Source: Tateyamaria sp. syn59 (lineage in GTDB: Bacteria; Pseudomonadota; Alphaproteobacteria; Rhodobacterales; Rhodobacteraceae). From it: 64,000 nucleotides of DNA. The DNA lies in contig NZ_VCBA01000006.1 of NCBI RefSeq assembly GCF_007995245.1, forward strand, positions 248,001-312,000, read 5' to 3'. Positions 1-64,000 of this stretch are shown piece after piece. Positions within the stretch are counted from its first letter, which is position 1; the number at the start of each line of letters is the position of its first letter. The notes under the pieces are model-generated. The model saw only the letters and a list, made by a program, of their open reading frames with translations. It had not been told where the DNA came from and made no database searches. The position numbers were made by a program, and so were the translations under genes.

Positions 1-1653
1 ATGCGCATTCTGTTTGTACATCCGAATTATCGTTCTGGCGGGGCTGAGATTGCGGGCACATGGCCGCCGGCTTGGGTCGCTTATCTGACGGGGCACCTGC
101 GACAGGCGGGCTTTGACGATATCCACTTCATCGACGCGATGACGGATGAGTTGACCGATGCCGATCTGGCGCAGCGGATGGAGGCCATCAAGCCCGATGT
201 GGTCGGCGTCACGGCGATCACGCCGTCGATCTACCGGGCCGAGGACGTGCTGAAAATCGCGCGAGACGTGGTGCCAGACGCCGTGCGCGTCATGGGTGGG
301 GTGCACGCGACCTTCATGTACAAGCAGGTCCTGTCCGAAGCCCCCTGGATCGACGTGATTGTGCGGGGCGAGGGTGAGGAGATCTGCACCGAACTCATGC
401 TGGCCATCGAAGACGGCCGCTTTCCCGCTGAGCGGAAGAAGATACGCGGCCTTGCCTTCATGGATGGCGACAAGATCTTTGCCACGCAAGCCGCCAGCAC
501 GGTCAAGGATCTGAGCAAGATCAAACCGGATTGGTCGGTTCTGGACTGGTCGAAATACATCTACATCCCCCTGAACACGCGCGTCGCCATTCCGAACCTG
601 GCGCGCGGGTGCCCGTTCACCTGTTCGTTCTGCAGCCAGTGGAAGTTCTGGCGAGACTACCGGGTGCGCGATCCGAAGGACGTGGTGGACGAGATCGAAG
701 ACCTTGTGGAAAATCATGGCGTTGGGTTCTTTATCCTCGCTGACGAGGAACCCACGATCAACAAGAAGAAGTTCGTGGCCTTCTGTCAGGAGCTGATCGA
801 CCGGGGCCTGCCGGATCGCGTGAAATGGGGCATCAACACCCGCGTCACGGACATCTATCGCGACAAGGATTTGCTGAAATTCTACCGCAAGGCTGGCCTC
901 GTCCATGTGTCGCTGGGCACAGAGGCCGCGGCGCAGATGAAGCTGGACGTGTTCAACAAGGAAACCAAGGTCGAAGAGAACAAGACCGCCATCAAGCTGT
1001 TGCGCAAGGCGGACATTCTGGTCGAGGCGCAGTTTATCGTGGGTCTCGACAACGAAACGCCCGAGACGCTGGAAGAAACCTACAAAATGGCGTGGGACTG
1101 GCAGCCCGATCTGGCGAACTGGTCGATGTATACCCCTTGGCCCTTCACCCCGCTGTTTCAGGAGTTGAAGGATCAGGTCGAGATTTACGACTTCTCAAAA
1201 TACAACTTCGTGACGCCCATCATGAAACCCGCCGCGATGGAGCGGGGTGAGCTGCTGGACGGCGTGATGAACAATTATCGCCGGTTTTACAGTCGCAAGG
1301 CGCTGTTCCATTACCCGTGGCGCGGCACCGGGTTCCGGCGGCGGTATCTGCTGGGCTGCCTTTATGCCTTCCTCAAGGCTGGGTTCCAGCGCACGTTCTA
1401 TGATCTGGGCAAGGCGGGGTATTGGGGGCCTCAAACCAAGAAGACGGTTGATTTCCACTTTGATGAGACCCGGCAAGTGGCCGAGGCGCAGTTGGAGGAT
1501 TGGGAGGCCAGCGCCGACCGCGCCGCGCGTGCCAAGGAACGGCGCGAGGCGGTGAAGGCGCAGACCATCGCGCGCAAGCAGGATCTGAAGATGCCCAACG
1601 GGGCGCAGGTCAAAGCCTGCAGTGGCGGCGATCAGCAGATGGAGGATGTCTGA
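1..1653 (+). CDS. bchE: Mg-protoporphyrin IX monomethyl ester cyclase, oxygen-independent (BchE)
   Basis: Radical SAM/B12 enzyme that builds the isocyclic ring E of bacteriochlorophyll without O2. The 550-residue protein opens with [10 protein letters not shown], the usual BchE start, so the gene appears complete although its upstream region lies outside the window. Residues 1-140 look like the cobalamin-binding Rossmann domain. The radical SAM cluster motif is Cys204-x3-Cys208-x2-Cys211 (GCPFTCSFC). A C-terminal region of about 150 residues is rich in Arg, Lys and aromatic residues, as in other BchE proteins. bchJ follows with overlapping ends, as in known photosynthesis clusters. Its upstream FnrL or CrtJ control region cannot be seen. 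Confidence 0.96.
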
Positions 1654-2254
1654 GGATGCCCAGCGTCCTGCGGGGCTGATCGGGCCGAACGCGATCCTTC
1701 AACTTTTGCCGTTGCTGGACCGGATTGGTGGGCCTGAGCGGCGCAACCGGATGCTTGCTGCGGCTGGTATTTTCGATGTGCCGGATGGGTCCTGTATGAT
1801 CCCCGAAGGCGACGCCGCGCGATTGCACCAACAGTTGCGCAAGGAAGAGCCGGATTTGGCCCCCTGCCTGTCATCCGTCGCGGGATACGAGACGGCGAAT
1901 TACATCCTGAGCCACCGTATTCCGCGCCCTGCGCAATGGGTGCTGCACACGTTGCCACCGGCGCCGTCGGCGCGGCTGTTGTCGCGGGCTATTAAAAAAC
2001 ATGCTTGGACGTTTGTCGGATCGGGGCGGCTGCGTGTGCCCAATGCGTGGACCTTCGAGATTGAGGATAATCCGCTGATCCGGGGAGAGAGGAGCGAGAC
2101 TTGTCTGTGTCACTGGCATGCAGCTGTGTTTGCGCGGCTCTATCAGGCATTGGTGTCGCCAAGCTGCACCTGTGAGGAGTGCCGGTGCGGTGCGCAAAAC
2201 GGTGGTGGCCCATGCCGGTTCGAGGTGAGGTGTGCGGCGTTGCATGTCGGGTGA
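1646..2254 (+). CDS. bchJ: Bacteriochlorophyll biosynthesis protein BchJ (V4R domain)
   Basis: BchJ was first called the 4-vinyl reductase. Later work favours a carrier or facilitator role for vinyl-chlorophyllide intermediates, since true reductases are BciA/BciB. The 202-residue product begins [10 protein letters not shown]; the ATG sits directly after GGAGG and overlaps the bchE stop, which suggests translational coupling. A GTG at 1622 would add eight residues. The C-terminal half is V4R-like with a cysteine cluster (CTCEECRC, then GPC) near residues 175-192. It is the last recognisable photosynthesis gene here; bchG and bchP, which often follow, are absent, so this is the edge of the cluster. 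Confidence 0.9.
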
Positions 2255-2411
2255 TGTCGGGGTGTGCGAGCGATGTCGGATTTGAACCTGGCATGCTTGA
2301 CGCCGGGTAGTGAGTAATCGGTCGCTGTCTTGCGTTGCCTCAATTGGTCCGCCCGCAAGGTGGCATATTGACGTCCAAACGTGAGTGAGATTTCAAACAG
2401 GAGTAATTTGC

Positions 2412-2975
2412 GTGCGCATGACCCAGCCGCGCCCAGGACTTCTTGGATCATGGGACCGTTTCGTGGGCCCAGGTATGAGCAGAGGCGAGACCGTATTGCT
2501 GCTCGGCTCGACCTTTGCTGGTGGTGCGCTGGTCGCCGTTCATCTTCATACATTGGGATTGAGTTGGCCGCTGATCGTGCTGGGGGCGCTGATCGCGGCC
2601 GATATCATCGGCGGAGCAGTCTGCAACATGACGGAAACGACCAAGAGGTGGTATCACCGCCCTGAACAGCGCCATCGCGACCATTTGGGTTTTGTCGCAC
2701 TGCATCTCTGTCACATTGTCATCGTTGCATGGGCGTTTCGAGGGCCGGGCTTCGACAGCGTTTACGCCTTGAGCATGGGCGGCTGGTTGCTGTTGTCCAC
2801 CATCATCGTTCTTTGCGCGCCGAACGTGCTTCGCAGTCCGCTTGCGACGTTATTCTTTGCCGTCGCTTTGGGTCTTTCGCTCTATGCTTTGGGACCGACG
2901 CCGGGCTTTGAATGGTTCGTGCCGCTGTTGTTCATCAAGTTGCTGATCGGACATGCTGTCCCCGTTAAGGGCTAG
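2412..2975 (+). CDS. Multi-pass membrane protein of unknown function
   Basis: A 187-residue protein with about five hydrophobic segments (near residues 20-45, 48-65, 95-115, 120-140 and 145-165). A His/Arg-rich loop follows the second segment (KRWYHRPEQRHRDH). I do not recognise the family. The start is set at GTG 2412 because AGGAG lies 8 bases upstream; ATG 2418 is the alternative. It lies 157 bases after bchJ on the same strand and ends before a terminator shared with rpmE. Whether it is linked to photosynthesis cannot be told from sequence. Confidence 0.75.
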   Translation: MRMTQPRPGLLGSWDRFVGPGMSRGETVLLLGSTFAGGALVAVHLHTLGLSWPLIVLGALIAADIIGGAVCNMTETTKRWYHRPEQRHRDHLGFVALHLCHIVIVAWAFRGPGFDSVYALSMGGWLLLSTIIVLCAPNVLRSPLATLFFAVALGLSLYALGPTPGFEWFVPLLFIKLLIGHAVPVKG

Positions 2976-3085
2976 CCAAACTGCGGTGGCTTATGTTTTT
3001 CGGGCTGAGATAGGGCTTGGGCGGGCGTCCGGCGACAGGACATGAGGGCCCGCGTCCCTCCGTATGCGCCACCCATCGCAAAGAA

Positions 3086-3113
3086 AAAGGCCGCTCCGGT
3101 TGGAGCGGCCTTT
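3086..3113. terminator. Bidirectional intrinsic terminator
   Basis: A perfect 12-bp stem (AAAGGCCGCTCC / GGAGCGGCCTTT) with a 4-base loop. It has A-rich sequence on its left and T residues on its right, so it can serve both the leftward rpmE transcript and the rightward membrane-protein gene. Confidence 0.9.
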
Positions 3114-3137
3114 GGCAATTCTGTGATTTGGCGTGCT

Positions 3138-3359
3138 TTAGAAGCCCAGACCTGCGTACTTGTTCTTGAACTTCGACACGCGGCCGCCGGTGTCCATCAG
3201 GCGCGATGTACCGCCGGTCCATGCGGGGTGCACGGAGGGGTCGATGTCGAGCGCCAGTTGGTCGCCTTCCTTGCCCCATGTCGATTTCATTTGCACCACG
3301 GTGCCGTCCGTCATCTTGACGTCGATGATGTGGTAGTCGGGATGCGTGTCGGCTTTCAT
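3138..3359 (-). CDS. rpmE: 50S ribosomal protein L31
   Basis: 73 residues starting [10 protein letters not shown] and containing the L31 pattern HPAWTGG and a basic C-terminus ([11 protein letters not shown]). It has no zinc-ribbon cysteines, so it is a C-minus form. Its ATG overlaps the rplS stop by 4 bases (ATGA), so it is the last gene of the ffh-rpsP-rimM-trmD-rplS operon and is followed by a strong terminator. Confidence 0.96.
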
Positions 3360-3745
3360 GCTTCCGCTCCTTCGGACTTCTTGGGTTTGTAGTTGGTGAC
3401 TTCCGCGATCCGGGCCGATTTGCCGCGGCGCGAGCGGAGGTAGTACAGTTTGGCGCGACGCACGCGACCGCGGCGGACCACGGTGATGCTGTCGATGTTG
3501 GTCGAGTAGAGGGGGAACACCCGCTCCACGCCTTCGCCAAAGGAAATCTTGCGAACGGTGAACGAGCCAGCGATGCCTTGGCCGTTGTTGCGGGCGATGC
3601 AGACGCCTTCGTAGTTCTGCACACGGGTGCGGGTGCCTTCGGTCACCTTGTAGCCGACGCGGATGGTGTCACCGGCTTTGAAGTCGGGGATGTCTTTCCC
3701 CAGGGCGGCAATCTGTTCCGCCTCCAGCTGTGCGATCAGGTCCAT
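3356..3745 (-). CDS. rplS: 50S ribosomal protein L19
   Basis: 129 residues. The segment [17 protein letters not shown] (near residues 25-42) and the later [14 protein letters not shown] match L19, which lies at the 30S-50S interface. It starts 255 bases downstream of trmD in the leftward operon with a good GGAG site ahead of the ATG. The C-terminal tail ends KKSEGAEA, a short acidic extension. Confidence 0.96.
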
Positions 3746-4000
3746 GGGCCTGGTCTCCTATCTCATGCTCGTGGTTTGCCCACGAAGGTTTGTCGCGCCT
3801 GAGAGCTCTCGTGTCTTCACCGGGTCCACCGCAGTGCCCGCCGGAGGTCAGGTCATCATTCCTTGTTCGTCCTATTGGCGCGTGTGAATTTCACCGAAGA
3901 AGGTGCCACGCGCCAAGGTGTCCGGTCGGGTAGAACCCGAGTCGGAATGGGCGGTGTATAGGCGGGGTGGCCGTGTGGATCAAGCGGTTCGGGCGCGAAG
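3746..4000. other. Intergenic gap between trmD and rplS
   Basis: 255 bases inside the leftward ribosomal operon with no convincing ORF. A small hairpin (CGTGG / CCACG) lies at about 3770-3784, just upstream of the rplS ribosome site. The gap is long for the middle of an operon and could hold an internal promoter or an rplS leader, but I see no recognisable ribosomal-protein binding structure. Confidence 0.4.
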
Positions 4001-4795
4001 TTACTGTGATTTCGCCTGGTGTTCCGCCCAGAGGTCGGGACGCCGGGCCCGTGTGAGTTTCTCGGACTGCGCTTGCCGCCATTCCGCGACCTTGCCGTGG
4101 TTGCCGGACATAAGCACATCGGGGATGTCGCGTCCCTCCCATGTCGCGGGGCGGGTGTATTGGGGGTGTTCGAGCAGGCCGTTTGAATGGCTTTCGTCGA
4201 CGGCGCTTTCTGCATTGCCGAGCACGCCGGGCAGGAGGCGCACAGTGGCATCGAGCATGGCTTGCGCCGCGATCTCGCCGCCGGTCATCACAAAGTCGCC
4301 CAAGGATACCTCGATGATGTTCCAGTGCTCGAGCACGCGCTCGTCCACGCCCTCGAATCGGCCACAAAGCATCGTGACCCCGTCGCAGCGCGCCAGATCG
4401 CGCGCCATGCTCTGATCAAACCGTTGTCCCCGCGGGGACAAATAGAGAATGGGCCAGCGTCCGCGGGCGTGGGATTGCGCCTCGGCAATGGCGTTGCTGA
4501 CCACATCGGCACGCAGGACCATGCCCGCGCCACCACCTGCAGGCGTATCATCGACGTTGCGGTGTTTGCCGATCCCGTAGGCGCGCAGGTCGTGGGTGTG
4601 AAGCTGCCATTTGCCGTCCTGCAACGCCTTGCCTGTGAGCGATGCGCCGAGGACGCCGGGAAATGTCTCCGGGAAAAGCGTGACGATGCGCGCCTGCCAA
4701 ACGCCGACCAGATCGGGCGCTTCGTCCATCAGTGACGAGGGTTTGAGCGTCGGGCGGATGGCTTTGCGCCCGTGGGATTTTGGGGGCTGTGTCAT
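4001..4795 (-). CDS. trmD: tRNA (guanine37-N1)-methyltransferase TrmD
   Basis: SPOUT methyltransferase that makes m1G37 in tRNAs and prevents +1 frameshifting. Seen in the 264-residue product: TLFPETFPG near the start of the domain, DDTPAGGGAGMV, the SAM trefoil-knot segments LYLSPRGQ and LCGRFEGVDERV, and GDFVMTGGE. The N-terminus has about 30 extra residues before the conserved domain, so a later start is possible. It follows rimM by 4 bases, the usual order. Confidence 0.95.
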   Translation of the reverse strand: MTQPPKSHGRKAIRPTLKPSSLMDEAPDLVGVWQARIVTLFPETFPGVLGASLTGKALQDGKWQLHTHDLRAYGIGKHRNVDDTPAGGGAGMVLRADVVSNAIAEAQSHARGRWPILYLSPRGQRFDQSMARDLARCDGVTMLCGRFEGVDERVLEHWNIIEVSLGDFVMTGGEIAAQAMLDATVRLLPGVLGNAESAVDESHSNGLLEHPQYTRPATWEGRDIPDVLMSGNHGKVAEWRQAQSEKLTRARRPDLWAEHQAKSQ

Positions 4796-4799
4796 GGCC

Positions 4800-5306
4800 C
4801 TAGAACAAGCCTTCGGGCGGGTCGGCCACTATGCGGCGAGCGGACAGATCGACGGTCGGCACTGCGGCTTTCGTGAAGGGCAAAAGCACCGTGGTCGTGC
4901 CGCCGGGCGCGTGGATTTCCAGAAGATCGCTGGCACCGTGGTTCTGCACCGACTTGACCCGGCCCAGAGATGTGCCGCCGGTGTCGAACACCTCAAGGCC
5001 GACGAGGTCGGTGTAGTAGAACTCATCATCGGGCAGGTGCGGAAGCTGGTCGCGGCAGGCGAAAAGCTGGGTGCCTTTCAACGCGTCAGCATCCTCTTTG
5101 GTGGCCACTTCAGCGATGCGGGCGACGAAGCCGTTTTTCATGGGCCGGATAATGGCCAGCGAGAAGAACCGCGCGCCGTCCTCGGTGGTGAGGGGGCTGT
5201 ACGCTTCGATGTCCTCCGGATCTGCGCAGAAGGATTTGACACGTACCTCGCCCCGCACCCCGTATGCGCCGCTGATCGCGCCCACGCAGATCAAATCGTC
5301 ACTCAT
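4800..5306 (-). CDS. rimM: 16S rRNA processing protein RimM
   Basis: 30S maturation factor that binds S19 and assists 16S 3'-domain assembly. The 168-residue protein begins [20 protein letters not shown], the typical RimM start, followed by the PRC-barrel region ([16 protein letters not shown]). An upstream ATG would add 17 residues with no family support. The start overlaps the end of the preceding small membrane-protein gene by 8 bases, and trmD follows at once. Confidence 0.94.
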
Positions 5307-5436
5307 TCCAGCACACTCCGTCGCGCATGACGCCGCCTTGCGACACGCAAGCCTCACCCGCCTGGCTGCGTTCGAACAGCAGACCGGCCACGAAGGCGAT
5401 CAGGATCAGGATGGCAGTGCGGATCAGTCCGAACAT
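5299..5436 (-). CDS. Small single-span membrane protein
   Basis: 45 residues: [18 protein letters not shown] forms one hydrophobic span, followed by [15 protein letters not shown] and a tail with a second cysteine. I do not recognise a named family. It lies between bluB and rimM, overlapping rimM by 8 bases, so it is probably translationally coupled. The two cysteines in the short non-membrane tail could form a disulphide if the C-terminus is periplasmic (inference). Confidence 0.6.
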
Positions 5437-5538
5437 CGGGTGCGCCCCTTGTGGTGGTTGGTGCATTTGCGACACGTTGCAGGGCCTTGTCCAGTGTATG
5501 CTGGCCGTGGTGTCTGTTTGCACCATCCTGCCGCCGTT

Positions 5539-6165
5539 CTATCGCGTCTCGATCACCAGATCGTGCCGGTGTTCCCATCCCGCGCGTTCCAGTTCGGGTG
5601 TATCTGCGTGCTCTTCGGGCCAGCCGACGCACATATAGGCGACGAGTGACCAGCCCTTGGGTACGTTGAGGTCGCGGCACAGTTGTTCCGGATCGAGGAT
5701 GGAGACCCAACCCATGCCGAGGCCTTCGGCACGCGCGGCGAGCCACATGAGCGTGATGGCACCGACCACCGAGTAGCGGCGCATTTCGGGCATAGTCGCG
5801 GCACCGAGGCCGCGTCCTTGTGTCGTGCAGTCATCGCAGAAAATCGCAAGATGTTCAGGGGCTTCAGCCATGCCGGACAGCTTGAGTTGGCTGTAGTTTG
5901 TAGCTTCGTCGCCATCGTAGCCTGCAAGGGCCTGCGCGTTGGCGGCTTTGTAGTTTTCGAGCGCTGCGGCACGAGCCGTGTCGCTTTGGACGCGGAGGAT
6001 CCGCCAAGGTTCGGACAGGCCCACGGAAGGGGCCAGCCGAAATGTGTCGAGGCAGCGCATCAGCACTGCCTCGGGCACTGGGTCGGTGCGAAAGCGGCGC
6101 ACATCGCGCCGCCACGCCATGAGGTTCAGAAGCTGGCTGCGAAACTCATCCGGAAATGTGTCCAC
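5539..6165 (-). CDS. bluB: 5,6-dimethylbenzimidazole synthase BluB
   Basis: Flavin-destructase that converts FMNH2 and O2 to 5,6-dimethylbenzimidazole, the lower ligand of cobalamin. The 208-residue protein has the nitroreductase-fold signature RRDVRRFRTDPV near residue 20, SVGLSEPWR near residue 48 and GWVSILDP near residue 155, as in BluB. It lies 15 bases downstream of rpsP inside the ribosomal operon, far from the cobC-cobD genes at 30.7-32.6 kb. This suggests expression tied to growth rate rather than to a B12 riboswitch (inference). Confidence 0.93.
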   Translation of the reverse strand: MDTFPDEFRSQLLNLMAWRRDVRRFRTDPVPEAVLMRCLDTFRLAPSVGLSEPWRILRVQSDTARAAALENYKAANAQALAGYDGDEATNYSQLKLSGMAEAPEHLAIFCDDCTTQGRGLGAATMPEMRRYSVVGAITLMWLAARAEGLGMGWVSILDPEQLCRDLNVPKGWSLVAYMCVGWPEEHADTPELERAGWEHRHDLVIETR

Positions 6166-6180
6166 GCGCCAAGCCCTTGA

Positions 6181-6570
6181 TTACTCTGCGGTTTCTTCTG
6201 CCGCTGCTTCTTCAGCCGGGGCTTCAGACGCTTCAGCAGCCTTGGCCGCTTTCTCTTCTGCGCGGTCCTTGGCTTTCTGGCCGGGCTCACCCTTTTGGGG
6301 GTTGTTGCGGTCTTTCTTCTCCACAACGCCAGCGGCTTCCAGCATGCGGCTGATGCGGTCGGTGGGCTGTGCGCCCTGACCCAGCCAGTATTGCACGCGC
6401 TCCATGTTCATTTTCACGCGCTCTTCGCTGTCTTTGGGCAGGAGCGGGTTATAGGTGCCCAGCTTTTCGATGTAGCGACCGTCGCGCGGCATGCGGCTGT
6501 CGGCAGCCACGATGCGGTAGAAGGGACGCTTTTTCGAGCCACCACGGGCAAGACGGATTTTCATGGCCAT
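6181..6570 (-). CDS. rpsP: 30S ribosomal protein S16
   Basis: 129 residues: [20 protein letters not shown] and the following [13 protein letters not shown] are diagnostic of S16. The last 40 residues form an Ala/Glu-rich extension ([18 protein letters not shown]) typical of Rhodobacterales. It lies 41 bases after the chorismate mutase gene in the leftward operon. Confidence 0.96.
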
Positions 6571-6611
6571 TGTTTGTTTCTCCTTTAATGGCGGTGACGG
6601 GCAAACACCCG

Positions 6612-6908
6612 TTATTCTTGGTGTTTCTTGTGGTGCTGAATGACTTCAGCGATGATGAAGTTCAGGAACTTCTTGGCGAATTCGGGGTCCAGATCGGCCC
6701 GGTTTGCCAAATCTTCAAGCCGAGCGATCTGCGCGGCTTCGCGCGTGGGATCGGAGGGCGGAAGGTCGTGTGTGGCCTTGAGTTTCCCCACGGCCTGCGT
6801 GTGTTTGAACCGCTCGCCCAGGGTATAGACGAGGATTGCATCGAGCCGGTCGATGCTGGCGCGGTGGTCCGCCAGCACTTCGGCGGCGCGGGTGATGGCG
6901 TCGGTCAT
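6612..6908 (-). CDS. Chorismate mutase (AroQ class)
   Basis: 98-residue, all-helical monofunctional chorismate mutase converting chorismate to prephenate for Phe/Tyr synthesis. Visible AroQ features: the N-terminal helix [19 protein letters not shown] with the conserved Arg and Asp, then [18 protein letters not shown] and a C-terminal helix with Ile/Gln ([11 protein letters not shown]). It lies between the GNAT cluster and rpsP. A periodic GTRCACC array sits 40-90 bases upstream of its start. Confidence 0.9.
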
Positions 6909-6948
6909 GGGCGTCCCTTTCCTGGGCCGAAAGGGCTGGCAAACAGAG

Positions 6949-7000
6949 TGTCACCTCCTGTGCACCATCCGTACACCCCTCGTGCACCCCCATCGTGCAA
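6949..7000 (+). repeat. 11-bp phased GTRCACC array, copy 1
   Basis: Heptamers TGTCACC (6949), GTGCACC (6960), GTACACC (6971), GTGCACC (6982) and a degenerate GTGCAAG (6995) are spaced 11, 11, 11 and 13 bp. The array lies in the 108-bp gap between the first GNAT gene and chorismate mutase, so inside an operon. On the coding (minus) strand it reads GGTGYAC-N4 repeats. Lead-in AAACAGAGTGTCACC matches copy 2. Confidence 0.75.
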
Positions 7001-7016
7001 GTGGGGTAAGGTTTCG

Positions 7017-7622
7017 TTAATCAAGTGCCCATCCTTTCGGTTTGAACATCGGGTCGGCGTAGTGGCCGATTTCCATCTCGATCCCGTGCGCCAGTTGCGT
7101 GCCATCGAGAGCTTCGGGGGACGGGTGGCGGTAGACGGCGTCGGAGCCGTCGATGGTTTGCGCCGCCTTGTCCTTGAACGCACCCAGCCGCTCGGCCAGC
7201 CGGATGCTGTCGAGGTTCATCGGGTCGAGATAGCTGACGGCCCCGTCCCATCCATTCGCGTAGTAATGCGCGCGCACGGCGTGAGTCGCTTCGAGGGCGT
7301 AGCCCTTGCCCGCCTTGTCTGGCCAGATGATCCAGGCGATTTCGCGTTCCGGCCAGCCTGCGGGCTGCCAGCCACCGGCCATGCCGTAGGTGTCGTCCGT
7401 GTCCTTGTCGTGGATCATCCACATGCCGAAGCCGCGGATGTCCCAATGCCCGATTTCGGCGGCGTAGAGCATCCACGCCTCATAAGGGTTCAGCGGGCCG
7501 CCCATGAAGCGGGAACGGTAGGAGGCGAAGGTTGCTTTGAAATTCGGGTAGTCCTCGGGCTCTGGCCCGCGCAGGACAAGGCGCTGCGTTTCGATGACGG
7601 GAATGGCGGCGTGGGACATCAC
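7017..7622 (-). CDS. GNAT N-acetyltransferase 1 of six (RimJ/RimL-like)
   Basis: 201 residues with the acetyltransferase-3 fold. An N-terminal IETQRLVLRGPEPEDY segment is followed by the acetyl-CoA pyrophosphate loop DKAGKGYALEA (near residue 105) and the NLDSIRLAERLGA strand-helix near residue 145. The substrate cannot be read from sequence; relatives acetylate protein N-termini or small amines. It is the most downstream of six tandem paralogues. Its start overlaps the stop of the preceding paralogue (ATGATG), so it is probably coupled. The alternative start is the second Met. Confidence 0.88.
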   Translation of the reverse strand: MMSHAAIPVIETQRLVLRGPEPEDYPNFKATFASYRSRFMGGPLNPYEAWMLYAAEIGHWDIRGFGMWMIHDKDTDDTYGMAGGWQPAGWPEREIAWIIWPDKAGKGYALEATHAVRAHYYANGWDGAVSYLDPMNLDSIRLAERLGAFKDKAAQTIDGSDAVYRHPSPEALDGTQLAHGIEMEIGHYADPMFKPKGWALD

Positions 7623-8182
7623 ATCATCTCCCGGACGTAGCGGTAGATGAGGGCGGTGTCGCCGTCTTGCGCGATCTCGCCATCGGGCAGGCCGCCGAGG
7701 CGTTGCGCCAGCTTGATGGAGCGGGCGTTTGCCGGGTCGATATAGGAGACGAGCGTGGACCAGCCGAGGGTCTGGAAGGCGTGGGTGAGGGCGGCTTGTG
7801 CGGCCTCTTGCGCGATCCCCATCCCTTCAGCCTGTTCGGTCAGCATGAAGCCCAGTTCGGGTTCGGGGTCACCGGGCTCAAAGCCCAGCAAGACGAAGCC
7901 CGCGATGTCGCCCGCGTGCCCGATGGTCCAGAGACCGTGGCCGTGGAGGAGCCAGGTTGAGGTCATCTGGCTGAAGTCGAGCCAGGCGTCTTCGCGCGTC
8001 ATTGGTCCGCCCAGATGCTTGCCGCGGTCGGTGCAGGCGATTTGGGCGTAGGTGTCGAAATCGGTCACGCGCGGGGCGCGCAGCAGCAGCCGGTCGGTTG
8101 CGAGGGTCGGCAGGTGGCCTTGGAGCGCGATGGCGAAGAGGGAGGCCGCGCCGGTGCGGGGCGTTTCGCAAGGGAAGGTCAT
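7619..8182 (-). CDS. GNAT N-acetyltransferase 2 of six
   Basis: 187 residues. It carries an extra N-terminal stretch of about 27 residues before LATDRLLLRAPRVTDF. The acetyl-CoA loop reads EGMGIAQEA, with Met replacing the usual Lys/Gln in the GxG element, and the terminal motif is NARSIKLAQRLGG. The start at 8182 is chosen because GGAAAGG lies upstream; an ORF Met at 8200 has weaker support. It is separated from the next paralogue upstream by 139 bases that contain a dispersed repeat, unlike the other tightly overlapping members. Confidence 0.86.
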   Translation of the reverse strand: MTFPCETPRTGAASLFAIALQGHLPTLATDRLLLRAPRVTDFDTYAQIACTDRGKHLGGPMTREDAWLDFSQMTSTWLLHGHGLWTIGHAGDIAGFVLLGFEPGDPEPELGFMLTEQAEGMGIAQEAAQAALTHAFQTLGWSTLVSYIDPANARSIKLAQRLGGLPDGEIAQDGDTALIYRYVREMM

Positions 8183-8274
8183 GGGCGCGCGCCTTTCCAA
8201 AAGGACGCGCTGCCGCGCGACGTCATATTGGCGGCGGTTGAAACGTGAGCCCGTTTGGTCGGGTGTGCAGCCTG

Positions 8275-8320
8275 TGGCTGATCGGCCCTTCGGGGAGGAT
8301 TTTTTTGAAACAGGGAAGGG
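8275..8320 (+). repeat. Dispersed hairpin/T-tract element, copy A
   Basis: The + strand reads TGGCTGATCGGCCCTTCGGG, then GAGGATTTTTTTGAAACAG and GGAAG. It is closely similar over about 46 bases to 57635-57684. CCC-TTCG-GGG followed by a 7-T run resembles a minimal intrinsic terminator, yet no rightward gene lies upstream here. It sits between GNAT genes 3 and 2. Confidence 0.6.
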
Positions 8321-8321
8321 G

Positions 8322-8849
8322 TCATGTCAGTGCCTCCGGTCCGGGGTGGCGCCAGAGTTGCATGGGGCCGAAGCGTTCATGCGTGAAGTCGCTGTCGTAG
8401 GTCGCGCCGAGGCGTTCGGCGACGCGGCGCGAGCCATCGTTGCCTATGGCGATCAGGCTGGTGAGGGTGGTCCAGCCGAGGGTGTCATAGGCATAGTGGC
8501 GCGCTGCGATGGCGGCTTCGGTGGCGTAGCCCTTGCCTGTCGCACCGTCGAAAAGGTCCCAGCCGAGTTCGTTTTCGGGGAAGCCTTCGGGGTGCCAGAG
8601 GCCGACGATGCCGACCGGGTTTTGCGTGGTCTTTTCGACGAGCGTCCAGCGGCCGAAACCGCGCAGGACCCAGTGGCCTGCTTCCAGTGCCAGGTTGCGC
8701 CAGCTGAGTTCGCGGCTTTGCGGGCCGCCGACGAATTCCGCACGGGGGGAGGCGTAGAAGTCGGCCAGCACATCGAAATCCGTGAGCGCGGGCGCGCGCA
8801 GGATCAGGCGCTCGGTCTCAAGCGTGGGGGTAGAGAAGGTGACTGTCAT
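8322..8849 (-). CDS. GNAT N-acetyltransferase 3 of six
   Basis: 175 residues: ETERLILRAPALTDFDVLAD at the N-terminus, then ASPRAEFVGGP, the acetyl-CoA loop GATGKGYATEA and SRRVAERLGA. It shares the ATERL-LRAP and FVGGP blocks with its neighbours, so recent tandem duplication is likely. It overlaps the upstream paralogue by ATGA and is followed by a 139-base gap with a repeat element. Confidence 0.88.
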   Translation of the reverse strand: MTVTFSTPTLETERLILRAPALTDFDVLADFYASPRAEFVGGPQSRELSWRNLALEAGHWVLRGFGRWTLVEKTTQNPVGIVGLWHPEGFPENELGWDLFDGATGKGYATEAAIAARHYAYDTLGWTTLTSLIAIGNDGSRRVAERLGATYDSDFTHERFGPMQLWRHPGPEALT

Positions 8850-9364
8850 GCCGTGGGCCTCGGGTGGCGATAGACATAGGCTGTGCCGGGGGTTTCGGCA
8901 TCTTCATCGCGGACCGCACCCAGCCGTTCGGCCAATGCGATTGAGCGGGTGTTCGGGTAGGCAATGTAGCTGACGATGGTAGCCCATTTGAGTGTGGTCC
9001 ACGTGTAGTCGATGACGGCTTTTGCCGCCTCGAATGCGATGCCTTTGCCTTCGATAGCGGGTTCGAAAATCACCCAGCCGACTTCCTGTTCGGGCCAGGT
9101 TTTCGGGTTCCAGTGGCCGACGATGCCGAGTGGTGTGTCGTCGCCCTGATAGGTCACGACAAACATGCCGTAGCCGCGCATGACCCAGTGGCCGATTTCG
9201 GTGCAGAAGAATTCCCACCCGCGTTTGTCGTCCTTAGGTCCGCCGACATATTGGGCGCGGTCGGTTTTGTAGAACTCGATGAAGGTGGGCGCGTCCTGCG
9301 GTTGCGGCGCCCGCAGGGTGAGGCGTTCGGTCGTGAGCGTCGGTGTGTTGGTGAGGGTGATCAT
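8846..9364 (-). CDS. GNAT N-acetyltransferase 4 of six
   Basis: 172 residues from ATG 9364 (MITLTNTPTLTTERLTLRAP). That start overlaps the stop of paralogue 5 (ATGA); a longer ORF reaching 9412 is not needed. Core motifs: AQYVGGPKDDKRGWEFF, the acetyl-CoA loop IEGKGIAFEA, and NTRSIALAERLGA. It ends RDEDAETPGTAYVYRHP, and the aromatic-Tyr C-terminus is shared with the group. Probably co-translated with its neighbours. Confidence 0.88.
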   Translation of the reverse strand: MITLTNTPTLTTERLTLRAPQPQDAPTFIEFYKTDRAQYVGGPKDDKRGWEFFCTEIGHWVMRGYGMFVVTYQGDDTPLGIVGHWNPKTWPEQEVGWVIFEPAIEGKGIAFEAAKAVIDYTWTTLKWATIVSYIAYPNTRSIALAERLGAVRDEDAETPGTAYVYRHPRPTA

Positions 9365-9873
9365 GCGGACACCTCTGCAGTGAGGCGGTAGACCACGGCG
9401 CCTTCGTACCATGCCGGGGGTGTATCATCGGTCCGGGTTGCTCCGATCCGTTCGGCGATGCCGATGGAGCCTGAATTGTCGGGTAGGATGTGCACGATCA
9501 TCTCGGGCCATCGGAGGTCGCCGAGGAGGTGATCGCGCACATGTGCTGCCGCTTCGGTGGCGAGCCCTTGCCCTTCATACCTGCTGTCCCACAGAGTCCA
9601 GGTGAATTCAGGTGGCTGCCTGTGGTCACGCTGCATCGGCCCGACGTGACCGATGGGCGCGCCGTCCTGTTGCATGATGTAGCGCCCGAAGCCGCGCAGC
9701 GCCCAGTGGCCGGCAAAGGCCGCGAATTTGTCGAATGCCTGGGCCGCGTCGAAGGGTCCGCCGACGAATTGTGTGCGGGGGCTTGCGCAATAGTCAGTGT
9801 AGGGGGGGAGGTCGCTGGCCTGAGGTTGGCGCAGGGTCAGGCGGTCTGTCGTTAGGGTTGTCGCTGCGGTCAT
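9361..9873 (-). CDS. GNAT N-acetyltransferase 5 of six
   Basis: 170 residues. N-terminus LTTDRLTLRQPQASDLPPYT, then ASPRTQFVGGPFDAAQAFDK, the acetyl-CoA loop YEGQGLATEA and SGSIGIAERIGATRTDD. Compared with its paralogues it has a more polar middle (GPMQRDHRQPPEFTW), so the substrate probably differs. ATGA overlaps join it to paralogues 4 and 6. Confidence 0.88.
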   Translation of the reverse strand: MTAATTLTTDRLTLRQPQASDLPPYTDYCASPRTQFVGGPFDAAQAFDKFAAFAGHWALRGFGRYIMQQDGAPIGHVGPMQRDHRQPPEFTWTLWDSRYEGQGLATEAAAHVRDHLLGDLRWPEMIVHILPDNSGSIGIAERIGATRTDDTPPAWYEGAVVYRLTAEVSA

Positions 9874-10400
9874 GCGGCCCTCCGGTGGCGGTAGACTGCC
9901 GTTTCGTTGGCCGTTTCGCCGTCGGGTAGGGGGGCGTCCGGGTCGTGTGTGGCGCCCAGGCGGGTGGCAAGCGCTTCGGACCGCGTGTTGCCGGGTGTGA
10001 TGTAGCTGACCAAGGATTTATCGCCATGGTTCGCGGTGAACCAGTCGCGAGCAGCTACGGCGGCCTCGTATGCGATGCCCTTGCCTTCGGACTCTTCCAT
10101 CAGGGTCCAGCCCAGTTCCGGTTCGGGGAAGTGGGCGGGGTGTTGGAGGAGGATTTCACCGCAATAAGTGCCGGTGGCCCGGTCCTCGATCGACCAAGCG
10201 CCGAAGCCCATGAGCGACCAGCTTCCGATAGCGGCTGCAAATTCGGCCCATGCCCGGTCGGCGCCGATCTGGCCCCAGCTGAATGTCGCGCGGGGGGACG
10301 CGCAATAGGCGGCGAAGGCCGGGAAGTCGGCCCGGCTTGGTGCGCGCAGCACCAGACGCTCGGTTTCGAGCGTGGGGATATGATCGGTGATCCCGGTCAC
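9870..10400 (-). CDS. GNAT N-acetyltransferase 6 of six
   Basis: 176 residues from a GTG at 10400 that overlaps the ffh stop (GTGA). LETERLVLRAPSRADFPAFA and ASPRATFSWGQIGADRAWAE correspond to the FVGGP region of the paralogues but with SWGQ instead. The acetyl-CoA loop is SEGKGIAYEA and the helix NTRSEALATRLGA. It is the first of the six after ffh, so the whole cluster probably rides on ffh transcription. Confidence 0.87.
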   Translation of the reverse strand: MTGITDHIPTLETERLVLRAPSRADFPAFAAYCASPRATFSWGQIGADRAWAEFAAAIGSWSLMGFGAWSIEDRATGTYCGEILLQHPAHFPEPELGWTLMEESEGKGIAYEAAVAARDWFTANHGDKSLVSYITPGNTRSEALATRLGATHDPDAPLPDGETANETAVYRHRRAA

Positions 10401-11896
10401 TTTTTCTTGCCGAACCCAGAGAGGCCGGGGGGCAGTGGCATGCCGCCGCCCAGGCCGGGGAGACCGCCGGGCATTTTGCCGCCGAGTTGTTTGGCTGCCG
10501 CTTCGAGCTGGGCCTGGTCCATGTTGCCCATGTCGGGCATGCCGCCGCCCTTGCCCATCATCGCCTGCATGGCTTTCTTCATCATGCCGCCTTTGCCCTT
10601 GCCGAGCTTTTTCATCATGTCGGACATCTGGCGGTGCATTTTCAGCAGCTTGTTGAGGTCGCTGACCTGCATGCCGGAGCCTGCAGCGATGCGTTTCTTG
10701 CGGCTGGCCTGCAGGATCTGGGGGGCGGCGCGCTCTTTCTTGGTCATGGACTGGATCATGGCGATCTGCTGCTTGAGGATCTTGTCGTCGAAGCCCGCGT
10801 CCTGCACCTGTTTGGCCATTTTGCCCATGCCGGGCATCATGCCCATCATGCCTTCCATGCCGCCCATCTTGATCATCTGTTCCAGCTGCATGCGCAGGTC
10901 GTTCATGTTGAACTGACCCTTGGCCATGCGCTTCATCATCTTTTCGGCCTGTTCGGCCTCGATGGTTTCCTGCGCTTTTTCGACCAGGCTGACGATGTCG
11001 CCCATGCCGAGGATGCGGCCTGCGATGCGCTCGGGCTCGAAGGTTTCGAGCGCGTCCATCTTTTCGCCCAGGCCCACGAACTTGATCGGCTTGCCGGTGA
11101 CGGCGCGCATGGAGAGTGCCGCACCGCCGCGCCCGTCGCCGTCCATCCGGGTCAGGGCCACGCCCGTGATGCCGATGCGGTCGTCGAAGTTTTGCGCTGT
11201 GTTCACGGCGTCCTGACCGGTCAGGCCGTCAACGACGAGGATGGTCTCGCGCGGGTTGGCGATGTCGCGGACTTGCTCCACTTGCGTCATCAACTCTTCG
11301 TCGATCGAGAGGCGGCCTGCGGTGTCGAGGATGTAGACGTCATAGCCGCCCATACTGGCCTGGGTCTTGGCCCGTTTGGCGATCTGGACCGGGTTCTCGC
11401 CCTTGACGATGGGCAGGGTATCGACGCCGACTTGCGCGCCGAGGATAGCGAGTTGTTCCATCGCAGCGGGGCGGGTCACGTCGAGCGAGGCCATCAGCAC
11501 GCGCTTGCCGTCACGCTCGGTCAGGCGTTTGCCGAGTTTGGCGGACATGGTGGTCTTACCGCCACCTTGCAGGCCGACCATCAGGATCGGGGCGGGGGGG
11601 CTGTCGATTTTGAGCGCGCCGGGTTCGCCTTCGCCCGTGAGGGTCGCGACGAGGGCATCGTGCACGATCTTGACCACCTGCTGGCCGGGGGTGATCGACT
11701 TGGTGACGGCTTGACCTGTGGCCTCTTCCTGCACGCGCTTGATGAAGTCGCGGGCGACGGGGAGGGAGACGTCGGCCTCAAGAAGCGCCACGCGAACCTC
11801 GCGCAGGGCGGTTTTGACGTCGTCCTCGCTCAGCGCGCCTTGCTTGGTCAGCCGGTCGAAGACACCGGAGAGGCGTTCGGAGAGATTTTCAAACAT
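10397..11896 (-). CDS. ffh: Signal recognition particle protein Ffh
   Basis: SRP54-type GTPase that binds 4.5S RNA and signal sequences to target membrane proteins. Seen in 499 residues: N domain (1-90), P-loop GLQGGGKTTMSAKLGKRL near residue 107, then DTAGRLSIDEE, TRMDGDGRGGAALS and GKPIKFVGLGEKMDALE of the G domain. The methionine-rich M domain is at about 300-440, with a Gly/Met-rich tail (GGMPLPPGLSGFGKKK). It leads the leftward operon that includes six GNAT genes and rpsP. Upstream there is 265 bp without a gene. Confidence 0.97.
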   Translation of the reverse strand: MFENLSERLSGVFDRLTKQGALSEDDVKTALREVRVALLEADVSLPVARDFIKRVQEEATGQAVTKSITPGQQVVKIVHDALVATLTGEGEPGALKIDSPPAPILMVGLQGGGKTTMSAKLGKRLTERDGKRVLMASLDVTRPAAMEQLAILGAQVGVDTLPIVKGENPVQIAKRAKTQASMGGYDVYILDTAGRLSIDEELMTQVEQVRDIANPRETILVVDGLTGQDAVNTAQNFDDRIGITGVALTRMDGDGRGGAALSMRAVTGKPIKFVGLGEKMDALETFEPERIAGRILGMGDIVSLVEKAQETIEAEQAEKMMKRMAKGQFNMNDLRMQLEQMIKMGGMEGMMGMMPGMGKMAKQVQDAGFDDKILKQQIAMIQSMTKKERAAPQILQASRKKRIAAGSGMQVSDLNKLLKMHRQMSDMMKKLGKGKGGMMKKAMQAMMGKGGGMPDMGNMDQAQLEAAAKQLGGKMPGGLPGLGGGMPLPPGLSGFGKKK

Positions 11897-12161
11897 GGGC
11901 CTTCATCCTTTCGACCGTTGACGTTTGCCTGACACGTAAGTGCAAGCGGTGCAGACCCCAAGAAACAGACCGAAACGAGAAGCACCCCCGTGGGCGCAAC
12001 GCGCTGACGGAGGGCGATCCCGGGCATATACCAAGGGACTGGAAGTTTACGGACTTCCGGGTATTGCGCGGGGCGTATGCCAGCGTTGGCTGTGAGTCAA
12101 GAGCGGTGGCTGCAAGCCTTGGCGCATCCGCTGCGCTGGCGCTTTGGGGCGGGCGCGATTC
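11897..12161. other. Intergenic region between tenA and ffh
   Basis: 265 bases that presumably hold the ffh operon promoter and the tenA 3' end. A perfect 6-bp inverted repeat (GGAAGT / ACTTCC, 6-base loop) lies at 12040-12057. No ORF, no SRP RNA and no T-tracted terminator were recognised. Confidence 0.4.
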
Positions 12162-12860
12162 TTATGCCGATTGTGCCGATACGCGCGGCGGGTTGGAGGG
12201 GGTCTCCCACCCTTGGCGGTGATAGGCGCTATGCCAGAACATCCACTCGTGCCAGGACGATTGGGCAAAGGCGGTTTTCATCGCGTTTTGGGTGTTTTGG
12301 TCCGCTTGGGCGCCGAGCCGGTCGGTCAGGGCGATCATCGCATGTACGGATGAGGCGAATGCCTCACCCGCATAGGTGTCGATCCAGGCGCGATATGGGT
12401 TTTCGGGCGCGGCATGGGCATGGATGGACGTGCCGACCCGGTAGTAGATCCAGAAACAGGGCAGCAATGCGGTCACGGCAACGGGGAACGGATCGACTGC
12501 GGCGGACCGAAGCAGAAACGCGGTATAATGATCACAGGCCTGCGATGGCGGGGTGGCCATGAACGTCTCTGGTGTCACAACGAAGCGCGCCATGTAGTCG
12601 CCATGCAACTGTCGCTCGACCGCGATTGCACCTGCGGCTGATCCGGCAAGCTGCGCGATGGCGTCTGCCCCAGGCGCGCGGGACGCCGAGAGCGCGAGGG
12701 CGCGGGCGAAGCCTTCGAGATAGTGCGCATCCTGGATGATATAGCCTTGAAACGTGTCTGACGGCAGCGTGCCCGCCGCGAGTTCCGTGTTGAACGGCAT
12801 TGTCAGGATCGTCTCCTGAAGCTCGGCCGTTTCGGACCATAGCATTTCGGTAAAGCTCAT
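12162..12860 (-). CDS. tenA: TenA family aminopyrimidine aminohydrolase/thiaminase II
   Basis: TenA hydrolyses aminopyrimidines from degraded thiamine to recover HMP, feeding thiamine salvage. The 232-residue all-helical protein shows IIQDAHYLEGFARALALSAS near residue 40, the catalytic-Cys region LLPCFWIYYRVG near residue 135, and ENPYRAWIDTYAGEAF. It is preceded by a TPP riboswitch and a short leader ORF whose stop overlaps its ATG (ATGA). GGAG lies 8 bases upstream of the start. No other thiamine gene is adjacent. Confidence 0.93.
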   Translation of the reverse strand: MSFTEMLWSETAELQETILTMPFNTELAAGTLPSDTFQGYIIQDAHYLEGFARALALSASRAPGADAIAQLAGSAAGAIAVERQLHGDYMARFVVTPETFMATPPSQACDHYTAFLLRSAAVDPFPVAVTALLPCFWIYYRVGTSIHAHAAPENPYRAWIDTYAGEAFASSVHAMIALTDRLGAQADQNTQNAMKTAFAQSSWHEWMFWHSAYHRQGWETPSNPPRVSAQSA

Positions 12861-12985
12861 GTCCTGGTCTCCGTGGTTTGATATGGGGGTAGGGGCGCGG
12901 AGGTGGTGCGGTTGGGTGGTCGCATGGCATCCGCGCGCGGCGCTTGCGCCGCACGTGAGGTGCCGAAAAGCTGTTTCGCGATCAT
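12857..12985 (-). CDS. 42-codon leader ORF between TPP riboswitch and tenA
   Basis: The ORF starts ATG 12985 with GGAGGC six bases upstream, and its TGA overlaps the tenA ATG (ATGA). The peptide (MIAKQLFGTSRAAQAPRADA and 22 more residues, Pro/Thr/Arg-rich) resembles nothing I know. GGAGGC can pair with GCCTCC 14 bases upstream, so ribosome access may be what the riboswitch controls, with tenA translation coupled. The alternative is that the ORF is fortuitous and tenA uses its own GGAG. Confidence 0.5.
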   Translation of the reverse strand: MIAKQLFGTSRAAQAPRADAMRPPNRTTSAPLPPYQTTETRT

Positions 12986-13040
12986 CACCTGCCTCCTCGC
13001 GTTATCATAGGGAGGCGCAGGGCAGACCTCGGAGGGACTG

Positions 13041-13122
13041 CACGCAACTTCCTCCGCCGGTCTGAACCGGTTCAGGTTCCAAGGGTGCTTCTCAACCCGG
13101 CACGATGCCGGATGCCCCTGTT
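13041..13122 (-). promoter_or_regulatory. TPP riboswitch (THI element)
   Basis: On the minus strand the region carries the THI-box core in order: AGGGGCATCCGG, GTTGAGAAGCACCC, TTGGAACCTGAACCGG, then CAGACCGGCGGAGGAAG. These match the conserved parts of the thiamine pyrophosphate aptamer. There is no T-tracted terminator before the gene. A 6-bp stem hides GGAGG downstream, which suggests translational control of the leader ORF and tenA. Confidence 0.93.
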
Positions 13123-13245
13123 GCTGTGGTCGAGAGTACGTTGCCACGGGCGGGTGTCAAACGCATTGTGGCGCCAGGAGCAAACCCGCGCTGATGTGGA
13201 GGTGGCGCTTGTTATCCTAAGTGACGGAGCGGCGCAGAGACCGCC

Positions 13246-13644
13246 TCATTCCTGGATGCTTTCCAGATAGGCCATCAGGTCCACGATGGGTTTGCTGGTT
13301 AGGATCGGCTGGCCGGTTTCGGCTTTCAGCGCAGTATCCTCGCCTTCGAAATACCAGCCATAGACCGGCATGGGCGAGCCATGGCTGACCAGCGGGTCAC
13401 GCCCGTCGATCCGCGATACCACGCGGCTGATCGGGAATGTGCCGTCGTTGCGCGTGGCAAGATCGGTCAAGCTGGGCGGTTGGAGCAGCAGCGCCGGACG
13501 CATGGGTCCGTTGCCGTCCGCGTTGACACCGTGACAGGTGGCGCAATGCCGTTGATAGAGCGTTGCCCCGATTGATACATCCTGAGCCAAGGCGGTCACG
13601 GGCATGCTGCCAAGCAAAGCTAAGGTGGCGATGATCTGTTTCAC
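13246..13644 (-). CDS. Secreted class I c-type cytochrome
   Basis: 132 residues. Signal peptide MKQIIATLALLGSMPVTALA, then the haem motif CATCH (CxxCH) near residue 34, and a probable Met ligand in GSPMPVYGW near residue 91. The size fits a small soluble periplasmic electron carrier. It is monocistronic and divergent from the DinB gene. A near-perfect FNR-type site lies 57 bases upstream of its start, so it is likely induced at low oxygen (inference). Its partner reductase or oxidase is not in this window. Confidence 0.9.
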   Translation of the reverse strand: MKQIIATLALLGSMPVTALAQDVSIGATLYQRHCATCHGVNADGNGPMRPALLLQPPSLTDLATRNDGTFPISRVVSRIDGRDPLVSHGSPMPVYGWYFEGEDTALKAETGQPILTSKPIVDLMAYLESIQE

Positions 13645-13700
13645 GGGACGTCTCCTATCTGATACGGATGGGAGCGTAAGGAGCGGTGCGCCGCCCCGAC

Positions 13701-13714
13701 CTGATCTTGATCAA
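13701..13714. promoter_or_regulatory. FnrL/DNR-type binding site
   Basis: CTGAT-CTTG-ATCAA matches the FNR consensus TTGAT-N4-ATCAA at 9 of 10 positions. It lies between the cytochrome c gene (57 bp from its start) and the DinB gene (46 bp from its start). The cytochrome is the more plausible target. Confidence 0.6.
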
Positions 13715-13759
13715 ATGCCCTGTGCTTTTTCGCGCAGCAGCCCGAGAGGGACGACCCCC

Positions 13760-14320
13760 ATGACGCCACTCTTTGCGCCGCAAGCCTACAACAATGCGTG
13801 GTCCAATTATCGGTTGCATCGCGCCTGTGGCGGGTTGACCGCCAAGGAGCTGACCCAAGCGCGCCCGTCCTTTTTCGGGTCGATCATTGCCACGCTCAAC
13901 CACATCCTGATCGTCGACTGGTTTTACGTGTCGGCGCTGGAGGGGGCCTGCATCGGCGCCGCCGCCTTTGAGTCCGAGGTGCCGCATCCCGAGCTGCCCG
14001 CCTTGCGTGCCGCGCAACGCGAGGTGGACCGCCGTTTGATCGCTGTGACCGAGGATGCCACGCTGTCTGACCCGGTGCGCATCGTGCGGATGCTGCGCGC
14101 CAGCGAGGTGCAGGAGGAGCGGTTTGACCGGACGTTTCTGCACCTCATCCAGCATCAGATCCACCACCGGGGGCAGGTTCACGCGCTGCTGAGCATGACC
14201 AGCGTTGCACCGCCGCAGCTGGACGAGTTTTACATGGCCTGGGACACCGAAGCGCGCCTGCGGGCGCCGGACTTGGCTGAAATGGGCATAACCGAGGATG
14301 ACGTCTGGCGCGGGCGTTAA
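13760..14320 (+). CDS. DinB family (DUF664-like) putative metalloprotein
   Basis: 186 residues starting MTPLFAPQAYNNAWSNYRLH, the DinB/YfiT opening. Potential metal-ligand histidines occur in ATLNHILIVDWFY near residue 46 and HLIQHQIHHRGQVHAL near residue 134, the usual His triad. These four-helix proteins include thiol-dependent transferases and many of unknown function. The start at 13760 follows GAGAGGG. Its stop overlaps the stop of the convergent membrane-protein gene. Confidence 0.85.
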   Translation: MTPLFAPQAYNNAWSNYRLHRACGGLTAKELTQARPSFFGSIIATLNHILIVDWFYVSALEGACIGAAAFESEVPHPELPALRAAQREVDRRLIAVTEDATLSDPVRIVRMLRASEVQEERFDRTFLHLIQHQIHHRGQVHALLSMTSVAPPQLDEFYMAWDTEARLRAPDLAEMGITEDDVWRGR

Positions 14321-14778
14321 CCGGCCCGGCGGTAGGCGCGCAGCCAGTCGTTGATCGCATCAGCGCACTGGCGCGGGCCGTTGCCAGATGTGAAGGCTTC
14401 GACCAGTGGGTACGGGGCTGCGTCGTCAAAAATGAGGATAGGGCGGGCGGTGTCAGAGAAGGTCTCGACCTCGGCCCGGCGGAGATGGGTCAGCGCATGC
14501 ACGGCGTTTCGGTAGCGCAGAAGCGTTCGGCGCTGCACTGTGACTGTGCCCGTGCTGGCATCGAAAATCACCTGATCGCGTTTGATCGCGAGTGCAAAGA
14601 TGCCCAGCGGAACGCCTGCGCCCAGGCCGACGGTCCAAAGACCACTAGTTTCGCCCGCCGCTAAAAGCGCGAGACCGGCGGCGGCACAGGCCACGATGCA
14701 GACAATGAGCCCGCCGCCCAGTACCCAAGGGGCGTGCGCGAGGATCAATTGCATGGGCAGGTTGCGGATGACGGTCAT
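14317..14778 (-). CDS. Two-span membrane protein of unknown function
   Basis: 153 residues. Two hydrophobic segments near residues 14-40 and 45-62 are followed by a soluble beta-rich part (DQVIFDASTGTVTVQRRTLL). That layout, with two N-terminal spans and a cytoplasmic PH-like strand pattern, resembles small bacterial PH-domain or DUF-type membrane proteins, but I cannot assign a family. Convergent with the DinB gene. Confidence 0.7.
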   Translation of the reverse strand: MTVIRNLPMQLILAHAPWVLGGGLIVCIVACAAAGLALLAAGETSGLWTVGLGAGVPLGIFALAIKRDQVIFDASTGTVTVQRRTLLRYRNAVHALTHLRRAEVETFSDTARPILIFDDAAPYPLVEAFTSGNGPRQCADAINDWLRAYRRAG

Positions 14779-14843
14779 GGTGCGACGCTAGCGGCAACAG
14801 GTGATCGCGGACAAGTCCGGGAACCGGGCGCTGGGGGGCGGCG

Positions 14844-14858
14844 TTAACCATTCAGTAA
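14844..14858. promoter_or_regulatory. Candidate CtrA box
   Basis: TTAA-CCATTCA-GTAA matches TTAA-N7-TTAA at 7 of 8 positions and includes the TTAACCAT half-site typical of alphaproteobacterial CtrA. It is 47 bp upstream of the TTG start of a small exported protein. Confidence 0.4.
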
Positions 14859-14904
14859 CGTTTTGAACGTTGCGCAGATGATTAAGAAAGATGAAGGATA
14901 CCCT

Positions 14905-15090
14905 TTGAAGTTTATTGTTGTGACTTTTACTGCACTGACCCTTGCCTCACCGATGTTTGCGTCGGTTCATGTGCCACAGTCCCTGTCCGCATCAGGACCC
15001 CAAGCGATTTATCACGGCGGCGGATGTCGAAAATCCTCGCCTCCCGGGCAGTGCTGCCACGCAGGCTCACAACCGTATCACTGCCACTGA
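14905..15090 (+). CDS. Small secreted Cys/His-rich protein
   Basis: 61 residues if begun at TTG 14905 (MKFIVVTFTALTLASPMFA, a clean signal peptide, with AAGGA upstream). ATG 14878 or 14863 would add a charged, non-signal N-terminus. The mature part ends GGGCRKSSPPGQCCHAGSQP followed by YHCH: four Cys and three His in about 22 residues, suggestive of a metal-binding or disulphide-bonded motif. I do not know its function. A candidate CtrA box lies upstream and a strong terminator follows. Confidence 0.6.
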   Translation: MKFIVVTFTALTLASPMFASVHVPQSLSASGPQAIYHGGGCRKSSPPGQCCHAGSQPYHCH

Positions 15091-15094
15091 AATG

Positions 15095-15130
15095 CCAAAG
15101 CCCCGGCCAGATAGTCGGGGGCTTTGCGCT
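15095..15130. terminator. Intrinsic terminator between convergent genes
   Basis: AAAGCCCC (15097-15104) pairs with GGGGCTTT (15118-15125). It lies between the small Cys-rich gene and the leftward azoreductase gene. A- and T-rich flanks make it usable in both directions. Confidence 0.8.
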
Positions 15131-15145
15131 TTCTTGGGGTTGTGA

Positions 15146-15718
15146 TTAGGCCGCGAGCTTCTCGATCTCGGCCTTGGCGTCCGCGATGGCTGCCTCGCCT
15201 TGGGCCATGACGCTGTCTGCGGCGATAACCTCGACATCGTGGATGCCGATAAAGCCCAACACATGCTTGAGGTAGCCGGTAGCGAAGTCGATGTCGCTGC
15301 CTACGGGGGTGCCGCCGGTTGCGACGGCGATGATGGCCCGTTTGCCGTCGAGCAGGCCGACGGGGCCAGTCTCGCTGTATTTGAAGGTCAGGCCTGCGCG
15401 GGCCACCAGGTCAATCCAGGCCTTGAGCGCGGCCGGAATGCCAAAATTATAGACCGGTGCGCCAATCACGATGGTGTCCGCCGCCTTCAACTCCGCGACC
15501 AGCGTGTCGGACAGGGCAAGCGTGTCGCGCTGGGCCGGGTCGCGGTCATCGGCGGGGGTGAAGTTGGCGTTGACCCAGGTCTCATTAATCTGGGGTAGGG
15601 CTTCGGCTAGGTCGCGGCGGATCACGTCGCCGCCAAGCTTGGCAACGATCTGGGCGCTCAGGTCGCGGGTCACGGAGCCTTCGGTGCGGGCGGAGCTGTC
15701 GATATGCAATATGGTCAT
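15146..15718 (-). CDS. azoR: FMN-dependent NADH-azoreductase
   Basis: Flavodoxin-fold quinone/azo reductase of 190 residues. The N-terminal phosphate loop is LHIDSSARTEGSVTRDLS; PVYNFGIPAALKAWIDLVAR (near residue 94) is the AzoR hallmark, and ATGGTPVGSDIDF follows. It probably reduces quinones and azo dyes using NADH and protects against electrophiles. It is divergent from a LysR gene with about 120 bp between, so that regulator is the likely controller. Confidence 0.93.
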   Translation of the reverse strand: MTILHIDSSARTEGSVTRDLSAQIVAKLGGDVIRRDLAEALPQINETWVNANFTPADDRDPAQRDTLALSDTLVAELKAADTIVIGAPVYNFGIPAALKAWIDLVARAGLTFKYSETGPVGLLDGKRAIIAVATGGTPVGSDIDFATGYLKHVLGFIGIHDVEVIAADSVMAQGEAAIADAKAEIEKLAA

Positions 15719-15838
15719 GGTCGGGTCCTCTCTGGGATGGCGATGTCGTCTGTCCCCAGATTTGTACCTTGCAAATTTGAACGCAATTCCTGAAACTCAA
15801 CATCATCTGTTAACATTTGCACAAAGAGCCTTTGACCG

Positions 15839-16720
15839 ATGGACAACTGGGACGAGATCAAGACCGCCTATCAGGTGGCGCGCATGGGCACGGTCAGCGG
15901 CGCGGCAGACGTGCTGGGTGTTCACCACGCCACGGTCATCCGCCACATTGATGCGCTGGAGGGGCGGTTGGGTGTGAAGCTGTTCCAGCGTCATGCCCGT
16001 GGCTATACCCCGACCGAGGCGGGCGACGATCTGTTTCGGGTTGCGCAAGCCACCGATGATCAGTTCAGCCAGCTTGTGGGCCGCATCAAGGGGCGCGGAA
16101 CGGAAGTGTCGGGCGAGTTGGTGGTGACGTCCCTCGTCAATATGGCGCCGCGCATGGCCCCGGTTCTGACCGAATTCCAGCAGCAGCATCCCGATGTGAT
16201 TGTGCGCTATCTGACAGGCGAGCGGCTGTTTCGCCTGGAATATGGCGAGGCACATGTGGCAATCCGGGCTGGCAATGCGCCGGATCAGCCGGATAATGTC
16301 GTCCAGCCTTTCGTGCGTCAGTCCATGGGGCTTTATGCAACCAAGGCCTATGTCGAAGCCCGCGGGCATCCTGAAGACATTGCAACTGCGAAAGGCCACC
16401 GTTTTGTTAGCCATGACGCTGCCGACAATCGCGCGCCGTTTCACAAGTGGCTGCGCAGTCAGGTGAAGGAAGACGACATCACCTTCCGATCAACCGACGT
16501 CCGCGCGTTGGAACAGGCGGTTCTGGCCGGTGCCGGGATCGGCTTTCTGTCGGTGCTGGAGGCGCGCGCCAATCCCAATCTGGTTGAGATCACGACCCCG
16601 CGCGAGGACTGGTCGGCGCCATTGTGGCTGGTGACCCATGTGGATCTGCATCGCACCAATAAGGTGCAGGCTTTTCTGACCTTCCTCAAAGAAAAGTCCA
16701 AGGACTGGCACGTTCTGTGA
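15839..16720 (+). CDS. LysR family regulator, divergent from azoR
   Basis: 293 residues with an N-terminal winged helix-turn-helix (TVSGAADVLGVHHATVIRHI, then LEGRLGVKLFQRHARGYTPT) and a C-terminal effector-binding region beginning near residue 92 (SGELVVTSLVNMAPRMAPVL). The first residues NWDEIKTAYQVARMGTVS are typical of the group that regulates neighbouring oxidoreductases. The stop overlaps the GTG start of the EamA permease (GTGA), so the two are probably co-transcribed. Confidence 0.9.
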   Translation: MDNWDEIKTAYQVARMGTVSGAADVLGVHHATVIRHIDALEGRLGVKLFQRHARGYTPTEAGDDLFRVAQATDDQFSQLVGRIKGRGTEVSGELVVTSLVNMAPRMAPVLTEFQQQHPDVIVRYLTGERLFRLEYGEAHVAIRAGNAPDQPDNVVQPFVRQSMGLYATKAYVEARGHPEDIATAKGHRFVSHDAADNRAPFHKWLRSQVKEDDITFRSTDVRALEQAVLAGAGIGFLSVLEARANPNLVEITTPREDWSAPLWLVTHVDLHRTNKVQAFLTFLKEKSKDWHVL

Positions 16721-17598
16721 CGCCAGCCTTGCGCGGCCATGCGGCGATGCTGTTGTTCTCTGCCCTCGTGGCCGGGTCGTTTTCGCTTGGGTCCATGGCC
16801 GCGAACGAGATTGCGCCCGCCGCGCTGAACGCGGCGCGCTTCTGGATTGCTGCGGCGGTGATCGGGATCGCGGTTGTTGCGCGCGGTGGTGTGCCTGCGC
16901 AGGCGCTGAATGCTCCGTGGCGGTATGCCGTGCTCGGCGGTCTCTTTGCCGTCTACTTTGTGCTGATGTTCGAGGGCCTGAAGACCGCGGCCCCTGTCAG
17001 TGCGGCGGCGGTCTTTACCCTGACCCCTGTCATGTCCGGGGTGTTCGGTTATGTCCTGCTACGCCAGATTACGACCCCACGCATGGCGCTGGCCCTCGCC
17101 GTGGGTGCCACGGGCGCCTTGTGGGTGATCTTTCGCGCGGACCTGTCCGCTTTTCTTGCGTTCGAGGTGGGGCGCGGCGAAGTCATTTATTTCTTCGGCT
17201 GCGTGAGCCATGCGATCTACACCCCGATGGTACGCAAGCTGAACCGGGGTGAGCCCGCGGTGGTCTTTACCTTCGGCATGCTGGTTGCGGGCGCGGTGTT
17301 GCTGAGCCTGTGGGGCTGGCGCGATCTGCTAGCAACGCCTTGGGCTGATCTGCCGGGTATCGTGTGGGTGACGCTGATTTATGTGGCGCTTTTTGCCTCT
17401 GCCGCGACCTTTGTACTGTTGCAGTTTGCCACCCTGCGCCTGCCGTCGGCCAAGGTCATGGCCTATACCTATCTGACCCCAAGCTGGGTGATCCTGTGGG
17501 AGGTGGCGCTAGGCAACGGCGTGCCGCCCGGCATTGTCTGGGTCGGCGTTGGCCTGACGGTGGTCGCGCTATCGCTGCTGTTGCGGGATGAGGGTTAG
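16717..17598 (+). CDS. EamA/DMT superfamily transporter
   Basis: 293 residues with about ten hydrophobic helices in two EamA repeats (residues 5-135 and 150-288). Each repeat has the usual pattern of small residues, for example FALKTAAPVSAAAVFTLTPV near 85-105 and YLTPSWVILWEVALGNG near 248. Such proteins export amino acids, metabolites or toxic compounds, but the substrate is not readable. GTG start overlapping the LysR stop. Confidence 0.88.
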   Translation: MTPALRGHAAMLLFSALVAGSFSLGSMAANEIAPAALNAARFWIAAAVIGIAVVARGGVPAQALNAPWRYAVLGGLFAVYFVLMFEGLKTAAPVSAAAVFTLTPVMSGVFGYVLLRQITTPRMALALAVGATGALWVIFRADLSAFLAFEVGRGEVIYFFGCVSHAIYTPMVRKLNRGEPAVVFTFGMLVAGAVLLSLWGWRDLLATPWADLPGIVWVTLIYVALFASAATFVLLQFATLRLPSAKVMAYTYLTPSWVILWEVALGNGVPPGIVWVGVGLTVVALSLLLRDEG

Positions 17599-17638
17599 AT
17601 GACATGATCCTGTTACACTCATCGGCGCAGATAGTTTC

Positions 17639-18478
17639 ATGAATATCGAAATGAAAGTGTCGGTCACGGTAGACCGGTCCGAGACGTTGCTGGCACCCGT
17701 GGGATTGAGCACACCTGCGGCCACCTGTCTGGGCGTGGAGGTTGACGGGGCCGATGTCGCCCGTGTGACTTGCGCCGCCTTACGGCAGGACGCTCTGATC
17801 CTTACCCCGCGGGCGGAACGCGTCATGTTGCACTACGGTTTCGACACGGGCCACACGCCGTATCCTGACGCGATGTTTGCGCCGCATGACAGCCGTTTCA
17901 CCCGTGCGCATCCCGACCTTGCCGCAGAGGCGCAGAAGATCGTGTCGGACGGCGGGGTGGAGGCGATGGTCGCGCATGTCACGTCGATGTTCGACTACGG
18001 CCACACCGATGATCGGTTCTATGACACCGCAGATGCCATGCCGCAGTTGTGCGACATGACCACGGGCTCTTGCGTCGACATCAATGCCTATCTGGTGGCG
18101 GGCCTGCGCGCGGTGGGGGTCGAGGCGGGTTATGTCGCGGGATACTTCATTCCAGAAGGGCGCCGGGATCACACAACCGACATGCACTGCTGGGTCGCCA
18201 CGCGAGAGGGCGAGCGGGTGCGTCATTGGGACATCGCACACCACCTGAAGATGGGACGGCGTGACATTCGGGCTGTGTTGAACCCCAAGCTTGGTGTGCG
18301 TGTGGCGATGTCGCATTCGATGGGATGGACGCTGCCTGGTGTGCCGTTCGCGGACTTCAAACTGCTGTGCGAACCGGTTTGGTTCAACGATGCGGTCTGG
18401 GATCAGGCCGACTGTACATTCACGCTTGCAGGCTATGACGCGCTGGATGCGGCGCAAAATGCGCTTGCTCACGCCTGA
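17639..18478 (+). CDS. Transglutaminase-like cysteine peptidase-fold protein
   Basis: 279 residues. A catalytic triad can be proposed: Cys in GSCVDINAYLVAGLRAVGVE (near residue 142), His in DMHCWVATREG (near 184) and Asp in HWDIAHH (near 197). The N-terminal 85 residues carry a beta-rich domain typical of bacterial transglutaminase-domain proteins. No signal peptide, so cytoplasmic. The target is unknown. Convergent with, and overlapping by 10 bases, the ArsR gene. Confidence 0.83.
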   Translation: MNIEMKVSVTVDRSETLLAPVGLSTPAATCLGVEVDGADVARVTCAALRQDALILTPRAERVMLHYGFDTGHTPYPDAMFAPHDSRFTRAHPDLAAEAQKIVSDGGVEAMVAHVTSMFDYGHTDDRFYDTADAMPQLCDMTTGSCVDINAYLVAGLRAVGVEAGYVAGYFIPEGRRDHTTDMHCWVATREGERVRHWDIAHHLKMGRRDIRAVLNPKLGVRVAMSHSMGWTLPGVPFADFKLLCEPVWFNDAVWDQADCTFTLAGYDALDAAQNALAHA

Positions 18479-18801
18479 CGGTCGGGCAGTTCTTTTTCGA
18501 GGAACCGCTCGAACGCGTCTAGGTTCACAGGCTCGAACTGACCAAACCCCTGCATCCAGACAGAGGCGCCGCGCATCGCGTCGGGGTCCAACTTGCACCA
18601 CTTCACGCGGCCCCGCTTTTCCTGCTGGATCAGTCCGGCGCGGGTGAGGATGGTCAGGTGCTTTGAGATCGCGGCCAGCGACATCTCGAACGGTTCCGCC
18701 ACGTCGGTGACAGCCATGTCATCCTCAAGCAGCATCGTCAGGATCGCCCGCCGGGTCGGATCGGCGAGGGCGGAGAAGATGGTGTCGAGCGGATCGGCCA
18801 T
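18469..18801 (-). CDS. ArsR family winged-helix regulator
   Basis: 110 residues: IFSALADPTRRAILTMLLED and the recognition helix EMSLAAISKHLTILTRAGLI followed by the wing QQEKRGRVKWCKL. There is no conserved CxC metal motif, so this resembles the non-metal subgroup often paired with START-domain (SRPBCC) proteins; no such partner is adjacent here. Confidence 0.9.
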   Translation of the reverse strand: MADPLDTIFSALADPTRRAILTMLLEDDMAVTDVAEPFEMSLAAISKHLTILTRAGLIQQEKRGRVKWCKLDPDAMRGASVWMQGFGQFEPVNLDAFERFLEKELPDRQA

Positions 18802-18839
18802 GGCCCGTCATAGCGAGCGGGCGGTCCGAGGGGAAGCGA

Positions 18840-19061
18840 TCAGAGGTAAGGGTGCCTGTTCTCTGCTGACGGCCAGCGGTGTTTCATTTGTGCGCGTTGA
18901 GATGGGGTGAGGCCGATGTCACGCGCAATGTGGTCGGTCATAGGGGGCAGGGTGGTGCCCTTGGATGTCTTTGTTTTTCTGTTGGCGCGCAGGAATTTTG
19001 CACAAGTAGAGAGGGCGCGCAAAAGCGCGTTGGAGCGTGCCATTTGCATGAGTTGCCTCAT
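18840..19061 (-). CDS. Small DUF1127-like protein
   Basis: 73 residues starting MRQLMQMARSNALLRALSTC. The C-terminal part (MTDHIARDIGLTPSQ) matches the DUF1127 core, in which a short helical segment ends in a D-IG-(L/T)-R-like motif. DUF1127 proteins in alphaproteobacteria act in phosphate/stress responses and small-RNA turnover; the role of this one is unknown. It is divergent from the LysR gene at 19156. Confidence 0.65.
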   Translation of the reverse strand: MRQLMQMARSNALLRALSTCAKFLRANRKTKTSKGTTLPPMTDHIARDIGLTPSQRAQMKHRWPSAENRHPYL

Positions 19062-19155
19062 TTTGCAGGGGTATGAGGGGAATATGGGCGTGTTAGCCTG
19101 AAGGGACAAACAGAGTTCCTTGACATGACTTGTGCGTTTTCTGCACGATTGGCCC

Positions 19156-20058
19156 ATGTCGCGCACCTTGCCACCCCTCAATGCCCTGCGCGCTTTCGAA
19201 GCGGCGGCCCGGCATGAGAGCTTTACCCGGGCCGCTGAAGAGTTGGGTGTGAGCCACTCCGCCATCAGCCGTCACGTACGCGGGCTTGAGGCGCGGCTGG
19301 GTGTGCAGCTTTTTCGCGATGCGTCGCGCGGTGTGGCGCTTTCGGCTGAGGGCAGCCACTACCTTCAGCGGATCGCACCTGCCTTTGATGTCATCAGCGA
19401 CGCGACCGAGGGGTTGGCCGATACGCCAGCAGGCCGGGTTGTGGTCAACAGTGAACCCCTTTTTGCGAACAAGGTGATCGCGCCCTTGCTGCGCAAGTTC
19501 CAGCAGGAGCTACCCGAGATTGAGTTGCGCCTGATTGCCTCTGATCAACTCGCCAATCTGGATCGGTTCGAGGCCGATATGGCCATCCGTTTTGCGCATA
19601 AAGGCACGCTTGATGTGCCGTCTGACCTTATGAGCGATGCCAAATTGTATCCCTTTGCGGCGCCGGGCCTTGTTCCGGGTGATTGCATACGTCCCGAGCA
19701 TCTTGGCCAGTTCCACCTGTTTCGGGACAGGCACGAGCTTGTCTGGTCGAAATGGTGCACGCTCGCAGGCTTTGATCCAGCGCTGGCCAATGAGGGGGAG
19801 TGGCGCGCCCGCTTGCCGCTGGCGTTCGAGGCGGCTGTGTACGGCGCCGGGCTGTACATGGGGTCGGCCGATTGTGTGCGGGTTGAGGTTGATGCGGGGC
19901 GACTTGTTCGGTTGTCCGATGTCGGGTTCCGCATGGGGTCCTTTCATTTGCTGACCGGTGGGCAAACCGCGCGGCGTAAGGCGGTCCGGACGGTGCGCAC
20001 CTGGTTGCTGGATCACACGCGCTGCTTCCGCAGTAGAGAAAATCAACCAGATGGTTGA
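19156..20058 (+). CDS. LysR family regulator (GcvA-like)
   Basis: 300 residues from ATG 19156 (MSRTLPPLNALRAFEAAARH, the GcvA/AmpR-type opening). Helix-turn-helix RAAEELGVSHSAISRHVRGL, then ARLGVQLFRDASRGVALSAE. The effector domain has GRVVVNSEPLFANKVIAPLL and DMAIRFAHKGT. No obvious divergent target besides the DUF1127 gene. The C-terminus ends within the atp upstream region. Confidence 0.9.
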   Translation: MSRTLPPLNALRAFEAAARHESFTRAAEELGVSHSAISRHVRGLEARLGVQLFRDASRGVALSAEGSHYLQRIAPAFDVISDATEGLADTPAGRVVVNSEPLFANKVIAPLLRKFQQELPEIELRLIASDQLANLDRFEADMAIRFAHKGTLDVPSDLMSDAKLYPFAAPGLVPGDCIRPEHLGQFHLFRDRHELVWSKWCTLAGFDPALANEGEWRARLPLAFEAAVYGAGLYMGSADCVRVEVDAGRLVRLSDVGFRMGSFHLLTGGQTARRKAVRTVRTWLLDHTRCFRSRENQPDG

Positions 20059-20184
20059 ACATGCCTTCTGGGTGCGATTGGTCTCAAGCGGACGGTGCGA
20101 CGCAATGGCACTTGCCTTCATTGTTCCAAAAAATATTTATAAAAACAAATGGTTGAGGTCACTACGCGTCGTAGTATGTGCGCG

Positions 20185-20213
20185 TTGACTCATACCCCGC
20201 CCCGACATATCCA
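20185..20213 (+). promoter_or_regulatory. Candidate sigma-70 promoter of the F0 operon
   Basis: TTGACT, then 17 bases, then TATCCA, ending 32 bp before the atpI GTG start. A perfect 6-bp inverted repeat (ACTACG-CGT-CGTAGT) lies just upstream at 20161-20175 and could be an operator. It is the only good match in the 187-bp gap before atpI. Confidence 0.5.
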
Positions 20214-20245
20214 ACCTTCGAACCAAATGACGGGATGAAAGGCGC

Positions 20246-20581
20246 GTGACCGACCCCGAAGACGCAGATCGACTGAAGGCCCTGAGCGCCAAGATCGACG
20301 CGGTCAAGGAAGAGCACGCCCCGAAACCCCGCACACCGGATCCTCACTCTCAGGCGCAACTGGCCTGGCGCATGGTGGTCGAACTGGTGGCCGGTATAGG
20401 GATCGGCTTTGGCATGGGATACGGGCTGGACGCGCTGTTCGGCACCACGCCGTTTCTCATGATCATATTTGTGTTTCTGGGCCTCGCGGCCGGCATCCAG
20501 ACGATGATGCGCAGCGCGAAAGAGGTTCAGAGCATGCGGGAGGCCGAAGAGGCCGATGAAGGCGACGCCCCGCGGGGCTAG
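20246..20581 (+). CDS. atpI: ATP synthase accessory protein AtpI
   Basis: 111 residues from a GTG. The N-terminus is charged and helical (RLKALSAKIDAVKEEHAPKP). Two membrane spans follow (MVVELVAGIGIGFGMGYGLD and FLMIIFVFLGLAAGIQTMMR), with the glycine pattern of AtpI. AtpI assists assembly of the c-ring and Mg2+ supply. First gene of the F0 operon; atpB follows after 15 bases. Confidence 0.92.
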   Translation: MTDPEDADRLKALSAKIDAVKEEHAPKPRTPDPHSQAQLAWRMVVELVAGIGIGFGMGYGLDALFGTTPFLMIIFVFLGLAAGIQTMMRSAKEVQSMREAEEADEGDAPRG

Positions 20582-20596
20582 GACGGAGAGAGCCGA

Positions 20597-21346
20597 ATGG
20601 CAGACGAAGCAACAAGTGGTGGTGGGCTGTCCTTCAAGCCTATGGATCAGTTCGAGGTCAAAGCGCTGTTCGGCGGTGATATCGGGATGTTCACAATCAC
20701 CAATGTGACGCTTTGGTTGGCGCTGGCCGTCCTGGCGGTCATTGGTCTGCTGGTCCTGACCACATCCAAGCGCGAGACGGTGCCGGGCCGTGGCCAGTCC
20801 ATTGCGGAGCTGATGTACGGCTTTGTTTACAAGATGGTCGAGGATGTGACCGGCAAGGACGGGATCAAATACTTCCCCTACATCATGACGCTGTTCATGT
20901 TCATCCTCTGCGCCAACTTCCTCGGTCTGATCCCGATGTCGTTCACCACGACCTCGCACATCGCGGTCACCGCTGTTCTGGGCTTTGGTGTGTTCATCGC
21001 CGTGACAGTCCTCGGCTTCGTCAAGAACGGCGCCTCTTTCCTGAGCCTGTTTTGGGTGTCGAGCGCGCCGTTGCCGCTCCGCCCGATCTTGGCAATCATC
21101 GAGGTGATTTCGTATTTCGTCCGCCCCGTCAGCCATTCCATTCGTCTGGCAGGCAACATGATGGCGGGGCACGCCGTTTTGAAAGTGTTCGCTGGCTTTG
21201 CCCAGGTGGCGGTGATCGCCCCGGTGGCCATCGTTGGCGTCATGGCGATCTACGGGCTCGAAGTGCTGGTGTCGGCCATCCAGGCCTACGTCTTCACGAT
21301 CCTCACATGCGTGTACCTCAAGGACGCGCTGCATCCGCATCACTAA
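20597..21346 (+). CDS. atpB: ATP synthase F0 subunit a
   Basis: 249-residue proton-channel subunit. The essential Arg is in [20 protein letters not shown] near residue 180, and the C-terminal helix [20 protein letters not shown] contains the conserved Gln. [14 protein letters not shown] at residues 20-35 and [15 protein letters not shown] are also typical. Followed by a palindromic element and then atpE. Confidence 0.96.
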
Positions 21347-21351
21347 TGTTT

Positions 21352-21374
21352 GGTGGGCAGACTGCCCACCCTAC
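21352..21374 (+). repeat. Short palindromic element (hairpin plus CTAC), copy 1
   Basis: GGTGGGCA-GAC-TGCCCACC followed by CTAC: 8-bp perfect arms with a 3-base loop, in the 57-bp gap between atpB and atpE. The same architecture (8-bp arms, 3-base loop, trailing CTAC) recurs at 60689-60711 with different arm sequence. In the transcript it would form a hairpin just ahead of atpE. Confidence 0.65.
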
Positions 21375-21403
21375 GCAAACTTCCAATCGTAAGGAGAATT
21401 CTC

Positions 21404-21628
21404 ATGGAAGGTGAACTCGCACACATCGGCGCAGGCCTGGCAGCAATCGGTTCCGGCGCAGCCGCAATCGGTGTGGGCCACGTGGCTGGCAACTTCCTCG
21501 CCGGCGCCCTGCGCAACCCTTCGGCCGCTGCTGGCCAAACTGCTACCCTGTTCATCGGCATCGCCTTTGCAGAAGCCCTGGGGATCTTCTCGTTCCTCGT
21601 CGCTCTGCTGCTGATGTTCGCCGTCTAA
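21404..21628 (+). CDS. atpE: ATP synthase F0 subunit c
   Basis: 74 residues, two membrane helices. The polar loop is [13 protein letters not shown], and the proton-binding carboxylate is the Glu in [13 protein letters not shown], as in alphaproteobacteria. Start at ATG 21404 with AAGGAG upstream; an in-frame upstream Met at 21350 falls within the palindrome and is unlikely. The gene is flanked on both sides by hairpins, which fits the need for about ten c subunits per complex (inference). Confidence 0.96.
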
Positions 21629-21654
21629 GCTTCTCTGGCGATATTCCTTACGGT

Positions 21655-21683
21655 CGGGCGGCGTGATACGGTCACGCTGCCCG
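21655..21683 (+). promoter_or_regulatory. Intercistronic hairpin after atpE
   Basis: CGGGC-G-GCGTGA / TCACGC-T-GCCCG with a 5-base loop, no T-run after it. Probably a processing or mRNA-stabilising hairpin that separates atpE from the b' gene, not a terminator. Confidence 0.5.
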
Positions 21684-21740
21684 ATGTAACGGCTCGCACT
21701 TCGGCCCTGTGCGCAGGGCGAACTCAAGGGAACGACCGAC

Positions 21741-22277
21741 ATGGCAGAAAACACAAACGCTGCAGGCGAAGTGGCAGCAGGCGCGCCTCCGGGGATGCCG
21801 CAGCTGAACCCTGATTACTTTGCCAACCAGATCTTCTGGCTGATCGTCACGCTGCTGGTGATCTATTTCGTGCTGTCGCGCGTGGCCCTGCCGCGGATCG
21901 CAGCCATCCTTGCCGAACGGCAAGGCACAATCACAAATGACATCGCCGCGGCCGAGGACCTCAAGGCCAAGGCGGAGGCGGCGGAAGCGGCCTATGAGAA
22001 GGCGCTGGCCGATGCCCGCGCTGAAGCGCAACGCATTGCCGGTGAGACCAAGGCAGCCATTCAGGCCGACCTCGACGTCGCCATCGAAAAGGCGGATGCC
22101 GAGATTGCGGCCAAGGCTGCCGAGAGCGAAAAGGCCATCGCCGAAATTCGCGCCGGTGCCCAGGATGCCGTCAAAGAGGTGGCGAAGGACGCCGCGCATG
22201 ACATCGTCGCTCTGATGGGTGGCAAGGCTGACGAAAAGGCGATAACTGCTGCCGTCAACGACCGGATGAAAGGATAA
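21741..22277 (+). CDS. atpG: ATP synthase F0 subunit b'
   Basis: 178 residues. One membrane helix ([20 protein letters not shown] near residues 33-55), then a long alanine/glutamate-rich coiled coil ([20 protein letters not shown] onward) that forms the peripheral stalk. The Ala/Gly/Pro-rich N-terminus ([18 protein letters not shown]) is typical of b' in photosynthetic alphaproteobacteria, which pair b with b'. Also named atpF' or atpX. Confidence 0.93.
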
Positions 22278-22280
22278 GTC

Positions 22281-22856
22281 ATGCGTTTTCTGACCCTTAC
22301 GCCCCTGTCCGTTCTGGTAGCCGGCCCCGCGCTTGCTGCATCGAAGAACCCGTTTTCGGCGGAGTTCTGGAAGCTGAGCAACACGGATCTGATCGTTCTG
22401 ATCGCGTTCATTCTGTTCATCGGAGTCCTGTTCTACTTCAGGGTGCCTGGCATGATCGGGAAGATGCTGGACGACCGCGCGAGCGGCATCCAGTCCGAGA
22501 TCGACGAAGCCCGCGCCCTGCGGGAAGAAGCCCAAACCCTGTTGGCCTCTTACGAGCGCAAGCAGAAGGAAGTTCAGGCGCAGGCGGACAAGATCGTCGA
22601 ACAGGCCAAGAAGGACGCGGAAGCCGCTGCCGATCAGGCCCGTGCCGATCTGAAGAGATCGATCGAGCGTCGCATGGCTGCCGCCACCGACCAGATCGCG
22701 TCGGCTGAAGCGAGCGCTGTGAAAGAGGTGCGCGACACCGCCGCAGTGGTTGCTGTGCAAGCTGCGCGCGATGTGATTGCCAAGCAGATGACGGCCACCG
22801 ACAGCAACAAGCTGATCGATGACGCCATCGCCGAGGTGGACGCGCGGCTGCACTAA
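22281..22856 (+). CDS. atpF: ATP synthase F0 subunit b
   Basis: 191 residues. A short hydrophobic N-terminus (LTPLSVLVAGPALAA), a membrane helix (DLIVLIAFILFIGVLFYF), then about 130 residues of coiled coil (ALREEAQTLLASYERKQKEV). Partner of b' in the stator stalk. It follows b' by 3 bases and ends the operon; F1 genes are not in this window, as usual for Rhodobacterales. Confidence 0.94.
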   Translation: MRFLTLTPLSVLVAGPALAASKNPFSAEFWKLSNTDLIVLIAFILFIGVLFYFRVPGMIGKMLDDRASGIQSEIDEARALREEAQTLLASYERKQKEVQAQADKIVEQAKKDAEAAADQARADLKRSIERRMAAATDQIASAEASAVKEVRDTAAVVAVQAARDVIAKQMTATDSNKLIDDAIAEVDARLH

Positions 22857-22883
22857 GCCTTTGTCCCCACTCGGAAATTATTG

Positions 22884-22907
22884 AACCCCGGCCACCGCGC
22901 CGGGGTT
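22884..22907 (+). terminator. Intrinsic terminator of the F0 operon
   Basis: AACCCCGG / CCGGGGTT with an 8-base loop, followed by CTTCG. It lies 28 bp after the atpF stop. Confidence 0.85.
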
Positions 22908-23025
22908 CTTCGTATGTGAACCTTTTGTGAAGTTTTGCGTGGGCTTGCCATGGATCAAATGAGGTGACCGCGGCAGTCGCTAGGCGTTGGGAAAGGCACT
23001 GTTTCCCAGCCCAGCGAGGTTCTCA

Positions 23026-23841
23026 ATGTTCGACGCCCAGACGACCAAAGACACGCCCGCCTTTGCCCATCGCCGCAACAGCCCACCCATCATGACGGTG
23101 CGCAATCTGTCGCTGCACTACGGTGAAAAGCAGGCTTTGGACGATGTCAGTTTTGATCTTTATGCCAACGAAATCCTCGCCTTCATTGGCCCGTCCGGCT
23201 GCGGGAAATCCACCGCCCTGAAATGCCTGAACCGCATGCATGATGACACGCGGGATGTGCGGATCAGCGGAACGATCCTGATGGAGGGCGAGGATATCAA
23301 TGGCCCGGATGTCGACCCGCCACTTCATCGCCGTCGCTTTGGCTGGGTCGCGCAGAAGCCCAACCCGTTTCCCACGTCGATCTACGAAAACGTGGCCTAC
23401 GCGGCGCGGCTGCATGGTCTGACGCCAAACGGAAAGGCGCTGAAAGAGCATGTGGAACAATGCCTTACCCGTGCTGGGCTGTGGGAAGAGGTGAGAGAGC
23501 ACCTGTACAGGAAACCGGGGACCGACCTGTCGGGTGGGCAGCAGCAACGGCTGTGTATTGCCCGCGCGCTGGCGACGCAGCCTGATGTGCTTTTGATGGA
23601 CGAGCCAACGGGATCCATCGACCCGATTGCTACCGCCCGCATCGAAGACCTGCTGCTGGAACTGAAGCAGGATCAGGCCATTGTCATCATCACGCATTCC
23701 ATGGCGCAAGCGCGGCGGATTGCGGATCGGGTCGCCTATTTCCACCTTGGCAAATTGCTGGAAGTGCAGCCGACTGAAGCAATGTTCACCGCGCCTGCAA
23801 CAAGCGAAGCCCGTGCCTTTATCGAAGGCAAGATGGGGTGA
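23026..23841 (+). CDS. Orphan PstB-like phosphate ABC transporter ATPase
   Basis: 271 residues: Walker A GPSGCGKSTALKCLNRMHDD, Q-loop region GWVAQKPNPFPTSIYENVAY (the PNPFP-S-IY-NVA pattern is PstB-specific), signature LSGGQQQRLCIARALA, Walker B VLLMDEPT and H-loop ITHS. The D-loop reads GSIDPIAT where PstB usually has SALDPIAT. No pstS, pstC, pstA or phoU is adjacent, so it either serves permeases encoded elsewhere or has a different partner. ATG 23026 follows GCGAGG. Confidence 0.85.
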   Translation: MFDAQTTKDTPAFAHRRNSPPIMTVRNLSLHYGEKQALDDVSFDLYANEILAFIGPSGCGKSTALKCLNRMHDDTRDVRISGTILMEGEDINGPDVDPPLHRRRFGWVAQKPNPFPTSIYENVAYAARLHGLTPNGKALKEHVEQCLTRAGLWEEVREHLYRKPGTDLSGGQQQRLCIARALATQPDVLLMDEPTGSIDPIATARIEDLLLELKQDQAIVIITHSMAQARRIADRVAYFHLGKLLEVQPTEAMFTAPATSEARAFIEGKMG

Positions 23842-24609
23842 TCAGGCCGATGTTTCGTGGTCGAGGCGCTGGCGGGCGATCTCTTCATTGTGCTCGGCCT
23901 TTTGCTGGTCGCGCAGGGCCCGTTCGACATAGTCGAGATGGGCGTGGACGGCAGCGCGGGCTGTGTCGGGGTCGCGGACTTGCAGGGCCTCGTTGATCTG
24001 CCGGTGTTGGTCCAGAAGGGCCTGCCGGGTGGTGCGCTGTTTGAACATGACCTGCCGATTGTAGAACACACCATCTCGGAGCAGTTGATACATCGACCGC
24101 ATCATGTGGAGCATGATGACGTTGTGGCTGGCCTCGATGATCGCCATGTGGAACTGCGCGTCGAGCTGGGCTTCTTCCTCGCCATTGCGCTTGGGGTGGG
24201 CGGCTTCCATCTTTTCGAAGACCTTTTGCACGACGGCCAGATCGGTGTCTGAGGCGAGGCGCGCGGCGCGTTCGGCGGCGAGCCCCTCCATGTCGCGTCG
24301 GAAGCTGAGATAGTCAAACACAGCCTCGTCATGGCGGGCGAAAAGTTCAGTCAAAGCAGGAGCAAAGGCGGAGCCGAGGACGTCGGCCACGTAGACCCCG
24401 GCGCCCGGTTTGGCGACCAACAGCCCGGTCTCTTGCAGGGTGCCGATGGCGTCGCGGAGGGAGGGCCGGGAGACGCCCATGCGCTCGGCGAGGTCGCGTT
24501 CGGGGGGCAGCCGTTCGCCGGGGCGTAGGATGCCGCGCAGGATCAATTGTTCGATCTGGCGGATCACGGCGGCGGACAGTTTGTCGGGCTGGACGGGGCG
24601 AAAGGGCAT
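23842..24609 (-). CDS. GntR/FadR-subfamily transcriptional regulator (PdhR/LldR-like)
   Basis: 255 residues. Winged helix LRPGERLPPERDLAERMGVS followed by SRPSLRDAIGTLQETGLL, and a C-terminal FCD helical domain with the usual metal/ligand His in DAQFHMAIIEASHN near residue 150 and HAHLDYVERAL near 225. Ligands of the family are typically pyruvate, lactate, glycolate or other carboxylates; which applies here is unknown. No target gene is adjacent. A palindromic TGGT/ACCA site lies just upstream and may be its own operator. Confidence 0.88.
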   Translation of the reverse strand: MPFRPVQPDKLSAAVIRQIEQLILRGILRPGERLPPERDLAERMGVSRPSLRDAIGTLQETGLLVAKPGAGVYVADVLGSAFAPALTELFARHDEAVFDYLSFRRDMEGLAAERAARLASDTDLAVVQKVFEKMEAAHPKRNGEEEAQLDAQFHMAIIEASHNVIMLHMMRSMYQLLRDGVFYNRQVMFKQRTTRQALLDQHRQINEALQVRDPDTARAAVHAHLDYVERALRDQQKAEHNEEIARQRLDHETSA

Positions 24610-24623
24610 GGTCTCTCCGGTCG

Positions 24624-24648
24624 AATTGGTAAAATCATATGACCAGTT
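24624..24648. promoter_or_regulatory. Candidate FCD-regulator operator
   Basis: AATTGGT-(11 bases)-ACCAGTT: TGGT and ACCA arms in opposite orientation, the half-sites used by many PdhR/GlcC/LldR proteins. The spacing is wider than their usual 3 bases. The centre also holds the palindrome TCATATGA. It starts 15 bp from the regulator start, which suits autoregulation. Confidence 0.4.
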
Positions 24649-24734
24649 GAGCGGTGGTGCAATCGGAGAGCGGGTGCGGTGAGTCGGCGCGTGCGTTTAC
24701 CTTGTTTTCATGGAGATTGACGTCGAAAACAGGG

Positions 24735-24775
24735 TGTCACCCCCCTGTGCACCCGTCGTGCACCCCCTGTACACC
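24735..24775 (+). repeat. 11-bp phased GTRCACC array, copy 2
   Basis: TGTCACC (24735), GTGCACC (24747), GTGCACC (24758) and GTACACC (24769), spaced 12, 11 and 11 bp. The lead-in AAACAGGGTGTCACC matches copy 1 nearly exactly. A 10-bp imperfect inverted repeat (CCTTGTTTTC / GAAAACAGGG) precedes it at 24702-24735, and GGTTAACGC follows at 24797. It lies between the FadR-type regulator and a divergent lipoprotein gene. Confidence 0.75.
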
Positions 24776-24823
24776 CCCAACGGACGCCGAGGCGGAGGTT
24801 AACGCAACGCGCGGTGGGGTCTG

Positions 24824-24838
24824 TTCATTAGTTGTTAA
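24824..24838. promoter_or_regulatory. Candidate CtrA box
   Basis: TTCA-TTAGTTG-TTAA matches TTAA-N7-TTAA at 7 of 8 positions, and the right half continues as TTAACC. It ends 24 bp before the lipoprotein ATG, where it would overlap the promoter or the early transcript. Confidence 0.35.
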
Positions 24839-24862
24839 CCAAGCGTGGGCTTTGCTGCTGAC

Positions 24863-25267
24863 ATGCGCTTTGTTCTCTTTGCCTGCCTTGCTCTTGCCGC
24901 CTGCAACACCGCGGGCCCGCATTTTCGCGGTTTGCCAGCCACCACGGTCACGGTTGACGGATCGACATTTGACGTGCGCGTCAACGGACGACTGGCGGAG
25001 GCGCTGCGGACGAACATGCAGTACGCACCGCGATTTGGTCCGATCAAGGCGCGTGCGGCCAAAGCTATGGAGATCGTCAGCGGATGCAAGGTGAAGGAGG
25101 TGCGTGGGGATCAGGCGCTGGCGACCGGTATTCTGGATTGTGGCAAGGGTGGTCCGCCCATCGACCGGCAGGTGCCGCAAGGGGAATACAGTTGTTACAC
25201 GCTCGACAGCTATGTCAGCCCGGCCACGGATGAGCTGGTGCTGGCCGTGGATTGCGATGTGATCTGA
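24863..25267 (+). CDS. Putative lipoprotein of unknown function
   Basis: 134 residues from ATG 24863: MRFVLFACLALAACNTAGPH is a lipoprotein signal with lipobox LAAC. The mature part carries TTVTVDGSTFDVRVNGRLAE and, toward the end, four Cys (GCKVKEV, LDCGKGG, EYSCYTL, AVDCDVI) that could form two disulphides. I do not recognise the family. Upstream there is a periodic array and a CtrA-like box. Confidence 0.75.
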   Translation: MRFVLFACLALAACNTAGPHFRGLPATTVTVDGSTFDVRVNGRLAEALRTNMQYAPRFGPIKARAAKAMEIVSGCKVKEVRGDQALATGILDCGKGGPPIDRQVPQGEYSCYTLDSYVSPATDELVLAVDCDVI

Positions 25268-25392
25268 GAGCGCTGCCCGCAATATCTTGTGGATAAACCC
25301 GCCCAAATCGCAGTTTGTGGGGGCGTGGCGTTGACAGCTTTGCCCATGGCCGTCCACCATGCCAGCCCAACCAGACTCACTTTGGGGGCCGC

Positions 25393-28300
25393 GTGCGCTT
25401 TTCCAAACTTCGACTGACCGGCTTCAAATCCTTTGTCGATCCGACCGACCTGATCATCGCGGACGGTCTGACCGGCGTGGTCGGCCCGAATGGTTGCGGC
25501 AAGTCGAACCTCCTGGAAGCGCTGCGCTGGGTGATGGGTGAGAACCGCCCCACGGCGATGCGCGGCGGGGGTATGGAGGATGTGATCTTTGCCGGCGCAT
25601 CCACCCGGCCCGCGCGCAACTTTGCCGAGGTCAGCCTGCATATCGACAACTCGGAGCGGCTGGCGCCTGCAGGGTTCAACGATCAGGACGCGCTGGAGAT
25701 CGTGCGACGCATTACGCGGGATGTGGGCAGCGCCTACAAGACCAATGGCAAGGATGTGCGGGCGCGCGATGTGCAGATGCTGTTTGCCGATGCGTCCACG
25801 GGCGCGCATTCGCCTGCGCTGGTGCGGCAGGGGCAGATTGCGGAGTTGATCAACGCCAAGCCGAAGAACCGTCGCCGGATTCTTGAGGAAGCGGCGGGGA
25901 TTTCCGGCCTGTATCAGCGGCGGCACGAGGCCGAGTTGAAGCTGAAGGGGGCCGAGCAGAACCTGGCGCGCGTCGATGATGTGATTGAGCAGTTGGCGGC
26001 GCAGTTGAACCAGTTGGCCCGGCAGGCCCGGCAGGCGGCGCGCTATCGCGAGATTGGCGACGCCCTGCGCAAGGCTGAGGGGCAGTTGCTGTATCGACGC
26101 TGGCGCGAGGCGGATGATGCGCGGGCTGCGGCGGATGAGGAGCTGCGTGCGCGGACCACTGCGGCGGCGCAGGCAGAAGGCGCTGTGCAGGTGTCGGCGA
26201 AGGCACGAGTGACGGCCGAGGATGCCTTGCCCCCGTTGCGCGAGGAGGATGCGATTGCCGCTGCCGTCTTGCAGCGTTTGGCGGTGCAGCGTGATACCCT
26301 GGCCGATCAGGAGGCGCAGGCGGAGCAGGCCATTGAGCGGTTGACCGGTCGGATTGCGCAGTTGGCGCGGGACATCGAGCGCGAGGGTGGGCTGAACAAG
26401 GACGCGGGTGAGACGATCGAGCGTCTGGAATGGGAAGCCGCCGAGATTGCCAAGGCCAGTGAAGGCCATGAGGGGCTGCTGGCTGAGGCGGCAGAGGCGG
26501 CGCGCGAGGCGGGCCAGGTTTTGCAAGCGCGCGAGGGCGATCAATCGGACAAGACCGAGGATGTGGCGCGTCTGGCGGCGCGGCATGGGTCGGCGCAGCG
26601 TTTGCTGGAGGACAGCCGGAAGGTTGAGGCGAAGTCGGAGGCTGAGGCAGAGAAGGCGCGGGCGGCTGTGGCGACGAGCCGCGCGGCGCTCGACAAGGCG
26701 GGGGTGGATTTTGAAGCGGCTGAGGCGGCGTCGGCTGAGGCTGAGGCGACGGCCAAACGGGCCGATGCGGCGCTGATCGCGGCGGAGGATGCGCGGGCCG
26801 AGACGCAGTCGCGTGAGGCCGATGCCCGCGCCGAACGCTCGGAGGCTGAGGGCGAGATGAATGCTCTGCGTGCCGAGGCCGGAGCGCTGGCCAAGCTGGT
26901 GGAGCGGGATACGGCGGAGGGCGGTCAGATCCTCGACCGGTTGCAGGTGCAGCAGGGGTTTGAGAAGGCGCTTGGGGCGGCTTTGGCCGATGACTTGCGG
27001 GCGCCGCAGGTTGAGGCGGATGGTCCATCGGGCTGGGCGGTTTTGCCTGCCTACGATGTGGATCAGCCGTTGCCCGAGGGTGTGACGGCGCTGACCCAGC
27101 ACGTGTCGATGCCGGAAGTGTTGCAGCGCCGGATGTCGCAGATTGGCCTCGTCGATGCAGATGACGCGGCGCGGTTGCAGCCGCTGTTGAAGCCCGGTCA
27201 GCGGTTAGTGTCGCAGGAAGGCGATGTGTGGCGTTGGGACGGGTTTCGCGCGTGGGCGGAGGATGCGCCGAGTGCGGCGGCCTTGCGTTTGCAGCAGTTG
27301 AACCGGTTGGAGGAGTTGAAACAGTCGCTGGAGCGGGCCACGTCCCGTGCGGATGGTGCGCGGCAGGCGCATGAGGCGTTGACTGCTCGCATGGCTGAGT
27401 TGACCGAGGCTGATAAGATGGCGCGCCATGCGCGGCGTGAGGCAGACCGGATGGTCGCGGATGCAGGGCGAGCGCTGAGCCGGGCGGAGGCGGATCGCAA
27501 TCTGGCTGAGGGGCGGTTGGAGTCCCTTGGTTTGGCCGTGACCCGGCACGAAGAGGATGCGATGGCGGCGCGGGTGCGGGTGTCGGAGGCCGAGACGGCC
27601 TTGGCCGATTTGCCCGATCTGGAGGCCGCGCGGGCGGAGGTTGAGGACCTGCGCATGACCGTTGAGGCGGCGCGCATTACCATGATGTCGCGTCGGTCGG
27701 CCCATGACGATCTGCGCCGCACGGGTGAGGCCCGCGTGAAGCGCGCGCAGGAAATCACCAAAGAGGTAAGCGGCTGGAAGCACCGGCTTGAGACGGCGGA
27801 GCGCCGGACGGCCGAGCTGATTGATCGCAAGGTGACGTCAGAGGCCGAGTTGAAGGAAGCGCAGGCGGCGCCGGGTGAGTTGGCGGCCAAGCGCGAGGCC
27901 TTGAGTGACGAGATTGCGCGGGCTGAGAGCCGTAAGGCCGAAGCCGCTAATGCGTTGTCCGAGGGCGAGGGCAAGTTGCGCGATGCGACGCTCGCCGAGC
28001 GTGAGGCGGAGCGCCTGGCCTCCGAGGCGCGTGAGGCGCGGGCCCGATCCGAGGCGCGGTCGGAGGCGGCGCGCGAGACGGTTGCCTATGCCGCAGAGCG
28101 GATTGCCGAAGAGCAGCAGATGACGCCGAACCAGTTGCTGACGGCTCTGGATGTTGTGCCGGATCAGATGCCGGGGGCGGAGGCGTTGGAGACCGAAGTG
28201 GGGCGGTTGAAGCGGCAGCGCGATGCTTTGGGGGCCGTCAACCTGCGGGCTGAGGAAGACGCCAAGGAGGTGCAGGAGGAGCATGACACGCTGGTGGGCG

Positions 28301-28848
28301 AAAAGGCCGATCTGGAAGAGGCGATCAAGACCCTGCGCAGCGGCATTGCAAGCCTGAACCGCGAGGGGCGGGAGCGGTTGTTGACGGCGTTTGAACAGGT
28401 GAACTCGAACTTCTCGCTGCTCTTTACCCATCTGTTTGGCGGGGGTGAGGCGAACTTGGTCATGGTCGAAAGTGAGGATCCACTTGAGGCGGGGCTGGAG
28501 ATCATGTGTCAGCCGCCGGGCAAGAAGCTGTCGACGCTGAGCCTGCTGTCGGGGGGTGAGCAGACCTTGACCGCGATGGCGCTGATCTTTGCTGTGTTTC
28601 TAGCGAACCCGGCGCCCATTTGTGTGCTGGACGAGGTGGACGCGCCGCTGGATGATGCCAACGTGACCCGGTTCTGTGATCTGCTGGACGAGATGTGCCG
28701 CCGCACAGATACGCGATTTTTGATAATTACCCACCATGCGGTGACGATGGCGCGGATGGATCGGTTGTTCGGCGTGACAATGGCCGAGCAGGGGGTGAGC
28801 CAGTTGGTGTCGGTGGACCTGAAGAAAGCAGAGACGATGGTGGCTTGA
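25393..28848 (+). CDS. smc: Chromosome segregation protein SMC
   Basis: 1151-residue SMC ATPase that condenses and organises the chromosome with ScpA/ScpB. Start at GTG 25393 (MRFSKLRLTGFKSFVDPTDL). Walker A GPNGCGKSNLLEALRWVMGE near residue 33, then a long Ala/Glu/Arg coiled coil. A hinge lies around residues 500-620, where the coil breaks. The C-terminal ATPase half has signature LSGGEQTLTAMALIFAVF and Walker B CVLDEVDAPLDDANV near residue 1080. Coiled-coil DNA is extremely GC- and GAG-rich, which creates long antisense ORFs that are not genes. Confidence 0.97.
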   Translation: MRFSKLRLTGFKSFVDPTDLIIADGLTGVVGPNGCGKSNLLEALRWVMGENRPTAMRGGGMEDVIFAGASTRPARNFAEVSLHIDNSERLAPAGFNDQDALEIVRRITRDVGSAYKTNGKDVRARDVQMLFADASTGAHSPALVRQGQIAELINAKPKNRRRILEEAAGISGLYQRRHEAELKLKGAEQNLARVDDVIEQLAAQLNQLARQARQAARYREIGDALRKAEGQLLYRRWREADDARAAADEELRARTTAAAQAEGAVQVSAKARVTAEDALPPLREEDAIAAAVLQRLAVQRDTLADQEAQAEQAIERLTGRIAQLARDIEREGGLNKDAGETIERLEWEAAEIAKASEGHEGLLAEAAEAAREAGQVLQAREGDQSDKTEDVARLAARHGSAQRLLEDSRKVEAKSEAEAEKARAAVATSRAALDKAGVDFEAAEAASAEAEATAKRADAALIAAEDARAETQSREADARAERSEAEGEMNALRAEAGALAKLVERDTAEGGQILDRLQVQQGFEKALGAALADDLRAPQVEADGPSGWAVLPAYDVDQPLPEGVTALTQHVSMPEVLQRRMSQIGLVDADDAARLQPLLKPGQRLVSQEGDVWRWDGFRAWAEDAPSAAALRLQQLNRLEELKQSLERATSRADGARQAHEALTARMAELTEADKMARHARREADRMVADAGRALSRAEADRNLAEGRLESLGLAVTRHEEDAMAARVRVSEAETALADLPDLEAARAEVEDLRMTVEAARITMMSRRSAHDDLRRTGEARVKRAQEITKEVSGWKHRLETAERRTAELIDRKVTSEAELKEAQAAPGELAAKREALSDEIARAESRKAEAANALSEGEGKLRDATLAEREAERLASEAREARARSEARSEAARETVAYAAERIAEEQQMTPNQLLTALDVVPDQMPGAEALETEVGRLKRQRDALGAVNLRAEEDAKEVQEEHDTLVGEKADLEEAIKTLRSGIASLNREGRERLLTAFEQVNSNFSLLFTHLFGGGEANLVMVESEDPLEAGLEIMCQPPGKKLSTLSLLSGGEQTLTAMALIFAVFLANPAPICVLDEVDAPLDDANVTRFCDLLDEMCRRTDTRFLIITHHAVTMARMDRLFGVTMAEQGVSQLVSVDLKKAETMVA

Positions 28849-28904
28849 GACTGGTCACCATGACGTGACGGGACCGTATGTTCCAGGCATGCTACAGATA
28901 CATC

Positions 28905-29255
28905 ATGCGATTTTCTCTGATTTTCCTCCTGCTTACTGGTACCGCCTTTGCCCAAGATTGGGCAGTGCGCAGCACTGATGCGCCTCTTGATCGTCCTGCC
29001 GTGATGGCGCTGGTCGAAGGGAACACTCTGACATTCTTTGATGATGGGCAGTCCAAGTTTTCGGCGGGCGGGGCTTATTCCTACACCTACGCCAATGGTG
29101 GCGGGACTGCCTTTGGTCAATACGAGATCGCAGCGGACGGCACGGTCTGCATCGCCTTTCGCAACGGGTTCGGGCGCTGTGATCGCTATGTCGAAAGCGA
29201 TGGTCGCGTTGTCATGCTGACCGAAAAGGGTGAGCGGTTTCCGATCCGGCCTTAA
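28905..29255 (+). CDS. Small exported protein of unknown function
   Basis: 116 residues from ATG 28905: signal peptide MRFSLIFLLLTGTAFA, cleavage before QDWAVR. The mature part is beta-rich (NTLTFFDDGQSKFSAGGAYS) with two Cys (VCIAFRNGFGRCDRYVE) likely disulphide-linked. The pattern resembles small periplasmic beta-barrel proteins of roseobacters, but no named family comes to mind. It follows smc by 56 bp. Confidence 0.75.
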   Translation: MRFSLIFLLLTGTAFAQDWAVRSTDAPLDRPAVMALVEGNTLTFFDDGQSKFSAGGAYSYTYANGGGTAFGQYEIAADGTVCIAFRNGFGRCDRYVESDGRVVMLTEKGERFPIRP

Positions 29256-29330
29256 CGCGCAGTTTTAACCAAATCTTCTTCACTTTCTCAGCATCTTGCC
29301 TGCGCGGCCCAACCCGGGCCGTGAAAGGGG

Positions 29331-29429
29331 GTGATTGAACTGTCGGAGAGAAACTTCCGAAGATGGATGGTCGCGATCGCAGTCATGACATTGTGTGTCG
29401 CGCTTATCCGACTCTTGATCGGGCTGTAG
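29331..29429 (+). CDS. Putative 32-residue membrane microprotein
   Basis: The GTG-initiated ORF encodes VIELSERNFRRWMVAIAVMT and 12 more residues ending RLLIGL: a basic/amphipathic start then one hydrophobic span, ending six codons after LCVAL. A terminator follows 17 bp later. The purine-rich AAAGGGG abuts the GTG, which is too close for a normal ribosome site; ATG at codon 13 would leave a 20-residue span. The N-terminal coding motif GTGATTGAACTG recurs at 29491. It could instead be part of a small RNA. Confidence 0.4.
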   Translation: MIELSERNFRRWMVAIAVMTLCVALIRLLIGL

Positions 29430-29446
29430 CCTGAAAAAGAGTGACC

Positions 29447-29477
29447 CGGCAGAGATGCTCCTCTGCCGAGCCTTTTG
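29447..29477 (+). terminator. Intrinsic terminator
   Basis: CGGCAGAG / CTCTGCCG with a 6-base loop, then AGCCTTTTG. It ends the transcript carrying the microprotein ORF. A further inverted repeat, TTTTGTTC / GAACAAAA, overlaps its tail at 29473-29500. Confidence 0.8.
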
Positions 29478-29553
29478 TTCGGTGATTGAACTGAACAAAA
29501 CTTCCGATGCGTTAAATATAGTCCAATTCTTACCAAAACTCAAACGCGCGCTG

Positions 29554-30726
29554 TCAAAGTTGGTTAAGCAACGCTGGTGTCGGCCAGGCATCGGCCGGCA
29601 GACCGAGCCGCTTCTGTTCTGTTTGAACGGCGGCGCGTGTCCCGGCGCCGAGAATGCCGTCGATCTTGCCTACGTCGTGGCCTCGCGCCTGCAGTTTGGT
29701 CTGTAACAGCTTCATCTCATCGGGACCCAGCCCTGCGTCTGGGCTCCCTGCATCGTAAACCTGCGCGCCACCCAGACGGGTCGCGAAATAGGCGGCGGTG
29801 AGAACGTAGGTGAAGGACTGGTTCCACTCGAAATAGACGTCGAAATTCGGATAGGCGAGGAAGGCGGGGCCTTTGTGCCCTTGCGGCAGGATCAGGGAGG
29901 CAGGCAGGTTCGCAAGCTGGCCATTGCGCGCCTCGACGCCCATGGCTTGCCAGTCGGCAACGTTGCGTGGTTTGCCGACACCGCTCAGGCTCCAGTCCAT
30001 CTGCGCGGGCACTGTGACCTCTTGCAGCCAGGGCTCGCCCGCGCGCCAGCCGAAATGCCGAAGCATCTTGCCGCCGGACATCAGCGCATCGGGGGCAGAG
30101 GTTTTGAGGCGGACCGCCCCGTCGCCATCGCCGTCCACGCCGTTTTCGATGATGTCGCCGGGCAGCATCTGGACCATGCCGATCTCACCTGCCCATGCCC
30201 CGGTTGTGACGGCGGGGTCGAAATCTCCGGCGGCGAAGAGTTGCATGGCGGCAAAGACCTGTGGACGGAACAGATCGGGGCGGCGGCAGTCGTGGGCCAG
30301 TGTGACGAGGGCGTTGGCGGTATTGAAGTCACCTTGGAACGATCCGTAATCCGTCTCGAACGCCCAGAAGGCCAGGAGCACGTTGCGGTCTACGCCGTAG
30401 GCCTGTTCGACCCGTTCAAACACGCCGTCCCATTGCCGGGCCTTCGACCGGCCGGTGTCGATCCGATTTTGCGAGATCAAGCGGCGGGAGAAGTCGACGA
30501 AGGGGCGCTGGAACACGCCCTGTGCGCGATCGGCGCGCAAAACCTTGGGGTCCTGTCGTACGGAGGCGAGGAAACGCTCTGCGGTTGCGGGTGCAATGCC
30601 GCGCGATGCGGCTTCCGATTCTAGGCCGTCTTTGAAGGCCGAGAAGTCGCCCCCGCATTGCGCCAGCGCGAGGCTCGGCAGACATGTCATGACCGCCGCG
30701 CAGGCGAGTTTTCTCAGAATATCCAA
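29554..30726 (-). CDS. Lytic murein transglycosylase (MltB/Slt35-like) with peptidoglycan-binding domain
   Basis: 390 residues from TTG 30726 ([20 protein letters not shown], a signal peptide; GGAG lies upstream and the start overlaps the cobD stop). The catalytic Glu is in [20 protein letters not shown] near residue 119. Also typical are [20 protein letters not shown] and [10 protein letters not shown]. The C-terminal 65 residues ([20 protein letters not shown]) form a PG_binding_1 domain. It cleaves peptidoglycan to 1,6-anhydro muropeptides in the periplasm. The link with cob genes seems positional only. Confidence 0.92.
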
Positions 30727-31634
30727 ATCAAAACTCCAACAAAAATAATAGCGGCCAGGGCAAGACCCCAGCTTTTCCACACGATCCTGACGGCGGCGTC
30801 AATGTCGGCCGGGCCAAGGGTCCGACGTCCATCGGGGTTGACCCAGGCTAGATCTTCCATCCGACCATGATAACTACGCGGTCCGGCCAGGGCGATGTTC
30901 AGGGCACGGGCCATGGCGGCTTCGGGCCAGCCGGCGTTGGGCGAGCGGTGCAGCGCAGCGTCGGCGCGGATTGCTGCCCAATGTGCTGTTGCCTCGCCCG
31001 CAAGCGCGATCAGCCCCCCCGTCAGCCGGGCGGGCACCCAATTCAGAAGGTCATCAAGCCGTGCTGCCGCCCAGCCGAATTCCGCGTGGCGCGGGGTTAG
31101 GTAGCCGATCATGCTGTCAGCGGTGTTGACCACCTTGTAGATCAGGATGCCGGGCAGCCCGCCGATCAGGAACCAGAAGGCGGGCGCGATCACGCCGTCG
31201 CTGAAGTTCTCCGACAGGCTTTCGATCCCCGCGCGGGCGACCTGATCCGGGGTGGCGGTGCTGACGTCGCGGCCCACGATCATGGCGACGGCGCGTCGCC
31301 CTTCGCCCGTGGATTGGCGCAGGCCGTGGGCGACGGCGGCGACATGGTCGACAAGCGAGCGATGCGCCAGCAGGATGGCGGCACCGATGACTTCGACCAG
31401 CCAGCCAAGCTGGGCTAGGGCGAGACCGGTGACGCCCGCGGCGACGACGAGAACCGTGATGGCGGCAACGCCTTTGGCCCGCGTGGCGGGCGCGGTGTTG
31501 AGCCGGGTGTCGAGAGCGCTGACGGCGCGGCCCATCAAAACGGCCGGATGCGGCAGACGCGACCACAGCCACTTCGGTTCTCCAGCCATGGCATCGAGGG
31601 CCATGGCAAGCGCAAGCGTCAACGCGGTTGTCAC
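30714..31634 (-). CDS. cobD: Adenosylcobinamide-phosphate synthase CobD (CbiB)
   Basis: Membrane enzyme that attaches aminopropanol (phosphate) to adenosylcobyric acid. 306 residues with [20 protein letters not shown] at the N-terminus (the D-GEP motif), [20 protein letters not shown] near 125, [20 protein letters not shown] and [21 protein letters not shown] near 170. It overlaps the cobC stop by 4 bases (ATGA). Paired with cobC, it completes the aminopropanol arm of B12 synthesis. Confidence 0.95.
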
Positions 31635-32572
31635 AGCGCGGCCTCAAGCCGGTCCCACGCCCCCGTCGGTGGAAGACCAAGGCGCAGCCAACTGCTGCTG
31701 TAGGGAAAGACGCGGCTCCAGATATGTGCCTCTGCGAGTCGGGTATGCCAGGCGCCCGCGTTGCCTACGTCGTAGAGCCGAAAGAGCGTCGTGCCGCCCA
31801 CCAGCTCAGCGCCTTTGGCCTGCATCAAAGTGTCGAGACGTTTGGCGTCCCGTTTCAAAGTATTACGCGTGTCTTGCGCCCATGTCTGATCTTCGAGCGC
31901 TGTTGCCCCGATGGTCAACGCGATGCCGGACACGGGCCAGGGGCCGAGCATATCGGTGAGTTGCGCGATCAGGGTTGGATCGCCAATGACAAAGCCAAGG
32001 CGCACGCCGGCGAGACCCCAGAACTTACCGAAACTTTTCAGGATCAGCGTGCCGGGCCGGTCGGCATGCGCGATCAGGCTGGCATCTGGGATGACGTCGC
32101 AAAAGCTTTCGTCGATGACCTTCAGGGGGGCTGTCAGATCGGCAGCGCTCCATTGTCGTCCGTCCGGATTGTTGGGGTGTACGACAACGTGGGCATCTGC
32201 AGGCCGCGGGCTTCCTGTTACGGCCCAGCCTGCATTGGCAAAGCTTGCGGCGTGTTCGTTGTAGGTAGGTGCGGGGATATGGACCACGCCTGTGGGCGCG
32301 AGCCGGGGGATCTGTGCGATGGCTGCCGAAGCGCCGGGCGTGGCAAGGATGGCTGCGCCATCCGGTACATTCCAGGCCGTGCGCGCGGCGGTAATCAAAC
32401 GGTCTGCGGCGGCTTTGTCCGGCAGGGCAGTCCAGTCCATGTGCGAGAACGTTGGTAACGGATAGGGCGTGGGGTTAATGCCTGTGGACAGGTCGATCCA
32501 GCCGGAGCGCTGCCCGCCATATTGCGCAATGGCTGCATCCAGACCGCCGCCGTGATCTCGTGTTTGCGCCAA
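31631..32572 (-). CDS. cobC: Threonine-phosphate decarboxylase CobC
   Basis: PLP enzyme (class I/II aminotransferase fold, 313 residues) that makes (R)-1-aminopropan-2-ol phosphate from threonine phosphate for the nucleotide loop of cobalamin. N-terminus [20 protein letters not shown] then [15 protein letters not shown] is typical. The PLP lysine is in [20 protein letters not shown] near residue 192. TTG start at 32572 with AGGAG 9 bases upstream. No cobalamin riboswitch was found upstream. Confidence 0.92.
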
Positions 32573-32686
32573 AATGCAAGGCTCCTGTGCATCACGTGCC
32601 GGTTTCGGCGTCTTCTGGCCCGGACAAAGCGGAAACTTGCCCAGTTTTCAAGTCTGAGTGATCGCGTTAACGGACTACATGATCCG

Positions 32687-32701
32687 TTAATTGTTTGTTA
32701 A
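32687..32701. promoter_or_regulatory. CtrA box, perfect match
   Basis: TTAA-TTGTTTG-TTAA matches the full TTAA-N7-TTAA consensus, 52 bp upstream of the response-regulator ATG. A further GTTAAC at 32665-32670 and GTTAACAC at 32697 make the region rich in half-sites. CtrA control of a single-domain response regulator fits known roseobacter CtrA regulons. Confidence 0.6.
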
Positions 32702-32753
32702 CACAATATTGCCCAGAAGAATGAGCGTGCCCTAAGGGCCGCTCGGAGTGACC

Positions 32754-33113
32754 ATGAATGTATTGATCGTTGAAAGCCGACAGGAGTTGGGTGTGCTGTG
32801 GCAGCGGCACCTCGCACGGCAGGGTGCGGACGTGGCCCTTGTTCACGGTCAGGACGAGGCTGTGGCGCATCTGTCTGAATACGAGGCCGATATCATTGTC
32901 ATGGATCTGGTTCTCGACGAAGGCAGCGCGCTTGCTGTTGCGGATTTTGCCAGCTATCGCCATCCCAATGCGCGAGTGATCTTTGTCACCGACACGACCT
33001 TCTTCTCGGACGGGTCGATTTTCAATCATGCCAGCAACGCCTGCGCCTTTGTGACTGCTGGCACGCCGCCCGAGGATTTGGCCGCGATGGTGGAGCATTA
33101 CGGCGTCAGCTGA
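32754..33113 (+). CDS. Single-domain response regulator
   Basis: 119 residues from ATG 32754 (MNVLIVESRQELGVLWQRHL; GGAG upstream). Receiver features: the acidic pocket is reduced to Glu-Ser after the first strand (IVES instead of the usual DD), the phospho-acceptor Asp is in DIIVMDLVLDEG near residue 50, and the Thr/Lys end is divergent (FVTDTTFF; AFVTAGTPPE lacks the usual KP). Phosphorylation may therefore be weak or absent. A perfect CtrA box upstream. The stop overlaps the convergent glutathione transferase gene. Confidence 0.8.
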   Translation: MNVLIVESRQELGVLWQRHLARQGADVALVHGQDEAVAHLSEYEADIIVMDLVLDEGSALAVADFASYRHPNARVIFVTDTTFFSDGSIFNHASNACAFVTAGTPPEDLAAMVEHYGVS

Positions 33114-34089
33114 GCGCTTCGCGCCTGTGAGGTTCATCGAAATCCAGAACGGGATTGATCGGAAGGATCCGGTGCGGATTGATGCTTTCGTGGCTGTAAT
33201 GATAGTGCCGCACGATGTGGTCCATGTTCACCGTCTTGGCCACGCCGGGCATCTGGTATAGTTCGCGGGTATAGGCCCAGAGGTTGGGGTAATCGACCAG
33301 CCGCTTGCGGTTGCATTTGAAGTGCAGGTGATAGACGGCGTCGAAACGCACCAGCGTGGTCCAGAGCCGCCAGTCGGCTTCGGTCAGCCGGTCGCCTATC
33401 AGATAGCGTGAGCGCGACAGCCGATCCTCCAGCCAATCGAGGGTGTCAAAGAGTGGATGCACCGCCTCATCATAGGCCTCTTGCGTGGTGGCGAAGCCGG
33501 ATTTGTACACGCCGTTGTTGAGCGTGTCGTAGATGCGGTGGTTTACCGGTGCGATGGCGTCGCGCAACGCTTCGGGCCAGTAATCGTCGGTGTTTCCGGT
33601 GATACCGTCAAAGGCGGAGTTGAACATGCGGATGATCTCGGAGCTTTCGTTGCTCACGATGGTTTCGCGCTCTTTGTCCCAGAGGATCGGCACGGTCACG
33701 CGGCCTGAGAACGTCGGATCAGCCTTTAGGTATATGTCCCTTGCGTAAGGCAGGTCGTAGAGCGTATCACCAGTCGCTCCCGTATTGTCTGTCTCAAATG
33801 TCCAGCCGTCGGACAGCATATCCGGGTGCACGGCGGAGATGCTGATGTGATCGGTCAATCCTTTGAGCGTGCGGAAGACCAGTGCGCGATGCGCCCAGGG
33901 GCAGGCGTAAGAGACATAGAGGTGATACCGCCCGCTGGCAGCTGCAAATCCGCCCTTACCAGACGGGACCGCATGGTCATCTGCGGTGATCCAGTTGCGG
34001 AACTTGGCTTGGCTGCGCTGAAATTTTCCACCGCTCGATTTCGTATCGTACCAGCGGTCATGCCAGACGCCGTCCACCAAAAGTCCCAT
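33106..34089 (-). CDS. Glutathionyl-hydroquinone reductase (Xi-class GST, YqjG-like)
   Basis: 327 residues. The Xi-class catalytic motif is YACPWAHRALVFRTLKGL near residue 60, preceded by the long N-terminal extension typical of the class. The C-terminal helical domain has LSRSRYLIGDRLTEADWRLW then TTLVRFDAVYHLHFKCN near residue 233. It reduces glutathionylated hydroquinones. The active Cys is present. Convergent with the response regulator; 224 bp of non-coding DNA lies upstream. Confidence 0.93.
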   Translation of the reverse strand: MGLLVDGVWHDRWYDTKSSGGKFQRSQAKFRNWITADDHAVPSGKGGFAAASGRYHLYVSYACPWAHRALVFRTLKGLTDHISISAVHPDMLSDGWTFETDNTGATGDTLYDLPYARDIYLKADPTFSGRVTVPILWDKERETIVSNESSEIIRMFNSAFDGITGNTDDYWPEALRDAIAPVNHRIYDTLNNGVYKSGFATTQEAYDEAVHPLFDTLDWLEDRLSRSRYLIGDRLTEADWRLWTTLVRFDAVYHLHFKCNRKRLVDYPNLWAYTRELYQMPGVAKTVNMDHIVRHYHYSHESINPHRILPINPVLDFDEPHRREALS

Positions 34090-34313
34090 GTGACTTCTCC
34101 TGCTTGAGTTGCGGCAGATGTAGGGGCGGCGGATTTGCGCGCAAAGTGACTGTGGCGCGCATCACGCCTGCGTCTTTGCACATCTGCATGTAATAGATGA
34201 GAGTCACAGGAAAGACACAGGCCGAAAGACTCGTGCCATGTTGTTGGAATTTCAGTGAAACGACTCGTTTTACGCGGCATGTTTGGCGTGGGTGGGGAAA
34301 AGGAAAGTCTGCC

Positions 34314-34670
34314 ATGTCGACATTCGTACCCAAAGAAGTGCAAGCGGGCTTGGACAGCGCGCGCCTAGTGTCTTTAAAGGAGGCATCGCGCTTGCGGCTT
34401 GCCGTTGATGGCGACACCTATCCTGTGCTGCGCATGTGGAAGACTGGGTTTTCCATGCAGGCCGATACGGCACCGTATCTTCGCGGCTATGTTGATTTGT
34501 ACGATGGTGCGATCCACCTGTTCCAATGCCTGATTGTCGCCGCCGATGAAGAAGCGGGCGAGATGCGATACGAGTTCAAGCGCCTGACTGCCGTAGCTGA
34601 AAAGCCCGCGCTGGATTTCGTGCGGGCCGAGAATGCACCGGTGGCATTGTTGACGCGGGACGCCGAGTGA
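34314..34670 (+). CDS. Conserved small protein, possibly PilZ-like
   Basis: 118 residues from ATG 34314 with AAAAGGAAAG upstream. MSTFVPKEVQAGLDSARLVS is followed by KEASRLRLAVDGDTYPVLRM and a beta-rich body (ADTAPYLRGYVDLYDGAIHL). The strand order and the RLRL/GYVDLYD pattern suggest a PilZ-type barrel, but the c-di-GMP RxxxR and (D/N)xSxxG motifs are not evident, so the assignment is weak. The upstream 224 bp shows no clear promoter. Confidence 0.6.
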   Translation: MSTFVPKEVQAGLDSARLVSLKEASRLRLAVDGDTYPVLRMWKTGFSMQADTAPYLRGYVDLYDGAIHLFQCLIVAADEEAGEMRYEFKRLTAVAEKPALDFVRAENAPVALLTRDAE

Positions 34671-34698
34671 CGTTGGGCGCCTGAACACCGCCTGCTGG

Positions 34699-34935
34699 TC
34701 AGGTGCTGTCGGCTTCGTCCGAGATCAGAAAGAACAGATCCTCTGTGCTGCACCCGAGGTGGCGGGCGAGTTTCAGTGCCAGCAGCGTCGAGGGGATGAA
34801 AACGCGGTTTTCAATCGTATTGATCGTTTTGCGCGACACGTTGATGGCATGTGCAAGTTCTGCCTGTGTCAGACCAGCGGCCTTGCGCCGTGATTTGAGC
34901 GCATTGCCCAAGCGTTCATCCACTGGCTCTGCCAT
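34699..34935 (-). CDS. Small XRE-family (Cro/CI) regulator
   Basis: 78 residues: KSRRKAAGLTQAELAHAINV then SRKTINTIENRVFIPSTLLAL is a compact HTH of the YozG type, ending DLFFLISDEADST. It overlaps the upstream membrane-protein gene by 20 bases. This pairing of a tiny XRE regulator with a multi-span membrane protein is common in bacteria. It probably represses its own operon through the TGTAACC repeats upstream. Confidence 0.88.
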   Translation of the reverse strand: MAEPVDERLGNALKSRRKAAGLTQAELAHAINVSRKTINTIENRVFIPSTLLALKLARHLGCSTEDLFFLISDEADST

Positions 34936-35572
34936 CGCACCACTCGCGCCATGTATAGTTCAGTGTCCACAGCAACATTGAGATCATAGCCAACCCTATT
35001 GCGACGTGGGCCGCGTCGAGCGGGACGTCGACATAGGTCATCGCAAGACCGCCGAGCAACGCGATTTGGAACGTGCCTGTGAACGCCCATCGATAGGCCC
35101 GCGCCATATTGGTCTGCTGTCGTTCGTCCAGCAAAGAAGGATCGGCCCGCGCGGCCCGCATTTCGATCCAGAGAAACGGAGCTGTTACAAGGCTCAGGAG
35201 GAAGGCGAGGCCAAGCACGATCCAGATAAAGACCGGGACCGACAGCGGGTCAGGGGCGGTTGTGAACCAGAAGAGCAGCGGCATCCAAATGACGAAACTG
35301 AGGGTTGAAATGAGGAGGAGCGGCAGCGAACGCCTTTCAATCTTCAGTTTCTGCGCCGGATCAGGTCGCTTGCGCGGTTTCAGTCCGAACAAAAGCGCGA
35401 CGCCAGCAGCACCAAACGCCCCGCCGATGGCTGGCCCCCGCAGTATTTCGGGATCCAGGTTGGGACTTAAACTTGCCAGCGGGCCTGCGAAGAGGGCGAC
35501 CAAAAAGCACAGTCCAGACAAGATGAGGCCGGAACGTTTGGCGCGGTTCCAACCTTGTTCCTGATCAAACAT
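34916..35572 (-). CDS. Membrane protein paired with XRE regulator
   Basis: 218 residues. About five to six hydrophobic segments (GLILSGLCFLVALFAGPLAS; AFGAAGVALLFGL; LLLISTLSFVIWMPLLFWF; IWIVLGLAFLLSLVTAPFLW; IALLGGLAMTYVDV; VAIGLAMISMLLWTLNYTW) fit a DUF2178-like or general small membrane partner. The start MFDQEQGW at 35572 follows GGTGG; an ATG at 35584 would begin 3 bp from the operator. Function unknown. Confidence 0.75.
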   Translation of the reverse strand: MFDQEQGWNRAKRSGLILSGLCFLVALFAGPLASLSPNLDPEILRGPAIGGAFGAAGVALLFGLKPRKRPDPAQKLKIERRSLPLLLISTLSFVIWMPLLFWFTTAPDPLSVPVFIWIVLGLAFLLSLVTAPFLWIEMRAARADPSLLDERQQTNMARAYRWAFTGTFQIALLGGLAMTYVDVPLDAAHVAIGLAMISMLLWTLNYTWREWCDGRASG

Positions 35573-35586
35573 AGAGACCACCATTT

Positions 35587-35637
35587 TGTAACCTAAAGGT
35601 TACATTTTAGATCTCAATCGGTCACGTCAAGGTTACA
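35587..35637 (-). promoter_or_regulatory. Promoter and operator of the XRE/membrane-protein pair
   Basis: A perfect palindrome TGTAACC-TAAA-GGTTACA (35587-35604) and a second half-site GGTTACA (35631-35637) bracket a candidate minus-strand promoter (TTGACG at 35630-35625, TAAAAT at 35609-35604, 15-bp spacing). A repressor bound here would block the promoter, so autoregulation by the XRE protein is likely. Confidence 0.6.
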
Positions 35638-35749
35638 TCTTTGGATGACCTGTCGGTAAGCGCCGACCTGCGCGTTTCCATTCCTGCGCAACCAAATGAT
35701 GCCGCTAGAGCTGGCATGGGCGCCGCAGCGAACCGCGGCGCTGGTACAT

Positions 35750-36217
35750 TCAAAATAATTCGAAATCCGAGCCGAATGGGACCTGCGGAATGCGTCCCTC
35801 AAGATCGGAGAACGTAGAGTCGTCCGGTATCATTTGAAAGTTAAAGGCGCCATCCGCACTGTATGTGTAGACGTCCGTTATCCCGGTATACGGGTCGTAG
35901 ACGGAGTAGGTCGCCGAGTCTGTGTCCGGGTCGTAGTTAATCTCGGCGTCTTTGGGCGGATCTTTGATTATGAACTCGTCCCAAGGATCACTAGGCGTGC
36001 CCGCAGCATCATCCATTGCGGCTGAGACGAAGTCGCCAACCGTGTAGCCAGGCAATTGCAACGTTTGGCCAATGCCAAAGCCAACGCTTGAGAAGAAGCC
36101 GGACCCACCGGACCCGGCAAAGCCTGCGGGACCGGCTGAGATGATCGACAGGAAACCACCTCCGCCACCGCCGTCTATTGAGATTTCTGATTTAATGATG
36201 TCGCCGCCAATCGGCAT
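35750..36217 (-). CDS. Glycine-rich acidic orphan protein
   Basis: 155 residues from ATG 36217 with an excellent GGAGG six bases upstream. Order: MPIGGDIIKSEISIDGGGGG, a Gly/Ser/Phe-rich hydrophobic stretch (FLSIISAGPAGFAGSGGSGF), then an acidic Asp/Tyr/Thr region (NYDPDTDSATYSVYDPYTGI) and a C-terminus ending FGSDFELF. No signal peptide, no cysteine. Its codons are visibly less GC-rich than the neighbours. I recognise no family; a secreted type I substrate, a surface protein or a bacteriocin-like peptide are all possible. Confidence 0.65.
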   Translation of the reverse strand: MPIGGDIIKSEISIDGGGGGGFLSIISAGPAGFAGSGGSGFFSSVGFGIGQTLQLPGYTVGDFVSAAMDDAAGTPSDPWDEFIIKDPPKDAEINYDPDTDSATYSVYDPYTGITDVYTYSADGAFNFQMIPDDSTFSDLEGRIPQVPFGSDFELF

Positions 36218-36474
36218 AGTATCCTCCATGTAAAATTTTGGAAATGTGCCTGCGACACACTGCGCCGCAGCCGATAGCGCCGTTGAGCGTCATTAAGCTC
36301 TGGGATGAACGCAACTGACCGTTTTGTGTGGTCCCCGCGCAGGCAAAAACCCGCTATGCTGGGCGGAGACTTGCCGATCCTGCGCTTCTGGAATGAGCAG
36401 GAGAGTACGCCCGACCTGCATATGCGTGCACGCCGTTGGCGGATTTGTGTTGCGTCAGGCTGCGGCCTACGCGG
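36218..36474. other. Intergenic gap upstream of the glycine-rich gene
   Basis: 257 bases with no ORF I support. It must contain the leftward promoter of the glycine-rich gene and the 3' end of the patB transcript. I see no clear terminator or repeat in it. Confidence 0.4.
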
Positions 36475-37644
36475 CTATTGCAGATCGCCGAATGCCTTGG
36501 CCAGACGTTCCACCGCTTCCTGCACCCGCGCACGTGGCGTGGCGATGTTGAACCGCAGCCAACTGTCGCCGCCCTTGCCGAAGGTTGGGCCGTGGTTGAC
36601 CGCGATGCAGGCGTCCTGTTCGACGCGCTTGGTGAACTCTTCGCGCGTCATGCCGGTGCCGTCGAAATCGACCCATGAGAGATACGTGGCTTCCAAGGGC
36701 ATCGAGTAGAGACCGGGAATGGCGTTGACCGCCTCATCGAAGAGTTTGCGGTTGCCGTCGAGATAGCTGACCAGTTCGTCGGTCCATGCCGCACCTTCGG
36801 GTGAGTAGGCGGCGGTCGCCATGAAGAGGCCGAAGGAGTTGGGCGAGAGGCCGAGGCCTGCCATGCGCTGGGCGAATTTGGCCCGCAGGTCAGGGTCTGC
36901 GATGATCACGTTGCCGGAGTGGGAGCCCGCGATGTTGAACGTCTTGGTCGTGGCCGTCATCATGATCAGCCGGTCCTCGACCCCCGGAATGTGTGACATG
37001 GGGATGTGAGTGTGGCCCGGCATGACGAGGTCGTGGTGAATCTCATCCGAGACGAGGATCAGGTTGTGCCGTTTGGCGAAGGCGGCGACGCCGAGCAGCT
37101 CGTCGCGCGTCCAGACACGCCCGCCGGGGTTTTGGGGCGAGCAGAGGATGAGCATGGTTTCGGAGCCGTCGAGCTGTTCGTCCCAGGTGTCGAAGTCCAT
37201 CTCGTACCGCCCGTCGGACATGGGCATTTCGCATTCGACCACGCGCCGGTTGTTGGCTTTGATGACCTTGGCAAAAGCGTGGTAGACGGGGGTGAACAGC
37301 ACGATGCCGTCGCCCGGTTCGGTGAAGGTATCCACGCACATGGCGGTGCCGTTGACGAGGCCATGGGTGGTAAAGATGTGGTCGGCCTGCACCGTCCAGT
37401 TGTGCCGTTCCTTCATCCACCACTGGATCGCTTCCCGGTACTTCGTGTCGTCCCCGAAATAGCCGATGATCCCGTGGTCCAGCTGCGTCTGCACCGCGTC
37501 CAGCACGCATTGCGGCGGGCGGAAATCCATGTCGGCCACCCACATGGCGAGCCCCTTGTCGCCGTCGACGCCATAGATCGCCTCCATCATGTCCCATTTT
37601 ACGCAATGGCTGCCGCGTCGGTCGATGATGGTGTCGAAACTCAT
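36475..37644 (-). CDS. MalY/PatB family cystathionine beta-lyase / aminotransferase
   Basis: 389 residues from ATG 37644 (MSFDTIIDRRGSHCVKWDMM). PLP fold: GLAMWVADMDFRPPQCVLDA near residue 30, ILCSPQNPGGRVWTRDELLG near 165, DEIHHDLVMPGHTHIPMS near 200 and the PLP-lysine region TATTKTFNIAGSHSGNVII near 230, which matches PatB (K in the TKTFN motif). The C-terminal HGPTFGKGGDSWLRFNIATP binds the substrate carboxylate. It cleaves cystathionine or other C-S bonds. Confidence 0.93.
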   Translation of the reverse strand: MSFDTIIDRRGSHCVKWDMMEAIYGVDGDKGLAMWVADMDFRPPQCVLDAVQTQLDHGIIGYFGDDTKYREAIQWWMKERHNWTVQADHIFTTHGLVNGTAMCVDTFTEPGDGIVLFTPVYHAFAKVIKANNRRVVECEMPMSDGRYEMDFDTWDEQLDGSETMLILCSPQNPGGRVWTRDELLGVAAFAKRHNLILVSDEIHHDLVMPGHTHIPMSHIPGVEDRLIMMTATTKTFNIAGSHSGNVIIADPDLRAKFAQRMAGLGLSPNSFGLFMATAAYSPEGAAWTDELVSYLDGNRKLFDEAVNAIPGLYSMPLEATYLSWVDFDGTGMTREEFTKRVEQDACIAVNHGPTFGKGGDSWLRFNIATPRARVQEAVERLAKAFGDLQ

Positions 37645-37730
37645 GAGGATACTCCGCTTGTCTTGGGGCAGGCTAGCGTGCATCGGAGCAGGTGCAAGGG
37701 GACATTGCGGTGGCCGGGGCGTTGGCTTAC

Positions 37731-38258
37731 ATGAACGCCATGAAACGCCCCATTCTTCTGCACCCTGACCCGCGTCTGAAAAAGACGGCTGAGGCCGTGC
37801 CCGACCTGACGGACGAGTTGCGCGCGCTGGCCGATGATATGCTTGAGACGATGTACGACGCGCCGGGTATTGGGTTGGCGGCCCCACAGGTGGGGGTATT
37901 GACCCGTCTGGTGGTGTTGGACTGCGTGAAGGAGGATGGCGACGCGCCCCGTCCGCTGATCATGTTCAATCCGGAGATTGTGGCGTCGTCCGACACGCTG
38001 AACACCTATGAAGAAGGGTGCCTGTCGATCCCCGAGCAGTTTGCCGATGTGACCCGCCCGGCAGAGGTCGAGGTGCGGTGGATTGACAGTGATGGCAATG
38101 AGCAGACGGAGGCCATGGATGGGTTGTGGGCCACTTGTGTGCAGCACGAGATTGATCACCTCGATGGCAAGCTGTTCATCGACTACCTCAAGCCCCTGAA
38201 GCGCCAGTTGATCACTCGCAAGATGCAGAAGCTGAAACGGGAACGCGCCCGCGCATGA
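37731..38258 (+). CDS. def: Peptide deformylase 1, complete active site
   Basis: Removes the formyl group from nascent N-terminal Met. 175 residues from ATG 37731 (MNAMKRPILLHPDPRLKKTA; ATG 37740 is the alternative). All three motifs are intact: GIGLAAPQVG, EGCLS (metal Cys) and QHEIDHLDG (two His and the catalytic Glu). First of three tandem def genes ahead of fmt; its stop overlaps the next start (ATGA). Confidence 0.95.
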   Translation: MNAMKRPILLHPDPRLKKTAEAVPDLTDELRALADDMLETMYDAPGIGLAAPQVGVLTRLVVLDCVKEDGDAPRPLIMFNPEIVASSDTLNTYEEGCLSIPEQFADVTRPAEVEVRWIDSDGNEQTEAMDGLWATCVQHEIDHLDGKLFIDYLKPLKRQLITRKMQKLKRERARA

Positions 38259-38755
38259 GTGTGCGGGAGATCCTGATCTGGCCGCATCCACGGCTCGAGG
38301 CTGTCTGCGCCCCGGTTGATGTGATTACGCCTGAGGTGCGTGCGTTGGCCGAAGATATGCTCGAGACGATGTACGCCGCTCCCGGCCGGGGCCTCGCGGC
38401 GCCGCAGGTGGGTGCGTTGGTGCGTCTGTTTGTGATGGATACTACGTGGAAAGAGGGCACGCGCCGCCCGGTGGTCTGCATCAACCCTGACGTGATTGAG
38501 CGGTCCGATGATCGGGCCACGGCTGAGGAGGGGTGCCTGTCGATCCCGGGCGTCACAGCCAGCGTCGCGAGACCCACATCGGTGCGCATGGTCTGGACCG
38601 ATCTGGATGGCATTGTCCATGAGGCATGGCTCACCGGCTTTGCCGCATTGTGTGCGCAGCACGAATTGGATCATCTGGACGGGATCCTCACCCTAGACCG
38701 TGTGGATGATATGCAGCGCGATGAAATCCTTGCAGTATATGAGGGGGATGCATGA
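38255..38755 (+). CDS. Peptide deformylase 2
   Basis: 166 residues: MSVREILIWPHPRLEAVCAP, motif 1 GRGLAAPQVG (Ile replaced by Arg), motif 2 EGCLSIPG (metal Cys kept) and motif 3 QHELDHLDG (catalytic Glu kept). So the metal site and catalytic residue are intact, and it is probably active with altered substrate pocket. Overlaps the third paralogue by ATGA. Confidence 0.9.
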   Translation: MSVREILIWPHPRLEAVCAPVDVITPEVRALAEDMLETMYAAPGRGLAAPQVGALVRLFVMDTTWKEGTRRPVVCINPDVIERSDDRATAEEGCLSIPGVTASVARPTSVRMVWTDLDGIVHEAWLTGFAALCAQHELDHLDGILTLDRVDDMQRDEILAVYEGDA

Positions 38756-39246
38756 CCATTCGTCCCTTCATCCCATGGCCTGACAAGCGCCTGCGTACGC
38801 CTGCCGAGGATGTGCCCGACATCACTGACGAGATACGCGCGCTGTGGGCCGATATGGTTGAGACGATGGATGCGATGCCCGGTGTGGGGTTGGCCGCGCC
38901 GCAGATTGGTGTGATGCTGCGCGTGGCTGTGGTCGATGCGACGACGGACCGGTCGCGCCGTATCCTGCTGGCGAACCCGGAGGTGCTTGAGGCGTCCTCG
39001 GAAATCGAAAAGGGGACGGAAGGAAGCCCGAACCTGCCCGGTGTGTCGGCTGAAGTGCCGCGCCCGAAGGCTGTTACTGTGCGGTTTCTGAATGAGCAGG
39101 GCATGATAGACCGTCGCGATTTCGAAGGGCTGGAGGCGCGGAGCGTGCAGCACCAGATCGACCATCTGGCCGGGCGGATGTACTTCGACAATCTGGGTCG
39201 GGTGAAGCGGGACATGCTACTGCGTAAGGCGAAGAAGGGGCGGTGA
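38752..39246 (+). CDS. Degenerate peptide deformylase paralogue 3
   Basis: 164 residues: [20 protein letters not shown], motif 1 [10 protein letters not shown] intact, but motif 2 reads EGSPNLPG where the metal-ligand Cys should be, and motif 3 reads QHQIDHLAG where the catalytic Glu is replaced by Gln. Both changes should abolish deformylase chemistry. The fold is retained and the ORF is intact, so it may act as a non-catalytic partner, a binder of nascent chains or a regulator. fmt follows by 1 base. Confidence 0.85.
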
Positions 39247-39247
39247 G

Positions 39248-40153
39248 ATGCGTGTGATTTTCATGGGCACCCCGGTGTTTTCCGTTGCGGCGCTGGATGG
39301 GTTGCACGCGGCGGGGCACGACATCGTTTGCGTCTATACCCAGCCGCCGCGGCCTGCGGGGCGGGGCAAGAAGGATCGGCCCAGTCCGGTGCAGGCGCGG
39401 GCGGAGGCACTCGGGCTGGAGGTGCGCCATCCGGTGTCGCTGCGCAATGAGGCGGCGCAGGCGGATTTTGCGGCGCTGAACGCGGATGTGGCCGTCGTTG
39501 TGGCCTACGGTTTGATCCTGCCGCAGCCGATTTTGGATGCGCCTGTGCATGGGTGTCTGAATATTCATGCGAGCCTGTTGCCGCGGTGGCGTGGGGCGGC
39601 GCCGATCCATCGTGCGATCATGGCGGGGGATGCAGAGACGGGTGTGTGTATCATGCAGATGGAGGCGGGGCTGGATACTGGCCCTGTGCTATTGCGGGGG
39701 AGCACGCCGATTGGGGCGACGGAGACCACGGCGGACCTGCATGACCGGTTGGCCTGGATGGGCGCGGAGTTGATTGTCGAAGCGCTGGCGGGGTTGGATG
39801 ATCTGGTGGCCGAACCGCAGCCTGAGGCGGGCGTGACCTATGCCGAGAAGATCGACAAGGCGGAGGCGGCGATTGACTGGGGTCGCGATGCGGTCGAGGT
39901 CGATCGGCTGATCCGGGGGCTGTCGCCCTTTCCAGGGGCGTGGTTCGAGCTTGAGGGGACGCGGATCAAGGTGCTGGGGTCGGTGCTGGCCGACGGTGCG
40001 GGGGCTGCTGGTGCGGTCCTTGACGATGCGCTGACCGTCGCCTGTGGCACGGGAGCTGTGCGCCTGACCCGCTTGCAACGGGCGGGCAAAGGGGCGCAGG
40101 ATGCGGAGGTGTTCTTGCGCGGTCTGGCGCTGTCCAAGGGCACGCAATTGTAG
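39248..40153 (+). CDS. fmt: Methionyl-tRNA formyltransferase
   Basis: 301 residues. N-terminus [20 protein letters not shown]. The formyl-THF site is the [20 protein letters not shown] region near residue 108, with the catalytic Asn-His-Asp set in [16 protein letters not shown] and [12 protein letters not shown]. The C-terminal OB-like domain binds Met-tRNAfMet. It follows three deformylase genes, the usual def-fmt link, here tripled. Confidence 0.97.
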
Positions 40154-40163
40154 GAGAGCAGGC

Positions 40164-40400
40164 ATGTTTCCCACCCTGATCGGCACCGTCGTGATTGCGG
40201 GTATCGTTGGTTATCTGTCTGAAAAGAAGCGCTTTACCCATAATGGGATCGTGCAGTCGATCATCATCTGTATCGGGGGCGCGTTCCTGTTCTACTTTGT
40301 CCGGCTGATGTTTGGCTTTGGCTTTTCCAGCCCGGGGCTGAACGCCATTGTGTCGTCCATCGGGGCTTTGATCATCGTGCCGACGCATTGGCGGAAGTAG
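40164..40400 (+). CDS. GlsB/YeaQ/YmgE family membrane protein
   Basis: 78 residues, three hydrophobic segments (LIGTVVIAGIVGYLSEKKRF; GIVQSIIICIGGAFLFYFVR; GLNAIVSSIGALIIVP). Small transglycosylase-associated (YeaQ/YmgE) type with the glycine-rich centre and RK at the end. It is found in many bacteria, often stress-induced, with no defined biochemical role. Preceded by GGAGAG; follows fmt by 10 bp. Confidence 0.7.
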   Translation: MFPTLIGTVVIAGIVGYLSEKKRFTHNGIVQSIIICIGGAFLFYFVRLMFGFGFSSPGLNAIVSSIGALIIVPTHWRK

Positions 40401-40405
40401 CGGCG

Positions 40406-40663
40406 TCAGTCGCGGTCTTTGATTTCTGGTGTCTTCACGTTTGGGCTGAGGTGGCTTGAGGGTTTCGCCTCCCGAAATCCGGGGCCGAGATGGACGGAGG
40501 GTTTGGCAGCGCGGACCCCGCTGGTGAGCGGGGTTGGTTTGGAGACAAGCCGCTGTGTTGGGTCGGTTTGGTTGACCAGAGGCGGCATTTCCGGCGATTG
40601 GGCTGTGACACTGGAGGCGAGTGCCCCTGCGATCACGGCAGTGCAGAGCAGATTTCGTGCCAT
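40406..40663 (-). CDS. Small exported proline/lysine-rich protein
   Basis: 85 residues: signal peptide MARNLLCTAVIAGALASSVT, then QSPEMPPLVNQTDPTQRLVS and two imperfect repeats (AAKPSVHLGPGF; EAKPSSHLSPN), each with a KPS-HL core. No recognisable domain. Function unknown. It lies convergent with, and 6 bp from, the GlsB-like gene. Confidence 0.6.
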   Translation of the reverse strand: MARNLLCTAVIAGALASSVTAQSPEMPPLVNQTDPTQRLVSKPTPLTSGVRAAKPSVHLGPGFREAKPSSHLSPNVKTPEIKDRD

Positions 40664-40734
40664 TTCTTCTGCTCCTGTTGCCGGTGCCCGCCATACCCAT
40701 ATGGCAGGCCGCCGGTGCGATTTTGAGGATGTGA

Positions 40735-41088
40735 TCAGAAGAATTTCTTGATCAGCACCTGCCTTTTGAACTGCGTTCTGGGCGAGACGTAATTCTTTTT
40801 CACGCTGCGGTGCTTGGGGCCGTGAAACTTGTGGCCATGATGTCTGTGGCCATGCAACCTGTGGCTGCGATGTTTGTGCGGGTGGAATTTGTGGCCGTGA
40901 TGGGATTTGAAGCCGTGATGTTTCCTGACCTTGATTTTGAAATTCGCGTCGATCACTTGCGCGTTTTCGCTATTGGCTGTGGCGCTGGCCCAATGGGATT
41001 GCGCGCTGACCGGTGACAGGCTGGTGATGGTCACAGCGGTGGCGATGGCGGCGATCAGAAGCGGGGTCTTGGTGGCTTGCAGGTTCAT
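40735..41088 (-). CDS. Secreted histidine/lysine-rich protein
   Basis: 117 residues. A long signal peptide (PLLIAAIATAVTITSLSPVS, then AQS) precedes a short neutral stretch and then a strongly basic segment of HG/KH repeats (HHGFKSHHGHKFHPHKHRSH and on). His and Lys make up about half of residues 55-100, which suggests metal (Ni, Cu, Zn) binding or nucleic-acid/polyanion binding outside the cell. AAGGAG precedes the start. No named family is recognised. Confidence 0.6.
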   Translation of the reverse strand: MNLQATKTPLLIAAIATAVTITSLSPVSAQSHWASATANSENAQVIDANFKIKVRKHHGFKSHHGHKFHPHKHRSHRLHGHRHHGHKFHGPKHRSVKKNYVSPRTQFKRQVLIKKFF

Positions 41089-41320
41089 GTCTGTTCTCCT
41101 TTTCGGTGGCGGTCGGGGCCGTGTGTCTTGGGAGAAAGATAGCGCTTAGGGCCTGTAACAATAAGGGACCGATCGGTCACAGACTATCATGGGAATGGCA
41201 GTGAGATGTGACTGGCTTAGCGTGAATAAAAGAATTTTTCTTTCAAGGTTAGGTAGTTGCACTGATTGAGACGTGTAACAAACCGCGTGATGTGCGCCGC
41301 TGGGCACGGGTTTGCGCGTG

Positions 41321-41776
41321 CTATTTGTCCTTGAATGGGGCCATGCCCGCCCGCGCGAGTTCATCTGCGCGTTCGTTTTCGGGGTGACCCGCGTGCCCCT
41401 TGACCCATTCCCATGTCACCTGGTGCCGGGCTTGGGCTGCGTCCAGCCGCTGCCAGAGGTCGGCATTGGCGACCGGCTTTTTCGAGGCGTTTTTCCAGCC
41501 GTTCCGCTTCCAGCCGTGGATCCAGCTTGTGATCCCGTTCTTGACGTAGTTGCTGTCGGTCACGACGGTGATGGTGCTGGCGCGGTCGAGTGCTTCGAGC
41601 GCCGAGATGGCGGCCATGAGCTCCATCTTGTTGTTTGTGGTCTGCGCCTCGCCGCCCTTTAGCTCGCGCTCTTTGACGACCGTTTCGCCGTCCATCGCGC
41701 GCAGCAGCGCACCCCAGCCGCCCGGGCCGGGATTGCCGGAGCAGGCGCCGTCGGTATAGGCGAAGAGCTTAGCCAC
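41321..41776 (-). CDS. rnhA: Ribonuclease HI
   Basis: 151 residues. The four catalytic acids can be placed: Asp in [19 protein letters not shown], Glu in [17 protein letters not shown], Asp in [19 protein letters not shown], and Asp in [12 protein letters not shown]. It degrades RNA in RNA-DNA hybrids. It overlaps the methyltransferase gene upstream by 8 bases, which is consistent with co-transcription. Confidence 0.97.
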
Positions 41777-42362
41777 GGTTGGCCTGCAGCACGATAAAGG
41801 GAGCGATTTCGCCCGAGAGCCCAGCCTCTTCGCCGGTGCGGGTGTAGGTGAGGGCGAAGCCGGTTTGCGTGAGCAGGTCGGTCAGCGCATCCTCGGTCAT
41901 GTAGGAATAGAGCCGTCCTATGCTGTCGCGTGCCTGTCCCGCGCCGAGCTTGGTGCCGAAGTGGAGGAGGCCGCCGGGTTTGAGCGCCTGGTTTATGGCG
42001 GCGAAGTGGTCGGGCCACGTGTCGAGAGGCGTATGCAGCATGGAGAAGTTGGACCAGATGCCGTCGTAGGCGGCGGTGTCTGTGAGGTCCGCGTAGGTCG
42101 CCTGACGCGCGGTGACGCCTGGGTGGGATTTGGCGAGCGCCAGCATCTCGGGCACCGGGTCCCAGGCGTGGGCGGTGAGACCGGCTTGCGCCATAGCCGC
42201 TGCGGCAAAGCCGGGGCCGCAGCCGATGTCGAGGACGGTCCCGCCTTTTGGGACATTTGCGATAAACTTCTGCACCATGGGGTCGGCGCCTGCGTTCTGG
42301 ACGAGGTCGGCGTACTCGCCTGCCTTGTCGGCGTAGATTTGAAGCGTTTCGCGGTCGCTCAT
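41769..42362 (-). CDS. Class I SAM-dependent methyltransferase
   Basis: 197 residues from ATG 42362. The SAM motif is [20 protein letters not shown] near residue 46, followed by [19 protein letters not shown] and [16 protein letters not shown]. The substrate is unknown. It sits between DUF3429 and rnhA, each pair overlapping by a few bases. Confidence 0.88.
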
Positions 42363-42811
42363 CAGATCACCGTGACGGCGAGGCAGGCGACGACGATGGC
42401 CGTCAGCAGGACGCGCAGTTGCATCCACCAGCGCGGGGTCAGGCCCCAGCGGGAGAAGGCGAAGTCCAGCATCAGCAGGCCGATGAAGCCGAAGATGAGG
42501 TTTGTTGCGGCACTTGTTGGCCCGCCGCCCGTCATGAAGAAGGCCCAGAGCGCGGGGATGACCGAGAGGACGTAGCCGGTGGCGGCCTGGGCGCCGCTGG
42601 CCTTGGTTGCGAAGCCCCAAAGCACGCCGGACATGAAGGACAGGATCACCGAGCCGTAGAAGAGTTGCACATAGGGTCCGATAAAGCGCGGGCCGATATT
42701 ATCGAGACCCCATGCGGCAAGTGCGGGGCTGAGCACGGTGAAGGCCCCCCAGATGAAGGGGATCAGGCCGGCGAGGCCGAGGATCAGGGGCGCGCGGGGG
42801 ATGGAGGTCAT
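42362..42811 (-). CDS. DUF3429 family membrane protein
   Basis: 149 residues with four to five hydrophobic helices (PLILGLAGLIPFIWGAFTVL; LFYGSVILSFMSGVLWGFAT; ATGYVLSVIPALWAFFMTGG; AATNLIFGFIGLLMLDFAFS). SFMSGVLWG and the DFA-WG ending match DUF3429. Function not known. Start overlaps the preceding gene (ATGA). Confidence 0.85.
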   Translation of the reverse strand: MTSIPRAPLILGLAGLIPFIWGAFTVLSPALAAWGLDNIGPRFIGPYVQLFYGSVILSFMSGVLWGFATKASGAQAATGYVLSVIPALWAFFMTGGGPTSAATNLIFGFIGLLMLDFAFSRWGLTPRWWMQLRVLLTAIVVACLAVTVI

Positions 42812-43260
42812 AGCTCGGAGATCAGTTTGGCGATGCGTTTGAACCGGGTGTCGGCCCTTTTGGCCGTGTTGACAAGGTGCAATTTGGCGCGCTGCTGGCC
42901 GGGGGTCAAACTGGCCCAGTCGGCGCTGCGTCCCGCGCTGCGGATCGCGGCCATCACATCCTCCGGCACCTCGACGAGGGTGGGGTCGACGGGGCGTATG
43001 CGCGCATCGAACGGCTGGCCGACCTCAAGCCCGCTGTCCCGCAGGAAGGTCTTGCCCGTGTAGACGAAGGTGCCGTCGAGGACGGGGGCCTTGGTCAGGG
43101 CGAGGTTGATGGGGAAGTCGCCGAACTCGCCCTCGATCCGCTTGGTTTTGGGGAACAGGGCGGCTGTGACCTCATCCGGCAGGCGCAGGATGGTGTAGGT
43201 GTTCTTGCCCCATTCGAGAGGTCCGATGACCCCTTCGAACCAGATCCAATCGTCACTCAT
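42808..43260 (-). CDS. YdeI/DUF1905 family protein
   Basis: 150 residues. The N-terminal DUF1905 beta-domain is FEGVIGPLEWGKNTYTILRL; the C-terminal helical region is the YdeI/OmpD-associated type (ADWASLTPGQQRAKLHLVNT then AKRADTRFKRIAKLISEL). No enzymatic role is established. Overlaps its neighbours by 4 bases on each side. Confidence 0.8.
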   Translation of the reverse strand: MSDDWIWFEGVIGPLEWGKNTYTILRLPDEVTAALFPKTKRIEGEFGDFPINLALTKAPVLDGTFVYTGKTFLRDSGLEVGQPFDARIRPVDPTLVEVPEDVMAAIRSAGRSADWASLTPGQQRAKLHLVNTAKRADTRFKRIAKLISEL

Positions 43261-43871
43261 GCACGTTCAAGGGCGAGGCGGCCTGCGAGGGCGGCGAAGA
43301 TCGCGGCGAAGCTGCGGGATAGCCAGCGCATGACCACTTCGGAGCCGAGGATCCATTGGCGGGCGGCGGCGGCGAAGGTGCCGTAGAGGACGAAGACGGC
43401 GAAGGTCATGGCCATGAAGACGAGGCCGAGGGTTGTCATTTCGAGCGTGGCGGTCGCTGCGTTGCCGGACAGGAAGGGCGGCAGGAGGGCGAGGAAGAAG
43501 ATCGACAGTTTGGGGTTCAGGATGTTGATCAGGGCTCCGCGTCGGGCGATCCGCCAGCCAGCATCAGCGCTGCGTTGGGACGAGATGTTGAGGGCGCCAT
43601 CCGAGCGTAGGCTGCCCCAAGCGAGCCAGAGGAGGTAGGCAACGCCTGCGAATTTCACGATGTTGAAGAGGAGCGCGGAGGTGTGGAGGATTGCCGCCAG
43701 CCCCAGCGTGGCTGCGGCAAGGTGAGGCACGATGCCGAAGGTGCATCCGAGGGCGGCCCAGAGGGCGGCGCGACGTCCTTGGCCGAGGCCGAGCGCGAGG
43801 GTGTAGATCACGCCGGTGCCGGGTGCGATGACCACGACCAGTGCCGTGAGCAGGAATTGTAGGGAGAGCAT
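43257..43871 (-). CDS. LysE/RhtB family exporter
   Basis: 204 residues from ATG 43871: six-helix LysE fold with MLSLQFLLTALVVVIAPGTG at the N-terminus, the PGTG motif, LGLGQGRRAALWAALGCTFG, and NILNPKLSIFFLALLPPFLS near residue 115. Exports amino acids or related solutes; the substrate is unclear. Last gene of the overlapping set that runs into YdeI, DUF3429, methyltransferase and rnhA. Confidence 0.9.
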   Translation of the reverse strand: MLSLQFLLTALVVVIAPGTGVIYTLALGLGQGRRAALWAALGCTFGIVPHLAAATLGLAAILHTSALLFNIVKFAGVAYLLWLAWGSLRSDGALNISSQRSADAGWRIARRGALINILNPKLSIFFLALLPPFLSGNAATATLEMTTLGLVFMAMTFAVFVLYGTFAAAARQWILGSEVVMRWLSRSFAAIFAALAGRLALERA

Positions 43872-44039
43872 TGCAGGACCTCGCGACTTTGTTCGGCGAG
43901 GGTAGGCGGTTGGTGGATATGCGTAAAGAGCGCAGAGGATGCCTTGAGCGTGTCCGTCCGCGTGATTTCCATGCTGGCGGTATCCAAAGAGGCTTTGCGC
44001 GCGGCCAACATGCGCTGTGTGATGCTGCAATGATTGGGC

Positions 44040-44071
44040 GGGGCCGGTCCTCGGGGGGCAGGACCGGCCCC
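44040..44071 (-). terminator. Intrinsic terminator after the phosphatase gene
   Basis: A 12-bp perfect GC-rich stem GGGGCCGGTCCT / AGGACCGGCCCC with an 8-base loop, 12 bp after the phosphatase stop. Very stable, but it lacks a long T-run. Confidence 0.7.
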
Positions 44072-44083
44072 ATGGTCCGGCGC

Positions 44084-45364
44084 TTAGTTGGTCGCGCCGA
44101 ACAGGGTTTGGTGCATGAGTGTATAGACGTCGGTGGAGTCCATCAGCGGCGCGATCATGTCGCTGTTCAGGCCCGCGCCACGCACCAGGATGCCCCCGGC
44201 GACGTCGCTGTAGCCGGTCCAGGCAATGCCGAAGAAATGCGTATTGCCGTTCACGTCCGGTGCCGTTTCGAACGCATCGCCGAATGTGCCCTGGACACCA
44301 TGCAGAATGCCACCGCCGGATGTTGTGGCTTCGACCGGGCCTTCCTCCTGATGGTAGACCTGCATACCTGCGGCGTCGGAATCTGCGGCCATGACCAGCA
44401 ATGTATCGTCGCGGTCCTCAAGGAATTCTACGATTGACCCGACGGCTGCATCAGCCCGCCTGAGCGCCTCCAGCGTACCCGCAGCGTTCATGTTGTTGGC
44501 GATGTTGTCTGTGCCTTCCTCTTCGATGACGGCGAAAAAGCCGTCTTCGTTGCGGCTGACGACTGCCAGGGCAACCTCGGTCATTTCGGCGATGGATGGT
44601 GCGTTTTCATTATATGTGGGTTTGCCGTCGATCAGGTTTCGTTCGCGCTCCTGGTCGTTGAAGGTGTGGTTGTGGGCGAAGATGCCCAACAGCTTGTCGG
44701 TGCTGTCCGGGTCAAGCGCCATCAACTCCTCACGGGTGTAGACGATGGTGTAGCCCAGCTCTTGGGCCATTTCGATCAGGTTCATGCCGTCTTCACGTTC
44801 GCCAGGGCCGTGCTGGCCCTCGGTTCCCACGGGCAGCAGGTCGCGTTCACCGCCTGCCATGATGACCTGAGCGCCGGATTCGATCACCTGTTGCGCGATT
44901 TCTGCTGCATTGCTGCGGCTTTCGTTGGAGGCCACGAAGACGGCTGTGCCGGGTTCCGAGATGTGGCCCGACTGGACCAGCGCCACAGCCTTGCCTGCCT
45001 CCATCGCCTCTTGCGCGATGGACATATCCTGCCCCGACGCGGCGGTCAGCGGTTCGGTTCCGTTCATGCCGAAGCTGTCGGCCAGCACTTTGACCCCGTA
45101 GGCGTGTACGGTCGCACCGCCGTGGGAGGTGCCGCTTACGCGGTCGGCCATGTGGCCGGTATAGACGCCGAGTGCGGGCAGCTTGTCCCAGTTCAATTCG
45201 CCATCGGGGCCGACGGTGTGCATGCGGGCAGCCAGCCAGTGGTTCACCCCGGTGCCATCGGGATGGAAGAAAATAACGTTTCCGTTGTCCTGGGCGAGGG
45301 ATGTCCCCGCGGTTGCGGACAGAAAGAGTCCAGCAGTCAAAGCAAGTCGAAAAGGCGTTGGCAT
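44084..45364 (-). CDS. Alkaline phosphatase superfamily protein with altered active site
   Basis: 426 residues with signal peptide MPTPFRLALTAGLFLSATAG. The PhoA fold is clear: FFHPDGTGVNHW (Asp36), DRVSGTSHGGATVHAYGVK (Ser80 as nucleophile), FFAVIEEEGTDN (Glu, Asp286), VMAADSD (Asp328) and WTGYSDVAGG. By-eye alignment to E. coli PhoA suggests the Asp before Ser102 is Thr, Ala103 is His, and the zinc ligands His331, His370 and His412 are Asn290, Ser329 and Asp387. The metal site is thus remodelled; it may use other metals or have another activity. Confidence 0.85.
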   Translation of the reverse strand: MPTPFRLALTAGLFLSATAGTSLAQDNGNVIFFHPDGTGVNHWLAARMHTVGPDGELNWDKLPALGVYTGHMADRVSGTSHGGATVHAYGVKVLADSFGMNGTEPLTAASGQDMSIAQEAMEAGKAVALVQSGHISEPGTAVFVASNESRSNAAEIAQQVIESGAQVIMAGGERDLLPVGTEGQHGPGEREDGMNLIEMAQELGYTIVYTREELMALDPDSTDKLLGIFAHNHTFNDQERERNLIDGKPTYNENAPSIAEMTEVALAVVSRNEDGFFAVIEEEGTDNIANNMNAAGTLEALRRADAAVGSIVEFLEDRDDTLLVMAADSDAAGMQVYHQEEGPVEATTSGGGILHGVQGTFGDAFETAPDVNGNTHFFGIAWTGYSDVAGGILVRGAGLNSDMIAPLMDSTDVYTLMHQTLFGATN

Positions 45365-45533
45365 GTCATGCTCCGGTCAGAGGGTGCGAGTGAGACGGGT
45401 GGCGGCGGCTTCCCACAACCGCAGGTAAGTGCCGCACATGACAAAACGATGTGATCCGCGATAACGGATTTGTGAGTATGCGTGGATGGGCAGGATGCCG
45501 CCGGTAGATCGACGCGGTTGTCCGCCGCTTTGC

Positions 45534-46484
45534 TCAGGCCGGTTCGCGCAGGACGCGGGGCACCTTGAATTCCACGTTTTCGACCGCTGTTTCAACCATT
45601 TCCACCGTCACATCATAGCGGTCGCGGAAGGCGTCGATCACCTCGTTGATCAGCACTTCGGGTGCGGAGGCACCGGCGGTGATGCCCATGGAGGTGATCC
45701 CGTCGAGCGCGCGCCAGTCGATGTCCGTCGCCCGTTGGACAAGCTGGGCATAGTTGCAGCCCGCCCGTGCGCCGACTTCGACCAGCCGTTTGGAGTTGGA
45801 GGAGTTGGGCGCGCCGACAACCAGCATGGCATCGCATTTCGGGGCCATCGCCTTGACCGCTTCCTGGCGATTGGTGGTGGCGTAGCAGATGTCTTCCTTG
45901 TGCGGGCCGACGATGGCGGGGAAACGGGATTGGAGCGCCGCCACGATGTCGGCCGTGTCATCGACCGACAGGGTGGTCTGGGTGACGAAAGCGAGTTTGT
46001 CGGGGTCGCGCACATCGACCGTTGCCACGTCTTCGACTGTTTCAACGAGCAGCACTTCGCCCTCGGGCAGCTGACCCATGGTGCCCACCGTCTCGGGGTG
46101 GCCCGCATGGCCGATCATGATCATTTGCAGGCCGTTGTCGGCGTGGCGTTGCGCTTCAATATGGACCTTGGAGACCAGCGGGCAGGTGGCGTCCACATAG
46201 ATCATCTCGCGTGCCTTGGCCGCGTTGGGGACAGATTTGGGCACGCCGTGGGCCGAGAAGATGACAGGCCGGTCATCGGGGCATTCATCGAGTTCCTCGA
46301 CAAAGATGGCGCCCTTGTCGCGCAGGCCGTCCACGACGAACTTGTTGTGCACGATCTCGTGCCGCACAAAGACGGGTGCCCCCCATTTGTCGAGCGCCAT
46401 TTCCACGATCTTGATCGCGCGATCGACACCGGCACAGAACCCGCGGGGCGCGGCGAGATAGAGGGTCAGTGCGGGCTGTGGCAT
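45534..46484 (-). CDS. ispH: 4-hydroxy-3-methylbut-2-enyl diphosphate reductase (IspH/LytB)
   Basis: 316 residues. 4Fe-4S enzyme giving IPP and DMAPP, the last step of the MEP pathway that feeds carotenoids, phytyl tails and quinones. Cys ligands: [17 protein letters not shown] (Cys near 17), [12 protein letters not shown] (Cys near 101) and [15 protein letters not shown] after a Cys near 190. HGVPKS and TVG are also typical. Good family match; full length. Confidence 0.96.
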
Positions 46485-46544
46485 GGCGGCTCCTGTTGTT
46501 GTCCCAGACCTAAGCGCTTGGGCGCATCGGGTAAAGGGTGCGCG

Positions 46545-47282
46545 CTAGTCTGGGCTGGCTTGGCCAAAGACCAGCCGTGCGGCTTCGGCCCGATTGTGGA
46601 TGCCGAGTTTGCGGTATGCCGTCTTGGCGTATTCGCTGACGGTATTGAGGCTGATGCCACAGACCCGCGCCGCTTCCTTGCGGCTGAGGCCGCGGGCCAG
46701 CATGTAGATCACTTCGGCCTCGCGCGGGCTGAGCGCGTCTAGGGAGGCGGGCATTTTCGGGGCGATGAGGGCCGGGGCATGATCGGTCTGAGTGCCTGCC
46801 AGCTCTTCGAGCCTGCGGTGGATCAGCAGACAGAAAAGGCGGAATTGCTCGGCTTGGGGCCACATGGTCCGCAGGAAGGTGTCGCGGTCGAGCGCCGTGC
46901 CGAGATTGAAACCGCCATAGCGCTCAGCTCCGCGTAGGCGGGTGGGTATGCCGAAACCGGTCAGGAAGCCTTCGGCGCGTGCGGTTGTAATGAAGGCCTT
47001 AGCATCGTCGGGAAGGTAGTCGTGATCGGCAAGGAACTCTGGCCCTGTGCGGGTGATGTCGTAGCTGTTGCAGCAATGGCTGAGAAACGGGTCCGCATCC
47101 GGGGTCGCCTCTGCATAGAGCCTTGGGCAGGTCGTCAGAATTCGGCTGTCACGTGCGGGTGTGCCGGTGGCGGTGATGTAGATTACGTGTGCTATGCCAC
47201 GCGCGCGCAACGTTTGCACCACACCATCCCATAACGCGCTTACGCTTGTGAGACTTTCAAGCTGTTCAGCATCACGAAACAT
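46545..47282 (-). CDS. LuxR family regulator with autoinducer-binding-type domain
   Basis: 245 residues. Residues 1-160 look like an autoinducer-binding domain (LARGL is not there, but GFGIPTRLRGAERYGGFNLG has the usual pattern). The C-terminal HTH is SPREAEVIYMLARGLSRKEA followed by ARVCGISLNTVSEYAKTAYR. No luxI-type synthase is in this window, so it could be an orphan sensor. The Shine-Dalgarno sequence is buried in a perfect hairpin upstream. Confidence 0.85.
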   Translation of the reverse strand: MFRDAEQLESLTSVSALWDGVVQTLRARGIAHVIYITATGTPARDSRILTTCPRLYAEATPDADPFLSHCCNSYDITRTGPEFLADHDYLPDDAKAFITTARAEGFLTGFGIPTRLRGAERYGGFNLGTALDRDTFLRTMWPQAEQFRLFCLLIHRRLEELAGTQTDHAPALIAPKMPASLDALSPREAEVIYMLARGLSRKEAARVCGISLNTVSEYAKTAYRKLGIHNRAEAARLVFGQASPD

Positions 47283-47288
47283 GCTGTG

Positions 47289-47308
47289 ATCCCCCCAATC
47301 GGGGGGAT
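47289..47308 (-). promoter_or_regulatory. Perfect hairpin sequestering the luxR ribosome site
   Basis: On the minus strand the mRNA reads AUCCCCCC-gauu-GGGGGGAU, then CACAGC and the AUG. The G-run is the only Shine-Dalgarno match, 8 bases from AUG, so the stem would block translation unless opened. Possible roles: thermosensor, sRNA or protein target. Confidence 0.6.
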
Positions 47309-47394
47309 ATTTACACAGGTCTTTTTGTTTTAGAACAGCGAGGTGTGCTGGAAGCTTGGCACGCCGTATTTGATAACGAACACATTTTCATATG

Positions 47395-47426
47395 ACGGGC
47401 AGCGACATTGCAGTGTCACTGCCCGT
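47395..47426 (-). terminator. Hairpin downstream of the NYN gene
   Basis: ACGGGCAG-C-GACA / TGTC-A-CTGCCCGT with a 6-base loop and one mismatch. It lies 16 bp after the NYN stop. There is no clear T-run, so it may be a Rho-assisted end or an mRNA-protecting structure. Confidence 0.5.
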
Positions 47427-47441
47427 TGATGAGTCGGTACG

Positions 47442-48014
47442 TCAGCTTTGTGCTTGCAACCGCTGTTCACGCTCGGGCATCGGTTCGCGTGGAGGGCGGC
47501 CAATGACATCCTTCAGTTCATCAAGCTCAATGAAGTTGTCGGCTTGGCGTCTGAGATCGTCAGAGATCATCGGCGGCTGACTGCGAATCGTCGATACGAC
47601 CGACACACGCACCCCTTGGCGCTGTAGGCTTTCCACCAGCGGGCGGAAGTCCCCGTCGCCCGAAAACAGCACGATATGATCCACGCGCGGCGCAAGCTCC
47701 ATTGCATCGACAGCCAGCTCGATATCCATGTTCCCCTTGACCTTACGGCGCCCCATGGAATCCGTGTATTCCTTCGCCGGTTTGGTCACCATGGTGAAAC
47801 CGTTGTAATTCAACCAATCCACGAGTGGACGGATCGGTGAATACTCGTCGTTTTCAAGCAAGGCTGTGTAGTAGAATGCGCGGAGCAATTTGCCTCTTCG
47901 CATGAACTCTTGCCGCAGCAGTTTGTAGTCAATGTCGAACCCAAGCGCTTTGGCTGCGGCGTAAAGGTTCGAGCCATCGATGAACAGTGCTAACCGTTCG
48001 TCCTTGTAAAACAT
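47442..48014 (-). CDS. NYN domain protein (LabA/DUF88-like RNase fold)
   Basis: 190 residues from ATG 48014: RLALFIDGSNLYAAAKALGF (acidic Asp), DIELAVDAMELAPRVDHIVL and FSGDGDFRPLVESLQRQGVR (Asp residues) form the PIN-like acidic site of NYN proteins, which are thought to cleave RNA. C-terminus PREPMPEREQRLQAQS is basic. Divergent from folK. Confidence 0.88.
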   Translation of the reverse strand: MFYKDERLALFIDGSNLYAAAKALGFDIDYKLLRQEFMRRGKLLRAFYYTALLENDEYSPIRPLVDWLNYNGFTMVTKPAKEYTDSMGRRKVKGNMDIELAVDAMELAPRVDHIVLFSGDGDFRPLVESLQRQGVRVSVVSTIRSQPPMISDDLRRQADNFIELDELKDVIGRPPREPMPEREQRLQAQS

Positions 48015-48114
48015 AAAATGTCCTTCCGAAAATTCGGGATACCGCCTGTGATTTCCGTGAGTGAGTGCGTTAAAACGCGAGGCGGCGGTGGTCGAAAAAT
48101 AGGTGTTTTTTATT

Positions 48115-48726
48115 ATGTCGCAAGTCAAAGACGGCGTCAAAGCGAGCGAAACCCTGCCGCAGAGCGGCAATGATCTGGTGATTGCGCTGGGATCAAACAA
48201 GTCTTCTGACGTAGGGTCACCCGCCGAAATCCTTAAAAAAGCCATATCGCAAATGGAAGATTCCGGAGCGATCCTGCGGGCTCAAAGCCGCTTTTTCCAG
48301 ACCCCAGCTGTGCCCTCGGGAAGTGGCCCGGACTTTGTAAATGCTGCTGTTTTATTGTCATGCGGGTGGTCCGCGCCTGAGGCGATCACCCGGTTGCATG
48401 AGATCGAGGCGGACCTGGGGCGCCGCCGCAAGGTCAGGTGGGAGCAGCGAGTCGTGGACCTTGACTTGTTGGCCTATGGGGATGCCGTGCGCCCGAATGT
48501 TGCGACGTTGCGTCAATGGATGGATTTACCCCCCGACCAGCAGCAGAAAACAGCCCCCGGCCAGCTGTTGTTGCCCCACCCACGGTTGCACGAGCGTGCT
48601 TTTGTCCTGGTTCCGATGGCAGAGGTGGTGCCGAATTGGGTACATCCGATCACTCGCCGGACCGTGATCGAGATGCGGGATTCGCTGCCGCAAGCGGATT
48701 TGGCAGCCATCACACCCCTGGAATAG
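48115..48726 (+). CDS. folK: 2-amino-4-hydroxy-6-hydroxymethyldihydropteridine pyrophosphokinase
   Basis: 203 residues: LVIALGSNKSSDVGSPAEIL near residue 22 and the HPPK signature RRRKVRWEQRVVDLDLLAYG near 100, then LLLPHPRLHERAFVLVPMAE. It transfers pyrophosphate to HMDP for folate synthesis. The N-terminal 20 residues before LVIALGS are variable. Divergent from the NYN gene. Confidence 0.93.
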   Translation: MSQVKDGVKASETLPQSGNDLVIALGSNKSSDVGSPAEILKKAISQMEDSGAILRAQSRFFQTPAVPSGSGPDFVNAAVLLSCGWSAPEAITRLHEIEADLGRRRKVRWEQRVVDLDLLAYGDAVRPNVATLRQWMDLPPDQQQKTAPGQLLLPHPRLHERAFVLVPMAEVVPNWVHPITRRTVIEMRDSLPQADLAAITPLE

Positions 48727-48730
48727 CGAC

Positions 48731-48759
48731 TTGTCATTCTCATAAATCGGGCCTAGATA
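48731..48759 (+). promoter_or_regulatory. Candidate sigma-70 promoter of rpoZ-rsh
   Basis: TTGTCA, 17 bases, TAGATA; it ends 40 bp before the rpoZ ATG. It lies directly after the folK stop, so rpoZ and rsh probably have their own transcript. Confidence 0.65.
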
Positions 48760-48799
48760 CCGGCCTTCTATCTTTTCTTGCCTGAGCTGGAGCATTCCC

Positions 48800-49153
48800 A
48801 TGGCCCGCGTGACCGTTGAAGACTGCGTTGACAAGGTTCCGAACCGTTTCGAACTGGTGATGCTTGCTGCACACCGTGCACGCGAGATTTCCAGCGGCGC
48901 GCCGATCACCGTGGACCGCGACAACGACAAGAACCCCGTCGTGTCCCTGCGTGAGATTGCCGAGGAAACCCAGTCTTCGGAAGAGCTGCGCGAGCGTTTG
49001 ATCGAATCGAACCAGAGCCAGATCGAAGTGGACGAGGCCGAAGAGGACGCAATGGCGCTTCTCATGGGGGCCGAGCAGGACAAGCCAGAAGAAGACAGCA
49101 TGTCCGAAGAAATGCTTCTGCGTCAGCTTATGGCCGCGCAAGGCCAGGGCTGA
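48800..49153 (+). CDS. rpoZ: RNA polymerase omega subunit
   Basis: 117 residues: [40 protein letters not shown] and [15 protein letters not shown] are the omega signature. The C-terminal 45 residues (acidic, Glu-rich) extend the basic fold, as in other alphaproteobacteria. rpoZ-rsh order with 22 bp between is conserved; omega can sense ppGpp with beta'. Confidence 0.96.
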
Positions 49154-49175
49154 CCCCACCCGGGATGCGGAGCGC

Positions 49176-51317
49176 ATGATATCTGCCGATGACTTGATCG
49201 CGCTGGTCCGCAACTATAACCCCAAAACGAACGAAGATTTGATCCGCCGCGCCTATGCGTTCGGCGGTGAAATGCATGAGGGGCAGTTCCGCCATTCGGG
49301 CGAGCCCTATTTCACACACCCCGTTGCAGTTGCCGCCATCCTGACCGAGCAACAGCTGGACGACGCAACAATCGTTACCGCCCTGCTGCACGATACGATC
49401 GAGGACACCAAGGCGAGCTATGCCATGGTGGCCGAACAGTTCGGGGACGAGATTGCCAAGCTGGTCGATGGCGTCACCAAGCTGACCAACCTGCAACTCA
49501 GCAGCGTCGAGACCAAGCAGGCCGAGAACTTCCGCAAGTTGTTCATGGCCATGTCAAAAGACATGCGCGTGATCCTTGTGAAGCTGAGCGACCGTCTGCA
49601 CAACATGCGCACTATCAAGTCCATGCGCGCCGAAAAGCAGGTGCAGAAGGCGCGCGAGACGATGGACATTTTTGCCCCGCTTGCAGGCCGCATGGGGATG
49701 CAGTGGATGCGGGAGGAGTTGGAGGATCTGGCCTTCAAGACCCTGAACCCCGATGCGCGGTCGTCCATCATTCGGCGTTTCATCACCATGCAGCGTGAAA
49801 CCGGTGATGTGATCCAGCGGATTACGGGCGACATGCGGCATGAGTTGGAGAAGGTCGAGATTGAGGCCGAGGTGTTTGGCCGGGCGAAGAAGCCCCATTC
49901 CATCTGGCGCAAAATGCAGGAAAAGGACCAGTCCTTTAGCCGCTTGTCCGACATCTACGGCTTCCGTGTCATCACGGACAGTGAAGAAGATTGCTACCGC
50001 GCGCTGGGCGCCATTCACCAGCGCTGGCGGGCCGTTCCCGGTCGCTTCAAGGATTACATTAGCCAGCCCAAGACCAACGGGTATCGGTCTATTCACACCA
50101 CAGTCTCGGGCCGGGATGGCAAGCGGGTCGAGGTGCAGATTCGCACTCGACAGATGCATGACGTGGCAGAAACCGGCGTGGCAGCCCATTGGTCCTATCG
50201 CGACGGGGTCCGGTCGCAGAACCCCTTTGCCGTGGACCCGGCCAAGTGGATCAGCCAACTGACCGAGCAGTTCGACAGCGAGGAGGATCACGAGGACTTC
50301 CTCGAGGCTGTGAAGCTCGAGATGTATTCGGACCAGGTGTTCTGCTTTACGCCCAAGGGGGAGGTGGTGAAGTTGCCGAAAGGCGCGACGCCCATTGATT
50401 TTGCCTATGCTATCCACACGCGGATCGGGAATGCCTGTGTGGGGGCCAAGATCGACGGCATGCGCGTGCCCTTGTGGACGCGCGTTAAGAACGGCCAATC
50501 GGTCGAGATCATCACGGCTGAGGGGCAGACGCCGCAGGCGACGTGGCTTGATATCGCGACAACAGGCAAGGCGAAGACGGCCATCCGCCGCAGCTTGCGC
50601 GAGGCGGATCGTGATCGCTTCATTACTCTGGGCCGGGAATTGGCCCGTTCGGCCTTCGGCCATGTGCGGAAGAAGGCGACTGAAAAGGCGCTGGAAGCCG
50701 CAGCCAAGCATTTGCGTCTGAAAGATGCGGATGAGGTCCTCGCGCGCCTTGGGTCGGCCGAGTTGACGGGCCGCGAGGTGGTGCAAGCCATCTATCCGGA
50801 CCTCACGCCGAAACCGGGCAAGGAGGTGGACGCGCGCCGAGCTGTGATCGGCCTATTGCCCGGCCAGTCGTTCCAGCGGGCGACCTGTTGTGAGCCTCTG
50901 CCGGGCGAGCGCATCGTTGGCATCACCTTTCGCGGTGAGGGCGTTGTCGTACATGCGATTGATTGCGCACGGCTGGTGGAATACGAAAACCAGCCCGACC
51001 GGTGGCTGGACCTGCACTGGCATGACGGCAGCCACCCGGCCGTCTATGGCGTGACCCTGGATGTCACCATAGGCAATGACGCCGGCGTGTTGGGGCGGAT
51101 TTGCACATTGATCGGTGAGAGCAAGGCGAATATCTCGAACCTTGAGTTTGTGGATCGCAAGCCTGACTTTTTCCGGTTGCTGGTCTACGTAGAGCTTCGG
51201 GATGCTCCGCATTTGCACACGTTGATGGGCGCCCTTGAAGCAGAGAGTGATGTGGCCGCCATCGACCGCTTTCGCCGTCCTGCCCCGTCTGCGGGCCAAG
51301 CGGTGGTCGCGGGTTAG
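49176..51317 (+). CDS. rsh: Bifunctional (p)ppGpp synthetase/hydrolase (Rsh)
   Basis: 713 residues. HD hydrolase: RHSGEPYFTHPVAVAAIL then ALLHDTIEDTKAS, with the HD pair intact. Synthetase: DIYGFRVITDSEEDCYRALG, TNGYRSIHTTVSG and KRVEVQIRTRQMHDVAETGV. TGS domain near residue 390 (VFCFTPKGEVVKLPKGATPI) and C-terminal ACT domain near 640 (NDAGVLGRICTLIGESKANI). So a long RelA/SpoT-type alphaproteobacterial Rsh that both makes and degrades the alarmone. Confidence 0.97.
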   Translation: MISADDLIALVRNYNPKTNEDLIRRAYAFGGEMHEGQFRHSGEPYFTHPVAVAAILTEQQLDDATIVTALLHDTIEDTKASYAMVAEQFGDEIAKLVDGVTKLTNLQLSSVETKQAENFRKLFMAMSKDMRVILVKLSDRLHNMRTIKSMRAEKQVQKARETMDIFAPLAGRMGMQWMREELEDLAFKTLNPDARSSIIRRFITMQRETGDVIQRITGDMRHELEKVEIEAEVFGRAKKPHSIWRKMQEKDQSFSRLSDIYGFRVITDSEEDCYRALGAIHQRWRAVPGRFKDYISQPKTNGYRSIHTTVSGRDGKRVEVQIRTRQMHDVAETGVAAHWSYRDGVRSQNPFAVDPAKWISQLTEQFDSEEDHEDFLEAVKLEMYSDQVFCFTPKGEVVKLPKGATPIDFAYAIHTRIGNACVGAKIDGMRVPLWTRVKNGQSVEIITAEGQTPQATWLDIATTGKAKTAIRRSLREADRDRFITLGRELARSAFGHVRKKATEKALEAAAKHLRLKDADEVLARLGSAELTGREVVQAIYPDLTPKPGKEVDARRAVIGLLPGQSFQRATCCEPLPGERIVGITFRGEGVVVHAIDCARLVEYENQPDRWLDLHWHDGSHPAVYGVTLDVTIGNDAGVLGRICTLIGESKANISNLEFVDRKPDFFRLLVYVELRDAPHLHTLMGALEAESDVAAIDRFRRPAPSAGQAVVAG

Positions 51318-51340
51318 GCGCAAGAAGGGGCGACAAGACA

Positions 51341-52000
51341 TTGGTGTTCAAGCGCCGCGACCCCAAACCGTTTCTGCGCGCGGTGCTCGAGATCCTCTGG
51401 CCGCGTGGAGGCTGGGCACGCGCCTTTCAATACGTCAAACACCGCGTGCGCCGCTTGCCCGACCGCCCGGAACGGATTGCACGCGGCATCTGGGCCGGTG
51501 TTTTCACGACGTTTACCCCGTTCTATGGATTACATTTTCTGGTCGCCGCCATCATTGCCACGGCGATGCGCGGCAATATCGTAGCCTCTTTGATGGCCAC
51601 CTTCTTTGGCAACCCGCTGACCTATGTGCCCATCGGCCTTGTGTCGTTGCAGACCGGTCACTGGCTGCTCGGGACCGAGATGAAGGAAGAGACCGAGCGG
51701 TCCTTTGGCGGGAAATTCGTGGATGCAGGTGCGGACCTTTGGCTCAACCTCAAACATGTGTGGCTGGGGGAGCCGCGCGACTGGACCAACCTGAGCATTT
51801 TCTATGACGAGGTGTTCTTTCCCTACCTCATCGGTGGCATCGTTCCGGGCATTCTGTCCGCAACGGTCTGTTATTACCTGTCCGTGCCGGTGATCCGTGC
51901 CTATCAGAAGCGCCGCAAGGGGGCCATCAAGGCCAAGTTCGAGGCGCTAAAGGCCAAGGCGGCGAGCAAGGCAGCGAGTGCCAAGCAGAACGTCGACTGA
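51341..52000 (+). CDS. DUF2062 membrane protein
   Basis: 219 residues from TTG 51341 or GTG 51344. DUF2062 features: ERIARGIWAGVFTTFTPFYG then LHFLVAAIIATAMRGNIVAS, and FFGNPLTYVPIGLVSLQTGH near residue 88. Three hydrophobic segments and a Lys/Ala-rich coiled tail (KGAIKAKFEALKAKAASKAA). Function unknown; commonly next to pdxJ/rsh in alphaproteobacteria. Confidence 0.88.
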   Translation: MVFKRRDPKPFLRAVLEILWPRGGWARAFQYVKHRVRRLPDRPERIARGIWAGVFTTFTPFYGLHFLVAAIIATAMRGNIVASLMATFFGNPLTYVPIGLVSLQTGHWLLGTEMKEETERSFGGKFVDAGADLWLNLKHVWLGEPRDWTNLSIFYDEVFFPYLIGGIVPGILSATVCYYLSVPVIRAYQKRRKGAIKAKFEALKAKAASKAASAKQNVD

Positions 52001-52096
52001 TCGCTTGGTACAATTTTGCGGCTTTGTCTGCATTTCCGGTGGGTTGCATACGCACTAGGTTGCGGTTGAGCGACATGGGTTGGAAGGACAAGACCG

Positions 52097-52849
52097 ATGA
52101 CATCTGCTTTGAGCAAGCTGCGCCTTGGTGTGAATATCGACCACGTGGCGACCGTGCGGAATGCGCGCGGCGGTGATACACCAGATCCCTTGCGCGCGGC
52201 GAAGATGGCCGAGGCAGCGGGCGCCGACGGCATCACCGCGCACTTGCGCGAGGACCGCCGCCATATCTCGGACGCCGATATCGAAGGGTTGATGGACGTG
52301 CTGTCCGTGCCCCTGAATTTCGAGATGGCCGCCACGGACGAGATGCAAGGCATCGCGCTCCGTCATAAACCCCACGCCGTATGCATCGTGCCGGAAAAGC
52401 GCGAGGAGAAAACGACCGAAGGCGGCCTGGAAGTAGCGCGCGAGGAGAACCGGCTGGCCCATTTTATTGCTCCACTGCGCGATGCCGGCTGTCGCGTGTC
52501 CATCTTCATCGCCGCTGACAAGCGTCAGATCGAAGCCGCTCACCGGATTGGGGCCCAAGTGATCGAACTGCACTCCGGCGCCTACTGCGATGCCCATCAC
52601 GAAGGACGGTTTGAGGACCGCGACCGTGAATTGGAAGCGATGCGCGAGATGTCGACATTTGCCCATGATCTGGGGCTTGAGGTGCATGTCGGCCATGGGT
52701 TGACCTATGAGACCGTGGCCCCAGTCGCGGCCTTTCCCGAGGTGATGGAGTTGAACATCGGGCATTTCCTGATCGGCGAGGCGATCTTTCTGGGTCTGGA
52801 CCCCGCCATTCGCGAGATGCGCCGGCTGATGGACGGCGCGCGGGCGTGA
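52097..52849 (+). CDS. pdxJ: Pyridoxine 5'-phosphate synthase PdxJ
   Basis: 250 residues: [49 protein letters not shown] near 158 and [20 protein letters not shown] then [17 protein letters not shown]. It condenses DXP with 3-amino-2-oxopropyl phosphate to PNP. Full length. acpS usually follows; here two other genes intervene. Confidence 0.97.
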
Positions 52850-52978
52850 TCGGCATGTTCCCGACGATTTGCAGCCGGCGTCTTGTGCTTTCGTTGGAAC
52901 GCTCCATTCTTGAGTGAATGTTGAATACGCCGTCGCTCTGGTCATCGCCAATCGACGTGCAATGGATGGGAGCCAAAC

Positions 52979-53290
52979 ATGATCCGTCATTGCGTTTTCC
53001 TGCGTCTTGCCCCCAAGGCGGACAGTGCCGAGTTGGACAAGGTGATGCTGGGTCTGGGTGATGTGGTACGGCGCATTCCCGGCTGTTCTGGCTTTCGTGC
53101 TGGCCCCAATCGGGACTACGAGAGCAAGAGCCCGGACTATCCCTATGGATTTACGCTGGATGCGTCAGACGCCGAAGCTCTGGCCACGTATGCGGTTGAT
53201 CCAGAGCACAAGGAATTGGGCGCCCGTCTGGTGGCCTTGTGCGAGGGTGGTGCTGACGGCATCCTCGTTTTTGACATCGACGCGGTTTAG
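52979..53290 (+). CDS. Dabb (stress-responsive A/B barrel) domain protein
   Basis: 103 residues: MIRHCVFLRLAPKADSAELD, then RIPGCSGFRAGPNRDYESKS and DPEHKELGARLVALCEGGAD. It is a single ferredoxin-like Dabb domain, usually a homodimer; some members bind small molecules or are stress-induced. Function here is unknown. It follows pdxJ by 129 bp and precedes the hydrolase gene by 6 bp. Confidence 0.85.
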   Translation: MIRHCVFLRLAPKADSAELDKVMLGLGDVVRRIPGCSGFRAGPNRDYESKSPDYPYGFTLDASDAEALATYAVDPEHKELGARLVALCEGGADGILVFDIDAV

Positions 53291-53296
53291 CGGCCA

Positions 53297-54742
53297 GTGC
53301 GTGGCTGGCTTGTGACGTTGGCGGCTGTGCTGGTTGCAGCATGGGCCTTGACGGTTCTCGAAGGCGCACGCGCGGGCCTGACCATCGAAGATCGCCGGGT
53401 CGGAGATACCCCGGTGACCGTCTATTACAGTGCGGCAGGCGGGCCACCGGTCGTCGTAGCGCATGGGTTTGCCGGTTCACGCCAGATGATGCAGGGCTAT
53501 TCGACGGTTCTGGCGCAGGCCGGTTATACCGTTCATGCCTTTGATTTTGAGGGGCACGGTCTGCACCCGACGCCGATGGGTGGGGACGTGAACGCCATCG
53601 ACGGCACCACGCAGCGCCTGGTGAACCAGACCCGCGCGGTGCTGGACAGCGTGGCGGGTGATGTGCCAGTGGCGCTGCTGGGACATTCAATGGCCACAGA
53701 TGTACTAGTCCGCGTGGCGCAGGATGATCCGCGCATAGGACCGATTGTGCTGTTGTCGGCCTTTTCCCGCGCGATTGATGCGGTCCATCCCGCGCACATG
53801 TTGCTGGTGACCGGCGCGTGGGAGCCGGGCTTGACCGATTTCGCGTTGGAGGCCGCACGTATGGTCGATCCGGCGGCGGTGGTGGGTGAAACGGTTGTCT
53901 CTGGCGAGGTCAGCCGCCGTGCCATTCTGGCGCCTTATGCGGAGCATGTCGCGATCCTTCACTCTCGGGCCGGGCGGGCGGATGCATTGAGCTGGGTGAA
54001 CGGGTATTATGACCGATCAGGTGTCGCAACCGTGCCGCCCACGGGATGGGCGCTCATCGCGTTGCTCTTCGCGGTGACGGCGCTGGCGGCGCCATTGGCG
54101 GGTCTTTTCCCGCTGAAAGCCGCTGAGGCTAAGCCGATGCCCCTCAGGACTTTTGCCTTGGTTGCGTTTGTGCCTGCGCTTATTGCGCCGTTGCTGGCGG
54201 CCCCGCTTGATACACGGCTGTTGCCGGTTCTGGTTGCCGATTACCTGGCCTTGCACCTGTTCATCTATGGCCTGCTCCAGCTGGGCCTTCTGTTCTGGAG
54301 TGGTCGAAGGCTGACTGCACCCGCGCCGCTGGCGGCAGCCTTGCTGGTGCTATGGGGATTGGGTGTGTTTGGTTTGGCACTCGACCGCTATGGGGCGAAT
54401 TTTTGGCCGACGGATGGGCGGTTGCCGATCCTGGTGGCGCTTGCGCTGGGTGCGGTGCCATTCATGCTGGCGGATGCGCGCGCGGCCTTTGGCGCGCCTG
54501 TGTGGCAGCGCGTGGTGTTGCGGCTGGCGCTTCTGGTGTCACTGGGCATCGCGGTTGCGCTGGATTTCGAGGGGCTGTTTTTTCTGATCATGATTGCGCC
54601 CGTGATCCTGTTGTTTTTCCTGACGTTTGGCGTGATGGGCCGTGCCTTTGCCAAGCGCACTGGGCCGGGGACGGCAGGGCTTGCTCTGGGGCTTGTTCTG
54701 GCTTGGGCGTTGGGCGTATCCTTTCCGCTCTTTTCCGCGTGA
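53297..54742 (+). CDS. Membrane-anchored alpha/beta hydrolase with long C-terminal membrane domain
   Basis: 481 residues from GTG 53297. N-terminal membrane anchor (LVTLAAVLVAAWALTVLEGA), then an alpha/beta hydrolase: VVVAHGFAGSRQMMQGYSTV (oxyanion), HAFDFEGHG, nucleophile elbow LLGHSMATD near residue 120. The acid and histidine (DHAV-type) are not certain; EHVAILHSRAG near 218 may hold the His. Residues 250-478 are about seven membrane helices. This hydrolase-plus-membrane architecture is unusual; the substrate is unknown. Confidence 0.75.
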   Translation: MRGWLVTLAAVLVAAWALTVLEGARAGLTIEDRRVGDTPVTVYYSAAGGPPVVVAHGFAGSRQMMQGYSTVLAQAGYTVHAFDFEGHGLHPTPMGGDVNAIDGTTQRLVNQTRAVLDSVAGDVPVALLGHSMATDVLVRVAQDDPRIGPIVLLSAFSRAIDAVHPAHMLLVTGAWEPGLTDFALEAARMVDPAAVVGETVVSGEVSRRAILAPYAEHVAILHSRAGRADALSWVNGYYDRSGVATVPPTGWALIALLFAVTALAAPLAGLFPLKAAEAKPMPLRTFALVAFVPALIAPLLAAPLDTRLLPVLVADYLALHLFIYGLLQLGLLFWSGRRLTAPAPLAAALLVLWGLGVFGLALDRYGANFWPTDGRLPILVALALGAVPFMLADARAAFGAPVWQRVVLRLALLVSLGIAVALDFEGLFFLIMIAPVILLFFLTFGVMGRAFAKRTGPGTAGLALGLVLAWALGVSFPLFSA

Positions 54743-54750
54743 GGCGATAG

Positions 54751-55167
54751 ATGATCCTGGGTATCGGCACCGATCTGGCGAATATCGAGCGTATCCAGGG
54801 CACGCTGGACCGCTTTGGCGACCGGTTCCGCAACCGCGTCTTCACCGACATCGAACAGGCCAAGGCCGAGCGCCGCGCCGACACGGCGGGCACCTATGCC
54901 AAGCGCTGGGCGGCGAAGGAGGCCTGTTCAAAGGCGCTGGGCACCGGTTTGCGCATGGGGATCGCGTGGAAAGACATGGCCGTGACCAACCTGAAGACGG
55001 GCCAGCCGGTCATGCATGTGACGGGTTGGGCGGCCGAACGGCTGGACGCGATGACACCTGCGGGACACGAGGCGATCATCCACGTGACCCTGACCGACGA
55101 CCACCCTTGGGCGCAGGCCTTTGTCGTGATTGAAGCGCGCCCGATACAATCGCCCCCGGTGGCTTGA
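54751..55167 (+). CDS. acpS: Holo-[acyl-carrier-protein] synthase
   Basis: 138 residues: [20 protein letters not shown] with the metal-binding Asp, and [20 protein letters not shown] then [20 protein letters not shown] with the catalytic Glu/Lys of the AKEA motif. It transfers phosphopantetheine from CoA to ACP. The signal peptidase gene follows in the usual pdxJ-acpS-lepB order. Confidence 0.96.
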
Positions 55168-55222
55168 CACCCTCGCACGTCGCCCGCATGTAGCGCTGAC
55201 CCGACCCCTCAAGGAGCGCGCA

Positions 55223-56041
55223 ATGGCCGCCAAGGAAAAATCCCAGAATGGCGTGATCGAGACGATCAAGACCATCGTCTATGCGCTGCTGATTGCGGGT
55301 GTGTTTCGGACCTTGTTCTTTCAGCCGTTTTGGATTCCGTCCGGGTCGATGAAAGAGACGCTGCTGATCGGGGATTTCCTGTTCGTGAACAAGATGGCTT
55401 ACGGCTATTCCTATGCGTCTTGCCCCTCGATCCCGGCCATTGGCCTGGATGCGCAGGCACTATGTGGCTTTATGGGCGACGAACGTGTCTGGGCGGGCCA
55501 GCCCGAGCGCGGCGATGTGGTCGTGTTCCGCCATCCGGTGTCGGGGGCCGATTTCATCAAGCGTGTCGTCGGCCTGCCGGGCGATACCGTACAGGTGCGC
55601 GATGGTCAGATCATTCTGAACGGGACACCGGTGCCGCAGGAGCCTGCGGGCACATTCGTCGAGGTGTTCGATCGCCAGGGACCGCAGGGCCTGTTGCCGC
55701 GTTGCGAGAGCGGCGCGGTCGGGCAGGGTGCCGCCTGCAGCAAGTCGCGCTTTGTCGAGACGTTCCCGAATGGCGAAGAGCATGTCGTTTTGAATGTGGC
55801 TGTCCAGCAATCCGACAACACGCCGATCTACCGTGTACCGGAAGGGCACTACTTCTTCATGGGTGACAACCGGGACAACTCGTCTGACAGTCGTTTGGCG
55901 CAGGTGGCGGGTGGTGTCGGCTACGTGCCGTTTGAAAACCTGATCGGCCGTGCGGACCGCATCATGTTCTCGTCTGCGGGCCGGTCTATGCTGTTCTTCT
56001 GGACCTGGCGGAGCGACCGCTACTTCAAGAGGATCGAGTGA
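55223..56041 (+). CDS. lepB: Signal peptidase I
   Basis: 272 residues from ATG 55223 with AAGGAG upstream. One N-terminal membrane span ([20 protein letters not shown]), then the catalytic Ser in [20 protein letters not shown] and the general-base Lys in [20 protein letters not shown]. The [16 protein letters not shown] box is clear. An insert with two Cys ([16 protein letters not shown]) lies between the Ser and Lys boxes, typical of alphaproteobacteria. rnc overlaps its stop (GTGA). Confidence 0.96.
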
Positions 56042-56724
56042 AGCTGGGCGCCGACCTCTCCGCCTTTGAAGGCCGGATCGGGCATCGCTTTGCGGCGCCT
56101 GAGTTGCTGATCGAAGCGGTCACCCATGCGTCCATGTCCTCACCCACGCGGTCCGATAACCAGCGGCTGGAGTTTCTCGGCGACCGTGTTCTGGGCCTCG
56201 TCATGGCGCAGGCGCTGTTAGAAGCCGATACCAGCGCTGCCGAAGGCGCGCTCGCCCCGCGGTTCAATGCGCTGGTGCGGAAGGAGACGTGTGCAGACGT
56301 GGCGCGTGACATTGCGTTGGGAGATGTCTTGCGATTGGGGCGCTCCGAGATGCTTTCGGGCGGGCGTCGCAAGCAGGCACTTTTGGGTGATGCCGTCGAG
56401 GCGGTGATTGCCGCGGTGTACCTTGATGCCGGTTTCGATGCGGCCAAGGCGCTGATCCTGCGCTTGTGGGCAGACCGGATTGCCCGCGTAGATGCGGATG
56501 CGCGTGATGCCAAGACGGCCCTGCAGGAATGGGCGCAGGCGCGTGGCCTCACACCGCCACAATATGTGGAAACGGGCCGTTCGGGGCCAGATCACCAGCC
56601 GGTCTTTACCATCGCAGCGCGTCTGTCCACGGGGGATGAGGCCACGGCCACGGCCGGGTCAAAGCGCGAGGCGCAGCAGGCCGCGGCGCAAGCTCTGCTT
56701 GCCGAATTGGAGGCGCCGAAATGA
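56038..56724 (+). CDS. rnc: Ribonuclease III
   Basis: 228 residues from GTG 56038. The RNase III signature is [20 protein letters not shown] with Glu and Asp, and [20 protein letters not shown] holds the second acidic set. C-terminal dsRNA-binding domain ([20 protein letters not shown] then [19 protein letters not shown]). It processes rRNA and other dsRNA. Overlaps lepB and era. Confidence 0.97.
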
Positions 56725-57629
56725 TCACACGCGCAGGCTTCATCGCCTTGATCGGAGAGCCCAATGCGGGCAAGTCCACGCTCTTGAACACGATGGTTGG
56801 AGCCAAGGTCAGCATCGTGACCCACAAGGTCCAGACCACCCGTGCCCGCATTCGCGGCGTCGCCATGGAGGGGGACAGCCAGTTGGTGTTTGTCGACACC
56901 CCGGGCCTATTTCAGCCACGTCGCCGTCTGGACCGCGCAATGGTTGCGGCCGCCTGGGGCGGGGCGGCGGATGCAGATGTCATCGTGCTGATGATCGAGG
57001 CGCATCGCGGTGTGACCGCAGGCGTCGAACGTATCCTCAGCCAGCTCGCCGAGATTGGAGAGGGTCGCACGGTTGCCCTTGCCATCAACAAGATTGACCG
57101 CGTAGAGGCACCGGTTCTGCTGGGGCTGACGAAAGACCTGAATGAGCGGTTTGAGTTCGTCGAAACCTTCATGATTTCGGCTGAGAAAGGACATGGTGTC
57201 GAAACCCTGCGCCAGTGGTTGGCGGAGCACGTGCCGGAGGGGCCATGGCTCTATCCCGAGGACCAAATCGCAGACCTACCCATGCGCATGATCGCCGCCG
57301 AGATGACGCGCGAGAAGCTGACCCTGCGCTTGCATCAGGAGCTGCCTTATCAGCTGACCGTTGAGACGGAAGCCTGGGAAGAGCGCAAGGACGGATCGGC
57401 CAAAGTGGACCAAATCATCTATGTGTCGCGGGATGGTCACAAAGGCATTGTGCTGGGTCATCGCGGTGAGACGATTAAGGCCGTCAGTAAGGCGGCGCGC
57501 GAAGAACTGGCCGAGTTTCTGGGCCGCAAGGTGCACCTGTTTTTGCAAGTGAAGGTGCGTGAGAAGTGGCTGGAAGAAGCCGAGCGCTATGATCAGATGG
57601 GGCTGGACTTCAAAGATGGAAATGCCTGA
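56721..57629 (+). CDS. era: GTPase Era
   Basis: 302 residues: G1 [21 protein letters not shown]2 TTRARIRG, G3 VDTPGLFQ, G4 NKID and a C-terminal KH domain near 220 ([20 protein letters not shown] then [20 protein letters not shown]). It binds the 3' end of 16S rRNA during 30S maturation. Its ATG overlaps the rnc stop. Confidence 0.97.
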
Positions 57630-57634
57630 GACAT

Positions 57635-57684
57635 TGGCTGATCGACCCTCCGGCGGGGATTTTTTTGAAACAGAGAAGCGGGGG
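57635..57684 (+). repeat. Dispersed hairpin/T-tract element, copy B
   Basis: TGGCTGATCGACCCTCCGGC, then GGGGATTTTTTTGAAACAGA and GAAGCGGGG. Nearly identical over about 46 bases to copy A at 8275-8320. Here it follows the era stop by 6 bp and could act as a terminator, but era, DUF1491 and recO are usually one operon. Confidence 0.6.
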
Positions 57685-57689
57685 ACTTG

Positions 57690-58019
57690 GTGCCTCGTTT
57701 GACCTCTCGGTTTTGGGTGGATGCGTATTTGGCGCGGTTGCGCTTCGCCGACATCCCGGGCTTTGTCGTGGCCCACGGGGATGACACCGGGGGCGCAGTT
57801 TTGGTCAAGCTGAACACGCTGGATGGGCGAGCGGTGCTCTATCAGCGGTCTTTTGATCTGATGACAGACACGCGGGTTTGGGCCGAGTTGGCGTCTGGTC
57901 CGGAGCCGGATGTGGATGCCGCAGTGACCCGGCAGCGCGGCTTTGATCCGGATCTTTGGGTGATCGAGGTAGAGGACCGAGCGGGGCGGCACCTGCTGGA
58001 TCAGGAGGGGCTCGCCTGA
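57690..58019 (+). CDS. DUF1491 family protein
   Basis: 109 residues from GTG 57690 ([23 protein letters not shown] 57687 possible). [20 protein letters not shown] and ALYQRSFDL-type strands match DUF1491, a small alphaproteobacterial family found between era and recO. Role unknown. The GGGG run of the preceding repeat element provides its ribosome site. Confidence 0.87.
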
Positions 58020-58020
58020 G

Positions 58021-58746
58021 ATGGAGTGGCGCGGCACGGGCATATTGCTGAGTGTGCAGCGGCATGGGGAGAGCAGCGCGATTATCGATGTCTTTACCGA
58101 GGAAAAGGGGCGTCATGCCGGGGTCGTCCGGGGTGGAACCAGCCGCAAGATCGCACCGATTTTGCAGCCAGGGGCGCAGTTGGATGTGGCTTGGCGCGCG
58201 CGGCTTGAGGAACATATCGGGAGTTTTGCTGTCGAGCCCGTCCGCAGTCGCGCGGCACTGGTCATGGGCAATCGGCTGGCGCTGGCGGGATTGAATGCTG
58301 TGACCGGGCTGTTGGGATTTTGTCTGCCCGAGCGTGAAGCGTATGGACCTCTGTACCGGCGGACCGAGGCGCTGCTGGATCTGCTTGGGCAGGACGATGT
58401 GTGGCCGTTGGCTTATCTGCAATGGGAACTGGCGCTGCTGGAGGAGATGGGTTTTGGCCTCGACCTGAAGACCTGTGCAGCCACCGGTGCGACGGATGGA
58501 TTGGCTTATGTGTCGCCTAAAACTGGGCGGGCTGTGTCCAAGGCGGGTGCGGGAATCTGGGCCAATCGGCTTTTGCCGTTACCGCCGGTTCTGCGCCGCG
58601 AGGGGGATGCGCCCGATGCGGAGATTGCATTGGGGCTGGAGACGACCGGGTATTTCCTCAAGCATCACCTGGCCCCGGATCTGGGGTCGAAACCATTGCC
58701 TGAAGCGCGTGATCGTTTTGTCGATGCCTTCAGTCGGACGTTGTGA
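58021..58746 (+). CDS. recO: DNA repair protein RecO
   Basis: 241 residues: N-terminal OB fold [20 protein letters not shown] with [19 protein letters not shown], then a helical domain with [20 protein letters not shown] (one Cys). RecO loads RecA through SSB and anneals ssDNA in the RecFOR pathway. The zinc-type Cys set is mostly missing. ATG follows the DUF1491 stop by one base; META overlaps its 3' end by 17 bases. Confidence 0.93.
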
Positions 58747-59122
58747 ACACCATTTCATCCCCGTCATCATTGCGCAGGAACAATGTGCCTTCGCGCACTT
58801 CTGACTGGGTCATGCGCGCCAGCGCCTCAAAATATGCTGCTTCCGCATCAAGATCGGCACAGGCCGCGCGCGTGGCGACTATTGGGGAAAGTTGAAACCA
58901 GGGATACGGCACCGTGTTGGTTGCGCTGAAGCTGTTACAGGGCGCTTGCCCCGAAACCGGGCCGCCCGGCTGAAATTCGAGCGTGGCTGGCCCAGGCAAT
59001 GCGGCACCGTTCAGGGTTTGCAGCTCCCACAGACGCTCAGCGGCGCCGTAGCGCGCGACGGTCTCGTCTGCCTGGCAGGCGGGGATGGACGCCATGAGCG
59101 TCAGCGCCGCAGCCCGGATCAT
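58730..59122 (-). CDS. META-domain protein
   Basis: 130 residues: an N-terminal export signal ([20 protein letters not shown], possibly a lipobox with PAC), then [20 protein letters not shown] and [17 protein letters not shown], the HslJ/META signature including the conserved Cys-Asn. Envelope protein of unknown role. Convergent with recO. Confidence 0.8.
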
Positions 59123-59129
59123 TGACGGA

Positions 59130-59654
59130 TCATTTCAGGGCCATCACCAGATCCACGAGCGCCGCGAAGGCAACCAGCGCCTCGCCATCGTCTGTGTGCA
59201 TCTGCTTAAGCCCGATAAGCGAGCCGTAGGCGGAGCGTGCGAAATCCTCGTTCGTGACGCCGATGCTGTTCATCAATTCTGTCAGGCGTTTGAGGCGGGC
59301 GGTATCGACCTCGGCCAGCGCTTTGGCGACGGCCTCGTCCTGCTGTGCCCATGCGCGCAGTGCGGGGCCTGGGCTGTCTTCCTGCACGCTTTGTCCGAAG
59401 CGGATCATCTTGTCCGTGGCGGTGCCGTCCTGTGCGCTGTCTTCGGCCAGCGTGGCGAGCGCACGGCTTTTCCATTCGGCTAGAAGGGCCTTCTGGAATG
59501 CCGGTACGTCCTTGAAATGCCAGTAAAAAGACCCTTTCGAGGTCTTCAAGTGTCTTGAGAGTGGTTCTGCCCTGAGCGCAAGGGGCCCTTGGGCGGTGAG
59601 TTGTTCAAGCCCGGCGTCAATCCAGGCAGCGGGGGAAAGGGGTGCTTTGGCCAT
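59130..59654 (-). CDS. TetR family regulator
   Basis: 174 residues from ATG 59654. The HTH is AGLEQLTAQGPLALRAEPLS then RHLKTSKGSFYWHFKDVPAF, the SFYWHF pattern of the AcrR type. The rest is a helical ligand-binding domain with no readable ligand. No divergent target is adjacent; the LysE gene lies 133 bp upstream in the same orientation. Confidence 0.9.
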   Translation of the reverse strand: MAKAPLSPAAWIDAGLEQLTAQGPLALRAEPLSRHLKTSKGSFYWHFKDVPAFQKALLAEWKSRALATLAEDSAQDGTATDKMIRFGQSVQEDSPGPALRAWAQQDEAVAKALAEVDTARLKRLTELMNSIGVTNEDFARSAYGSLIGLKQMHTDDGEALVAFAALVDLVMALK

Positions 59655-59787
59655 GTTCGTGCGATACGCCCGGGTATGCAGGGGCGCAAGCGAAAGCGAC
59701 TTCAACTTCCGGTATGAGCGTGTTGCCGCACATGGTGCGAAAAAATTTGCTTATCTTGCATGCAGTTCGGTCGGCGGGCGGGCTGTT

Positions 59788-60378
59788 TTAGATCCCGGAT
59801 GCGACCGCCAGCGCGACCACCAAAAGCATGGAGGCGGCCATGGCATAATTGATCCTCCGCTGCCGATGCGGGGCGAGGTCGAGCGCCTTGAGTTGCACGC
59901 CAAACCAGACCCATAGGATGTGGATGGGGATCCAGATCACGTTGATGATCAGGACCTTCCAGATGGCTTCGGCCACCAGCGCGTCGGGCATGAGCGCAAA
60001 GCCGGAAAAGAGGGCAGTGTTGACCGCGTAACCCTTTGGATTGATGGGCTGAAGCAGGATGCCGTTGATCACGCCAGGCTCAGTTTCCGCGGCGGCGAAA
60101 GCTAGCTTTGAACCGGCAAAGGCTATGCGGGATGCGAGGTAGAGCAGGTAGGCCGTGGAGAGGACGAATAGGAAGGTGCGTAGGGCGGGGCTGGCGAGGA
60201 TCAGGGCGGCGAGGCCACTGATCACCGCGAGGATGACGAGGTTGTTGCCGATGAAGAGGCCGAGCACGTATCGCAGGCCTGACCGCATGCCGAAGGCGGC
60301 GCCGACACCGGCGGCCGAGAGGACGCCGGGGCCAGGGGTGATGATCAGGAAAAAGACTGCGGCGGCGAAGGTGAGCAT
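59788..60378 (-). CDS. LysE/RhtB family exporter
   Basis: 196 residues, six hydrophobic segments, opening MLTFAAAVFFLIITPGPGVL with the conserved PGPG motif, and LLQPINPKGYAVNTALFSG with NPKG near residue 110. Likely exporter of amino acids or similar solutes; the substrate is not readable. The gene is followed by a TetR regulator 133 bp downstream and preceded by a 343-bp region that includes array copy 3. Confidence 0.88.
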   Translation of the reverse strand: MLTFAAAVFFLIITPGPGVLSAAGVGAAFGMRSGLRYVLGLFIGNNLVILAVISGLAALILASPALRTFLFVLSTAYLLYLASRIAFAGSKLAFAAAETEPGVINGILLQPINPKGYAVNTALFSGFALMPDALVAEAIWKVLIINVIWIPIHILWVWFGVQLKALDLAPHRQRRINYAMAASMLLVVALAVASGI

Positions 60379-60510
60379 GAGCGGCAGAATGGCGGAGCGG
60401 GCGGCAAGGTCAATGCCGCACTGGGCACCGTACGCGCAACGGTTAACGCGGATATTGCGCGGGAGGGGCAGATGTGCGGGTTAACGCCTTTGTTCGTTGG
60501 GAAAACGGCG

Positions 60511-60561
60511 ATGCAACAGCCGTGCACAATGCGTGCACCACACGTACACCGGTTGTGCACC
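60511..60561 (+). repeat. 11-bp phased GTRCACC array, copy 3
   Basis: ATGCAAC (60511), GTGCACA (60522), GTGCACC (60533), GTACACC (60544) and GTGCACC (60555), every one spaced exactly 11 bp. GTTAACGC flanks it at 60480 (31 bp left) and 60571 (10 bp right). Same orientation as copies 1 and 2 and, like them, upstream of a leftward gene. Confidence 0.75.
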
Positions 60562-60638
60562 GAAGCGCGGGTTAACGCGGCGTGCGGTGGTGAAGGTTAA
60601 GGGTGGGTCAACGGGGTTTTCGGGGGGGCAGATATGAA

Positions 60639-60662
60639 AAGGCCGGGCTGAAGCCCGGCCTT
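60639..60662 (-). terminator. Intrinsic terminator of the methylsuccinyl-CoA dehydrogenase gene
   Basis: AAGGCCGGGCT / AGCCCGGCCTT with a 2-base centre. On the minus strand it is followed by TTTTCATATC, so it ends the leftward gene at 60722. Confidence 0.85.
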
Positions 60663-60688
60663 CGGTTTTGCTGAACTTAGGGAGGCGT

Positions 60689-60711
60689 GGCGGGGTGAAA
60701 CCCCGCCCTAC
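60689..60711 (+). repeat. Short palindromic element (hairpin plus CTAC), copy 2
   Basis: GGCGGGGT-GAA-ACCCCGCC followed by CTAC: 8-bp arms and a 3-base loop, same layout as 21352-21374. It sits 11 bp from the mcd stop, before the terminator in the leftward direction. Confidence 0.65.
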
Positions 60712-60721
60712 CAGTTTGGGG

Positions 60722-62410
60722 TCAGCCGAGGATGCGGCGGGCGATGACTTGCGCCTGAATTTCGGCGGCACCTTCGAAGATGTTGAGGATGCGGGCGTCG
60801 CAGAGGACGCGGGAAATTTTGTACTCCAGCGCGAAACCGTTGCCGCCGTGGATCTGCAACCCGTTGTCAGCAGCCGCCCACGCCACGCGGGCGCCCAGCA
60901 GTTTGGCCATGCCTGCCTCGACATCGCAGCGACGGCCCTCATCCTTCTCGAACGCCGAGAAGTAGGTCAGTTGGCGCGCCACCATAATCTCGACCGCCAT
61001 CATCGCCAGCTTGTTGGCGACGCGGGGGAAGTTGATCAGCGCCTTGCCGAACTGTTTGCGGTCCAGAGCGTATTGCATCGAGATGTCGAGCGCGGACTGC
61101 GCCACGCCGATGGCGCGGGCCGCTGTCTGGATGCGGGCCGATTCGAAGGTTTCCATCAGCTGTTTGAAGCCTTTGCCCTCTTCCCCGCCGAGCAGGTTCT
61201 CGCCCTGCACATGGAAGTTGTCGAAGCCCAGTTCGTATTCCTTCATGCCGCGGTAGCCGAGCACTTCGATCTCGCCGCCGGTCATGCCGTCGGTGGGGAA
61301 GGGATTTTCCTCGGTGCCGGGTGTCTTTTCAGCCAGGAACATCGACAGACCCTTGTAGTCGGTCGTGTTCGGATCAGTGCGCGCGAGCAGCGTCATCACT
61401 TGCGTGCGCGTAGCGTGGGTGATCCAGGTCTTGTTGCCCGTGATCTTGTAGTCGCCGTTGTCATCCTTGACCGCGCGGGTGCGCAGGGAGCCGAGGTCAG
61501 AGCCGGTGTTTGGCTCCGTGAAGACGGCCGTGGGCATCGTTTCGGCGCTGGCCAGTTGCGGCAGCCACTTTTGTTTCTGTTCTTCGGTGCCGCCCGCTAT
61601 GATCAGCTCGGCCGCAATCTCGGAGCGGGTGCCGAGGGAGCCGACGCCGATGTAACCGCGCGACAATTCTTCGGACACGACACACATGGACGCTTTGGAA
61701 AGGCCAAAGCCTCCATATTCTTCGGGGATGGTCAGGCCAAAGACACCCATCTCGGCCAGTTCCTCGATCACCTCCATCGGGATAAGTTCATCCTTGAGGT
61801 GCCAGTCATGGGCAAAAGGCTCGACCTTTTCGATGGCGTAGCGGCGGAACTGTTCGCGGATCATTTCCAGCTCTTCGTCGAGGCCGGAGGCGCCCACGGT
61901 GATTTCCGCGCTGCGTTCCTGCATCAGCTCGACAAGCCGGATGCGGGCGGCTTGCGTGTTGCCGCCCTGGGTGAGCGTCATCACCGCGGGGTCCATCATG
62001 CCGCGCATGTCGTCTTGGCTGAGCCCAAGATCCTGAAGGCGCAGCACTTCGCCCTGGTTCATCTGGATGCCGCCGTAGATCTGCCAAAGGTATTCACCAA
62101 AGGCGATCTGGTGAATCAGCGCCTCAACCTCGCCAAACTTGGACTGCGCTTCCAGTGCGTCGGCCCATTTCTGCATCTGGCGCAGCGATTCGGAGTATGT
62201 GGCGAGCCACGCCAGACCGTGGGCTGCGGTCTGATTCTCTTCCACAAGCTCGCCGGATACGCGGCCATCGACGCTCAGTTGGTCGCGCAGGCGCGTGCGC
62301 GCAAGTTCCGTGATCTTTTCGACGGGTTTCAGCGCCGCACGTGTCAGACCAAGCAGGTCATCCAGCAAAATGGGCGTGACCGCCCCCATATCCTGTCCGT
62401 CATGTGCCAT
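60722..62410 (-). CDS. mcd: (2S)-methylsuccinyl-CoA dehydrogenase
   Basis: 562 residues from ATG 62410. It is an acyl-CoA dehydrogenase with an extra N-terminal helical domain of about 180 residues, the mark of Mcd, which oxidises methylsuccinyl-CoA to mesaconyl-CoA in the ethylmalonyl-CoA pathway for acetate assimilation. The ACAD core starts near residue 180: FGLTIPEEYGGFGLSKASMC, AVFTEPNTGSDLGSLRTRAV, GNKTWITHATRTQVMTLLAR and the C-terminal GLQIHGGNGFALEYKISRVL then CDARILNIFEGAAEIQAQVI. No pathway partner is adjacent. A PhaR-type site lies upstream. Confidence 0.9.
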   Translation of the reverse strand: MAHDGQDMGAVTPILLDDLLGLTRAALKPVEKITELARTRLRDQLSVDGRVSGELVEENQTAAHGLAWLATYSESLRQMQKWADALEAQSKFGEVEALIHQIAFGEYLWQIYGGIQMNQGEVLRLQDLGLSQDDMRGMMDPAVMTLTQGGNTQAARIRLVELMQERSAEITVGASGLDEELEMIREQFRRYAIEKVEPFAHDWHLKDELIPMEVIEELAEMGVFGLTIPEEYGGFGLSKASMCVVSEELSRGYIGVGSLGTRSEIAAELIIAGGTEEQKQKWLPQLASAETMPTAVFTEPNTGSDLGSLRTRAVKDDNGDYKITGNKTWITHATRTQVMTLLARTDPNTTDYKGLSMFLAEKTPGTEENPFPTDGMTGGEIEVLGYRGMKEYELGFDNFHVQGENLLGGEEGKGFKQLMETFESARIQTAARAIGVAQSALDISMQYALDRKQFGKALINFPRVANKLAMMAVEIMVARQLTYFSAFEKDEGRRCDVEAGMAKLLGARVAWAAADNGLQIHGGNGFALEYKISRVLCDARILNIFEGAAEIQAQVIARRILG

Positions 62411-62520
62411 GCCTTGGCTCCTCGTTTTAAGCTTCGTCACGGCTTACCTAGTTCGCAGGTGCAGCGCAACAAATATTCATTTTGGTGCGGCTGTTTGTTC
62501 GTTTCTTGCGTGGCAATATA

Positions 62521-62531
62521 CTGCAGTGCAG
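62521..62531. promoter_or_regulatory. Candidate PhaR-type site upstream of mcd
   Basis: CTGC-AGT-GCAG matches the CTGC-N3/4-GCAG element reported for PhaR of Paracoccus and Rhodobacter. It is 111 bp upstream of the mcd ATG. PhaR couples polyhydroxybutyrate status to acetyl-CoA metabolism, which fits an ethylmalonyl-CoA pathway gene. Confidence 0.4.
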
Positions 62532-62569
62532 CATCGACGTCGCGCACTTTAAGTATGCCACAAAATAAA

Positions 62570-62592
62570 ACCGCGCCCAAGTTGGGCGCGGT
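62570..62592 (-). terminator. Strong intrinsic terminator of the XRE gene
   Basis: ACCGCGCCCAA-G-TTGGGCGCGGT, a perfect 11-bp palindrome, followed on the minus strand by TTTATTTTG. The transcript from the XRE gene ends here, leaving an 86-base 3' UTR with two tiny ORFs. Confidence 0.88.
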
Positions 62593-62678
62593 GTCACTCG
62601 TACAACTACTATCCTTTGGAACCCTCGGTGCCGCCGGAGGTCATGCACCGTAAGGGTTTTCTTGCATCATGACGCGAG

Positions 62679-63038
62679 TCAGGACGCCTTGCGCGCGACG
62701 GTCAGGCCCGACACGTCCTCGATGAACGTCACGATTCGCGACTTGATTCTCTCGTCCTCGATCGTGGCGAGCGCGTTCACAATATCGAGACCGCGATCGT
62801 TGCGGTTGGCGGGTTCCGGCTCGGCCAGCCCCTCAAAGAAATAGGACGTGGGCACGTCGAGGATGCGCGACAGTTCGAAAAGGCGGCTGGCCGCGATGCG
62901 GTTCGACCCGATTTCGTACTTCTGGATCTGCTGGAAAGACAGGTCCAAACGCTTTGCTACATCGGTTTGCGACATCCGCCGCAGCGTGCGGATTTGCTTC
63001 AGGCGTTTGCCGACGTGAACATCTACTGGGTGTGACAT
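62679..63038 (-). CDS. XRE family regulator
   Basis: 119 residues: KRLKQIRTLRRMSQTDVAKR then LDLSFQQIQKYEIGSNRIAA is a classical lambda-repressor HTH; RLFELSRILDVPTSYFFEGL then a C-terminal helical region (ALATIEDERIKSRIVTFIED). This type is common in alphaproteobacteria and usually controls envelope or cell-cycle genes. Divergent from the LysR-like gene; a long inverted repeat lies between. Confidence 0.92.
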   Translation of the reverse strand: MSHPVDVHVGKRLKQIRTLRRMSQTDVAKRLDLSFQQIQKYEIGSNRIAASRLFELSRILDVPTSYFFEGLAEPEPANRNDRGLDIVNALATIEDERIKSRIVTFIEDVSGLTVARKAS

Positions 63039-63138
63039 ACTAATTACCTCCGGTTGATCTACACAGAGTAGTCGCCGAGTACACGCACAGGTTCAATTGG
63101 CTAGTTTTGCACCCCAGACCACACGTAAATGTTGCATT

Positions 63139-63182
63139 AATGTATGATTCATTTAACATTGACGTATTGCTGATCATACATT
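63139..63182. repeat. 10-bp inverted repeat in the divergent promoter region
   Basis: AATGTATGAT (63139-63148) and ATCATACATT (63173-63182) are perfect complements with centres 34 bp apart, about three helical turns. A second pair, AATGTT / AACATT, overlaps (63128 and 63154). The region is AT-rich. It abuts the GTG of the LysR-like gene and lies 101 bp from the XRE start, so it is a candidate operator. Confidence 0.5.
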
Positions 63183-63192
63183 GGGTTTGCCT

Positions 63193-64000
63193 GTGAATGC
63201 CCCGACGCGCAACTTGACTGACGTGAACCAACCGCTCCTGTTCGAGATGATACGCTCGTTCACGACGCTGGCGCAGACGTTGAATCTGTCCCATGCGGTG
63301 ACAGAGTTGAACAGCACGCGTCAGACGGTGCGGCGTCATATCTCGCAGCTGGAGGAATTGCGCGGAGAAGAGCTGTTTCAGACACGCGACCGCCGGTACG
63401 AGCTGACCGAGGCGGGCGAAGCGGCGCTGCCCGAGGCGCGTGAACTTCTGATGCATGCCCGCGCGTGGTCGAAGGGGCAGACAGGTGTACGCAGCGCGCT
63501 CCAATACCTTCAGGCCCAGGCGGGCGACTGGGTCTTTTACCAGCAGCAGCAACCCATGGGCGACATCTGGTATGACGAGTCGATCCTGCTGCGCGAGACC
63601 TATCGCGCATGGGTCATGGGCGCGGGCGAGATTGAAAATCCGGCACTGGCGCATGTTCGGCCCTACCTGATGGTGTATCGGAATTCTGATTCGGGCTGGA
63701 TCTGTGTCGAATTCGGCCAGCGCTCGGCATACGTGAATTGGTTTGGACAGGATTACGCACGCTCAAGTATCGGTCGCCCTATTGCGCGCCTACCTGCCGG
63801 TGAGGAATTCGGTCGGATGCTGGATCAGTCATTTTTGGATATTCAAACCACGCAGATGGCGCGGCTGGATCACGTGTTCACGCGGATGCCCGGCCGGAAC
63901 GACGCAGGGCCGGTCACAATGGCCTACCAACGCCTTATGATGGCAGGATTTTTTCCCGATCGTTCCCCCTCCGTCATGACGCTGGTTGTGCCCACCGTAA
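63193..64000 (+). CDS. LysR-like regulator with atypical effector domain (3' end outside window)
   Basis: Open frame from GTG 63193 to the window end without a stop (269 codons). Residues 15-70 form a LysR-type HTH (LAQTLNLSHAVTELNSTRQT then VRRHISQLEELRGEELFQTR, with RDRRYELTEAGEAALPEARE). The rest lacks the usual LysR substrate-binding strands and instead reads as a compact alpha/beta region (WVFYQQQQPMGDIWYDESIL; SIGRPIARLPAGEEFGRMLD; MAYQRLMMAGFFPDRSPSVM) that looks PAS-like. The alternative start is ATG 63248. Regulator of unknown targets, divergent from the XRE gene. Confidence 0.8.
   Translation, partial: MNAPTRNLTDVNQPLLFEMIRSFTTLAQTLNLSHAVTELNSTRQTVRRHISQLEELRGEELFQTRDRRYELTEAGEAALPEARELLMHARAWSKGQTGVRSALQYLQAQAGDWVFYQQQQPMGDIWYDESILLRETYRAWVMGAGEIENPALAHVRPYLMVYRNSDSGWICVEFGQRSAYVNWFGQDYARSSIGRPIARLPAGEEFGRMLDQSFLDIQTTQMARLDHVFTRMPGRNDAGPVTMAYQRLMMAGFFPDRSPSVMTLVVPTV

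Follow-up and report, generated by a model that had tools for sequence, protein, structure and literature searches.

The DNA that we analysed, a stretch of 64,000 nucleotides from Tateyamaria sp. syn59 (the window), holds three short arrays of GTRCACC-like heptamers repeated every 11 bp, and our best reading, which we hold with some confidence, is that such arrays are docking sites for a putative reader, an orphan member of the BrnA family of antitoxins (PF14384), whose fold we take to be ribbon-helix-helix. In the mechanism that we propose, one dimer would occupy each 11-bp unit, the core of which, GTGCAC, is a palindrome; neighbouring dimers would touch on one face of the helix, and three to five units would nucleate a short filament, a step derived from the architecture of the arrays and from known ribbon-helix-helix proteins. 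The palindromic core every 11 bp fits a row of ribbon-helix-helix dimers because such a row needs that layout. In most of the array-bearing genomes examined, one array lies a short way upstream of the gene for this protein, in the same strand orientation, and would probably serve autoregulation; the other arrays, some 20-60 in the rich genomes, would act mainly as chromosomal docking sites in the manner of MatP and matS; we see in them docking sites rather than one operator per promoter since they lie in gaps of every kind. The arrays sit in small intergenic elements that come and go, and they would decay some time after the loss of the protein gene. According to the available text of PMC5016525, ribbon-helix-helix partition proteins form rows of dimers on short direct or inverted repeats and repress their own operons.

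Arrays in the window and their taxonomic spread

All three arrays lie on the + strand and between genes, and an earlier note on this DNA had located them and their steps correctly. Array 1 (6949..6988, +) begins with a TGTCACC lead unit at 6949, followed at 11-bp steps by GTGCACC (6960), GTACACC (6971) and GTGCACC (6982), and a weak fifth unit, GTGCAAG (6995-7001, +), is reached by the only 13-bp step. Array 2 (24735..24775, +) starts with the same lead unit at 24735 and continues, after the only 12-bp step, with GTGCACC at 24747 and 24758 and GTACACC at 24769, at 11-bp steps. In array 3 (60511..60561, +), where all steps are of 11 bp, a weak first unit, ATGCAAC (60511), precedes GTGCACA (60522), GTGCACC (60533), GTACACC (60544) and GTGCACC (60555). 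The lead-in AAACAGRGTGTCACC is common to sites 1 and 2, and the flanks GTTAACGC to sites 2 and 3, as the same note had it. The first gene to the left of array 1 encodes a type II chorismate mutase (6612..6908, -, PF01817) and is followed by rpsP; site 2 is a divergent gap, with the leftward gene of a GntR/FCD regulator on one side and, on the other, a rightward lipoprotein-like gene (read from the sequence, and without a Pfam match) and then smc; the neighbour of site 3 is a LysE-type translocator.

The three arrays are real and far above the level of chance. With up to two mismatches, the two-unit pattern gives 11 matches in the window against 1.37 expected, a number that none of 100 shuffles of the window reaches. 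In the whole genome (4.57 Mb), exact pairs give 14 matches against 1 in the reversed control, and three units with up to three mismatches give 54 against 2; grouped by hand, these 54 matches fall into 25 places, of which the one at window position 3205 is probably due to chance. The prediction that there would be many arrays per genome is thus supported, with about 25 in the window's own genome. Across the 292 genomes of the order Rhodobacterales, an exact pair occurs in 42, with counts of 1 to 127, and the eight genomes with a single pair may reflect chance since the reversed control gives one match each in 12 of the 292. The Nioella genome G220 holds 76 triple matches with up to one mismatch (57 places when grouped by hand) and its control none, and eight further genome handles, two of which are the same genomes as G306 and G308, hold 8-44 triple matches with up to two mismatches, again with controls of 0. 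Array counts vary with the pattern, be it exact pairs, three units with mismatches or GTRCACM triples, and the array classes A (GTGCACC) and B (GTGCACA) were separated by eye. Among the unit pairs counted, 238 are spaced by 11 bp, none by 10 and 3 by 12, a result that is partly by construction as the loci were picked with an 11-bp pattern.

A scan of the genomes of 84,980 species returned at least 118 stretches, and among the matches listed 112 belong, by record title, to genera that we assign to the Rhodobacteraceae; single stretches are found in Cupriavidus, Planctomyces, Streptomyces, Bradyrhizobium, Clostridia and Prevotella records. Among these matches, the array family is almost confined to the Rhodobacteraceae.

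Dispersed elements that carry the arrays

In the genus of the window, the array is the core of a dispersed intergenic element of about 110-150 bp. The class A element around array 2 spans 24678..24816 (+), as delimited by BLAST and by alignment with relatives of the genus. Its left arm (24678..24722, +) reads GGTGAGTCG ... TTTACCTTGTTTTCATGGAGATTGACG, and its right arm (24797..24816, +), GGTTAACGCAACGCGCGGTG, is an imperfect inverted repeat of the left end when the two are compared by eye; the right arm of element 3 (60570..60589, +) is GGTTAACGCGGCGTGCGGTG. In a BLAST comparison of window 6001-26000 with 13 genomes of the genus, 24678..24816 or parts of it gave dispersed matches at about 75-86% identity, rising to 92-93% over a 59-bp core. 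An alignment anchored on the array was possible for 18 of the 20 dispersed places retrieved and gave the order left arm with TTTACCTTGTTTTCATGGAGATTGACG, array and right arm GGTTAACGCAACGTGCGGTG; one of the 18, found in G302 through site 1, is without these arms.

The conservation at orthologous gaps to which the earlier note had looked is partial, the array-bearing element being kept in some relatives of the genus and cleanly missing in others. At site 1, the inserted segment with the array (6910..7019, +, edges approximate), which lies between the start of the chorismate mutase gene (-) and the stop of the next leftward gene, is present in five of nine relatives (G300, G302, G306, G308 and G310) and absent in four (G301, G303, G305 and G169), where the two genes almost touch. 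At site 2, the element is present in 7 of the 11 relatives aligned and cleanly absent in the other 4, and the array that G302 carries at each of the two sites is spelled differently. Since the elements are either present or cleanly absent between species, they spread or get lost. The first unit is GTGCAGC in 9 of the 11 readable copies of G301, G303 and G310, against 1 of the 11 copies aligned from other genomes, and the same spelling precedes the BrnA-family gene of G303 and G310, which would mean that the array sites drift together within a lineage. In the case of Roseovarius G292, whose chromosome is a single contig, alignment was possible for 37 of the 38 copies and shows a nearly invariant stretch of about 50 bp, made up of AAAACAGGGGGGTGAYATCC and three units, between flanks that have diverged in all but a GTTAAC motif, the distance of which varies. 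The core is thus conserved while the outer parts drift.

Two neighbouring stretches may be recorded here: several class A elements in relatives (L284-L300) are followed on the right by a recurrent stretch, GGGGGCTCTGCCCCC ... CCCCCGGGATATTTTTGGCC..AGAAGAAG, and in Nioella some arrays (L103, L119, L192, L195 and L202) are followed by a palindromic REP-like stretch, GGTTTCGCCGCGC...GCGCGTCGA.

The earlier note had argued for cooperative protein binding rather than a mobile element; the binding is our best reading, and a candidate protein has been found, but the dispersed elements and their clean empty sites go against the second half of the claim. Could the arrays then be parts of MITE- or ERIC-like mobile elements, in which they would be what is recognised during mobilisation, or simply the protein-binding segment of a selfish repeat, with the protein restraining or serving the element and the strand bias described below being an insertion bias at replication forks? 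We consider this possible, though unlikely. The elements are short and dispersed, share their ends and are present or absent at orthologous sites, which is how a MITE is recognised; a repeat of about 140 bp with similar arms and imperfect terminal inverted repeats (by eye) recurs in many places of the genus, whereas Roseovarius keeps only the core of about 50 bp between diverged flanks. The empty sites are clean at two loci, but the orthologous-gap alignments of sites 1 and 2 yield no clear target duplication, and a look by eye at the neighbours of the arrays revealed no transposase or parent transposon. Copy number is very uneven between sister species, yet some gaps carry arrays in several genera, and the class A element of the window, the only class compared, finds no match in 72,556 plasmid records. 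Mobility of this kind is compatible with docking by a BrnA-family protein and may be how the sites spread.

Among dispersed repeats already described, ERIC and REP are intergenic and uneven between relatives, as are the arrays here; to our knowledge, they lack a tandem binding array paired with the gene of a cognate protein that itself carries such an array. The BrickBuilt MITE of Porphyromonas gingivalis is presented in the available text of PMC4596501 as intergenic and present in 19 copies in one strain, its tandem repeats being framed by a leader and a tail. Our elements resemble it as intergenic miniature elements with tandem repeats and differ in that its repeats are of 23 bp without spacers and in that the same portion of the text mentions no cognate protein for it (PMC4596501). 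A search of Rfam gave no match to the array elements (the whole window was searched, and site 2 alone by E-value).

A BrnA-family gene linked to the arrays

The pairing of the arrays with a BrnA-family protein is likely, and we advance it with good confidence because three kinds of evidence concur: a linked gene, its co-occurrence with the arrays and their joint absence. The search for a reader was not made by name. The 262 distinct neighbour proteins (at least 60 residues) of 142 arrays were clustered, and at four distinct loci, belonging to Nioella, Leisingera and Roseovarius, a BrnA-family gene appeared downstream of an array, with Pfam E-values of 1.2e-13 to 3e-12 for PF14384. Searching the same 292 genomes with a profile built from three of these proteins gave a match in 135. 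All 20 genomes with at least five exact array pairs have a match (with in-frame stops in G000, G137 and G200), against 115 of the other 272; the proportions are 26/27 against 109/265 for at least three pairs, and 33/42 against 102/250 for any pair. This co-occurrence is in part a matter of shared ancestry. Within the Jannaschia group (g37) of eight genomes, the four with pairs have a match at E<1e-14, and the four without pairs have only one at E>1e-7 or none.

The linkage itself was followed in two sets. In the order-wide search, an array on the same strand stands just upstream of the BrnA-family gene at 15 of the 30 best loci (the strand relation in G080 being taken from coordinates), and array pairs occur in 14 of the 15 genomes with such an upstream array and in 3 of the 15 that lack it (Fisher p 1e-4), a comparison in which the upstream array itself contributes at most two pairs per genome, as judged from the sequences. 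The second set comprises 19 handles, that is 17 distinct genomes, mostly chosen for having arrays, and so bears on linkage and not on co-occurrence: 15 handles have a match, and the upstream array is found at 14 of these 15 loci, or in 12 of 13 distinct genomes, Paracoccus included, when G296/G308 and G297/G306, which have identical coordinates, are each counted once. The exception is G301, whose match has two stops. Coordinates alone place upstream arrays also before the gene of G047 and two further genes of G220. The distance from these arrays to the first Met of the gene is mostly about 60-190 bp, so in most loci no toxin gene fits between the two. In 25 listed loci inspected by eye, what lies downstream differs from locus to locus and includes no gene resembling a motor gene, and the divergent upstream neighbour is recurrently prfC-like (6 loci) or GntR-like (6 loci). 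The start codon is uncertain in L375 and L377 because the open frame runs back through the array. A structure model of the candidate protein is uninformative (pLDDT 42), and profile searches of the PDB gave chance-level matches only. In Leisingera sp. ANG1 (L132), the BrnA-family gene has a TGA near its start where ANG-M7 (L167) has a sense codon, so the ANG1 gene must start further on or is damaged.

Within the genus of the window, the absence of the gene and that of the arrays appear, from the genome sequences, to go together. No match to the BrnA-family profile was found in G230, G304 and G307; G230 has no array at three mismatches, and none occurs in the 400 kb examined from each of G304 and G307, about 5 being expected in the two together at the array density of G302 (P about 0.005). 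G169 has a single match, which is weak and has two stops, and none of its triples has fewer than two mismatches. The sole match in the window's own genome, 112 kb to the left of the window, holds an in-frame stop, and G259 has an open frame of the gene beside the same neighbour as this stopped copy; the window arrays may therefore be relics, since the only gene copy detected is interrupted. Arrays likewise persist despite in-frame stops in the match in G302 (29 arrays), G301, G137, G200 and G295, so the loss of the gene does not remove the arrays at once; in G295, the gene (L374) can start beyond its stop. There are exceptions to the pairing. Nine of the 42 genomes with at least one pair lack a profile match (G192 with 4 pairs, the others with 1-2), arrays without a profile match occur in G298 and G299, and G216, G065 and G137 have arrays of which none precedes their match; conversely, the 102 genomes counted above have a match without any pair.

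How does such a pairing compare with known systems? The candidate shares its Pfam domain, PF14384, with BrnA, the antitoxin of BrnT/BrnA, but in most loci the array stands too close to the gene for a toxin gene to fit in, and dozens of sites lie elsewhere. The matS sites bound by MatP are single, unlike the tandem 11-bp arrays that a candidate protein of the BrnA family would read here. ParR/parC of R1 has 11-bp iterons; in contrast to plasmid centromeres, no partner motor gene was noticed by eye at our loci and there are many sites per chromosome, and sequence matches to plasmid-centromere proteins are weak and below cut-off (PrgO, E 3e-4 and 21/100 bits; ParG chain 1p94, E 0.69). The likeness to the ParR/parC, ParG and omega centromeres lies in the tandem repeats upstream of the protein's own gene, those proteins also acting as repressors in the available text of PMC5016525. 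MatP of E. coli is, in the portion of PMC12756933 available, a ribbon-helix-helix protein with more than 20 chromosomal matS sites; the presumed fold of PF14384 and the many chromosomal sites are like it, but matS sites lie in the terminus region (PMC12756933) and the arrays all round three chromosomes. Among the matches listed by a literature search with little reach into subscription papers, none names these arrays; all the ingredients have known counterparts, but the combination itself was not encountered there.

Gap context, strand and chromosomal position

That the arrays stand upstream of a leftward gene, as the earlier note had observed in the window, proved to be a local coincidence. 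In a first count of 117 arrays, which includes a few loci outside the family and was reached from 142 after removal of 18 arrays at the edge of a locus and 7 placed 'inside' a gene by the gene caller, the neighbours are ++ in 33 cases, -- in 34, convergent in 26 and divergent in 24. In a second, overlapping set, for which 9 of 118 loci were left out (six not of the Rhodobacteraceae by title, three too short) and which provided 110 arrays for the skew test and 92 for the context, 50 gaps are tandem, 21 convergent and 21 divergent, where the shares of gap length are 53%, 16% and 31%. The gene calls come from a simple codon-usage script, and some genes are mis-called, for instance window 6588-7640. 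Arrays thus occur in gaps of every kind, in convergent as often as in divergent ones, and are therefore not promoter-bound.

These figures bear on a reading in which the same protein would be an ordinary global regulator and each array an operator for the adjacent gene. An array does stand before the protein's own gene, and the chorismate mutase gap holds an array in Paracoccus (L109), Leisingera (L156) and Tateyamaria (L158 and L189), as do gaps beside genes that we take to be gltD-, MTAP- and BKACE-like in several genera; yet divergent gaps are not favoured, convergent gaps are as frequent, and no common function is evident by eye among the neighbours. Such a regulon is in our view doubtful.

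The strand of the arrays follows replication in most of the genera sampled, the bias that the earlier note thought would favour a chromosome-organising site, but it fails in Paracoccus. With the array cut out, the GC skew is positive on the array strand in 85 of the 110 loci, mostly 8 kb long, and in 88 after correction for gene direction (p about 1e-10, uncorrected for relatedness); for 28 of the 38 arrays of G292 the 20-kb skew has the sign expected from the array strand, and the window itself has a positive skew throughout, with its three arrays on the + strand. In 16 genome handles, there are exactly two perfect parS sites (TGTTTCACGTGAAACA) each, about 1.9 kb apart. Once the parS pair is used to place the origin, ten genomes show 71 of their 93 listed arrays pointing the same way as fork movement (21/29 in G302, 25/38 in G292, with small numbers in the remaining genomes), a tally made by hand from the listed places, often part of a genome's arrays, and excluding G080, G195, G060 and G295, which have no listed array on the origin contig. 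Paracoccus G293 (7/23) and G043 (0/2) are counter-examples and bring the total to 78/118 over twelve genomes. No clear difference in array density between origin and terminus was found in three chromosomes (Kolmogorov-Smirnov p 0.18, 0.05 and 0.97).

The leading-strand bias of these skew and parS counts would also suit polar signposts read by SMC or, like KOPS, by a DNA translocase such as FtsK. We judge this very unlikely: even rich genomes hold only some 20-60 sites, the polarity is incomplete and opposite or absent in Paracoccus, and the density has no clear rise towards the terminus in the three chromosomes. Operators of the OmpR/PhoB type are built from 7-bp half sites separated by 4 bp, the Streptomyces PhoP boxes being an example. 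Operator arrays of a response regulator of that family, which would share the 7+4 geometry and a similar heptamer (GTTCACC), are most improbable, given the equal numbers of convergent and divergent gaps and a linked gene of the BrnA family.

To return to docking by a BrnA-family protein, the pairing may have a part in chromosome organisation or in gene control. We tentatively suggest, as a proposal with rather little chance of holding in full, a chromosome-organising system of the Rhodobacteraceae in which a toxin-free ribbon-helix-helix protein of an antitoxin family would form polar filaments on dozens of arrays, spread by miniature elements and mostly co-directional with replication, the protein and the arrays being jointly missing in some species. 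The protein, its own promoter and dozens of chromosomal sites would make a small testable system in abundant marine bacteria, for which sister species with and without it would be natural experiments on the role of such sites, and it would be a case of an antitoxin-family protein turned into a genome-wide DNA-binding factor.

Some further features of the window may be mentioned. Beside the chorismate mutase gene and the gene at 10397-11896, window 7619-10400 holds a row of similar genes, presumably acetyltransferase-like. Rfam matches an ffh sRNA at 11977-12028 (-) and a TPP riboswitch at 13032-13129 (-). Finally, window 8270-8321 is a different repeat of about 52 bp, with 94-96% identity to other places in the relative G300.
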